DNA from: Verrucomicrobiia bacterium | GTDB lineage: Bacteria; Omnitrophota; Omnitrophia; Omnitrophales; Aquincolibacteriaceae | Length of the DNA stretch: 36,843 nucleotides | NCBI GenBank assembly: GCA_035495615.1 | Contig: DATJFP010000085.1 | Span: 1-36,843, forward strand | Reading direction: 5' to 3' | Shown: piece by piece, positions 1 to 36,843 of the stretch | Layout of the letters: every line of letters begins with the position of its first letter | Position numbering within the stretch: position 1 is the first letter of the stretch | Translations under genes and position numbers: made by a program | Notes under the pieces: generated by a model | Seen by the model: only the letters and a program-made list of their open reading frames with translations | Database searches by the model: none | What the model was told of the DNA's origin: nothing

Positions 1-362
1 AGCGGCAATTCCGGATTCACGCCGCCCTGGATCAGCACCTGCGTGCCGCCGAGATCGACCAGCTCCTGGATCTTCTGAAAAATCTGTTCGTAGGTCAGGA
101 CGTAAGCTTCCTTGTCGCCGGGACGGCGGTAAAAGGCGCAAAAGTCGCAGTCGACCACGCAGGCATTGGTGTAGCTGACGTTGCGGTCCACGATGAACGT
201 GACCTGGCCCGTGGGGTTCTGGCGCTTCACGAGCGTCTGCGCGGCCTGCCCCAGCTTGAGCAGGTCCCCGGAATAAAGCAGGACGCCCTCTTCCTGGCTA
301 AGCCTTTGCCCGTCGAGGCGCCTCGCGAGAATTTCGTCGATTTTGTCCTGAAGACCCGTCAC
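1..362 (-). CDS. mqnC: Cyclic dehypoxanthinyl futalosine synthase MqnC, N-terminal part
   Basis: Radical-SAM enzyme that cyclises dehypoxanthine futalosine in the futalosine route to menaquinone. Only the first 120 codons are in the window; the 3' end runs off base 1. Reading from a GTG at 362-360 gives C68-x3-C72-x2-C75 in the context SYTNACVVDCDFCAFYRR, the [4Fe-4S]/SAM cysteine motif, followed by a YVLTYEQIFQKI segment and GGTQVLIQGGVNPELP. The latter matches MqnC better than its paralogue MqnE. The GTG lies one base after the mqnA stop and has an AAAGAGG Shine-Dalgarno sequence about 8 bases upstream, so the two genes are probably translationally coupled. The neighbouring mqnA and UbiA/UbiX-type genes support the pathway. 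Remaining doubt: MqnE, because the C-terminal half is missing. Confidence 0.88.
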   Translation of the reverse strand, partial: MTGLQDKIDEILARRLDGQRLSQEEGVLLYSGDLLKLGQAAQTLVKRQNPTGQVTFIVDRNVSYTNACVVDCDFCAFYRRPGDKEAYVLTYEQIFQKIQELVDLGGTQVLIQGGVNPELP

Positions 363-363
363 G

Positions 364-1221
364 TCAAACCTCTTTGAAGAATTCGATTTTTTTCGCTTTC
401 GGCGAAACACCCAGGCGCTGCGCGAGGCGGTAGAAAAGCTCGAGGCCTTCCATCACGCCTTCGTCCAGATGAAAATTGAGATTGAAAAAATACCCGTAGA
501 CCTTGGGAAATTTAGGATCGAGAAACGTGATGTTCATCGCTTCTTTCAAAAGCCCTTCCAGGTCCGTAAGATTGCGGTCGCGGCTCTCGCGCAGGTCCTT
601 GAGGATGAGCGCCACTTCTTCCGGATGCGCCTGGGCGAAATCGCGGCGCACGGCCCAGACCGCGAAGCAAAACGGTTTTTCGGTCCAGTTCCACCACAGC
701 TCGCTCAAATCGTATTTGTAGACAAATTCGTCCGGCGCGTAAAAAAGCGCCTCGTCGCCGATGACCAGGGCGGCCTTGCATTTGGAAAGCGCTTCGTCCG
801 GGCCGGCCTGGGAAGAAATGAATTCATTTTTAAATTTGAACTTGAATTTCATCAGGACGCGGAGCAGCGTGGCCGAGCTGAGGCTCTGGCGCGTCAGAAG
901 AATGGTTTCGCCGTCCAGCTTTTCGATCGGAACTTTGGAAAAGAGCAGCACGCTTCCGGAAAAATCGCGGGCGCCAATAGCCAGATCAGGCAGGAGCATG
1001 TACTGGTCCGCATGGTTCAGGTATTCCAGAGAGGAAATCGGGGCCAGGTCGACCTTCCCCTTGCGCATGGCCAGGTTCACCTTGGTCGGATAGGCTTCGT
1101 AGAGCTCGTAGGCCGAGGCCTTCCAGGCGGCGCCTTCGAAAAGCCGGTGATAAAAAGGAAGGCAGTTGATGTAGGAAATTTTCCCGATGCGCACCAGCGT
1201 TTTGAGCCCGCCCATCTTCAT
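364..1221 (-). CDS. mqnA: Chorismate dehydratase MqnA
   Basis: Converts chorismate to 3-enolpyruvyl-benzoate, the first committed step of futalosine menaquinone synthesis, in the cytoplasm. The 285-residue product is of normal family length. It has the MqnA/MqnD (periplasmic-binding-protein-like) signature: RIGKISYINCLPFYHRL near the N-terminus, then VDLAPISSLEYL, TRQSLSSATLLRVL and the central AALVIGDEAL strand. The N-terminal NCLP context and the adjacent mqnC favour MqnA over MqnD. The ATG overlaps the stop of the upstream ubiX-type gene (ATGA) and is preceded by GGAGG seven bases upstream, which fixes the start. Confidence 0.92.
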   Translation of the reverse strand: MKMGGLKTLVRIGKISYINCLPFYHRLFEGAAWKASAYELYEAYPTKVNLAMRKGKVDLAPISSLEYLNHADQYMLLPDLAIGARDFSGSVLLFSKVPIEKLDGETILLTRQSLSSATLLRVLMKFKFKFKNEFISSQAGPDEALSKCKAALVIGDEALFYAPDEFVYKYDLSELWWNWTEKPFCFAVWAVRRDFAQAHPEEVALILKDLRESRDRNLTDLEGLLKEAMNITFLDPKFPKVYGYFFNLNFHLDEGVMEGLELFYRLAQRLGVSPKAKKIEFFKEV

Positions 1222-1835
1222 CTCTTGGCCTCCTGAAGCCGTCCCACCCAGCGGGGATAAAGCGCGTGGGAAATGTCGAGTTGATCCAGGACTTTGCCCA
1301 CCACGAAGTCCACGATTTCTTCGATCGTTTTGGCGCCCGAGTAAAACCCCGGCATGGCCGGCACGACGCGCACGCCGAGGCGCGCGAGTTTCAGCATGTT
1401 TTCCAGATGGATGGCGGAGAGCGGCGTTTCCCGCGGGACGATGACGAGCCGGCGGTTTTCCTTCATGACGCAGTCCGCGGCGCGGTGGATGAGGTTTTGC
1501 GAAATCCCGGCAGCAAGCGCGCCGAGCGTGCCCATGCTGCAGGGAACGATGGCCATAGCTTCGACAGGATAGGAACCGCTGGCAATGGGGGCCGCGAAAT
1601 CGCGGACGGAATGGACTTGAAGCTTTCCTTCGAGGTCACGGCCGAGGAAAGGGGCCCAGCTTTCGAGATGGAGAGGATTCGAGACCGGAGCGCCAAGCTC
1701 TTCGGCGATGACAAGGCGCGCGGGATCGGAAACCACGAGATCGACCTTGCGGCCGGATTCGAGCAGGACCTGGACCAGCCGGATCCCGTAAACCGCGCCG
1801 CTCGCACCGGTGAGCGCCACAACAATGGGTTTCAC
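1218..1835 (-). CDS. ubiX: UbiX-family flavin prenyltransferase
   Basis: Makes prenylated FMN, the cofactor of UbiD-type decarboxylases. In the futalosine route such a decarboxylase acts after prenylation. The 205-residue protein shows the family layout: an N-terminal VVALTGASGAVYGIRL flavin-binding loop, a central PCSMGTLGALAAGISQNLIHRAADC segment, ENRRLVIVPRETPLSAIHLENML, and a C-terminal YPRWVGRL. The start is GTG at 1835, one base after the stop of the prenyltransferase gene, with GGAGG seven bases upstream. The 3' end overlaps mqnA by four bases. No UbiD partner is visible in the window. UbiX enzymes can serve more than one UbiD, so the menaquinone assignment comes from context. Confidence 0.92.
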   Translation of the reverse strand: MKPIVVALTGASGAVYGIRLVQVLLESGRKVDLVVSDPARLVIAEELGAPVSNPLHLESWAPFLGRDLEGKLQVHSVRDFAAPIASGSYPVEAMAIVPCSMGTLGALAAGISQNLIHRAADCVMKENRRLVIVPRETPLSAIHLENMLKLARLGVRVVPAMPGFYSGAKTIEEIVDFVVGKVLDQLDISHALYPRWVGRLQEAKR

Positions 1836-1836
1836 T

Positions 1837-2724
1837 TTAAGACCTCCGAATCCAAAGATCCGTCAGGGTGGCTGCAAAAAGGCCGAGGCTTATGATCGCA
1901 TTGAGGGTGAAGAACGCTTCCTGGATCTTTTTCAGGCCGAACGACTTAATGAGCCAGTGTTCGCGCACCAAGAGGATGACTACGGCCGTCAGTCCCGAAG
2001 CATAAATCCAGCCCAAACCCGCCTGCCAGCCCATGGCCGCCCAGGCAACCACGGTAACGCCATGGAGCCACGCGGTCACGCGCAGGCTTTTTTCCAGCCC
2101 GAAACGCGAGGGAAAAGAAAAAAGGCCCTCACGGCGGTCAAAATCCACGTCCTGAAGGGCATAAATGATATCAAAACCCGCCACCCACGCTGTAATCCCG
2201 ATCATCAGAAGGCCGGGAACCCAGGAAAAATCGCCCCGGGCGGCGATCCAGCTTCCATAGGGGGCAATGCCGAGTATGATACCCAAAAGGGCATGTGAAA
2301 GCCACGTAAATCTTTTCATCACCGGGTATAACCACGCGAGAAGTAAGGGAAAAACTGACAACTTGAAACACAAGGGACCGAGGATCCACGCGCTCACTTC
2401 GAACACGGCAAAAAACATCAGCGTGAGGGCCCAGACAAAGGGCCGGGAAAGTTTTTTCGCGGGCAGCGCGCGGCCGCTCGTGCGCGGATTGCGGGCATCG
2501 ATGGCAGCGTCGATCAGGCGGTTGGCGCCCATGGCCATGCTGCGGAAGCTGACCATGGCCACCGTGATCCAGAAAAAAAGCCGGCCGCGCGGCATGCCGC
2601 GTTCGGCGAGAAAAAGCCCCATGTACGCGAACGGCAGCGCGAACACCGAATGCTCGAACTTGATCATCTCGAAGTAGATCCGGGCCTTCGCAAGAACCGG
2701 CGATCTCCCCTGCGGCTCGGTCAT
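1837..2724 (-). CDS. mqnP: UbiA-family prenyltransferase, probable MqnP
   Basis: Integral membrane enzyme that attaches a polyprenyl chain to an aromatic acceptor. Its neighbours suggest the acceptor is the naphthoate precursor of menaquinone. The 295-residue protein has about eight hydrophobic segments and both Asp-rich signatures of the family. The first is N68-R-L-I-D72-x3-D76 near the end of the second membrane segment; the second is DIIYALQDVDFDR (about residues 185-200). These bind the Mg-diphosphate. Overlap with the upstream gene is ATGA (2721-2724), so coupled translation is likely. A 4-hydroxybenzoate prenyltransferase (UbiA) cannot be excluded from sequence alone. The flanking mqnA, mqnC and ubiX-type genes make the menaquinone role more likely. 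Confidence 0.85.
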   Translation of the reverse strand: MTEPQGRSPVLAKARIYFEMIKFEHSVFALPFAYMGLFLAERGMPRGRLFFWITVAMVSFRSMAMGANRLIDAAIDARNPRTSGRALPAKKLSRPFVWALTLMFFAVFEVSAWILGPLCFKLSVFPLLLAWLYPVMKRFTWLSHALLGIILGIAPYGSWIAARGDFSWVPGLLMIGITAWVAGFDIIYALQDVDFDRREGLFSFPSRFGLEKSLRVTAWLHGVTVVAWAAMGWQAGLGWIYASGLTAVVILLVREHWLIKSFGLKKIQEAFFTLNAIISLGLFAATLTDLWIRRS

Positions 2725-3383
2725 GCCGGGCCTCCCTGCGGCACAAACTTCCGGGCCAGCCTGCGCCCGAGCGCGGCCGGCACCTGCACCAGCACCGCGA
2801 AGGATTCGCCCTGCCAGGACTTGAAAATCTTTTTTAAGCGGACGATTTCATCCATTTCAAAGTATCCCGATTTTTTCAAAAGACGCAGGGCTTCGGCTCC
2901 CGCTTTTCTTTCCGTCATGAAACGCACCGCCGCGCGGATCCACAAGAGGCCGAAAAAAACGCTGAGCAATTTTCCCGCCGCGGCCGGAACGCCCGGCACC
3001 ATGGACAAAACAAGCGCCGCCCAGGCCATGGCCGTGGCCGGAACTTCCCAGAACGGATTCGAGAAAAACGATTCGGGCGATCCCAGGCTTCCGGGAAAAC
3101 GCGCCCAGAGAGCGGCTTCCCGCGCGACCGCGGCAATTTCCCAGAGGCTCACGCCTTCATACAGCGGCGCAGAGAGGGTCATTTTTTTCTCGGCGGGGTC
3201 CCGGGCCGCGCGGCCGCGTTCGATGGACGTCGCGGGATAATCACATTCGTCCAGAATGAAACGCGCGGCCTCGCTTCCGGTGACGCGCCGGCGGTTCAAA
3301 TGCGTGCCGTAGCGGAGAAAAGCCACCCGCTGGACAAGGCAGGCCATGACCGAGGCCAGGAGAAACAAAAGCGCGGCTGTCAA
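2721..3383 (-). CDS. YugP-like (Zn_peptidase_2-type) membrane protein with degenerate metal site
   Basis: The 220-residue protein starts with a hydrophobic segment (about residues 2-22) and has two more around 112-150. Residues 34-100 align by eye with YugP-type neutral zinc metallopeptidases: TGSEAARFILDECDY corresponds to their TGAEVARRILDENG helix, and TLSAPLYEGVSLWEIAAVAREAALWA to their strand and catalytic helix. Where the family has H-E-x-x-H, this protein has R88-E89-A-A-L92, so the zinc ligands are absent. I infer a pseudo-enzyme. The TTG start at 3383 has GGAGG just upstream; the gene follows rluD by ten bases and overlaps the prenyltransferase gene. Function unknown. The family likeness is from memory of the motif, not from a search. 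Confidence 0.72.
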   Translation of the reverse strand: MTAALLFLLASVMACLVQRVAFLRYGTHLNRRRVTGSEAARFILDECDYPATSIERGRAARDPAEKKMTLSAPLYEGVSLWEIAAVAREAALWARFPGSLGSPESFFSNPFWEVPATAMAWAALVLSMVPGVPAAAGKLLSVFFGLLWIRAAVRFMTERKAGAEALRLLKKSGYFEMDEIVRLKKIFKSWQGESFAVLVQVPAALGRRLARKFVPQGGPA

Positions 3384-3393
3384 AATTCCTCCG

Positions 3394-4311
3394 CTATTCT
3401 TTCAAGGATTCGAGGCGCGTCAAAAGATTTCTCATGTCCGCCGGCAAATCCGATTCGAAATAAAGCCGTTCATGCGTGGTCGGATGCCGGAATCCCAGCG
3501 CCCTGGCGTGCAGCGCCTGCCGGTTGATCCACGGCGACGCCACGCCGTACAGAATGTCGCCCAGCACGGGATGGCCGAGATACGACATGTGCACGCGGAT
3601 CTGATGCGTCCTCCCGGTCTTGGGATAGACTTCCAGCAGCGTGGCCCTGTCGTAACGCTTCAGAACCTTGAACAGCGTGGCCGCGTCTTTTCCGCCTGAA
3701 GGCTTCACGATGACTTTTTTGCGGTTCAAAAAAGCGCGGCCCACGGGTTCTTCGCAAATGCCTTCCTCGTGCTGCACCGTGCCCCGCACGATAGCCTGGT
3801 AAACGCGGTCGATGGAATGATCCTTGAACTGACGCGCGAGAAAACGGTGGGCCCTGTCGTTCTTGGCCACGACCATGATGCCGGACGTGTCCTTGTCCAG
3901 GCGGTGCACGATGCCCGGGCGCATGGGATTGGCGCAGCGGGCCAGCCCGTGCGCGTGAAAGAGCAGCGCGTTGACCAGCGTGTGCTCGAGGTTGCCGTGG
4001 GCCGGATGCACGACCATGCCCGCGGGCTTGTTGACGACGATCAGCTCCTCGTCTTCGTAGACGATCTCGACCGGAATGTCTTCGGCGCGAGCGGTCATGT
4101 CCGGCTTCAAATCCCAGGACACTTCCACCTGGTCCGCGATTTTGACTTTGTAATGCGGGCTGACTTCTCTGCCCTGGACCTGCACGCGCCCTTCTTCGAT
4201 GAGCTTTTTGATCTGCGAGCGGGAAAAGCGCTCGGCCATGACGGTCGCCAGAAAAATGTCCAGCCGCGACCCTTCGTATTCCTCTTCGACGGTGATCTGC
4301 TCGCGGTCCAT
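3394..4311 (-). CDS. rluD: RluD-type 23S rRNA pseudouridine synthase (RluA family)
   Basis: Converts uridines in 23S rRNA to pseudouridine. The 305-residue product has an N-terminal S4 RNA-binding domain (about residues 15-80, SRLDIFLA through SRSQIKKLIEEGRVQVQG) and a catalytic domain with HRLDKDTSGIMVVAKN, in which D139 is the catalytic aspartate. PKTGRTHQIRVHM near the C-terminus is also typical. The frame is open to 4437, but that extension lies inside lgt. The ATG at 4311 begins MDREQITVEEEYEG, two bases after the lgt stop, and has AAGGAAAAG upstream, so I take it as the start. RluD is favoured by full length plus the S4 domain; the exact target uridines are not shown by sequence. Confidence 0.92.
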   Translation of the reverse strand: MDREQITVEEEYEGSRLDIFLATVMAERFSRSQIKKLIEEGRVQVQGREVSPHYKVKIADQVEVSWDLKPDMTARAEDIPVEIVYEDEELIVVNKPAGMVVHPAHGNLEHTLVNALLFHAHGLARCANPMRPGIVHRLDKDTSGIMVVAKNDRAHRFLARQFKDHSIDRVYQAIVRGTVQHEEGICEEPVGRAFLNRKKVIVKPSGGKDAATLFKVLKRYDRATLLEVYPKTGRTHQIRVHMSYLGHPVLGDILYGVASPWINRQALHARALGFRHPTTHERLYFESDLPADMRNLLTRLESLKE

Positions 4312-4313
4312 GG

Positions 4314-5060
4314 CTAGCTTTTCCTTGCTGCGCGGGTTCCGAAAAGATAAAGCGGCAGCGCGGCAAGGAAAAAAGCAACGCTCAGCCACTGGTTGTATGT
4401 CAAGCCGAAAGCCTTTGGATTTTCCTGCCGCACGCATTCCACGGTGAAGCGGATGAGCGCATAGAGCATGAAATAAAGCCCCAGCACTTCCCCGTCAAAA
4501 CGTTTGCGGTCGTACCGGCGGCGCAGGAAAAAAAAGAGCAGAACATTCAGCGCCGCCTCGTAAAGCTGCGCGGGATGCCGGGCCGCGCCGCCGTCGTCCG
4601 GAAAACGCACGGCCCACGGGAGCTCGCAAAAATCTCCTTTGCAGCAGCCGTTCAAAAAACATCCGAGACGGCCGAACGCATGCGTCAACGTCACATAAGG
4701 GATCACGAAATCCAGCCCCTTCAGGGGAGAAATGCCGCGCAGGCGCAGAAAAATCCACACGGCGATGATGGAAAAGATGACGCCGCCATAATAAATCAGG
4801 CCGCCTTCCCAGATGGCAAACAGCATATAGGGACGCCCCGCGTACTCATGCCAGTTTTGAAAAGTATAGAGAAGGCGGGAGCCGAGGAAACCCGAAAGGA
4901 GAACGACAAAAACCAGATCGAAGACGAAATCAGGCGGCGGAAAGCCCTGGCGGCGGGCTTGACGGCCCATGAGGAAAAGCGAAAGCAGGACGCCGGCCGC
5001 GACCGACATCCCGAAAGAATAAATATGAAAAGGTCCCCAGCTCAGGAGTATGGGTTTCAT
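4314..5060 (-). CDS. lgt: Prolipoprotein diacylglyceryl transferase
   Basis: Transfers diacylglycerol from phosphatidylglycerol to the lipobox cysteine of prolipoproteins in the inner membrane. The 248-residue protein has about seven hydrophobic helices, an N-terminal PILLSWGPFHIYSFG, a GSRLLYTFQNW segment, an EGGLIYYGGV loop and the Lgt signature H127-A-F-G-R131-L-G-C-F-L-N-G-C-C. The C-terminal YNQWLS is also usual. It lies 14 bases after lspA, so the two successive lipoprotein-maturation enzymes are co-transcribed. Confidence 0.95.
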   Translation of the reverse strand: MKPILLSWGPFHIYSFGMSVAAGVLLSLFLMGRQARRQGFPPPDFVFDLVFVVLLSGFLGSRLLYTFQNWHEYAGRPYMLFAIWEGGLIYYGGVIFSIIAVWIFLRLRGISPLKGLDFVIPYVTLTHAFGRLGCFLNGCCKGDFCELPWAVRFPDDGGAARHPAQLYEAALNVLLFFFLRRRYDRKRFDGEVLGLYFMLYALIRFTVECVRQENPKAFGLTYNQWLSVAFFLAALPLYLFGTRAARKS

Positions 5061-5074
5061 GGTGGATCACTTTT

Positions 5075-5572
5075 TCAGGATGCGGGGGTTGATTTGCGGA
5101 ACTTGTCGCACACGAATTTCAGCAGGTAAAGGCCCACGCCCACGGTGATGGCGCTGTCCGCAATATTAAAGACGGGCCAGACCTGAAAATCAAGGAAATC
5201 GATGACCGCATGCACGCGGCAGCGATCGATCCAGTTGCCGAGCGCCCCGCCCAGGATAAGTGCCATGGAAATCTGGGCGGAAAGCCCGTCGCCCGCCAGG
5301 CGCGGCCCTGCCAGAATAAGAAGGACGATGCTCAAGCTGATGACCGCGAACAAAAGAAGGCCGCTGTTCTGGAAAAAGCCGAACGCAATGCCTGTATTAT
5401 AAATGAGGGTGAAATGGAAGACGCCCGGAATAACGGGAACGCTCTGTCCCAGGGCAAGGTGGCCTACCATGAAGAGCTTCGAAAGCTGGTCGAGAAGGAC
5501 CGTCAGGAAGACCGTGGCATAAAAACGGACTAAGAGGCGGGACGTTGTTTTTTCTCCTCGATTTCCTGGCAC
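5075..5572 (-). CDS. lspA: Lipoprotein signal peptidase (signal peptidase II)
   Basis: Cleaves the signal peptide of diacylglyceryl-modified prolipoproteins in the inner membrane. Four hydrophobic helices are visible; LLDQLSKLFM, YNTGIAFGFF, GGALGNWIDR, VIDFLDF and FNIADSA are the LspA blocks. The last two hold the two catalytic aspartates. The start is uncertain: no ATG lies near the expected N-terminus. I chose the GTG at 5572, which gives 165 residues (normal length) and a 43-base overlap with the dksA-type gene. The open frame to an ATG at 5644 would add 24 residues that are read inside that gene. A TTG at 5581 is a third option. No clear Shine-Dalgarno sequence favours any of the three. 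Confidence 0.9.
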   Translation of the reverse strand: MPGNRGEKTTSRLLVRFYATVFLTVLLDQLSKLFMVGHLALGQSVPVIPGVFHFTLIYNTGIAFGFFQNSGLLLFAVISLSIVLLILAGPRLAGDGLSAQISMALILGGALGNWIDRCRVHAVIDFLDFQVWPVFNIADSAITVGVGLYLLKFVCDKFRKSTPAS

Positions 5573-5967
5573 TTGATGCAATACGGAGCATAAGGCATGG
5601 CCAGAAGACGCTTCACCGGGATCGGCTTGCTGCAGGGCTCGCAAATGCCGTAGGTTCCGTCCTTGATCTTCCGCATGGCATCGTCAATGAGATTGAGGAT
5701 GTTCTGCTCGTTGGACGCGAGGCCGAGATTGAATTCGCGGTCAAAATTGTCCGTGGCCATATCGGCCATGTGGAAGGAATAGCCGGAAAGGTCGCCCGCC
5801 GCGTCGCGCTGGCTTTTGTTCAGAGCATCGCCTTCGATATGCTCGAGGCTGCCCGCGATCTTCGAGCGCAGGTCTTCGAGAAGCTTCTTGAACTTGCTGA
5901 AGTCCTTCTTGTCGATTTTTTCTTCTTTTGCCGAGGTTTTCGGTTCGCTCTTTTTCTTATTAGGCAT
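5530..5967 (-). CDS. dksA: TraR/DksA-type C4 zinc-finger transcription factor
   Basis: Small DksA/TraR-family regulator expected to bind the RNA polymerase secondary channel. The 145-residue protein has a lysine-rich N-terminus, a long charged helical region (about residues 20-100, the coiled-coil part), and a C-terminal zinc finger with C109-x2-C112 and C130-x2-C133. The spacing and the GTYGICEPCSKPIPVKRLLAMPYAPYC context are those of the family. It is the first gene of a long operon, immediately upstream of lspA-lgt-rluD. A GAGGG ribosome site lies eight bases before the ATG. Whether it is a true (p)ppGpp co-regulator like E. coli DksA or a shorter relative cannot be told from the sequence. 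Confidence 0.88.
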   Translation of the reverse strand: MPNKKKSEPKTSAKEEKIDKKDFSKFKKLLEDLRSKIAGSLEHIEGDALNKSQRDAAGDLSGYSFHMADMATDNFDREFNLGLASNEQNILNLIDDAMRKIKDGTYGICEPCSKPIPVKRLLAMPYAPYCIKCQEIEEKKQRPAS

Positions 5968-6005
5968 AAAGACCCTCGCGGATAGGTGGTAAAAAAAGAA
6001 AGCGT

Positions 6006-6033
6006 ATTATAAAACGTTTACCGTCAAAAGCAA
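6006..6033 (-). promoter_or_regulatory. Sigma70-type promoter for the dksA-lspA-lgt-rluD-mqn operon
   Basis: On the minus strand TTGCTT (6028-6033) and TATAAT (6006-6011) are separated by 16 bases, and the dksA-type ATG follows about 38 bases downstream. This is the only consensus-like promoter between the HD-GYP gene and mqnC, so it probably drives the whole nine-gene run down to base 1. Confidence 0.6.
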
Positions 6034-6074
6034 TAACTTTCTGGGGTCTGTCCGGGGAGCGTAACCCCGCGGCA

Positions 6075-7358
6075 TTACTCCTTTTCCGCGGCCTCTTCTT
6101 CGGTGAGCACGATGTCTTCGGCGGGCTGGAGAGGGTCGATTCCCCTCTTCTTCATTTCCCGGGTCATGGCCTTGATGAAGGCCTCGACGACTTCGGGGTC
6201 GAATTGGCTTCCGGCGCAGCGGCGGAGTTCCTTGAAGGCGGTTTCGATGGGCCTGCCGCTGCTGTAACAGCGCGTGGAAACGATGGCATGGAAGGCGTCC
6301 ACGACCGCCACGATCCGCGATTCGACAGGGATCTGGTCGCCTTTCAGGCCGCGCGGGTAGCCGGAGCCGTCGAAATTCTCGTGGTGGCAGCGGATGACTT
6401 CGCGCACTTCCTTGAAATCCGTGAGCGGCTCCAGGATCTTGGCGCCCTTGTCCACGTGGGTCCGCATGATCTCCCACTCGTCCGGCGTGAGCTGGGAAGG
6501 CTTATTGAGGATGCGGTCGGGAATCCCGATCTTGCCCACGTCGTGAAGAATCAGGCCCGCGGACAGGATGTCCTTTTTACGTCCCGACAGATCCAGCCCC
6601 ATTTCGCGCGCGGTGATGAGGCCGAGGCGTTCCACCTGCCCGATGTGCCCGAACGTGTAGGCGTCCTTGGCATAAACTTCCGACGCGAGCGAGCGCATGA
6701 TTTCATAATAGGTCTTCTGTTCTTTGTCCCGGAGGTGCTTGACCTGTGACAGCTGGTGCTCGAGCTCCTGTTTTTTCTCGACCAGGCTGCGGTGATATTC
6801 CGCGGCCTTGATGGCCATGGAACAGTCCTGCGTCATGATCTGAAAAAAAACGATGTCCTTGTGCGAAAACGGGCGCTTGTCGCGGCGTTCCCCGATCAGC
6901 ACCAGCCCCAGCAGGCTTTTCTTGAAATAGGCCGGGACCACAAGCTTCAGATGCAGGCTTTTCAGCACGCGCAGGATCTCGTCCGCTTCCGCTTTAAGGT
7001 CTTCGTTCAGCGCGGCCGCGTGCGCCTTGAGATTTTTTTTGAGCACGGACTCGGAAAGATAATCTGCTTTGAGCAGCGACTTTTTGGGGGCCGGATGCAC
7101 GAACCAGCGAACAAGAGGATGGTCGGTTTCGAATTTGACGAGGCTGGCCGGAATGCGTCCCGTGCCTTTGGAGTCCACGAAGGAATAATGCTTGCGGTCT
7201 TCCTTGAAGACCATGATGCCGGTGTGAGAGATGTTCATTTCCCGGTCGAGATACCGGGTGATCATACGGAGGAGGCGGTCGGGCCTTTTCAGCCGGACCA
7301 TGCTTTGGGAGATGTCCCTTAAGACCGCCTGGTAATCAATGGCGGACGCCTGTTTCAT
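6075..7358 (-). CDS. GAF/HD-GYP domain protein, putative cyclic di-GMP phosphodiesterase
   Basis: Predicted to hydrolyse cyclic di-GMP. The 427-residue protein has a GAF-like sensory region (about 20-190, including LVVPAYFKKSLLGLVLIGERRDKRPFSHKDIVFFQIM), a short coiled-coil linker (195-220) and an HD-GYP domain (about 225-400). H272-D273 lie in HDVGKIGIPDRIL, and HHENFDGSGYP begins at 325, so the catalytic metal ligands and the GYP motif are intact. There is no membrane segment, so it acts in the cytoplasm. Its ATG shares one base with the stop of the receiver gene (TAATG). A charged tail rich in E (EEEAAEKE) ends the protein. With the kinase and receiver just upstream it looks like the output of a three-gene pathway. 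Confidence 0.9.
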   Translation of the reverse strand: MKQASAIDYQAVLRDISQSMVRLKRPDRLLRMITRYLDREMNISHTGIMVFKEDRKHYSFVDSKGTGRIPASLVKFETDHPLVRWFVHPAPKKSLLKADYLSESVLKKNLKAHAAALNEDLKAEADEILRVLKSLHLKLVVPAYFKKSLLGLVLIGERRDKRPFSHKDIVFFQIMTQDCSMAIKAAEYHRSLVEKKQELEHQLSQVKHLRDKEQKTYYEIMRSLASEVYAKDAYTFGHIGQVERLGLITAREMGLDLSGRKKDILSAGLILHDVGKIGIPDRILNKPSQLTPDEWEIMRTHVDKGAKILEPLTDFKEVREVIRCHHENFDGSGYPRGLKGDQIPVESRIVAVVDAFHAIVSTRCYSSGRPIETAFKELRRCAGSQFDPEVVEAFIKAMTREMKKRGIDPLQPAEDIVLTEEEAAEKE

Positions 7359-7732
7359 TAACGGTTCCCGGTCAGAAGCTCGATTTTGTCCTGCACGTCT
7401 TTTTCGAGGTATTCCAGGCTGAGCGGCTTGGTGATGTAATTGTCCGCGCCCAGGCGCATGGCCTCTTCGATCTTCTCGCGCGTCTCGATCGCGGTCACCA
7501 TGATGACCTTCGTGCGCGGAAAATCCTTTTTGATCTGGCGGAGCACGTTCATGCCGTCCATGCCGGGCATGTGGATGTCCAGCAGCACGACCTGCGGCAA
7601 TTCGGCCTGGATCATCTGCAGGGCCTCGGGCCCGTTATGCGCGGTGCGGACATCAAATTCCCTTTCTTCGAAAAACGCTTTCAAGAAATCGCAGATTTCC
7701 ACTTCATCGTCGACCACCAGCAGCTTGCTCAT
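7358..7732 (-). CDS. Receiver-only (CheY-like) response regulator
   Basis: The 124-residue protein is a lone receiver domain with no output domain. The acidic pocket is D8-D9, the phospho-acceptor D52 (LLDIHMPGMDG), the switch threonine T80 and the conserved lysine K102 (TKPLS). It sits between a histidine kinase gene (25-base gap) and the HD-GYP gene (1-base overlap). The likely chain is kinase to receiver to an effect on the HD-GYP protein by contact. That wiring is inferred from gene order only. Confidence 0.92.
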   Translation of the reverse strand: MSKLLVVDDEVEICDFLKAFFEEREFDVRTAHNGPEALQMIQAELPQVVLLDIHMPGMDGMNVLRQIKKDFPRTKVIMVTAIETREKIEEAMRLGADNYITKPLSLEYLEKDVQDKIELLTGNR

Positions 7733-7757
7733 ACGGTCCTCCTAAAAGACTCTGATG

Positions 7758-9296
7758 TCACGTTTCGGGAAACAGGGTTAACGAAACCTTTTCCTCTGCG
7801 GAGGAAATCGGCTTCGAGGCTTCGAGATACGGAAAACGAACGATAAAAAGACTTCCCGCGCCTTTGCGGCTTTCGGCCCGGATCGATCCGCCGTAACGGT
7901 GCACGATCTGCTTGGTGACGAAGAGGCCGAGCCCGACCGCGTCATGGCGCGTCGTGAAAAACGGATTAAAAAGCTTGTCGATGTGTTCGGCTTCGATGCC
8001 CTGCCCCGTGTCGGAGATCTGGATATCGATGATCTCGTCGCGGGCATGGTAATTCATATCGATGTGGATCTTTCCCTGGGAGCCGATCGACTGAACCGCG
8101 TTGAGGATGAGGTTTAAAAACACTTCCCTGAGCTCGTGCACGTTCCCGTAAAGCGCCGGGATCGTGCCCCGTAGAGACTTCGTGATTTCAATCCCGTCCA
8201 GCGAGGTCTGGTACGACACGAGCGCGATAGTATCTTCGAGAATCTGCTCGAGCCTGAGGCTCTCTTTCGGCGCTCCGGACCCCTGCGAAAACATCAAAAG
8301 CTTCCTGGTAATATCGGCCGCGCGCTTGGTTTGCTTCACGATGGTTTTGAGCACTTCCTCGACCTGGTCGTTCATGTGTGCGCGGTCTTTTTTGAGGAGC
8401 AGGACCTGCGCCTTGCCGGAGATGATCGTGAGCGGATTGTGGATCTCGTGGGCGATGCCTGTCGCCAGCTGTTCGATGGCCTTGATCTTCGTGCTCTGGA
8501 TGAGCTGCGACTGGATGTCCTGCAGCTCGGAATTTGCGAGCCTTAATTCCTGCACGCTCAGCGCGTTGTGGATGTAAGTCGCGACCGGCGCCGCGAATTC
8601 CCGGAAGAAATGAAAATCGCTTTCGTCAAACACCGCGTCCGGCACCTGCGCGGAAAACGCGATGAGGCCCGTGAGTTCTTTTTTCACGAAAAGCGGGATC
8701 ACCCACCGGCAGCGCAGGCTCTCGAAATCATGCGTGAGCTTGTTGGCTTCCTGCCAGGCCAGCATGCGCACCACACGGTCGCGCACGATGACATGCGTGC
8801 CGTTTTCGCGGACCATCTGGAGCAGCGGCGAATCCTGCGGCAGACGCACGCGCCGGTAATCGGAAACATTCCAGCCGAAGGCGGACGCGATCTCGAAGTC
8901 CCCTCGCACGCGGCTCGGCACGACGAGCGCCACGCTTTTCAGCTGCATGACTTCGCCGAACGTATTCACGACCAGGTTCGCAAGCTCATTCAGGTCGAGG
9001 ATGAGCGCGAGTTCTTCGGTGAGATTCATGAGCGTGATGTGGCGGAAGCTCTTCTTCTTGAAGAAGTAATTCTTGAGGAACTGGCTGCAGAAAGAATCCA
9101 GCGGCTTGTACACCACCAGGCAAAGCGCGGTCATCAGGAAGACGGTAAAAAGCGGCTGGGAAAGCCACGGCGAGGGGAAAAACCGCGCTGGCAGGCGGGA
9201 AAAAAGATAAAAGCTCACGGCCCCGGTCAGGAACAGCGCGGCTCCGACCAGGATTTTTCTTGCGACTACTTTACGCTTCTTGAAATAAAAGCTCAT
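7758..9296 (-). CDS. Membrane-anchored GAF-domain sensor histidine kinase
   Basis: The 512-residue protein has two N-terminal hydrophobic segments (about 14-31 and 45-63), a GAF-like region (about 95-245), a short coiled coil (245-275), a HisKA dimerisation domain with H283 in GIAHEIHNPL, and an HATPase_c domain with N-box NLILNAVQSIG, G1 box DTGQGI and G2 box GLGLFVTKQI. All catalytic motifs are present. It probably phosphorylates the receiver encoded just downstream. The gene starts 25 bases after ileS with no obvious promoter between, so it seems to be co-transcribed with housekeeping genes. The signal sensed is unknown. Confidence 0.92.
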   Translation of the reverse strand: MSFYFKKRKVVARKILVGAALFLTGAVSFYLFSRLPARFFPSPWLSQPLFTVFLMTALCLVVYKPLDSFCSQFLKNYFFKKKSFRHITLMNLTEELALILDLNELANLVVNTFGEVMQLKSVALVVPSRVRGDFEIASAFGWNVSDYRRVRLPQDSPLLQMVRENGTHVIVRDRVVRMLAWQEANKLTHDFESLRCRWVIPLFVKKELTGLIAFSAQVPDAVFDESDFHFFREFAAPVATYIHNALSVQELRLANSELQDIQSQLIQSTKIKAIEQLATGIAHEIHNPLTIISGKAQVLLLKKDRAHMNDQVEEVLKTIVKQTKRAADITRKLLMFSQGSGAPKESLRLEQILEDTIALVSYQTSLDGIEITKSLRGTIPALYGNVHELREVFLNLILNAVQSIGSQGKIHIDMNYHARDEIIDIQISDTGQGIEAEHIDKLFNPFFTTRHDAVGLGLFVTKQIVHRYGGSIRAESRKGAGSLFIVRFPYLEASKPISSAEEKVSLTLFPET

Positions 9297-9321
9297 CGCC
9301 TGCCCCGTGAAAATTTTTGAA

Positions 9322-12120
9322 TCAAGCCTTGATGGCCTCCACTGCGTCCAAGCACTTGTCGCACAGGCCCGAATGTTCCTTGTGCGTTCCGACGAAAGGC
9401 GAATACGTCCAGCAGCGCACGCATTTCGCGCCGTCCGCCTTTTCCACCGACAACGTGATTTTTGCTCCCGCGCCTTCGCCGAGGTACGGCACCTGTTCTT
9501 CGTCCTGCCGCGCGCCCTCGAGCACGTGAATCTGCGACACGATGAAAACGCGCCGCAATTCGTCCCAGTTCTTTTCCAAAATGCGCGCCAGCCCCGCGTC
9601 TCCGACCTTGAGGTACAGCTTCGCTTCCAGGCTCGAGCCGATCATCCCGCTCTCGCGCTTTTTCTCGAGCGACGGCGTGATGGAATCCCGAATCGCGCGG
9701 ATGTGGGACCATTCTTCGTAGCCGTCCCAGCGGCGCTCTTCCGCCTGCCACAGGCTCTCATGCACGGACTTCACGCCGCTTTCGATCGGAAACGAGCGCC
9801 AGACTTCGTCCATCGTCAGCGGAAGAATGGGCGCGAGCCACTTGGCCATGTTGCGCAAAATGTAAAAGAGCCCGGTCTGCGCCGAACGCCGCAAGGCGCC
9901 GTCGCGCCGCCCCGTGTAGAGGGTGTCTTTCAGAATGTCAAAATAATACGAGCTCAGCTGGACCGTGCAGAAATTATAGATCAGCTGGTAGATTTCGTGA
10001 AAGGCAAACGACGCGTACGCCTCGTCCACCTGTTTGCCCAGCTTGTCGGTCGTGACGATGGCCCACTTGTCCAGCGGGTTCAGCACTTCGAATTCTACCG
10101 CGTCTTGGTCCGGGTTGAAATCATATAAATTGGCCAGGATGTACCGGAAGGTATTGCGGATCTTGCGGTAGGAGTCCGCCAGCTGCTTCAGAATGTCCGG
10201 GGAAAGACGCACGTCGAACTGGTAGTCGCAGGATGAAACCCACAACCGCAGGATGTCGGCGCCGTATTGTTTCATGACATCCTGCGGGCTCACCACATTG
10301 CCCGCGGACTTGGACATTTTCTTCCCTTCGCCGTCCATCACGAAGCCATGCGTCAGCAGGCCGCGGAACGGCGGCGTTTCCTCGATGGCCATGGCCGCCG
10401 TGAGCGAGCTCTGGAACCAGCCGCGGTGCTGGTCCGAGCCTTCCAGGTACAAGTTCGCGGGATAGCGCAGCTCTCCGCCGGTTTTTTCCGAATGGCGCAG
10501 GACAGCCTGATGGCTGACTCCCGAATCAAACCACACGTCGATGATGTCTTCGTCCTGTTTGAGATTCGAGGAACCGCACTTGCACTTGAATCCTGACGGC
10601 AGGAAGTCCGTTGCCGGGCGGCTGAACCAGGCGTCCGCGCTTTCTTTTTCGAAAACTTCCCGGATTTTTTTCGCGTCCGCGGGAAAGCTGGTCTGGCAGT
10701 CCAGGCAATGCACCATGGGAATGGGCACGCCCCAGTAGCGTTGGCGCGACAGGCACCAGTCCGGGCGCGTCTCGACCATGGTACCGATGCGGTTCTTGCC
10801 CCAATCGGGCGTGAACTTGATTTGATTCTGGATCGCCGCGCTCATGCGCTCGCGCAGGTCTTTATGCTCGATCTTCATGAACCATTGCGGGGTCGCCCGG
10901 AAGATGATGGGCTTTTTGCAGCGCCAGCAATGCGGATACGAGTGAGAGTATTTTTCCTGGTGCGCCAGCGCGCCTTTTCCCTGAAGGATCTCGATCACCT
11001 TCGCGTTGCCCGCCTTCAACACGTGGAGGTTTTCCGCTTCCGGAAATTCATTCGTGAATTTTCCCCAGTGATTGACCGGCGACAGGATCGGAAGGTGGTT
11101 CTGGATGTACCCGTACACATAGTCGTCTTCACCATGGCCCGGTGCGATATGCACGATGCCCGTACCGTCGGTCGCGGACACGTAATCGGCCATGATCACT
11201 TTGGATTCGCGGTTCAAAAATGGATGCTTCGCGGTTTTGCCGGCAAAGGCCTTTCCTTTTTGAACGCCGAGTTCCTTGACCTGGCTCCAGCCCAGCTTGC
11301 CCTGGAGTTTCCCGAGCAGTTCGCTGGCCAAGATGAATTTGCCTTTTTCCGTTTCGACCGTGACGTAGTCGAGATCCGGATGAAACGCAAGGCCCACGTT
11401 GGCGGGAAGTGTCCAAGGGGTGGTCGTCCACACGAGGTAATTCAAGCCGGGCGCATCGGACGCCGGGAAAAGCACGTACACCGTGTCGTCCAGCTTGTCT
11501 TCGTATTCCAGCTCCGCATCCGCGAGCGCGGTTTCGCAGTCCCAGCACCAGGGCACGGGCTTGAGGCGCTGCTCGATGTAGCCTTTGTCGTAGATTTTCA
11601 AAAAGGATTCCGCGATCGAGGCCTGATACGAATAGTTCATCGTGAGGTACGGCTTGTCCCATTCGCCGAAAACGCCCAGGCGCTTGAATTCCTCGCGCTG
11701 GATGCCGACGAATTTTTCCGCGTACGCGCGCGCCTGCTTGCGGAACGGCACGCGCTCGACTTCTTCCTTGCGCTTGCCCATGTCTTTCAGGCATTGGTGT
11801 TCGATCGGAAGGCCGTGGCAGTCCCAGCCCGGAACGTACGGCGCGTCGTGGCCCTTCAGCGTCTGGTATTTGACGATGATGTCTTTGAGGATTTTGTTCA
11901 GTGCATGGCCGATGTGAATGTGCCCGTTCGCGTACGGCGGGCCGTCATGCAGGACGTATTTCGTCTTGCGCTTTTTTGAAGCCTCGCGCAGGCGCGGATA
12001 AAGCCCTTCCTCTTCCCATTTCTTCAAAAGCTCCGGCTCGCGTCGCGCGAGGTCGGCTTTCATGGGAAATTCCGTCTGCGGAAGATTCAGCGTGTCTTTG
12101 TAATTTTTTTCCTGCGTCAT
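9322..12120 (-). CDS. ileS: Isoleucyl-tRNA synthetase
   Basis: Charges tRNA-Ile. The 932-residue class I synthetase carries the HIGH motif (H69-I-G-H72, preceded by DGPPYANGH), the editing (CP1) insertion including [17 protein letters not shown], the [14 protein letters not shown] segment, KMSKS at 601-605, and a C-terminal zinc finger with C900, C903, C920 and C923. Length and the C-terminal zinc finger indicate the bacterial type rather than the longer eukaryotic-like form linked to mupirocin resistance. It lies three bases after punA and 25 bases before the histidine kinase. Confidence 0.97.
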
Positions 12121-12123
12121 AAA

Positions 12124-12972
12124 TTAAACCGCCGCGATAAAGCTCTCGACGAGCTTATCGAGTTTCGGCCCGGCTTCATTGGCCGTTTTGATGATTTCCT
12201 TGATGTTCACGGGCTCCAGATGGTCCGGATCGCAAAGGTCCGTGACCACGCTGAGCCCCAGCACTTCCATGCCCATGTGCACGGCCGCGATCACTTCCGG
12301 CACCGTGGACATGCCGACAAGGTCCGCGCCCATGCCGCGCATCATGCGGTATTCCGCGCGCGTTTCCAGGCAAGGGCCGCTCACGCCGAGATACACGCCG
12401 CGGCGCAGCGAAATCTTTTCCTTACGCGCGGCCGCTTCGGCGATTCCTGCCAGCCGCGCCGAATACGGCTCGATCATGTCCGGAAAGCGCGGGCCCAGGC
12501 GCTCGTCGTTGGGCCCGATCAAGGGATTCGTCCCCATGAAATTAATGTGGTCTTCGATCAGCACCAGCTCGCCCTTGCGGTAGGCCAGGTTCAACCCGCC
12601 CGAGGCATTCGTCACGACAAGGACCTTCGCGCCCAGCATCTTCAGAACGCGCACCGGGAACGCGACCTCATCCATGCTGTAGCCTTCATAATAATGAAAG
12701 CGCCCTTCCATCGCGGCCACGGCTTTGCCGGCCAGCGTTCCGAACACGAGTTTGCCCTGGTGCGACTCGACCGTCGCCTGCGGGAAATGCGGCACCTGAT
12801 CGTAGGCGATCTCGGTCTTTCCTTCGATCTTGCGCGAAAGGCCTCCGAGTCCCGTTCCCAGAATCACGGCGATCTCGGGCTTTGCCTCGACGGCGCGCGA
12901 GACGGCTTCGGCGGCCTCATCGATGCGTGCAAGGAGATCATGGCCGGATTTCTGAACCTGCTTCATGGGCAT
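12124..12972 (-). CDS. punA: Purine nucleoside phosphorylase (trimeric PNP-II/PunA type)
   Basis: Phosphorolyses purine nucleosides, typically inosine and guanosine, in nucleotide salvage. The 282-residue protein shows the trimeric PNP family blocks: AVILGTGLGGLS (phosphate-binding), GRFHYYEGYSMDEVAFPVRVL, VTNASGGLN, GVYLGVSGPCLETRAEYRMM, and DLVGMSTVPEVIAA. An alternative ATG two codons in exists; AGGAAA sits about eight bases before the first. Related MTA phosphorylases have a similar fold, but the VGMSTVPE block and overall pattern favour PNP. It might help clear purine by-products released by the futalosine pathway, but that link is speculative. Confidence 0.93.
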   Translation of the reverse strand: MPMKQVQKSGHDLLARIDEAAEAVSRAVEAKPEIAVILGTGLGGLSRKIEGKTEIAYDQVPHFPQATVESHQGKLVFGTLAGKAVAAMEGRFHYYEGYSMDEVAFPVRVLKMLGAKVLVVTNASGGLNLAYRKGELVLIEDHINFMGTNPLIGPNDERLGPRFPDMIEPYSARLAGIAEAAARKEKISLRRGVYLGVSGPCLETRAEYRMMRGMGADLVGMSTVPEVIAAVHMGMEVLGLSVVTDLCDPDHLEPVNIKEIIKTANEAGPKLDKLVESFIAAV

Positions 12973-12981
12973 GGAGATTTC

Positions 12982-13284
12982 CTAGGCCGCTCCGAACTGA
13001 TAAGCCGCGGTGAGCAGGATCCGGACCAGCACGGTATTGACGAAATGCAGCGCGATGAAAGCGACGAGCGGCGTCATGTCGAGCATCCCGATCTGCAGCG
13101 GGATTCGGCGGAAAGGCGCGAGAATCGGCTCCGTCACCTGGTTCAGGAACTGAACGATCTGATGGTAAGGGTCCACGGGAAACCAGGAAATGATGATCCT
13201 CGCGAAGATCAGCCAGTAAAGGAGCTGGCAAACGCCGTTGATCAAAAAGGCCAGGCTCTTAAAAAGTTCCCCGAAAATAAACAT
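12982..13284 (-). CDS. yggT: YggT family membrane protein
   Basis: The 100-residue protein has two hydrophobic segments (about 8-30 and 66-90) around a FARIIISWFPVDPYHQIVQFLNQVTEPILAPFRRIPL-type block, the hallmark of YggT proteins. Family members are commonly encoded beside proC and yggS and have been linked to osmotic and envelope functions, with no defined biochemistry. Here the gene lies 26 bases after proC and nine bases before punA. Confidence 0.9.
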   Translation of the reverse strand: MFIFGELFKSLAFLINGVCQLLYWLIFARIIISWFPVDPYHQIVQFLNQVTEPILAPFRRIPLQIGMLDMTPLVAFIALHFVNTVLVRILLTAAYQFGAA

Positions 13285-13310
13285 CGAATTCCTCCTTGGT
13301 TCCTAAATGT

Positions 13311-14117
13311 TCAGGCGCCGCGTAATTCCCGGCCGCGCTTTTCCGCGGCCTCGAACGCCTGCAAAAATGATTCCTCGACGCCCTTGTCGGCCAGCACTTT
13401 GAGCGCGGCCTCGGTCGTCCCGCCTTTGGAAGTCACCATCGCGCGCAGTTCCGCCGCGCTTTGCGCGGAAGCCTGCGCGACGAGCGCGGCGCCCACGGCC
13501 GTCTGCGCCGCGAGAAGCTCGGCGGTTTCCCGCCCGAGTCCTTTTTCCATGGCCTTCTTCGCCATCAGCTCCATGAGCAGGAAAAAATAAGCCGGCCCGC
13601 TGCCGCTCAGCGCGGTGATCAGGTCAAAATGCGATTCGTCGAGCCGCACGGTTTTCCCGCAGGCCGAAAAAATTTCTTCCGCGCAGTCCAGCCCGGCCCC
13701 GGACGAAGACGCGAGCGCGGTCATGGACTGCCCCACCTTCGCGCCCAGGTTCGGCATCGCGCGCACGAGCACGGATTCCCCAAGATGCTGGCGCAGCTTG
13801 TCCAGCGACATGCCGGCCAGAATTGAAATGACGATGTGCCGCGGCCCCAGCGCTCTCTTCAGCTCCGGCGAAACCGAGGTGAGGTCCTGGGGCTTGACCG
13901 CGAGTAAAACGATGTCGGTTTTCTGGACAAGCTCGGTATTGGAATTTGCGGCATGCACCCGCGCCTCTTCCGCGAAACGGCCGGATTTGGCGGCGTCTTT
14001 GTCAAACACCCACAGATTTTCCGAAGCCACGAGCCTGCGGGAAAGAAGGCCGTCGAGAATGGCGCTGCCCATGTTGCCGACGCCGACAAGACCGATTTTT
14101 TTTCCCTTCAGAGCCAT
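13311..14117 (-). CDS. proC: Pyrroline-5-carboxylate reductase
   Basis: Catalyses the last step of proline synthesis using NAD(P)H. The 268-residue protein has an N-terminal Rossmann motif (KIGLVGVGNMGSAIL), VLLAVKPQDL, SILAGMSL, RAMPNLGAKVGQSMTAL and the C-terminal signature TALSGSGPAYFFLLMELM plus TSKGGTTEAAL. The frame is open to 14165, but I chose ATG 14117 because it begins directly before the Rossmann strand, has AAGGGA upstream, and leaves room for the promoter at 14154-14162. It is the first gene of the proC-yggT-punA-ileS run. Confidence 0.95.
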   Translation of the reverse strand: MALKGKKIGLVGVGNMGSAILDGLLSRRLVASENLWVFDKDAAKSGRFAEEARVHAANSNTELVQKTDIVLLAVKPQDLTSVSPELKRALGPRHIVISILAGMSLDKLRQHLGESVLVRAMPNLGAKVGQSMTALASSSGAGLDCAEEIFSACGKTVRLDESHFDLITALSGSGPAYFFLLMELMAKKAMEKGLGRETAELLAAQTAVGAALVAQASAQSAAELRAMVTSKGGTTEAALKVLADKGVEESFLQAFEAAEKRGRELRGA

Positions 14118-14153
14118 GACGCGTTTTTCCCTTGGATTTAAAAAAGGCGGGTT

Positions 14154-14162
14154 ATTGTAACA
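14154..14162 (-). promoter_or_regulatory. Extended -10 promoter for proC
   Basis: On the minus strand TGTTACAAT matches an extended -10 element (TGnTATAAT with one change), 36 bases before the proC ATG. No good -35 hexamer is seen at the usual spacing, as is common for extended -10 promoters. It makes proC and the downstream genes independent of the giant gene. Confidence 0.4.
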
Positions 14163-14238
14163 CAAACCACTGTAAGGGGAAACGGTTCGATTACGCCATC
14201 AGCTGGGGGGCTGAGTCCTAAGCGTCGCTTCCCAAGGC

Positions 14239-16440
14239 TTAGGCTGCGGAGTCGAAGAGGGCTTGGACTTGGTGCAGGAGCTCAGCATGCCGGGTAAGCA
14301 GGTCGGCCGCGCTGAGGATCACTTGAGGCAAGGGCTCCGGTGAATCCAGTTCGCCGAGGGCGGCGAGAAGAGCGCTCGCCTCCTTGAGGCGGCTGCCGGA
14401 ACCGTCGGGCAAATCTTCATGGACGAAAAGGGTTTCGGGCCTTGTTTCAGACGGCCACGACTGACGGATTTGGCCGAGCCGTCCGGCATCGTCGGCATAA
14501 ACCAGGAAGCGGGATTCTCCGGCAGTTTGGAACCGGGAAAGCCCCGCGTCGCCCGGAGCCAGGACGAGCAGATTGACACCCTTGGCCGTATCCGCTTTTT
14601 CGGCCCGCCGGCGCAGGATTTCCACGCGCAGCGCGTTTTCGAGATCGCGCCGGTCCCCTTCCGCGCCGGGCGCGGCTAATACGATCATGGCCTGCGGATG
14701 CAAGGCCGCATAATCGGCCAGCACCTGAAGCTCCGCTTCTTCCGCCCGCGGCATGCGGCCGTACAAGCGGAGGATCCGCGCGGGCGAAGTCTCCGCGGCG
14801 CCGTTTGCGGCAAGCAGGGACGCGGGCGAAACCGCGCGCCACACCACGGCGTCTTTTTCGTCGGGCGAAAGCCCGTCGAGCACGAGTTGTTCGAGATAGC
14901 GGCGGTAAGCGGCGCCGGTGTCCCTCACGCCCGCAATGCCTTGCGCGCCGGCGGCGGCGAATGCGAATTTCAAGGCGCGTCCGCCGAATGGCGCGGCCAG
15001 GGCAAAGGCGCGTTCTTCATCAATCGCGATCGTCCCGCGCGAGTTCAACAGATCGCGCAGCTCGGAATGAGCTTCACTGAATTCCTCGTGCGTGGAAATG
15101 CGCGGCAGCCCGCGCTGGTAGAGCACGATCGAGCCGTCTGATGCGATCCGCGGCGCCAGCCACTTGGGCGTTCCGCGCACGTAATTGAGCCCGGACGTTT
15201 CCACGAGCGTGCCGAAATCCTTGCCGCTTTTTTCGCCGCGCACCTGCCCGCGGGAATCGATCGAGACCGACACCTCGCTCCTGAGATCCGCCATCGAATC
15301 AAGGCCCGGGCCGCCTGAAGCGGGAAATTCCGCGGCCGCGACATGATAGACTTCCTTTCCGTTTTCGCGGCGCTCGAGTTTCAGCGTCAGCACGACGAGC
15401 GAATCCAGCGGCTCTCCGAGATTCGGGCCCCCTTCGATATCCACTTGCGCGTTCCATCCCCGGCGGGGATCTTTGATGAGTCCCGCTTTGCCGATGACCG
15501 CCGCGCCGTAAAAACCGTGGGTCTTGATCAGGTCCTCGTAATCGCTCCAGCGCCCGTGAATGGCCGGCATCTGATCGGCAAAAGTCTTGCGGTAAAGCGC
15601 GAGAAGAGGCAAATGCGGCGTTCCTGAATTGAGGAATTCCGCCCGCTCGCGCGAGGCCCGGCCTACGAGCCAGTTCAGGGCAGTCTCGCCTACGCCATGG
15701 CCCGCGTATCGTTTATACATGGGAGAACCGGGCTGGCCCAGCGGATAAAAATTGAAAAGCCGGTAGACTTTGCGCTCCCCGGCGCGGGGAAGATTTTCCG
15801 TCCACGAAAAGCTGTCCGCTTTTTCCCCGGCGACCGTGACCTGCGCGGAATAAGTCTGCGCGCCGTCGGCAAGCGAACCGTGATGCACGCGCAGCTCGAC
15901 CTCTTCCTGGCCCGCCAAATTCCCGAGAAAAACATGCGTCTCCCCGTCGGCGGCATAGCTGTAACGTTCCCATACGGAGCCGGAATAGTCCGCGACTTCC
16001 GTGAGCCGTCCCTGGGCATCGTATTTCGTCACACGGCCCGAGGCCAGATTGTCGGCAAAGTTCGCGAGCGAGAAAAAGAAATCGCGGTCGTCCGGATTCA
16101 GCGGGCGCTTGTCCTGCGAAAGCGTCCGGAATTCCTGCTGCGCGTCGTCCCATTCATAATGGAAGCGTCCCGCTTCGCTTTCGATCCGGATTTTTTTCGG
16201 CTCCAGGATAACGTCGATCTGCGCCTTATCGCCCGCCTTTTGCAGCCCCGTAAAATGAGCGCGGCTTGTCCCGCCCTTCATGGCTTCGCGAATGCCGCGC
16301 GCCATGGCAGCTTCGGGCCTGATACCGGGCAAGTCCCGGGGGAAACGCTCTCCCGCAATCCACAAGTCGCCGTCCGGGCCGCTCGCCAGGCGGATCGTGA
16401 TGGAAACGCGGACGCCGCCGTTTTCCTGGAACACCTTGTA
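14239..16440 (-). other. C-terminal region of the giant protein, mostly unassigned
   Basis: Residues about 5024-5756. It contains a stretch reminiscent of a YD repeat (GRVTKYDAQGRLTEVADYSG). A piece, KRYAGHGVGETALNWLVG through LLALYRKTF near residue 5275, resembles the C-terminal half of a GNAT acetyltransferase. A basic/acidic helical tail follows. I assign no function. Confidence 0.4.
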
Positions 16441-19400
16441 ATCTTCTTCGGGAGGTCTGAGCTCCGAGCTTCGAGCGAGGAGAGCCTTCTCAGTGCCGGA
16501 CTCAAGAGAGTCCGGCCGGAGCTCCGCACGACGAGTGCGGAGGGTAGTCTCGGTGACGGGCTCAAGGGAGCCCGTCCGGAGCTCCGCACGACGACGGGCT
16601 TTTATGCTTTTCACCAAAAGGAAAGTCTGGAAGATGCTCTGGATCGTCTCGTCACTCGCCTGCGGCCGGGCGGGATCAAAAACTTCCGTGTGATCCCTTC
16701 CCGTCATGACGAAGACGTATTTCTTGCTGCGGGCCGCGTCCGAAGCAAGGACATGCTCGAAATATTTCCGGCTCACGGCATTGGAAATTTGCGTGGCGCG
16801 CTCCAGGTATTCTTCATGCGTCCGGTAATAAGATTCCCCGTCGTTCGTCACCCAGTCGAAAAGCTCTTTCATCCGGGCATTCAGCGCCTGGGGATCCAGA
16901 CCGAAAGCGGTGGCCGCGGAAACGACTTCCGGCAGCGGCGTCTCGAAAGACACTTCCTTGCCCGTCATGGCAAAACGGTCCAGCAGGTTCATGCCGGCCA
17001 TGTCCCGCAGAACGTCCTGCGCGTTTTCATAACCCGCCGCAACCGCGCGCAGGATGGGCGGCGCGTCGATGGGGGCAATTGGATCCTCCACGACGATCCC
17101 GTTCGGGCGGGCATGGTCCACGGCGGCCTTGAGTTCCGGAGTCTCATTGATCGCCGACGCCGGCCAATCCCAGCCTTCGATGAGGAAAAGCCACTCGCCG
17201 GGATTTTCGATGCGGGGCAGGATCTCCTTCTGGAACTTTTCGAGCATGCGCCGGTCTCCGGCATAACCGTGCATGCCGCCCATCGCGAGCACGCGATGCG
17301 CGCCCCATTCATATTCGTTCAAGACGGGCTCGCCCCCGCCTTCGGCGGAGCGCAGCTCAGACAATTGAAAGCGCGCGGCGTAATCGCCGGTTTCCGCGAA
17401 CAACGCCGCGTGTCCGGCTTGGAACAGCGCCTTCAGGCCGGGCACGATCTTTTCCATTTCCGGCCAGGTGAGGAACACCATGCGCTGGGCCATGTCGCGG
17501 CGCGGGCCGTATTTGGCCGTCACGATCTTCTGCGTGATGTCATAGCGCTCTCTCCGGACGGCCATGAGGTTCTCTTTCACGTTCGTATCGAACGGTAATC
17601 TTTCCACCTCAGGCAGGGCAAGATTGAACATGGGAACAAGGAAAGGCAGCGCGGGCTCGGCGTTTTCGATCAACCGGATGTAATTCCCCATGCTGGTGTG
17701 CATGACTTTCGCAGGATCGCGCAGCCCCTTCGCCGCCCAATCCGCTTCCGTCATGCTGAGGACTTGCGCAAGGATGCCGCGCAGCCTTTCGGCGGGAACG
17801 GCTCGGGAAGTTTCGCTGCCGTTCTCGTCAAAATAATGAAGGCCTTTGAGCATTCTTCCCATGTATTCCAGGACGGCTTCGCGCGGCGTCTTCCAGAAGA
17901 TTCCGCCCCGCTCGGTGTTTTGCTCTGCTTTGTAGCTGGCTTTGAAGTCGTGCAGGATGGGATCGAGCATGAGGGCCAGGCCCCACAGCATGAGATCGTC
18001 CTGCGCCGCGGCCGGCCGCGTGCCCTTAAATCGCGGAGAAAGCAGCGGCTCGCTCGATTTTCGCAGGTCCTGCTGTTCGATCCATTCCGCGAGGAATCTT
18101 CTTGCCGCGCCGGCGAGGATTTCATTGTCTGCCGGACGCACACCGCCGGGATCCATGTGATTGCCGAACCAGCGGATGTGCAGGCTCATGGCCACGCCCA
18201 GGATCCAGTCCCGGAGAACGCGTTCCTGCAGGCTGCCGCTTGCGAGGAGGGCCAGTCTTTCCGTCTGCGCGACTTGATCGAGGGGCGAAACATCCATCTG
18301 AATGATTTTTGTGGTCAGATCGAAAACGCGGTCCCAGCCGCGCTTTCTCCAGTAGGCGTGGAGCTGCCGCCCGATTTCCTGCCGGCTCAACTCCGGAGGC
18401 GGCGTGGTAATCCAGAAACGCACCGCGGGTTCCAGCCAAATCTGCCAGGCGGCTTGCGGTTCCCGGACATCATCCATGAGCGCAAGGATTTTGCGGAGAT
18501 GCTTTTGCGCGTCCCGGGGATGATCTTCGAGATAGTCCAGCATTCGCAGCTCGGTTTTGTTGAAATCGATCCGGAAAAAATAATTCGAGGCCGGAAGCAT
18601 GGCTGCGAAGTTGAAAACACCCTGGAACGGCTTCTCATGGAGGAGCGGCCTCTTCTTTTCGGGGAATTTCGCGTCGAAAAGTTTGTTTACGTTTTTTCTT
18701 TCCCGGTCCACCACGGCATAGCCGCCCGTGGGTTTCAGCAGCCCGGCAATATTATCCATCCATTCCGCGGCATCGCCTTGGACTGAGGGGCCTCCGGACA
18801 GATCCACGAGCGTGACCAGGTCCATTTTTCCCGCAAGGCCCAGGCGCTTCACGTCCAGCGCACCGAATTCGCTTTCGATCGTCTGAATCTGAAAGTCGAG
18901 CTTCAGTCCGGCCGCGTCCCGATTTTTCAAAACGTCGCGCACTTCCTCCCAATCGCGTACGGCTTCCTTGATTCTCAGCGGGTCCATTTCCACAAACGTC
19001 ACTTCCCTGCCCAGAAGCGCGAGAAGAAGCGGCAGCATGCGCATGCCGCTTCCGGCCACCAGCGCGTGCTGGATGGGATGCTTGAGGATTTCGTCCATCA
19101 TGGCCTTTGAAAAATTCAGGTCGTCGATGCCGAAGCCCCGCGTTTCCTTGATAAAAGGAATTTCTTTGAGAAGCGCGTAAGCCTTTTCCAGCAACGCGGC
19201 ATCGGTTTCAGTTCGCAGCTCGGTCCGCCAGGAGAGTCCCCGGTAAAATCTTGCGTAAGCGCCGATCAGACCTTCCCCGGCGAAGCCTGCGGCGCGCGCG
19301 TCGTGGAGCGGGATTCCGGCTTCGCGGGCAAACGCGGCAAGATGCCCGGCCGAATGCGCGTAAAGCCGGCCCTCTTTGGCCAATTTCAGCCGCACATGCG

Positions 19401-22400
19401 CGTTGATCATTTCTTCCATGGCATCGCGTCCCGCGATCTGGAAAGCCGCCCAGTTGGCCGCGATCTCGCGCGCTTCTTCCGGCCCGGAAGCGCCCGCGTC
19501 CATGAGCGCCAGCAGCCCGTGGCCGATTTCGTGGGCCGCGGAGCCGAGGCCGTGGACGTCGTTGGCTTCCTCCAGCAGGTTGCGCAGGTTCAGGACGATG
19601 CGCTGACGGTCCTCGTCCCAGCGCATGGGATTGTCCGCGTCGTCGTCGATGGAAAAAACGATGCCTTCCGCCTGAAGCCTTCCGTTGATGCCGGGATGCT
19701 CGCGCATCTTTTCGTTCAGCGCCGCGATGAAGCCGCCGTACTTTTGTTTCAATTCCCAGAGGCGCGTCAGGGTTTTGCGGAACGCCTCGGGCGCGGCCAG
19801 CGCGTCCCCGAGAAAAGCGTAGCCGCGGTCGTGATTGTTGAGCCGGGTGAGCTCATCGATGTCGCCGTAATCGAAGAAGCCCGCCTCGATCCATTCCCGC
19901 AGCAAGTCCCGGAATGTCCCGATCCGGACGTCCGCCGCGCTCAGGTGATATTTGGCCAGCACCTCGGGATTGATCGGCTTGAGCTCCGCCAGCGCCGCGG
20001 CCAGCGTCCTTTCCAGAGGCTCCGGCAAGGAACGGAGCTCGGAACGTCCGGTTCCGAGAGTTTTCTCCGCAACGAGCTCATGGGAGCTCGTGCGGAGCTC
20101 GGCATGCTGCTGCGCGGGCCGTTCGAACGCGGCGGGCTGGAAATAAAAGAGCAGATGAAGCGGATGCGGCGCGACGGGCGGCTGCCCCGTCAGCTGCGCA
20201 AGCCGCGCATAGGCGGGCTGAGAACTCTTCATCATGCGCAGGTGCAGGAGCGGCAGCGAGAGTTTCTGGCCGGGCAGCGTGTGCCAGCTCCCCGCGCCTT
20301 TGGCGATGACCGCGACGCCGTCTTCCCAGGCCTCCATGAAAGCGTCGTGCAGGCCGCCTTTGGACAAATCCGCGCCGAGCATCGTGGAGCCGTCGGTGAT
20401 AACCGAAAGCCGGCCGGATTCCAGATACGGCGCGAGTAGCGGATTGCCCCTCAGGCCGGCCGCGGCTTCGTCTTCGGTGACGTCGTCGCGGATCACGCCG
20501 TTTTTCGCCACGACCGCCACTTTGAAGCCCTGGCGCAGCAGCCACTCGATCACGAGCTGGTCCATGACGAATTCGCCGTGATTGTCCAGGAAGTAGAGCA
20601 CGGTCTTTTTCTCCGCGGCTTGAAGCTGCCGGAAAAAGGATTCAAAGCCTTCTTTCCCGAGCGCCAGATTTTCCGATGTGATGCGTCCGAATACTTCCGC
20701 CATCTGGCCCGCAAGGTCCAGACCCGCGTTGATCCCCGCTTTTTTCATGGCGTCGGGATGCGACGGATCGATCAGGTTGCCGATGCCCGCATACAAAAGC
20801 GCGGTCCAAAGCTGCTCTTTCGGATCCGCGGACTGGAACACGCGCTCGCGCAGCGCCGGGTAAACGTTCAGGAAAGCTTTGTCGAGCTCCTGCTTGTAGG
20901 AAGCATAGGCGTCGGGAACGCCGGAATACCGGTGCACGATCTGCTGGGCCACGGCTTCGAATTGCAGCAAGGTCAGCTTGTCGGCCTCGGGATGATGTTC
21001 GAGGACGTCCAGCAGGGCCAGCACGGTCTCGCGCTCGGGCGCGGCCGCACCGGTTTTGTCGAGATGCTGTTTGGCCTGGAGGATCTTTCCCGGTTTGGAA
21101 TCTCCCGGCGGCGTCCCGCTGCCGTCCCAAGGCGTGTCGCCGATGCGCGCGTATCCGGGCATGTAGTCCCGGGCCGCTTCCTCCGGCGCGTTGCCCCGTT
21201 TGATTTCCTTGATCATCGCGTCCACGGTCTCGCGCGCGTCCGGGAAAGTCCTGCTGAAAAGATGCGTGACCAGATTTCTTTCCAGAGACGATTCGGCGCC
21301 GGCTTGCGGAATGCCGGGAACGAAGGTTCCGTCGAAAGAGTCGAAGCGCCCCGCAAAATGGCGGTAACCTTCGGCCTTCAAAACCTCATCGAAGGCGTCG
21401 AGGATCGGGCGATGGTCTTTTTCCGACTGCGTCTCGCCTGCCGGAAATTGAAGGACGAATTCCACGCCCGGCGTGCTGTCACGCAGCCAGCGCCGGATCA
21501 CACCGGTCCAGACTTTGCGCCATCCATCGTACCAGGCCTGATAATGAACGTCATCGCGCCGGTCCGCGTCCGGCGTTTTCAAAGTCTCCGGCACAAGGTC
21601 CGCGGGCGCATCACTGAATTTCATGTACGCGCCGAAATTTTCCAGGTAAATCGTGCCCGGCTTCACGGGCACCGTGTCGAACGTGAAAAGATTATCGATG
21701 ACGTGCCTCATGTCCTGTTCGCGGCCGAGGTATTCGCGCAGGCCGTTCATGACTCCGGACGTAAATTCATCGTTGTCCACGGTCACGATCTTGCGGCCGC
21801 TGTTCAGGATCTGCGTCAGGTACGGCATGGGATCATGGGCGAGATAAAGAATGGGCGCCGCGTTCGCGCCGGCGTCCGCGTTTTTCATGGCGGGCGTGGA
21901 GCGCTTACCCACGAGACCGCCGCCTTTAAGCTGCAGGTAGGCGTAAACGCGTCCCGATAAGCGGGAGAACGCGACGCCCTCGGCCGAACGCGCGTAGCGA
22001 ATGAGCTGGAAATATTGTTCGGGCCGTCCCGGTAAATCCTCGCCGCGGTTGCCCGCCTGATACGTGCGGCGCAGCGCGTCGTAAGCGGCCTGATACGCGC
22101 CTTCGGGATTTTCCCGGTCGTTGGCCAGGTTGAATTCATGCAGCAGGACTGAGGCGATCGTGGAGAACGGCGTCTTGCCGATCACGCCGACACGGGAAAA
22201 ATGAGAAACCAGCTCGGTATCGCGGCTTTGATAGAGCGCATGGATGCGCTCGTCAATCATCTGATAGTAACGTTCCGTTTCCATGGTACGGAGTTCAGGC
22301 CGTTCGAATTCCTGCGCGATATGGCTGTTGCGCCAGTGCGTGATAGGCCTCACTTGCGGCGGAGTTTTCTGCATCCAGCCCCGCGCTTCGAGCCACAGCC

Positions 22401-25400
22401 TCACCTTCATCCAGAACACGTCCCAAAGCGATCCGCGCATCAGCGCGTCCAGCATCGGCCCCAGGCTGACCTTTCCGTTCGTGACGAAAATATGCCGCGG
22501 CCTTTTGTAGAAAAAACGCTTGAAGGAATCCATCATCCCCGGAGAGCTCACCGTAATGCCGGTAACGTTCATGGCCTCGCTCAAGTGAGTCAAGCCGGTA
22601 TGCACGGTAAGCACGGCGTCCGCGAGTGAAAGCGCGGCCGCGAGTTTCACGTGGTCATTCGGGCCGAAGGAAACCAGCTTGGAGAGATACGGCTCCCCCA
22701 GATCAGGGGATTCCAGGATTTCGCGCCGGAGCATCGCGTAAAGTTCCTGCGCGTACCCAAACGGCGGCTCGTCGTCGCCGGCTTGCGCGGGCAAATGACC
22801 TTCGTTGATGACGATGAGTCCCGGAAAATGCCGGATCATGTCTTTGAGGATGTCGGCTAGATCGGGCAGGTTGCGCCACCTTCCGGTTGTCCCTCCCCGG
22901 ACGAACGGATTCACATACAAAATCGGGACGTCGGGAATTTCCCCGCGCCCGATGAGACCCTGGCTGACAAGGTGCTGCTTGATTTTTTCCGCCAGCAGCG
23001 CCCGCTCCCCTTTCACGTTCGCGCTCAGCCGATCTTCGGTAATGACCGGCGGCCGCGAAGGCAGTTCGCGCAGGCCGAGCGTTTTCAGAAGCCGAACGCG
23101 TTCGCCGTAGTCCGGCAATTCATGATTAAAGGCGGGCAGCTTCAGCTCCTCGCTTCCGGTCCGGAGCGCGATGCCGTACTGGTTGCTGGAAAGCACGGGA
23201 TACTGAGTCCCCCACGGGATCAGGGACGTAAAACGGTCGGAGGCATTGATGACGATGAGATCGCTCCGGCCGCGGCTCTCCCGCAGCAATTCCCGGATCC
23301 GGTTCTCGTCCGCGACTTCCGCAGGAACGCCGAGATCGAGGATTTCCAAATACCCGCGCGGGATGATGACTTTCTCGAGCGCGGGGAAAAGTTTTTTCAG
23401 CTCCAGGAAAGGCAGCGACTGGACCGTGGGATGGCTGATGGAGCCTTCATCCACGAGAAATACGGCTTCGCGGAAACGGGCCCGCGCTCCGGCGTTCAAA
23501 ACATTTCGGGCGCTGCGCTGCGGCGGATTCGCGGTAGCGCGGAGCTCAGCCCTGTCTTCTTCCGGGTCTTCGTCCACCCAGCGTTCCCGGATGATCTCTT
23601 CGAGCTTTTCGAGTTTCTGCAGCGCTTCGTAATAATGACCGGATTCGCCGATCAGGACGAGGCGGGAATTCGGATTGATCTCTGCGGGCGTCAGCGCCTT
23701 GACGCGGTTGCGCAAGGCCTCGGTCCTCACGCGCACGTCGTGAATCGTGTCGAGAATGCCTCCCACGCCGCGGGTCCAGTCCTGTTCCTCCAGGATCATG
23801 CCATGGGTGAGCAGGACCCCATGATGGAGTTCTTCGGCCTCGCGTTCCAGAGCGCGCGATTTGTCCGTCGGTTCCGCGGGCGGCGTCCGCAGCGTGAATC
23901 CCAGCTGCAGGTGCTTATGCCCGTTTTCCAGATGATAAGAAACCGGATACAAGGCCGCGTTGATCAAAGCGGGCAGGCTCTTTCCTCTCATCGCCTCGAC
24001 GAAATCCGAGAGAAGCGTGTCGATGTCCCACATGAGCATCAAATCGGGCGAGGCCTGCCGCAGCAGATCCGCGCTTTGAGCGACGCGCTCCCACACGATG
24101 GCCAGCTGGTTGGAAGCGGTCATCCAGTTTCCGGCGTCGATTCTGTTCCGCGCGTTGTTCAAGGCCGCGAGCGCCATCTCCAGGTCTTCTTCCAGGCCGG
24201 GCCATTGCCTCGAAAAGGGGCTGCCCCGCAATTTCTCCACGATCGGCCGGAGTTTTGCTTCCAACATCGCGATGTCCTGCTTCACGTCCCGCATTTCGTC
24301 CCCGGCCTCGGCGCGGAGTTCCGATTTGCTTTTCAGCAGCTCCGTGAGAAAAATAAAAAATTCCCCGCGGCCTGACGCGGCAATCACCTGGTCGCGCAGC
24401 TTGCCGACCAGCATCGGACCTTTCGGGATTTTGGGATTGTCGAGGATGAGCCGAAGCGCGGCTTCAAGCGGCGGCGTGACATTGTCCAGGCGGCTGACCT
24501 GCTTGATGAGCGCGTCGAAGGTTTCTTTGGCGTAGCTTTCGGCGAGCGTGTTGATAAGACCGGCCGCGAACATGGCCCGCTCTCCCGGCCGGAGAAGCTC
24601 ATGCGCCGCCTCATCCAGCACGAACGGCCTTTTTTTACCGGACCGGGCCATGGCCAGCAATTTTTCTCGGGCGTAATCCGCGGCCGCCGCCAGGTCAAAC
24701 GTGGCCATCGTGATGTAATCGTGCGCGGCTTTGCCGGGCCGCTGCACCTCTTCCTCGGCAAAGTCATGGAGCGCCTTGTCGCGTGCTTCAGTCAATTTCT
24801 GCACGGCGATGGGCGTCAAAAGTTCCACCCAGCCCGGATGCGGCAGATGCAATTCCCTCATCTCGATGTCGGCCATGCCCGTGCGCGACAGCCGCATCAC
24901 CGGATGCCCCACGGCTTCCATCATGGCTTTCACCTGATGGTACTTGCCTTCTTTCAAATACAGGCTCAGCGTCGTGGTGCCGTCCGTGGGATTGACCTGG
25001 ATATTTTCGACGCGCGCGGGTTTGGTGTGGTACTTGATCCGTGCTTCGTGGTGGTCTTTCGTGTCGATCTCGACGCCGGTCCTGAGCCTGTCGGCTTCTT
25101 CCGGCGTCAGCCGGCCCTTCACCGTCACGTAATAACGCTTTTCGACGTGGCCTGTCGGCATCACGATGCTCAGCATGGAAGGATCGTCGGTGAGGATCAT
25201 CAAGCCGTCCACGTCATAGTCCAGCCTTCCGAGCGCGATGTAGTCCGCGGGATTGCGCCCGCTCTTTTCCGCGAAGATATCGTAGATCGTCTTGCGGTCC
25301 CCATCTTCATCGAAACGTGTCGACAAGACGAACCGCGGCTTGAACAATGCGAAGTAGTGATAGGCCGGCGCCTGGGCCGCCGCGTTTTCCGTGCTGCGCA

Positions 25401-28400
25401 ATTCGGCTTTGGGCGCTTCCCGCGTCACGAAAGAAAGGGAAACTCCATTGCCGCCTCCCGGCAGCATCGCCATGTTGAGCTTCGACAATCTCGAGGCCAG
25501 CGCGGCGCGCATGGCCGCCAGGTCATCCTGCCGCGTGTCGGAGGTGGCGGACCAATCCGGAAGCCCGGTTTCCACGGCGCGGTCCGTGAGACGGGCATCA
25601 CCATTTGCCGCATTAAAAACATGAATCTCGGGATGGCCTGTTTTTTCTTCCCGATGGAAGAACACATAAAGCGGCAGGTCGAGATCAAGCCGGTTCCCGC
25701 GCCGGGTCGCATCTTTCAAAAGCCCAAGCAGGAGCGTCATCAACTGGCCTTCGTCCGTCAAAGCAACAACCTGCTCCGGGCCGGCCATGGCCTGCAATTT
25801 TTTCGCGAAGGCCGGCACCAGGATCCGGCGGAACAAATCGCCCGCGAGATAAGGCGACGGAAGGTCCTCGAGATTCCGGCGCTGAGTTTCGTCCACCGCG
25901 GCTGAGGCGTCGTCCGCCAGCGCGTCGTATTTGTAGCTTGCAAGCCCGCGCAGCCGGAACAGGACATCGCCGCGGCCGGATTCCGCCACGTCTTTTTCGA
26001 TGCCGCCGGGCTCGCGGAGGAAATTGACGTCGAGCTCGCGGACCGCGTTTTGAGGAAGCCTGAGATGAGCGAGGAGCCGCGTCTCGAACGCGTCCCGCGC
26101 CGCGGCGGCTTTGCCGGCATGCCGGACTTCCCGCACGATTTGTTCCAGAACCAGGCTCGGGGATTTACGCGCGAGAAAAAGGTAATTGCCCGCTTTTTCC
26201 GTGTGGAGATCAGGATGATGTTTCAACGCGGCCTCCAGGCGATCTTTGTCGAAAGCGCGCGTGTCCAAAAGAATCAGGCCGTGATGGGAAAGCGCTTTTT
26301 CCATTTGGGCGAGCATGCCCAGGTAGCTCACTTCCTCCCCTTTGTGAAGGAGCTGCGGGACCGGCGGATAATCGGGCGACATCACGTAGCTCAGGAAAAG
26401 CCGCGTGCTTCCTTCTTTCAGCGGCATGTACCCATGCCAGGGCATGATGTAAAGGTAAGGCGCGTGCCTGACGCGCTTGGAAAGCGACGGGCTGATGCCG
26501 ACGGCCTGGCGTGAGCCGCGCTGGCGAAGCCATTCCACAAATGCCGCGTACGGCGCCTGTCCCAAATCCACGACCGGCTGATCCACCATCCAGGCGAGAA
26601 TGGCTTCGGTCGTGAGATCCTCCGCCTCTGCCAAATGCTTTGAGGCCGCGTAATCTTTTAGGATGCCCGCGAAGGTCGCAAAGCCCGGCGGCACCTGCGA
26701 CGGATCCGTGAGCCACGGGAATTCGGGCAAGCCTGGACTTTGATCGGTCCGGAGTTCTGTGCGCATGCTCGAAGCGCGGAGCTCGGGCCGGGCTCCTGTG
26801 ACCCCGGCACTGAGAATACCCTCCGCGCTCGAAGCGCGGAGCTCAGGCTTCAGCTTCTCAAGGACTTCGGCCAGGATTCCGTATACGGTTCCACGGCCGG
26901 AAGTCGCCAGGACCCGCTGCTGAATGTCTCCGAGAATTTGCCTGGCGTTGCTCTTGGAATTCAACCCGATGAGCAGCAGGACCGATTTCAATTTGTCCGG
27001 GACAGGACTGGTGTTGAGGGCGCTCACGACCGCATGGAGGACCTCGTGCGGATGGTCCGCCGAGATGGCGTTCAAGAGGCTGAACACGAACGATTGCCGC
27101 AAGCCGCTGCTGCGGTCCAGATCCCAGATCAATTCTCTAATGACGTAAGGACGTTTTTTCTCGGAAGCCGCCATGGCCAGCAGCTTTTCCCGGGAAAAAT
27201 CGGCGATGCTTCGCAGGTCGAATTCCGAAACGCTGATGTAATGATGGGCGGCCTTCCCGGGTTTTTCATCTTCGAGCTGCGCAAGCGCGTGCAGGGCGTT
27301 CTGCCGGGCGGCCATAAGCTTCCCCAAAGACGCCGGCGTAAGCGGCATGACCCGGCCCGGCGATAGATCTTCGTCCTCGAGCTCGATGCCGCCGATTCCG
27401 AGGCGGGTCAGATAGATGACCTTGTGCCCCACGGCCTCCAGCATCAGCTTCACCTGGTGGTACTTGCCTTCGCTGATGTACAGGTGCAGCACGCTGGTCT
27501 TCGGGCCGGGGGAGACATTTTCGACGCGTGCCGGCCGGGTGTGATAAGTCAGGGGCTTGTTAAACTGGTCCTTGGTCTCGATGTCCACGCCCTCTTCAAG
27601 CCTGTGGACTTGTTCGGGAGTGATGGTGCCTTCCACGGTAACGTAGTAGTGCTTTTCCACGTGGCCCACCGGCATCACAATACTGACCATGGAAGGGTCG
27701 TTGGTCAGGACCACGAGGCCGTCCACGTCCGCGTCCAGTCTTCCCAGCGTAATATAATCCAACGGGTTCAGGTGCGTGGCCTGCGCGAACAGGTCGTAAA
27801 TGGTTCGCCGCCGAAGCCTGCTGTTGTCCGAGCGGGTTGAGATCGCGCCCTGGGGCTTGTACATCGCAAAATACTGAAAAGGCGCGGCGCCCGTTTGTCC
27901 CCGAGGACCCGGTGCCTGCGGTACCCGCGCCGGAACGGCGGCTTTTTTCGGCGTGGACGCAACCAGTTCGCCCGGCTGCGACTGGACGGCCTCGATCTGG
28001 CCGCGCTCGAGAGCATGGAGCGCTTCTTCTTCGGACTTACCGGCGACGACCACCATCACGCGCGCGGCGCCCGCATCGAGAAGCACGCGGCGCGCTTCGT
28101 CCGCCGTGAAGCCTGTCGTCCAGTTGTCGTCAAAAAGAACGACCGTCTTCCCGCGGATCGCCTCAATTTCTTCAGGCGGCACTTCGAAGTTTCCTGCGGC
28201 ATTCAGGGCGCGCTTCACCGCCGAAGGCGTCCGCGTTTCACCGTCGAACTGCGACTTTTGCTTTTCGCGGGCCTCGATTTTTCTGAGGATCTTCCGGTTG
28301 ATGGCGGGAACCCACTTGTCGCCGAGGGTTTTCCGGAGCGTCTCGATCAGCCATCCCACGTATGCGTTTTGTTCTTCGTACGGGGCGGGCACGACCACGT

Positions 28401-31400
28401 CCGCGTCATGCCAGGGCACCTCCTCCGCGGGAGCGCGCAGAAGAGGAATGAGTTTCGAAATCGGCCCCGGATTCTTGTTCACCGTCAATTGTTTCATGAG
28501 GCTGCTGAAGGGATCGCCGGCATGCCGCGGATCGCTGCTCGGATAGTACGGCGCCAGGGCCCAGTTGGACGCTTTCCACGCGGCGTCATACTCCTCCGCG
28601 GGCATGAAGACGCGAAGCCCCTGCCCGAGAAGCGACGTGCGGTAATTGCGGTCTTCCGCGTCTTTCAAAGTGTGATAGGTTTCCAGAACGGGAAGCAGCC
28701 CGGGAGCGCCGTCAAAGCGCCACGCGGGCTCTCCGCCCTGATCACGGCTGAAAGATTTCAGCATGGCCGAGCGGAGCAGATCTTCGCCGGTACGCTCGAA
28801 GGCATGGATCACCAGATCGCGGATTGTTTCAAAGCGCGTATCCTGTTTGAATTTGCCGTACGGCAGGACTTCCATGAGAAAAGACAGCTGGGCCTTGGGA
28901 GCCAGGTCGCTTTTCCTCGGATGGCGCCGCAGAAAAACTTCATGCAGGATTTCACCGTAAACTTCCGCGTGTTCAGGCTGCTCGAAACGGGCGAGAAAGC
29001 CGTCAAAGGCCGCCAGCAGCGCGGGCATGTTTTCCGCGGAAACCGCCGCCCGTTCCGTCGAACGCAGTTCCGCTTTTTTTCCGGTCGGTCCGACCGGAGT
29101 TTCCAAGCCCGTCTTTTTCCGCGCGATGAAATAATTCAGACGCGGCCCGAATGGCGCTTCGGAAACTTTGAACTGGCCTCTGTCGAAGGAGCGGAAGCCG
29201 AGCGGCGCGAGCAGGTCCTGCATGTAAGCGGCCAGAAGCTGGAAGAAGTTCGGCTCGATGGCCTCCGTGCGCCAGGCGCGGTTCTGCCGGTAAAGCTCCG
29301 CGGCCAGGGCGCGGTACCGGCTTTCCTTGCGGAAGCGCGCGGCATCGGCCGCGCTCAAAGCGCCCCATTGGAAGGCGATCGGCGTTCCCGCATCGTCCAG
29401 AAAGCGCGGGACGAAAATTTTGCCGCGGATTCCCAGCCGCCGGCGTTCGCGTTCCACGGCATTCAACAGCGCGGGACTCGCATAGCTCGGGAAGTCGCCC
29501 ATGGCGATGAGCGGCTGGCCCGGCTTGAGCAGCCGCGCGGTTTCGGCCAGCACGGCATCAAGATTGTCCAGGATGTCGAAAAATTCCAGGCCCGTGACTG
29601 CGCCGAACGAGCTGTCCGCGAAAGGCGTTTTCTCGGCACGGGAAGAAACCTGGGCCTTGCCGGTCCGGAAATTCCCATTGTCGAGCGTCACCCACCCCCG
29701 GCTCAAGTCCGCCGGACTCAGCTGCTTCAAGGTCTCATGCGCGCCGGCCCCTAATTCCAGGATGGACGTCCCCTCTTCGAGGCCGGCCCGCGCAAAGACC
29801 TGGTAAACCGCGCTCTGGTAACCCCGGCGCTCCTGCATGCGCTTGCGGTGAAGCCACTCCGAATCCTGGCTCCAGTCTTTGGCTTTGTAACTCACGCGCA
29901 GCTCCGCGCGCTGCAAAAATTTCTGCCGGTCCGCAAGCCAAGCCGAGGACACGGGCGTGTTCAGCCCGGCCTGCCGTAAGGCCTCGCGGAAACGCCGCAG
30001 TTCGCCCGCATAAAAGGCGCGGTCGCCCAGGCCCGCGGGATGCGCGAATTCCGGTTTCTCCAGATGGGAGGCCGCGGTCATGGCCGCGAGGTAAGAAGCG
30101 CTGCTGATCTCGCCGCTGATCCGGGGCTGGATCGCGGCGTAGCCCATGCCGCCGCCGCGGAAGACGCGTGCCATGCCGTCCTGGTGAAAACCGCCGGTCA
30201 CGAGGATCGCGACCTTCTGGTTGCGGATTTTCATTTCGCGCCGGATCTTTTTGTAGAAATAGGCCTCGCGGATTTCCGCGAGATGATAAAACGCGCCGGC
30301 CTGCCGGAATGCCGCGGCCAAAGGCGCGGGCGCGCTTTTGATTTTCTCTTTCGCCTTTTTCCATTCCTCGCGCGTCAGTTCCAGGCTCACGAGCTTTTTG
30401 CGCAGCGCGAGATCCCGGTAGGCGTCCAGGAGCGCGAGATCTTCCTTACCGGCGCGCGCCTTGAACAGCGCGTCGAAAAGCGAGTCGATTTCCGCGAACA
30501 GCGGCCCCGCGCTCATCTCGTTTTCCAGCGATTGCGACGCGGCCCGGTACATGATCTGAGGGTAAGTCTTGAAGCGGAAGCCCTGGGGATGCGCCTTCAC
30601 CAGGAACTGCTCGTAAAATTCGCGCGGCTGTTTCAGGTCTTTGCTGCCGAGCGCTGCGAGAATGTCCGCCGGCAGTTTCTTCGCCGCGAGCCAGGCGCCG
30701 AGTTTTTCTTTTTCCCGCTCCAGCGCTTCGGGATTCTTCCGCTGCTCGAGCTCCTGAAGCATGACGAGCCGCGTCAGCTGCGGCCAGTCGAATTGCGAAA
30801 AGGGATTGGCGAGGTCGAGGTTGAGGATTTTCCGCGCTTCATCGCGGAGGAGGCGGGCCGTGGCCGCCAGGTCGCGCTGCTGCTCCTGGTGCTTCTGCCA
30901 CGCGGTGACGAGCGCTCGGAAATCCGGAGAAAAAATCTTGGACGCGCGCAGGTCCAGCTCGCGTTCCCGCGCGTCGAGAACGGCTTTGCTCCGGTCCAGG
31001 CTGGCCACGACTTTTTTAAAGAGTTTAAATGCAGGGCGATAAAAAACGGGCTGTTCGACGCCAAGGGCCGTGAGTTTGGATTTGGGAAGCGCCAGATCCA
31101 CGCCGGTCAGTTCGCCGGTTTCGGCCAGCATGCGAACCATTTTTTCGTTGGGCTCCTCGCTCGGGAAAAAGCGCAGGTATTCGGGATGCAGGCTCTCGCT
31201 CGCGCCTTCGGCGAACAGCAGCTTGACATGATAGGTCTTTTCCAGGTAACGGATGATCTCTTCGATTTTGAGCGCGGCTTCGGGGCTGCCGTGCGCGGTC
31301 TGGAGATGGAAAATGAACGGCATTTTTTCGCCGCTCGGGAAAAACGAGTCGCCGTAACGGCCGAGCTCGGAAGGAAGCGAGAGTTCGAAGGCAGGAATGT

Positions 31401-31509
31401 TTTCGGGGCGCGGAGAAAAAGCCAGCGGGTCGGCGCGCGCAAGGTCGCCGCAGAGCATGGACAACATAATGCCGAGACTGATGATTTTTCGGGCGCGGCG
31501 CGCGATCAT
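14239..31509 (-). CDS. Giant secreted multidomain protein (5,756 residues)
   Basis: One frame stays open for 17,271 bases. The layout in residues is: signal peptide 1-26; TraB/ChaN-like region 60-465; SAM methyltransferase about 560-740; phosphoribosyltransferase-type region 1030-1165; RsuA-type pseudouridine synthase 1208-1400 plus helical tail to 1553; unassigned 1590-2040; second pseudouridine synthase 2048-2240 plus tail to 2395; helical 2400-2640; GT9-like 2660-3045; Rossmann-like 3080-3400; DUF89-like 3405-3775; HEIGH metallopeptidase-like 3830-4095; methyltransferase-like 4105-4315; helical 4325-4715; TraB/ChaN-like 4735-4960; unassigned C-terminal part. Short linkers containing Glu-Leu-Arg mark many junctions, and four 60-bp repeats lie inside. 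ATG 31509 is followed by a convincing signal peptide; AAGGGG lies 14 bases upstream, rather far. The gene has its own promoter. I do not recognise the whole protein. Giant genes of this style are known in Omnitrophota. Function unknown. Confidence 0.9.
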   Translation of the reverse strand: MIARRARKIISLGIMLSMLCGDLARADPLAFSPRPENIPAFELSLPSELGRYGDSFFPSGEKMPFIFHLQTAHGSPEAALKIEEIIRYLEKTYHVKLLFAEGASESLHPEYLRFFPSEEPNEKMVRMLAETGELTGVDLALPKSKLTALGVEQPVFYRPAFKLFKKVVASLDRSKAVLDARERELDLRASKIFSPDFRALVTAWQKHQEQQRDLAATARLLRDEARKILNLDLANPFSQFDWPQLTRLVMLQELEQRKNPEALEREKEKLGAWLAAKKLPADILAALGSKDLKQPREFYEQFLVKAHPQGFRFKTYPQIMYRAASQSLENEMSAGPLFAEIDSLFDALFKARAGKEDLALLDAYRDLALRKKLVSLELTREEWKKAKEKIKSAPAPLAAAFRQAGAFYHLAEIREAYFYKKIRREMKIRNQKVAILVTGGFHQDGMARVFRGGGMGYAAIQPRISGEISSASYLAAMTAASHLEKPEFAHPAGLGDRAFYAGELRRFREALRQAGLNTPVSSAWLADRQKFLQRAELRVSYKAKDWSQDSEWLHRKRMQERRGYQSAVYQVFARAGLEEGTSILELGAGAHETLKQLSPADLSRGWVTLDNGNFRTGKAQVSSRAEKTPFADSSFGAVTGLEFFDILDNLDAVLAETARLLKPGQPLIAMGDFPSYASPALLNAVERERRRLGIRGKIFVPRFLDDAGTPIAFQWGALSAADAARFRKESRYRALAAELYRQNRAWRTEAIEPNFFQLLAAYMQDLLAPLGFRSFDRGQFKVSEAPFGPRLNYFIARKKTGLETPVGPTGKKAELRSTERAAVSAENMPALLAAFDGFLARFEQPEHAEVYGEILHEVFLRRHPRKSDLAPKAQLSFLMEVLPYGKFKQDTRFETIRDLVIHAFERTGEDLLRSAMLKSFSRDQGGEPAWRFDGAPGLLPVLETYHTLKDAEDRNYRTSLLGQGLRVFMPAEEYDAAWKASNWALAPYYPSSDPRHAGDPFSSLMKQLTVNKNPGPISKLIPLLRAPAEEVPWHDADVVVPAPYEEQNAYVGWLIETLRKTLGDKWVPAINRKILRKIEAREKQKSQFDGETRTPSAVKRALNAAGNFEVPPEEIEAIRGKTVVLFDDNWTTGFTADEARRVLLDAGAARVMVVVAGKSEEEALHALERGQIEAVQSQPGELVASTPKKAAVPARVPQAPGPRGQTGAAPFQYFAMYKPQGAISTRSDNSRLRRRTIYDLFAQATHLNPLDYITLGRLDADVDGLVVLTNDPSMVSIVMPVGHVEKHYYVTVEGTITPEQVHRLEEGVDIETKDQFNKPLTYHTRPARVENVSPGPKTSVLHLYISEGKYHQVKLMLEAVGHKVIYLTRLGIGGIELEDEDLSPGRVMPLTPASLGKLMAARQNALHALAQLEDEKPGKAAHHYISVSEFDLRSIADFSREKLLAMAASEKKRPYVIRELIWDLDRSSGLRQSFVFSLLNAISADHPHEVLHAVVSALNTSPVPDKLKSVLLLIGLNSKSNARQILGDIQQRVLATSGRGTVYGILAEVLEKLKPELRASSAEGILSAGVTGARPELRASSMRTELRTDQSPGLPEFPWLTDPSQVPPGFATFAGILKDYAASKHLAEAEDLTTEAILAWMVDQPVVDLGQAPYAAFVEWLRQRGSRQAVGISPSLSKRVRHAPYLYIMPWHGYMPLKEGSTRLFLSYVMSPDYPPVPQLLHKGEEVSYLGMLAQMEKALSHHGLILLDTRAFDKDRLEAALKHHPDLHTEKAGNYLFLARKSPSLVLEQIVREVRHAGKAAAARDAFETRLLAHLRLPQNAVRELDVNFLREPGGIEKDVAESGRGDVLFRLRGLASYKYDALADDASAAVDETQRRNLEDLPSPYLAGDLFRRILVPAFAKKLQAMAGPEQVVALTDEGQLMTLLLGLLKDATRRGNRLDLDLPLYVFFHREEKTGHPEIHVFNAANGDARLTDRAVETGLPDWSATSDTRQDDLAAMRAALASRLSKLNMAMLPGGGNGVSLSFVTREAPKAELRSTENAAAQAPAYHYFALFKPRFVLSTRFDEDGDRKTIYDIFAEKSGRNPADYIALGRLDYDVDGLMILTDDPSMLSIVMPTGHVEKRYYVTVKGRLTPEEADRLRTGVEIDTKDHHEARIKYHTKPARVENIQVNPTDGTTTLSLYLKEGKYHQVKAMMEAVGHPVMRLSRTGMADIEMRELHLPHPGWVELLTPIAVQKLTEARDKALHDFAEEEVQRPGKAAHDYITMATFDLAAAADYAREKLLAMARSGKKRPFVLDEAAHELLRPGERAMFAAGLINTLAESYAKETFDALIKQVSRLDNVTPPLEAALRLILDNPKIPKGPMLVGKLRDQVIAASGRGEFFIFLTELLKSKSELRAEAGDEMRDVKQDIAMLEAKLRPIVEKLRGSPFSRQWPGLEEDLEMALAALNNARNRIDAGNWMTASNQLAIVWERVAQSADLLRQASPDLMLMWDIDTLLSDFVEAMRGKSLPALINAALYPVSYHLENGHKHLQLGFTLRTPPAEPTDKSRALEREAEELHHGVLLTHGMILEEQDWTRGVGGILDTIHDVRVRTEALRNRVKALTPAEINPNSRLVLIGESGHYYEALQKLEKLEEIIRERWVDEDPEEDRAELRATANPPQRSARNVLNAGARARFREAVFLVDEGSISHPTVQSLPFLELKKLFPALEKVIIPRGYLEILDLGVPAEVADENRIRELLRESRGRSDLIVINASDRFTSLIPWGTQYPVLSSNQYGIALRTGSEELKLPAFNHELPDYGERVRLLKTLGLRELPSRPPVITEDRLSANVKGERALLAEKIKQHLVSQGLIGRGEIPDVPILYVNPFVRGGTTGRWRNLPDLADILKDMIRHFPGLIVINEGHLPAQAGDDEPPFGYAQELYAMLRREILESPDLGEPYLSKLVSFGPNDHVKLAAALSLADAVLTVHTGLTHLSEAMNVTGITVSSPGMMDSFKRFFYKRPRHIFVTNGKVSLGPMLDALMRGSLWDVFWMKVRLWLEARGWMQKTPPQVRPITHWRNSHIAQEFERPELRTMETERYYQMIDERIHALYQSRDTELVSHFSRVGVIGKTPFSTIASVLLHEFNLANDRENPEGAYQAAYDALRRTYQAGNRGEDLPGRPEQYFQLIRYARSAEGVAFSRLSGRVYAYLQLKGGGLVGKRSTPAMKNADAGANAAPILYLAHDPMPYLTQILNSGRKIVTVDNDEFTSGVMNGLREYLGREQDMRHVIDNLFTFDTVPVKPGTIYLENFGAYMKFSDAPADLVPETLKTPDADRRDDVHYQAWYDGWRKVWTGVIRRWLRDSTPGVEFVLQFPAGETQSEKDHRPILDAFDEVLKAEGYRHFAGRFDSFDGTFVPGIPQAGAESSLERNLVTHLFSRTFPDARETVDAMIKEIKRGNAPEEAARDYMPGYARIGDTPWDGSGTPPGDSKPGKILQAKQHLDKTGAAAPERETVLALLDVLEHHPEADKLTLLQFEAVAQQIVHRYSGVPDAYASYKQELDKAFLNVYPALRERVFQSADPKEQLWTALLYAGIGNLIDPSHPDAMKKAGINAGLDLAGQMAEVFGRITSENLALGKEGFESFFRQLQAAEKKTVLYFLDNHGEFVMDQLVIEWLLRQGFKVAVVAKNGVIRDDVTEDEAAAGLRGNPLLAPYLESGRLSVITDGSTMLGADLSKGGLHDAFMEAWEDGVAVIAKGAGSWHTLPGQKLSLPLLHLRMMKSSQPAYARLAQLTGQPPVAPHPLHLLFYFQPAAFERPAQQHAELRTSSHELVAEKTLGTGRSELRSLPEPLERTLAAALAELKPINPEVLAKYHLSAADVRIGTFRDLLREWIEAGFFDYGDIDELTRLNNHDRGYAFLGDALAAPEAFRKTLTRLWELKQKYGGFIAALNEKMREHPGINGRLQAEGIVFSIDDDADNPMRWDEDRQRIVLNLRNLLEEANDVHGLGSAAHEIGHGLLALMDAGASGPEEAREIAANWAAFQIAGRDAMEEMINAHVRLKLAKEGRLYAHSAGHLAAFAREAGIPLHDARAAGFAGEGLIGAYARFYRGLSWRTELRTETDAALLEKAYALLKEIPFIKETRGFGIDDLNFSKAMMDEILKHPIQHALVAGSGMRMLPLLLALLGREVTFVEMDPLRIKEAVRDWEEVRDVLKNRDAAGLKLDFQIQTIESEFGALDVKRLGLAGKMDLVTLVDLSGGPSVQGDAAEWMDNIAGLLKPTGGYAVVDRERKNVNKLFDAKFPEKKRPLLHEKPFQGVFNFAAMLPASNYFFRIDFNKTELRMLDYLEDHPRDAQKHLRKILALMDDVREPQAAWQIWLEPAVRFWITTPPPELSRQEIGRQLHAYWRKRGWDRVFDLTTKIIQMDVSPLDQVAQTERLALLASGSLQERVLRDWILGVAMSLHIRWFGNHMDPGGVRPADNEILAGAARRFLAEWIEQQDLRKSSEPLLSPRFKGTRPAAAQDDLMLWGLALMLDPILHDFKASYKAEQNTERGGIFWKTPREAVLEYMGRMLKGLHYFDENGSETSRAVPAERLRGILAQVLSMTEADWAAKGLRDPAKVMHTSMGNYIRLIENAEPALPFLVPMFNLALPEVERLPFDTNVKENLMAVRRERYDITQKIVTAKYGPRRDMAQRMVFLTWPEMEKIVPGLKALFQAGHAALFAETGDYAARFQLSELRSAEGGGEPVLNEYEWGAHRVLAMGGMHGYAGDRRMLEKFQKEILPRIENPGEWLFLIEGWDWPASAINETPELKAAVDHARPNGIVVEDPIAPIDAPPILRAVAAGYENAQDVLRDMAGMNLLDRFAMTGKEVSFETPLPEVVSAATAFGLDPQALNARMKELFDWVTNDGESYYRTHEEYLERATQISNAVSRKYFEHVLASDAARSKKYVFVMTGRDHTEVFDPARPQASDETIQSIFQTFLLVKSIKARRRAELRTGSLEPVTETTLRTRRAELRPDSLESGTEKALLARSSELRPPEEDYKVFQENGGVRVSITIRLASGPDGDLWIAGERFPRDLPGIRPEAAMARGIREAMKGGTSRAHFTGLQKAGDKAQIDVILEPKKIRIESEAGRFHYEWDDAQQEFRTLSQDKRPLNPDDRDFFFSLANFADNLASGRVTKYDAQGRLTEVADYSGSVWERYSYAADGETHVFLGNLAGQEEVELRVHHGSLADGAQTYSAQVTVAGEKADSFSWTENLPRAGERKVYRLFNFYPLGQPGSPMYKRYAGHGVGETALNWLVGRASRERAEFLNSGTPHLPLLALYRKTFADQMPAIHGRWSDYEDLIKTHGFYGAAVIGKAGLIKDPRRGWNAQVDIEGGPNLGEPLDSLVVLTLKLERRENGKEVYHVAAAEFPASGGPGLDSMADLRSEVSVSIDSRGQVRGEKSGKDFGTLVETSGLNYVRGTPKWLAPRIASDGSIVLYQRGLPRISTHEEFSEAHSELRDLLNSRGTIAIDEERAFALAAPFGGRALKFAFAAAGAQGIAGVRDTGAAYRRYLEQLVLDGLSPDEKDAVVWRAVSPASLLAANGAAETSPARILRLYGRMPRAEEAELQVLADYAALHPQAMIVLAAPGAEGDRRDLENALRVEILRRRAEKADTAKGVNLLVLAPGDAGLSRFQTAGESRFLVYADDAGRLGQIRQSWPSETRPETLFVHEDLPDGSGSRLKEASALLAALGELDSPEPLPQVILSAADLLTRHAELLHQVQALFDSAA
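16459..16584 (+). repeat. Tandem pair of 60-bp two-hairpin ELR elements, locus B (reverse orientation)
   Basis: GAGCTC boxes at 16459, 16519 and 16579, exactly 60 bases apart. Hairpin II is CCGGACTC-AAGA-GAGTCCGG in unit 1 and ACGGGCTC-AAGG-GAGCCCGT in unit 2, both perfect 8-bp stems with different sequence. Hairpin I in unit 2 is CCGCAC-GACGA-GTGCGG. The gene reads two 20-residue units, ELRTGSLEPVTETTLRTRRA and ELRPDSLESGTEKALLARSS, followed by ELRP. Confidence 0.87.
16610..17300 (-). other. TraB/ChaN-like domain, C-terminal
   Basis: Residues about 4735-4960. VLAMGGMH4747-GYAGD, FLIEGWDWP and a closing FVMTGRDH4940-TEVF repeat the spacing logic of the N-terminal domain (His early, E-G mid, G-x-x-H late), with much of the insertion missing. 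Low sequence identity makes this tentative. Confidence 0.4.
18565..19197 (-). other. Second methyltransferase-like Rossmann domain
   Basis: Residues about 4105-4315. HALVAGSGMRMLPLLLALLGREVTFVEMDPLRI resembles motif I plus the acidic end of strand 2. MDLVTLVDLSGGP and LLKPTGGYAVVDRER follow. The glycine loop is less regular than in the first methyltransferase domain, so SAM binding is uncertain. Confidence 0.5.
19225..20022 (-). other. Metallopeptidase-like domain with HEIGH motif
   Basis: Residues about 3830-4095. SAAHEIGHGLLALMD has H3993-E-I-G-H3997, a zinc-binding HExxH in a hydrophobic helix. EAREIAANWAAFQIAGRDAMEE follows some 20 residues later and could supply a third ligand from a glutamate. 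No family is recognised. Confidence 0.5.
20035..20100 (+). repeat. 60-bp two-hairpin ELR element, locus C (reverse orientation)
   Basis: GAGCTC boxes at 20035-20040 and 20095-20100, 60 bases apart. Hairpin I is CGGAAC-GTCCG-GTTCCG. Hairpin II is ACGAGCTC-ATGG-GAGCTCGT, a perfect 8-bp stem. The same 6+16+15+20+3 layout as locus A, but on the strand opposite to the gene. The gene reads it as ELRTSSHELVAEKTLGTGRS followed by ELRS. Confidence 0.85.
20187..21297 (-). other. DUF89/ARMT1-like damage-control phosphatase domain
   Basis: Residues about 3405-3775. VLYFLDNHGEFVMDQLVIEWLL has D3642, N3643, E3646 and D3650, the metal-binding pattern of DUF89. VVAKNGVIRDDVTEDEA, a DGSTMLGADL segment and VAVIAKGAGSWHTL follow in the family order. 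DUF89 proteins dephosphorylate damaged sugar-phosphate metabolites in the cytosol. Confidence 0.72.
22370..23530 (-). other. GT9 (heptosyltransferase)-like GT-B domain
   Basis: Residues about 2660-3045. The region starts VFLVDEGSISHPTVQSLPFLELKKLFP, continues with PILYVNPFVRGG and LIVINEGH, and holds ADAVLTVHTGLTHLSEAMNVTGITVSSPG (about 2963-2991), the part of GT9 proteins that binds the nucleotide sugar. The fold assignment is by pattern and moderate. Confidence 0.55.
24300..25400 (-). repeat. Duplicated module, copy 2: S4-less RsuA-type pseudouridine synthase plus helical tail
   Basis: Residues about 2045-2402. YFALFKPRFVLSTR, ALGRLDYDVDGLMILTDD with Asp 2097, EKRYYVTVKG and LKEGKYHQVKAMMEAVGHPV match copy 1 closely. 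The tail (RPGKAAHDYITMATFDL through IAASGRGEFFIFLTELLKSK, then ELRA) also matches, so the whole unit of about 345 residues was duplicated. The copies are diverged, so the event is not recent. Confidence 0.85.
26779..26844 (-). repeat. 60-bp two-hairpin ELR element, locus A (coding orientation)
   Basis: Two GAGCTC boxes exactly 60 bases apart (26839-26844 and 26779-26784). Read on the coding strand: box, hairpin I (CCGCGCT-TCG-AGCGCGG), 15-base spacer, hairpin II (CCGGGGTC-ACAG-GAGCCCGG, one mismatch), three bases, next box. It encodes a 20-residue unit beginning ELRASSAEG and is followed by a partial second unit (GAGCTCCGCGCTTCGAGC). Confidence 0.85.
26860..27890 (-). repeat. Duplicated module, copy 1: S4-less RsuA-type pseudouridine synthase plus helical tail
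   Basis: Residues about 1208-1553. YFAMYKPQGAISTR, TLGRLDADVDGLVVLTND with the catalytic-type Asp at 1259, EKHYYVTVEG and ISEGKYHQVKLMLEAVGHKV are the RsuA/RluB/E/F blocks. No S4 domain precedes them. A roughly 150-residue helical tail follows (KPGKAAHHYISVSEFDL through LATSGRGTVYGILAEVLEKLK), ending in ELRA. Confidence 0.85.
28015..28425 (-). other. Phosphoribosyltransferase-type domain
   Basis: Residues about 1030-1165. ADVVVPAPYEEQNAYVGWLIETL is followed by TVVLFDDNWTTGFTADEARRVLLDAGA, which resembles the PRPP loop (hydrophobics, D-D, T-T-G-x-T) of type I phosphoribosyltransferases and ComF-like proteins. The two acidic residues and the TTG turn are kept. Confidence 0.6.
29290..29830 (-). 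other. Class I SAM methyltransferase domain
   Basis: Residues about 560-740 of the giant protein. ILELGAGAHETL (from 583) is motif I. It is followed by VTLDNGNF, a TPFADSSFGAVTGLEFFDIL segment (motif IV region) and LLKPGQPLIAMGDF. All are typical of type 11-like methyltransferases. The substrate is unknown. Confidence 0.7.
30120..31320 (-). other. TraB/ChaN/erythromycin-esterase-like domain, N-terminal
   Basis: Residues about 60-465 of the giant protein. The spaced motifs are H68-LQTAH73-G, FAEGASE (about 97-103) and a closing VTGGFH442. This three-part pattern (His-rich strand, E-G-x-x-E, G-x-H) resembles the TraB/ChaN/EreA superfamily. Between them is a long helical insertion. Assignment is by motif only. 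Confidence 0.5.
31432..31509 (-). other. Sec-type signal peptide of the giant protein
   Basis: Residues 1-26: a basic start (MIARRARK), a hydrophobic core (IISLGIMLSML) and an ALA-like cleavage site at A-R-A before D27-P28. The cysteine at residue 20 follows Leu, not Gly/Ala/Ser, so it is not a lipobox. Confidence 0.75.
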
Positions 31510-31553
31510 GGAGAAGTGGGGGTCCCCTTGTCCTTGGCGTTAAATGTTGAAAA

Positions 31554-31582
31554 AGAATAACTTACGAGGGAAATCCTGTCAA
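31554..31582 (-). promoter_or_regulatory. Sigma70-type promoter of the giant gene
   Basis: On the minus strand TTGACA (31577-31582) and TATTCT (31554-31559) are 17 bases apart, with about 38 bases from the likely transcription start to the ATG. The -35 hexamer is perfect. This places the giant gene in its own transcription unit. Confidence 0.7.
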
Positions 31583-31618
31583 AATCGAGGCTTGCGGACG
31601 TTGTCCGGAGTGCGGGAA

Positions 31619-31634
31619 TGATCAAAGTTGATCA
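31619..31634. promoter_or_regulatory. Operator-like inverted repeat upstream of the giant gene
   Basis: TGATCAAAGTTGATCA is a 7-bp inverted repeat around two central bases. It lies about 36 bases upstream of the -35 hexamer, in the 178-base gap between yggS and the giant gene. It could be a regulator site or part of a yggS terminator, but no U-rich run follows. Tentative. Confidence 0.3.
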
Positions 31635-31687
31635 CAAAATTAGACGGGACCGGAGAGCTTACTTTAAACAATGCGGGGAAAAATGGC

Positions 31688-32395
31688 TTAGGCGGCCTTG
31701 GCCGGGCGGCTCCCGAAGACAAAACTTCCCACCCGGATAAGCGTGGAACCTTCTTCGATCGCGATTTTATAATCCGCGGACATGCCCATGGAGAGGATGC
31801 CGAAATCCAGGCGCGGGAAAGCCGCGCGCGCCTTGGCCTGGAGATCCCGGACTTTACGGAACGAGGCGCGGATCAAAGCTTCGTCCTGCGTCAGAGGCCC
31901 GATGGTCATGAAGCCTTTGATTTCCACCCGCGACTCTGGGGAGAGCGACGCGAGGAATCGCACGACGTCCCCGGCCTCGAAACCGGATTTGGTTTCTTCC
32001 CCGGAGCTGTTGACCTGGATAAGGCAAGGCACCCGCGGGATGTTCCGCTTCGCGGCCTGACGGTCGATCTCCGCGGCAAGCTCCGGACGGTCAAGCGAGT
32101 GGATGAGAGCCGCCTGCCCCACCGCGTCTTTGACTTTGTTGGACTGGAGTGAGCCGATCAGATGCCAGGCAATGTCCGTGGGAAGGCCGTCTTTTTTGGA
32201 TTGGAATTCCTGGATTCGGTTTTCGCCGAAATCGCGCGCGCCGGCCTGGTAGGCTTCGAGGATGCGCGAGGGCTCGACGAATTTGGTGACGAGCACGATG
32301 CGCACTGACGCGGGATCGCGTCCGGCTTTGCGTGCCGCGTTTGCGACTTCAAGTTGCAACTGCTCGAACTTTGCAGCGATGGATTCCATTGCCAT
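31688..32395 (-). CDS. yggS: YggS-type pyridoxal phosphate homeostasis protein
   Basis: Single-domain PLP-binding protein of the PLPBP/YggS/PROSC family, which buffers free PLP and affects amino-acid metabolism in the cytoplasm. The 235-residue sequence has VLVTKF with PLP lysine K38, ARDFGENRIQEFQSK, WHLIGSLQSNKVK, FMTIGPL, LSMGMSADY and GSTLIRVGSFVFG, all family blocks. The frame has two close ATGs (32395 and 32389). A Shine-Dalgarno sequence for either (GGGAG or GAGGGG) lies in the palindromic repeat that abuts the gene. Family members usually sit next to proC and yggT; here the giant gene separates them. Confidence 0.93.
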   Translation of the reverse strand: MAMESIAAKFEQLQLEVANAARKAGRDPASVRIVLVTKFVEPSRILEAYQAGARDFGENRIQEFQSKKDGLPTDIAWHLIGSLQSNKVKDAVGQAALIHSLDRPELAAEIDRQAAKRNIPRVPCLIQVNSSGEETKSGFEAGDVVRFLASLSPESRVEIKGFMTIGPLTQDEALIRASFRKVRDLQAKARAAFPRLDFGILSMGMSADYKIAIEEGSTLIRVGSFVFGSRPAKAA

Positions 32396-32446
32396 CCCCT
32401 CTCCCTAACCCTCTCCCCGCACGCGGGGAGAGGGAAGGGTGAGGGG
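32396..32446. repeat. REP-like palindromic intergenic repeat abutting yggS
   Basis: An imperfect 51-base palindrome. Its core CTCTCCCCGC-AC-GCGGGGAGAG is a 10-bp stem, and outer arms of the CCCTCTCCCTAACC / GGGTGAGGGG kind continue the pairing. This type of 'CCCTCTCCC...GGGAGAGGG' palindrome recurs in many bacterial genomes. It ends one base before the yggS ATG. The rest of the 92-base gap before the DUF4340 gene holds nothing I recognise. Confidence 0.75.
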
Positions 32447-32487
32447 TTCTTTCCCGTACCCCATGCCCCGTTCCCCTTTGCCCCGTA

Positions 32488-33453
32488 TCAAGCGGCGGGC
32501 GCCCGGGTCATGGCTTCGAGGGATTCGAAAAAGGCCAGGATTTTCCCGCGCGAAACGAGAAAGATATTTTCCTCGCCGTTTTTCTGCGAATAGATCGCGT
32601 CCTGCTCCGGAAGCTCGTTGCCCAGGACCAGCTCGGCCGCGGGGTCCGTGCCGGCGGCCCAGATCGTGATGCTGCCGTGCGGGGTCATGAGCCCGTATTC
32701 CCTGGCCTTCTTGCTTTTGGCGGCGCCGAGAAATTCTTTGACGAACAGGTTGGCCATCTCCGAAAGCAGCCGGTCACGGTGCTCTTCGGTCAGCGAGTCG
32801 CCCAGCAGCGCGACAGGCTCCGTCCAGAACCATTGGGAATCTTTCTGAAGCACTTCGTAGGAATGCTGCGGGTTCTGGATGCGGATTCTCTGGATGTCTT
32901 TCAGCGGCACGGTGAAGATGCGCCTTTCCCGGAAAGACAGCGGGCTGCTCTCGAAAACGCGCTTCATGTTCCGGTCGATCAGGAAGTAATCCTTCTCGCC
33001 TTCCCAGCGCGCATAGACGAAACTGCCGACGGGCGCATCGTCCCCGAAAAACAGGCGGCGGGTTTCCGGCCGCTTCTGTGTCTGGACCTCGACGACGAGC
33101 CTCGGATCCTTCAAACCGTATTCGTCCCAGCCTTTTTCCGGCATGAGGCGCCGCGCTTTCGAGCTGAGCGTGAGCGCGAGCACCAGGCTTTCAACCGTGG
33201 CCGCTTCCGCCAAGTCGTCGGCCGGCTCTTTCATGCGCCAGGTCTTGTCCTCGCGCACAAGAACGACGTCCTCGTGCTTTTCCTTGTTGTGGATGCCGAG
33301 AAACGCGATCTCGTCGCCTTCTTCGAGCGGCAGCACCTTGCCCGCGGTCTGGGATGCGGGGCTTTTGGCGGATTCGGGCGGCATGAGCGTGACGTAGAAA
33401 TAAGCGACGAGCAGGAAGAGAAGAAAAAAGACGACGGTCACAGAAAATTTCAT
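32488..33453 (-). CDS. DUF4340 domain-containing membrane-anchored protein
   Basis: The 321-residue protein has one N-terminal membrane segment (about 4-24) and an extracytoplasmic beta-rich remainder. It has repeated blocks of the DUF4340 kind: WRMKEPADDLAEAATVESLVLAL, W-DEYGLKDPRLVVEV, SFVYARWEGEKDYFLIDRN, and a second WFWTEPV...EYGLMTPHGSITIWA set. DUF4340 proteins are often encoded directly after Gld-type ABC genes, as here (ATGA overlap with the gldG-like gene at 33450-33453). Role unknown; probably an accessory to the ABC system. Confidence 0.85.
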   Translation of the reverse strand: MKFSVTVVFFLLFLLVAYFYVTLMPPESAKSPASQTAGKVLPLEEGDEIAFLGIHNKEKHEDVVLVREDKTWRMKEPADDLAEAATVESLVLALTLSSKARRLMPEKGWDEYGLKDPRLVVEVQTQKRPETRRLFFGDDAPVGSFVYARWEGEKDYFLIDRNMKRVFESSPLSFRERRIFTVPLKDIQRIRIQNPQHSYEVLQKDSQWFWTEPVALLGDSLTEEHRDRLLSEMANLFVKEFLGAAKSKKAREYGLMTPHGSITIWAAGTDPAAELVLGNELPEQDAIYSQKNGEENIFLVSRGKILAFFESLEAMTRAPAA

Positions 33454-34811
33454 GACGTCTTCTGCCGGATGAAGATGCGCAGCATGCCGCTCAGCAGGTA
33501 AAAGGCCGGGAAGCCCAGGATCGCGAGGGCGAGCACAATCCGCTGCTGGACCGGCGTCATGAAGAGCGGCTTGTACCGCAGGGTTTTCTGCGGGATCGCG
33601 ACGGCGCGGTCGTCTTTGGCCAGCCAGTGGATCATGCGCAGCGCCAGATCTTCATTGCCGGAAAGGTCGACGTAGGCGTTGGTGATGAAATCGCTGTCGC
33701 CCACCACGATGAGGCGTCCGCCGCTTTTTCCGTCCGCGGTTTTCTTTTCGGAGGCGACGGCGAGAGCCAGCGGGCCCGAAAGATCGGACTCGGCCTGGAA
33801 GGAAGCGTCCCCTTTTTCCAGGGCGCCCAGATCGGATTCGGCCCAGCTTCCCGAACCCGTGAACGCCAGCGGTGACACTTCCATGTCCGGCACGTTATCT
33901 GTGCTCGGCTGCACGGTCCTGGCCACGGGAAAAAAACTCGTGATCTTGAAGTCCGCGGTGATCGGATGCGTGGACAGGTATTGGTTGACGAGCGGCACGA
34001 GGAAATCTCCTCCGACCATGCGGCTCATTTTGTCCACGATCACGTCATTGCCGAGGAAAATGCCGAACGCCTTGAAAAAATCGTGGAACGACTGGCCGGT
34101 TCCCGGGTCCATGGGATCGATCATGAAAAAAATGCCTTTGCCCTGGTCGAAAGCGGTCCTCAGGGCCTCGTATTCTTTCGGGTCCATGTCGCGGTGCGGC
34201 CCGGCCACGACCAGCACCTGGCAGCGGTCCGGCACGCCGTCGCGCGTCAGGATGATTTCGTGCAGCGCGTAATTGTTGTATTCGAGCACGTCGCGGAACA
34301 TCTTCATGCCGTTGCGGTCTTCCCGCGCGATGGAGGCCTCGTTATGCCCGGTGGAAAAACACAGGTCGAGCACGCGCGGATCGGCCAGGCGCAGGAGCGC
34401 GTTGGCAAAGCTTTCTTCGGTGGGGCGCGATATCCTTTCCATCCGGTCCTGATAGCGGATCACGACGGTGTAGATGTCCTTGATGTGGTTTTCTTTCGCC
34501 AGGCGCGGCACGCGGTCCGGATCGTAAAAGGCGTATTTGAAATTCGGGTGCGTCATCTCGATCTGCTTGAAGAAGACCTCGATGTCCTTGCGGGCCGGGT
34601 CCTCCTGGGGATAAAAGGCCAGAACCTCGAGCTTGTGGCCGCCCATGCGCTGCAGGATCTGGCGCGTGGAATCGGCCAGCGAATACATCTTCTCCTGCGT
34701 GAAGTCCCAGCGCCGGTTGTAGCGGGACACGATCATCATCATCAGCATGAACGTGATGAAAAGGATCACGGAGACAAACAGGAGCTGGGTGCGGATCAGC
34801 ACGTAGCGCAT
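33450..34811 (-). CDS. GldG-like ABC-transporter auxiliary protein
   Basis: The 453-residue protein has an N-terminal membrane segment (about 6-29), a large extracytoplasmic part and a C-terminal membrane segment (LALAILGFPAFYLLSGML). Family blocks are RRWDFTQEKMYSLADSTRQIL, a KDIEVFFKQIEMTHPNFKYAFYDPDR segment and RLIVVGDSDFITNAYVDLSGNEDLALRMIHWLA near the end, all typical of the GldG/ABC_transp_aux group. The frame is open upstream to 35246, but that part overlaps the permease. The ATG at 34811 shares one base with the permease stop and starts MRYVLIRTQLLF. Gliding motility is not implied; many non-gliding bacteria have this set. Confidence 0.87.
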   Translation of the reverse strand: MRYVLIRTQLLFVSVILFITFMLMMMIVSRYNRRWDFTQEKMYSLADSTRQILQRMGGHKLEVLAFYPQEDPARKDIEVFFKQIEMTHPNFKYAFYDPDRVPRLAKENHIKDIYTVVIRYQDRMERISRPTEESFANALLRLADPRVLDLCFSTGHNEASIAREDRNGMKMFRDVLEYNNYALHEIILTRDGVPDRCQVLVVAGPHRDMDPKEYEALRTAFDQGKGIFFMIDPMDPGTGQSFHDFFKAFGIFLGNDVIVDKMSRMVGGDFLVPLVNQYLSTHPITADFKITSFFPVARTVQPSTDNVPDMEVSPLAFTGSGSWAESDLGALEKGDASFQAESDLSGPLALAVASEKKTADGKSGGRLIVVGDSDFITNAYVDLSGNEDLALRMIHWLAKDDRAVAIPQKTLRYKPLFMTPVQQRIVLALAILGFPAFYLLSGMLRIFIRQKTS

Positions 34812-35587
34812 CAGGCCTTCCAATTCCGGGTCTCGATGGACCGCAGCGTCAGGAACAGGAAATAAAAATGAAAGAAGATGAAATACACAACATGCGACAG
34901 GTCCACGATCCCGAGCGTGAATTCGCGGTAATGCCCGAGAGGGGAAAGCATCTTGAAAAACGTCGACCACGGCTCTTCGGTGACCAGCGCCACCCAGTCC
35001 ATGATCCAGAACAGGATGAGGAATGCGAACGTCACGACCGCGCTGATCACCTGGCTTTCGGTAAGCGACGAAACAAAAAGCCCCAGCGCGAGAAACGCAT
35101 TGCCCAGGAGCCAGAAGCCGAGATAAGCGGTCAGCACCGGCCCCCAGTCGAATTCCCCGCCCAGCCAGCGGATGATCACGAGGTAGCCGATCGTCGGCAG
35201 GAAAAGCGCCTCGAAGATCCAGACGAGGCCGAGGAATTTCCCCCACAGGATTTCAAAGTCCGAGAACGGGTACGTGTACAAAAGCTCCAGCGTCTGGAGC
35301 TTGCGCTCTTCGGCGAAAGACCGCATGGTCATGGCCGGCACCAGGAAAAAGAGCACCACGCTCAGGTTCAGGAAAAGCGTGCTGAAGACAAAGCGCGTCA
35401 GCCCCAGGCCTTCCACGACCTGCATGCCCTGGCGCGCGGATTCCATGGAAATGCGCGCGTAACTGGTCACGAGCAGCGAGAAGAAAGCGCCTGAGAGGAT
35501 GTAAAAAATGACGAACACCAGCACGCCGGTCCAGGAGCGGCAAAAGCAGGTGAATTCTTTTCGCGCTAAGACGAAGGCGTTTCTCAC
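34811..35587 (-). CDS. ABC-2 type permease (GldF-like)
   Basis: The 258-residue integral membrane protein has about six hydrophobic segments. It starts MRNAFVLARKEFTCFCRSWTG, the usual opening of such permeases, and contains TMRSFAEERKLQTLELLYTYPFSDFEILWGKFLG, the cytoplasmic coupling segment of the ABC-2 family. I chose the GTG at 35587, which overlaps the ATPase stop (GTGA). The open frame continues to 36184, but that extension is antisense-like filler inside the ATPase gene. It pairs with the ATPase just upstream. The substrate is not shown. Confidence 0.88.
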   Translation of the reverse strand: MRNAFVLARKEFTCFCRSWTGVLVFVIFYILSGAFFSLLVTSYARISMESARQGMQVVEGLGLTRFVFSTLFLNLSVVLFFLVPAMTMRSFAEERKLQTLELLYTYPFSDFEILWGKFLGLVWIFEALFLPTIGYLVIIRWLGGEFDWGPVLTAYLGFWLLGNAFLALGLFVSSLTESQVISAVVTFAFLILFWIMDWVALVTEEPWSTFFKMLSPLGHYREFTLGIVDLSHVVYFIFFHFYFLFLTLRSIETRNWKA

Positions 35588-36588
35588 TTGAACCCCTGTC
35601 CCGGTTCGTTGACCACGATCTTCATGAAAATTTCTTCGAGGCTGAGATGCGAGGAGCGCATCTCGAGCAGCGGGATGTCGTGCTGCACGCAAAGCCGGCT
35701 GATCTCCGAACGCAGGTCCTTGCCTTTTGCAATGCCGAGCGTCAGGCACACCTGCCCTTCTTTCTCGTACAGCACCTGCACGCGTTCCACGCCCGGCACG
35801 CCCGTAAAAAGAGTCATGGCCTCGTCTTTTTTGGCGTTGTCGCCGATCGTGACGAGGATCTCGTGCCGGTCGCGCAGGCCGGATTCCAATTCTTCGGTGG
35901 TGCCGCTGGCGATGACCTTGCCGTGATTGATGATGAGCACGCGATCGCAGACCATGCTCACTTCCGGAAGGATGTGCGTGGAAAGGATGAGCGTCTTTTC
36001 CTTGCCCAGCTCCTGAATGAGATTGCGGATCTCGATGATCTGTTTGGGATCGAGGCCGCTGGTCGGTTCGTCGAGCACGAGGATTTCCGGATCGCCGAGC
36101 AGCGCCTGCGCCAGGCCCACGCGCTGCCGGAAACCTTTCGAAAGTTTTCCGATGAGGCGGCCCCGCACTTCCCAGAGTCCGCATTGCGAGAGTTTCTCTT
36201 CGATATGCTTGCGCTTTTCGGAGCGGCGCACGCCCTTGACGTCCGCCACGAATTCGAGGAATTCCTTCACGCGCATGTCCGTGTACAGCATGACGGTTTC
36301 CGGGAGGTAGCCGATGAATCTCTTGAGGCGCCGGGGATCGCGGAAAAGTTCTTCGTCGCGGACCCAGACCTTGCCCTTGTTCGGCGGGAAAAAACCCGTG
36401 AGGATGCGCATGGTGGTCGTCTTGCCCGCGCCATTCGGCCCGAGAAAGCCCAGCACTTCACCGCGCCGCAGCTCGAACGAGATGCGGTCCAGGACACGCG
36501 TCCCGCTGAATTCCTTGGTCACGTCCTCGACGCGCAGCACCACGTCTTCTTCGGGCGGCTGGGCCGTGACGGTTTTGGCTTCATCCAC
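35584..36588 (-). CDS. ABC transporter ATP-binding protein (GldA-like)
   Basis: The 334-residue protein has Walker A GPNGAGKTT (K56), a Q-loop region, signature LSKGFRQRVGLAQALLGDPEILVLDEP (ABC signature plus Walker B), and ILSTHILPEVSMVCDR with the switch histidine. A C-terminal extension (about 235-334, DRHEILVTIGDNAKK onward) is the type seen in drug/antibiotic and Gld ATPases. The start is GTG 36588, overlapping the tyrS stop by eight bases. It should energise the adjacent ABC-2 permease. Confidence 0.92.
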   Translation of the reverse strand: MDEAKTVTAQPPEEDVVLRVEDVTKEFSGTRVLDRISFELRRGEVLGFLGPNGAGKTTTMRILTGFFPPNKGKVWVRDEELFRDPRRLKRFIGYLPETVMLYTDMRVKEFLEFVADVKGVRRSEKRKHIEEKLSQCGLWEVRGRLIGKLSKGFRQRVGLAQALLGDPEILVLDEPTSGLDPKQIIEIRNLIQELGKEKTLILSTHILPEVSMVCDRVLIINHGKVIASGTTEELESGLRDRHEILVTIGDNAKKDEAMTLFTGVPGVERVQVLYEKEGQVCLTLGIAKGKDLRSEISRLCVQHDIPLLEMRSSHLSLEEIFMKIVVNEPGQGFK

Positions 36589-36843
36589 GGTATTGGATCC
36601 TCACGAATTTCCTTTTGCCGCATTGGACGAGGACGGGCTTCTTGAGATTCACCTGGGCGTTCGCGTCCGTCACCTTTTCGCGCTCGAGCTTTACGCCACC
36701 CTGCTCGATGAGCCGCCGCGCCTCGCTTTTGCTCGCGACAAGGCCCGCGTCTTTCAGCAGGCTGACCAGGTCTGAACTCTCGCGCGGGAAATCCACGTTC
36801 TCGATTTCGTCGGGCAATTCCTTGTTCTTGAAGACCTGGTCGA
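36581..36843 (-). CDS. tyrS: Tyrosyl-tRNA synthetase, C-terminal S4 domain (partial)
   Basis: Only the last 87 residues or so are in the window; the gene continues past base 36843. The readable part, DQVFKNKELPDEIENVD then LVSLLKDAGLVASKSEARRLIEQGGVKLEREKV, is the end of the TyrS linker and its S4 RNA-binding domain. The frame ends with QCGKRKFVRIQYRG. A TTG at 36817 is not a start but an internal leucine. Other S4 proteins are possible, but the FKNKELPDEI linker and C-terminal position fit TyrS well. Confidence 0.8.
   Translation of the reverse strand, partial: DQVFKNKELPDEIENVDFPRESSDLVSLLKDAGLVASKSEARRLIEQGGVKLEREKVTDANAQVNLKKPVLVQCGKRKFVRIQYRG

Follow-up and report, generated by a model that had tools for sequence, protein, structure and literature searches.

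Why does a giant bacterial gene carry short palindromic units that are read through in frame and that encode the same three residues wherever they begin or end? We addressed this question in a window of 36,843 nucleotides (the whole stretch of DNA analysed) from the genome, G000, of an uncultured Omnitrophota bacterium, which was compared with the Omnitrophota genomes G010, G014 and G035.

Units and host gene in the window

We identified four units at three sites, each of 60 bp with GAGCTC at both ends and two hairpins:

16459..16524, minus strand: unit A1, 66 nt including two GAGCTC ends; hairpin I 16464-16480, spacer 16481-16495, hairpin II 16496-16515
16519..16584, minus strand: unit A2, in tandem with A1, one GAGCTC in common; hairpin I 16524-16540, hairpin II 16556-16575
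20035..20100, minus strand: unit B, in the orientation of A; hairpin I 20040-20056, hairpin II 20072-20091
26779..26844, plus strand: unit C, reverse of A and B; hairpin II 26788-26807, hairpin I 26823-26839

The original prediction had placed GAGCTC-bounded 60-bp units at 16459-16584 (a tandem pair), 20035-20100 and 26779-26844, with a two-hairpin layout, a frame-neutral length, no stops and Glu-Leu-Arg at all borders in the gene frame, and all of this was borne out. Its grouping of unit B with unit C has to be corrected: B is oriented like A1 and A2, and C the other way round. Because the host gene runs on the minus strand, the orientation of the covariance model used below makes units A and B "sense" and unit C "antisense". 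Folded as single-stranded DNA, the four units gave z-scores of -3.3 to -7.0, and the stability of each was matched by none of 200 shuffles. The stem of hairpin I in unit B (20040-20056) belongs to the same sequence class as that of the G010 element. Rfam, which does not necessarily cover Rickettsia palindromic elements (RPEs), gave no match within the window, and a known structured RNA was discarded as a candidate.

Both borders of each cassette encode a five-residue motif, [KR]x-E-L-R (R/K-x-E-L-R), which also occurs in the host protein at sites with no hairpin. The host gene and its motif sites are as follows:

14239..31509, minus strand: giant host ORF of 5756 aa, containing all four units, with Pfam matches and a coding hexamer score
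29896..29910, minus strand: RAELR, without hairpin
29062..29076, minus strand: KAELR, without hairpin
26836..26850, minus strand: KPELR, border of unit C, upstream in the gene direction
26776..26790, minus strand: RPELR, border of unit C, downstream in the gene direction
25396..25410, minus strand: KAELR, 15 aa ahead of a pseudouridine-synthase module
24300..25410, minus strand: pseudouridine-synthase module between two motifs, with homologs in relatives
24313..24327, minus strand: KSELR, single, at the site paralogous to that of unit C
23539..23553, minus strand: RAELR, without hairpin
22288..22302, minus strand: RPELR, without hairpin
20032..20046, minus strand: RSELR, border of unit B
16576..16590, minus strand: RAELR, border of unit A2
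16516..16530, minus strand: RAELR, common to A1 and A2
16456..16470, minus strand: SSELR, outer border of unit A1

Pfam domains found in the host protein were Methyltransf_11, two copies of PseudoU_synth_2, and ARMT1-like. AlphaFold confidence was low across the first motif linker and low again near the second, with confident folds between them.

A dispersed family in giant genes

The units belong to a dispersed DNA family, with two hairpins between GAGCTC ends, that sits in frame in inter-domain linkers in at least two Omnitrophota genera. The covariance-model search that the original prediction had proposed recovered, with one model, 17 strong copies on nine contigs of G000 and, from another genus (Zod_Metabat.1447), a version 54 bp long. 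Units of the main family are 20 or 18 codons long and stand singly or in pairs; decayed and half units also occur. Two copies in different giant ORFs (C3 and C26) differ at 1 of 66 bases, and local duplication inside one gene is ruled out by the copies elsewhere in the genome. The predicted covariation of the hairpin stems was likewise confirmed: across 21 copies from two genera we counted 53 double-sided stem changes, against 17.4 +/- 3.6 in shuffles (0/500), and 90% of cells were paired, against 21-44% once the partners were slid. Hence none of the three outcomes named beforehand as counting against the prediction (no further copies, no covariation, duplication within one gene only) occurred.

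Nearly all copies lie in linkers of giant ORFs, of 2,100 to over 10,000 aa, in codon phase 0, and are almost absent from intergenic DNA and ordinary genes in G000 and G010. In G000, 12 of 14 insertion loci fell in giant ORFs, which make up 18% of the contig sample (P ~6e-8, and still 1e-4 were the share 35%), and in G010 ORFs of 2000 aa or more contained 11 of 12 confirmed copies, against a share of 3%; these shares were estimated from contig starts in two contig samples. The exceptions are a strong copy in a different phase of a 626-aa ORF (C78:4593), a strong copy that is seemingly non-coding (C99:44745), and the weak copies of G035, all in short ORFs and maybe intergenic. No copy was found in G014. 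We discounted fixed phase as stand-alone evidence, since GAGCTC in giant ORFs is nearly always read GAG-CTC (phases 104:1:6, a count that includes element copies) and a uniform codon phase alone is therefore weak evidence.

Orientation follows the ends. The G000 copies, with palindromic ends, occur in both orientations, which encode different peptides, whereas the ends of the G010 copies read RSELR in a single direction, and all copies lie in that direction (6/6). That orientation is free where the ends are palindromic provides a clean, checkable rule. Paralogs at 30-50% identity lack the element and are candidates for element-free homologous sites, and in some paralog pairs one member has a single motif where the other has motif, cassette and motif. 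In one case (C14c versus C99) the paralog of a filled site has no motif at all, so that the motif may arrive with the element instead of marking where it lands. The second genus contains several unrelated hairpin cassettes, every one with the motif at its start and end. Relatives of Y1 transposases exist in these genomes, and we set them aside as the mover, nothing connecting them to the element.

The border motif and what it may do

The peptide encoded at the two ends of the element, [KR]x-E-L-R, is also the one that lies between domains of the giant proteins generally. Among 4-mers it ranks first in the giants of three genera, with 71 occurrences in G000 giants against 0.29 expected (normal proteins, 2 against 0.37), 63 of SELR in G010 giants against 1.5 expected (normal proteins, 0 by the strict pattern), and 17 in G014 giants against 0.6 expected; most giants examined were picked for carrying elements. 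The counts come from these three genomes, the stretches of G028 and G034 holding too little giant sequence. Named Omnitrophota loci around leuS contain no giant ORF and are uninformative on the motif. None of 124 motif sites fell within a Pfam envelope, against 11.3 expected. In giants, 28 of 52 and 33 of 45 perfect hairpins lay within 75 nt of a motif (6.9% and 13.1% of the sequence), and hairpin density away from motifs equalled that of normal genes.

Most motif linkers have no hairpin, with dozens of such sites in giant proteins, and giants without any element hold 15 motif sites in 17 kaa. Isolated sites show about 3 synonymous differences each, and near-misses at the Glu are not above chance. 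A motif without hairpins, with diverse codons and an invariant Glu, confined to inter-domain positions and present in element-free G014 indicates that protein-level selection is involved. The interpretation offered originally therefore stands in part: a dispersed palindromic DNA element with covarying stems is upheld, and the peptide linker as a mere by-product finds no support in view of the hairpin-free sites, their codon diversity and the invariant Glu. The near-confinement to giant genes, and the borders common to several unrelated cassettes, had escaped it.

We consider it probable that the units are a translated palindromic insertion element, similar to RPEs, that has colonised the linkers of polyprotein-like giant proteins and is tolerated by virtue of its motif ends. 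Copies would spread at the DNA level, being copied into linker codons with the palindromic CGGAGCTCCG-like motif or recombining there. They would persist as the product, a linker motif, a short peptide and a second linker motif in an intact frame, is tolerated by the protein because both ends bear the motif; cassette interiors would decay, and the motif would be maintained through protein-level selection. The least certain step is the role of the motif: we would guess first at a site of recognition or cleavage, by which the modules of a polyprotein-like chain are separated or handled. An insert with such a site on either side would then be removed from the mature modules, or be harmless to them. 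The giant proteins may accordingly be modular, possibly cut chains in which a mobile DNA insert is tolerated.

A stronger form of this reading, which we regard as possible but doubtful, is that the giants of this Omnitrophota order are bacterial polyproteins in which dozens of otherwise separate enzymes are cut apart by a protease at [KR]x-E-L-R, and that the elements, adapted to this by a cut site at either end, have their peptide excised after translation. If true, a mobile element would be spliced out at the protein level by the processing of its host, and yet be no intein. Judged from sequence and modelled structure, the position and conservation of the motif fit putative proteolytic processing at defined junctions. 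Both of the motif-bounded modules checked are stand-alone genes in relatives, i.e. normally separate proteins fused in one ORF; for the pseudouridine-synthase module at 24300..25410, most homologs are ORFs on their own, about 190-280 aa long.

It is unlikely that the element is plain selfish DNA of the RPE kind, piling up in giants since long linkers tolerate inserts, with ELR borders as functionless scars. Dispersed palindromes in both orientations, with decayed and half units, are what it would leave, and the motif Ser codons (29 TCN to 1 AGC) point to a common DNA descent of motif sites. Intergenic DNA should however tolerate copies equally or better, yet is nearly free of them, and the hairpin-free motif is protein-conserved, codon-diverse and present in G014, where the element has no match; an origin of all motifs as DNA scars is disfavoured by the invariant Glu and the diverse codons. 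We give still less weight to the hairpins acting as RNA, with stems kept as inter-domain mRNA structures at which ribosomes pause, or which protect the transcript or partition it. Stem covariation, low folding energies and placement exactly between domains agree with this, but palindromic DNA repeats covary anyway, both arms being copied together, most motif linkers lack a hairpin, the families of hairpins have unrelated sequences and vary from genus to genus, and Rfam has no match. Least probable is a protein-level linker module duplicated along with domains inside giant genes, the palindrome being incidental. Some copies do sit in duplicated modules, but near-identical copies occur in different giant ORFs, the two orientations give different peptides and the stem changes are compensatory.

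The function of giant Omnitrophota ORFs is described as poorly understood (PMC10066038), and a conserved inter-domain motif provides a handle on the organisation of the chain, with a testable prediction of cutting or binding at ELR. The cassettes represent a route for selfish DNA within coding sequence, through ends that translate to the linker signal of the host protein.

Comparison with known systems

The PEXEL and RxLR host-targeting motifs of eukaryotic parasites are short R-x-...-L motifs in extended regions, present as single N-terminal copies and cleaved in Plasmodium. The Omnitrophota motif is similarly short, and instead recurs dozens of times inside the proteins, between bacterial domains. 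Giant Omnitrophota ORFs are themselves known as long proteins with few annotated domains (PMC10066038); we found neither an inter-domain motif nor a coding hairpin cassette described in that paper on the same phylum, from which the words "linker" and "repeat" are absent.

Among REP/BIME palindromes and RAYT-mobilised repeats, REPs are extragenic, 20-40 bp long and tagged by GTAG or CGTC (PMC3733652). The Omnitrophota element resembles this group as a many-copy hairpin repeat in genomes with Y1-type transposase relatives, but is intragenic and translated, with the giant-ORF loci counted above, and the aligned copies have no GTAG or CGTC tag in common beside the palindrome. Palindromic amphipathic repeat coding elements (PARCELs) likewise have dyad symmetry, are translated and are shuffled within genomes; their 25-residue amphipathic repeats run in long tandem tracts through membrane-targeted proteins (PMC2996958). 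The Omnitrophota inserts, in contrast, have 18-22 residues (some are longer) and stand in linkers, singly or in pairs, and they form neither 25-residue amphipathic units nor tandem tracts of variable number.

The closest likeness is to RPEs, and the conceptual resemblance first proposed for these units is supported by their dispersal at unrelated places and in another genus. The element is of an already known kind; of the motif system we found no description in the open-access papers searched, preprints being outside the scope. RPEs and similar palindromes in coding sequence of Wolbachia and Methanocaldococcus jannaschii are characterised in PMC2996958 as short, dispersed and in frame within genes, typically in non-structured segments. 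Compared with that description, the Omnitrophota element is likewise dispersed, forms stem-loops and is in frame without stops. The hosts of RPEs are assorted housekeeping genes, whereas those of the Omnitrophota element are giant multi-domain genes, and the Omnitrophota cassettes comprise several unrelated families, each with borders that encode a peptide motif independently conserved in the host proteins.

Units and their giant hosts

The four 60-bp two-hairpin units of the window occupy the positions given by the original prediction, whose account of their layout (GAGCTC, hairpin I, 15-base spacer, hairpin II, 3 bases, GAGCTC; period 60 bp) and of their stop-free translation was borne out, all lying inside one minus-strand ORF of 5756 aa. 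Unit B, which had been read as opposite to A, in fact faces the same way, and C is reversed:

16459-16584, units A1 and A2, a tandem pair
20035-20100, unit B, in the orientation of A
26779-26844, unit C, in the reverse orientation

Folded as single-stranded DNA, each unit is far more stable than its shuffles. The element is a dispersed family: using a GAGCTC-to-GAGCTC pattern and then a covariance model built on nine copies, we identified 17 strong copies and a few decayed ones in the 3.16-Mb genome of the window (G000), and copies on contigs C3 and C26, hosted by separate giant ORFs, differ at 1 of 66 bases. Among 39 relatives searched, clear copies were found in one other genus only, in Candidatus Omnitrophota isolate Zod_Metabat.1447 (G010), with a 9-base spacer, a period of 54 bp, also a multiple of three, and stems that differ in sequence from those of G000 and keep their pairing. 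Covariation across 21 copies is well above both shuffles and slid controls. Across the phylum (384 genomes), matches reaching E 1e-4 or better are confined to eight genomes, and most of these hits are single and weak. In another Omnitrophota genome, G035, weak two-hairpin matches on contigs C7, C20, C28 and C32 lie mainly in short ORFs and are possibly an intergenic relative. One G010 copy (L057:9464-9574, on contig C7) has a palindrome, CCTTCGAC...GTCGAAGG, nested within hairpin II with the frame kept.

Nearly all copies lie within giant ORFs (2000 aa or more) with coding-type hexamers, including 12 of 14 insertion loci in G000 and 11 of 12 confirmed copies in G010; such ORFs account for about 18% and 3% of the sampled sequence, respectively, as estimated from contig samples of 289 kb and 204 kb. 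The G000 exceptions are C78:4593, in an ORF of 626 aa and in a different phase, and C99:44745, apparently non-coding; the ORF around the remaining G010 copy runs off its contig and spans at least 1236 aa. Examples of giant hosts are:

C14, more than 10,500 aa
C10, more than 6,000 aa
C63, more than 5,900 aa

The G000 giants on C10, C14, C49, C63 and C85 are weakly similar to one another over ~500 aa at the N-terminus (25-31% identity), a region for which the pieces scanned gave no Pfam identification. The end of C3 and the start of C99 (loci L042 and L051) have 44 identical residues, which suggests that the assembly divided a single gene of ~9,200 aa.

The border peptide as a motif of giant proteins

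Each unit encodes Glu-Leu-Arg at both ends, and in G000 the flank provides the Arg after the far GAGCTC in each of the 17 copies counted, weak ones included. Giant proteins carry the extended form [KR][PSA]E[LM]R[AST] as a general signature, with 71 occurrences in G000 giants (61.9 kaa) against 0.29 expected, and 2 in other G000 proteins (103.6 kaa). Three element-free giants picked from a random sample contain 15 occurrences. In G010 the motif takes the form RSELR (95 sites in 34 kaa, close variants included), and in the giant proteins of G014, a genome with no element match, RSEL is the top 4-mer (18 versus 0.6). At the DNA level, many genomes of the family and order have more matches to the R[SA]ELR pattern than to its reversed control; few genomes outside them do. 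The whole G014 genome, without the hairpin element, has the highest count in the phylum sample (234 versus 29); in other families of the phylum, beyond the order, we noted 30 versus 4 in G193, 45 versus 26 in G189 and 19 versus 3 in G203.

The motif is selected at the protein level: 30 isolated RSELR sites in G010 show ~3 synonymous differences each from their consensus, and near-misses at Glu among them are not above chance. Since their Ser codon is nearly always TCN (29:1), we infer that the codon bias suggests a common DNA ancestor sequence, later kept by selection, although a codon-context preference may also produce it.

Motif sites lie between domains, with 0 of 124 inside Pfam envelopes against 11.3 expected, as in these cases:

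G010 formyltransferase domains, 624-938, motifs at 585 and 950
G010 acyltransferase, 3162-3418, motifs at 3137 and 3455
G000 acyl-CoA dehydrogenase, starting 30 aa past a motif
window pseudouridine synthase, 15 aa past a motif

In relatives, homologs of both the window pseudouridine-synthase module and the formyltransferase module of G010 mostly occur as separate ORFs of ordinary length. The window module, modelled with AlphaFold, has confident folds with stretches of low confidence on their borders (residues 1-37, 386-400 and 405-407), which cover or adjoin both motifs. Positions 24250-25479 and 26830-27888 of the window encode two tandem-like paralogous modules of one giant protein that share 50% identity; both combine a pseudouridine synthase with a helical domain and have the ELR motif at the end.

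Hairpin cassettes and element-free sites

In a model-free count, perfect 8-bp hairpins concentrate near motifs: the sequence within 75 nt of a motif makes up 6.9% of the G000 giants and 13.1% of the G010 giants, and contains 28 of their 52 and 33 of their 45 hairpins, respectively; away from motifs, hairpin density equals that of ordinary genes. G010 contains several sequence-unrelated cassettes (18, 20, 20, 21, 22, 32, 33 and more codons; families were told apart by eye, without clustering), each with RSE[LQ]R-type codons at start and end. A second hairpin family, at the G010 loci L058, L191, L192, L193 and L195, has CCGAGCAAC/GTTGCTCGG ends that translate as RSEQR, and a third family often comes after it. 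Of the element copies in G010, whose ends encode the motif in one direction only, 6 of 6 have that orientation; G000 copies, with palindromic ends, occur in both.

In a paralogous module, the sequence aligned with the unit C site has a single KSELRA, and of three copies of a C10 module two have the element and one a single RPELRA, whereas at the position of the C14 insertion the motif is absent from C99, a paralog of C14 (36% identity). From these alignments the element may land on an existing motif or may bring it. In one G010 pair, 57 of 60 bases are identical up to the GAG of the motif, and a cassette then follows in one of the two; recombination at the motif would fit this pattern, and so would a recent duplication that an insertion interrupted.

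Possible role and comparison with known elements

Cleavage, binding or module handling would each fit the motif. A putative cleavage site is modestly favoured, because normally separate enzymes are joined in the giants and because inserts between two motifs would then do no harm. We found no description of the motif system in open-access PMC papers. Coding palindromic elements have been described in Rickettsia, Wolbachia and Methanocaldococcus (cited in PMC2996958), and the present element is probably of this kind. It would stand apart from those in being specialised for linkers within giant modular proteins, with its host proteins' own inter-domain motif at its borders.
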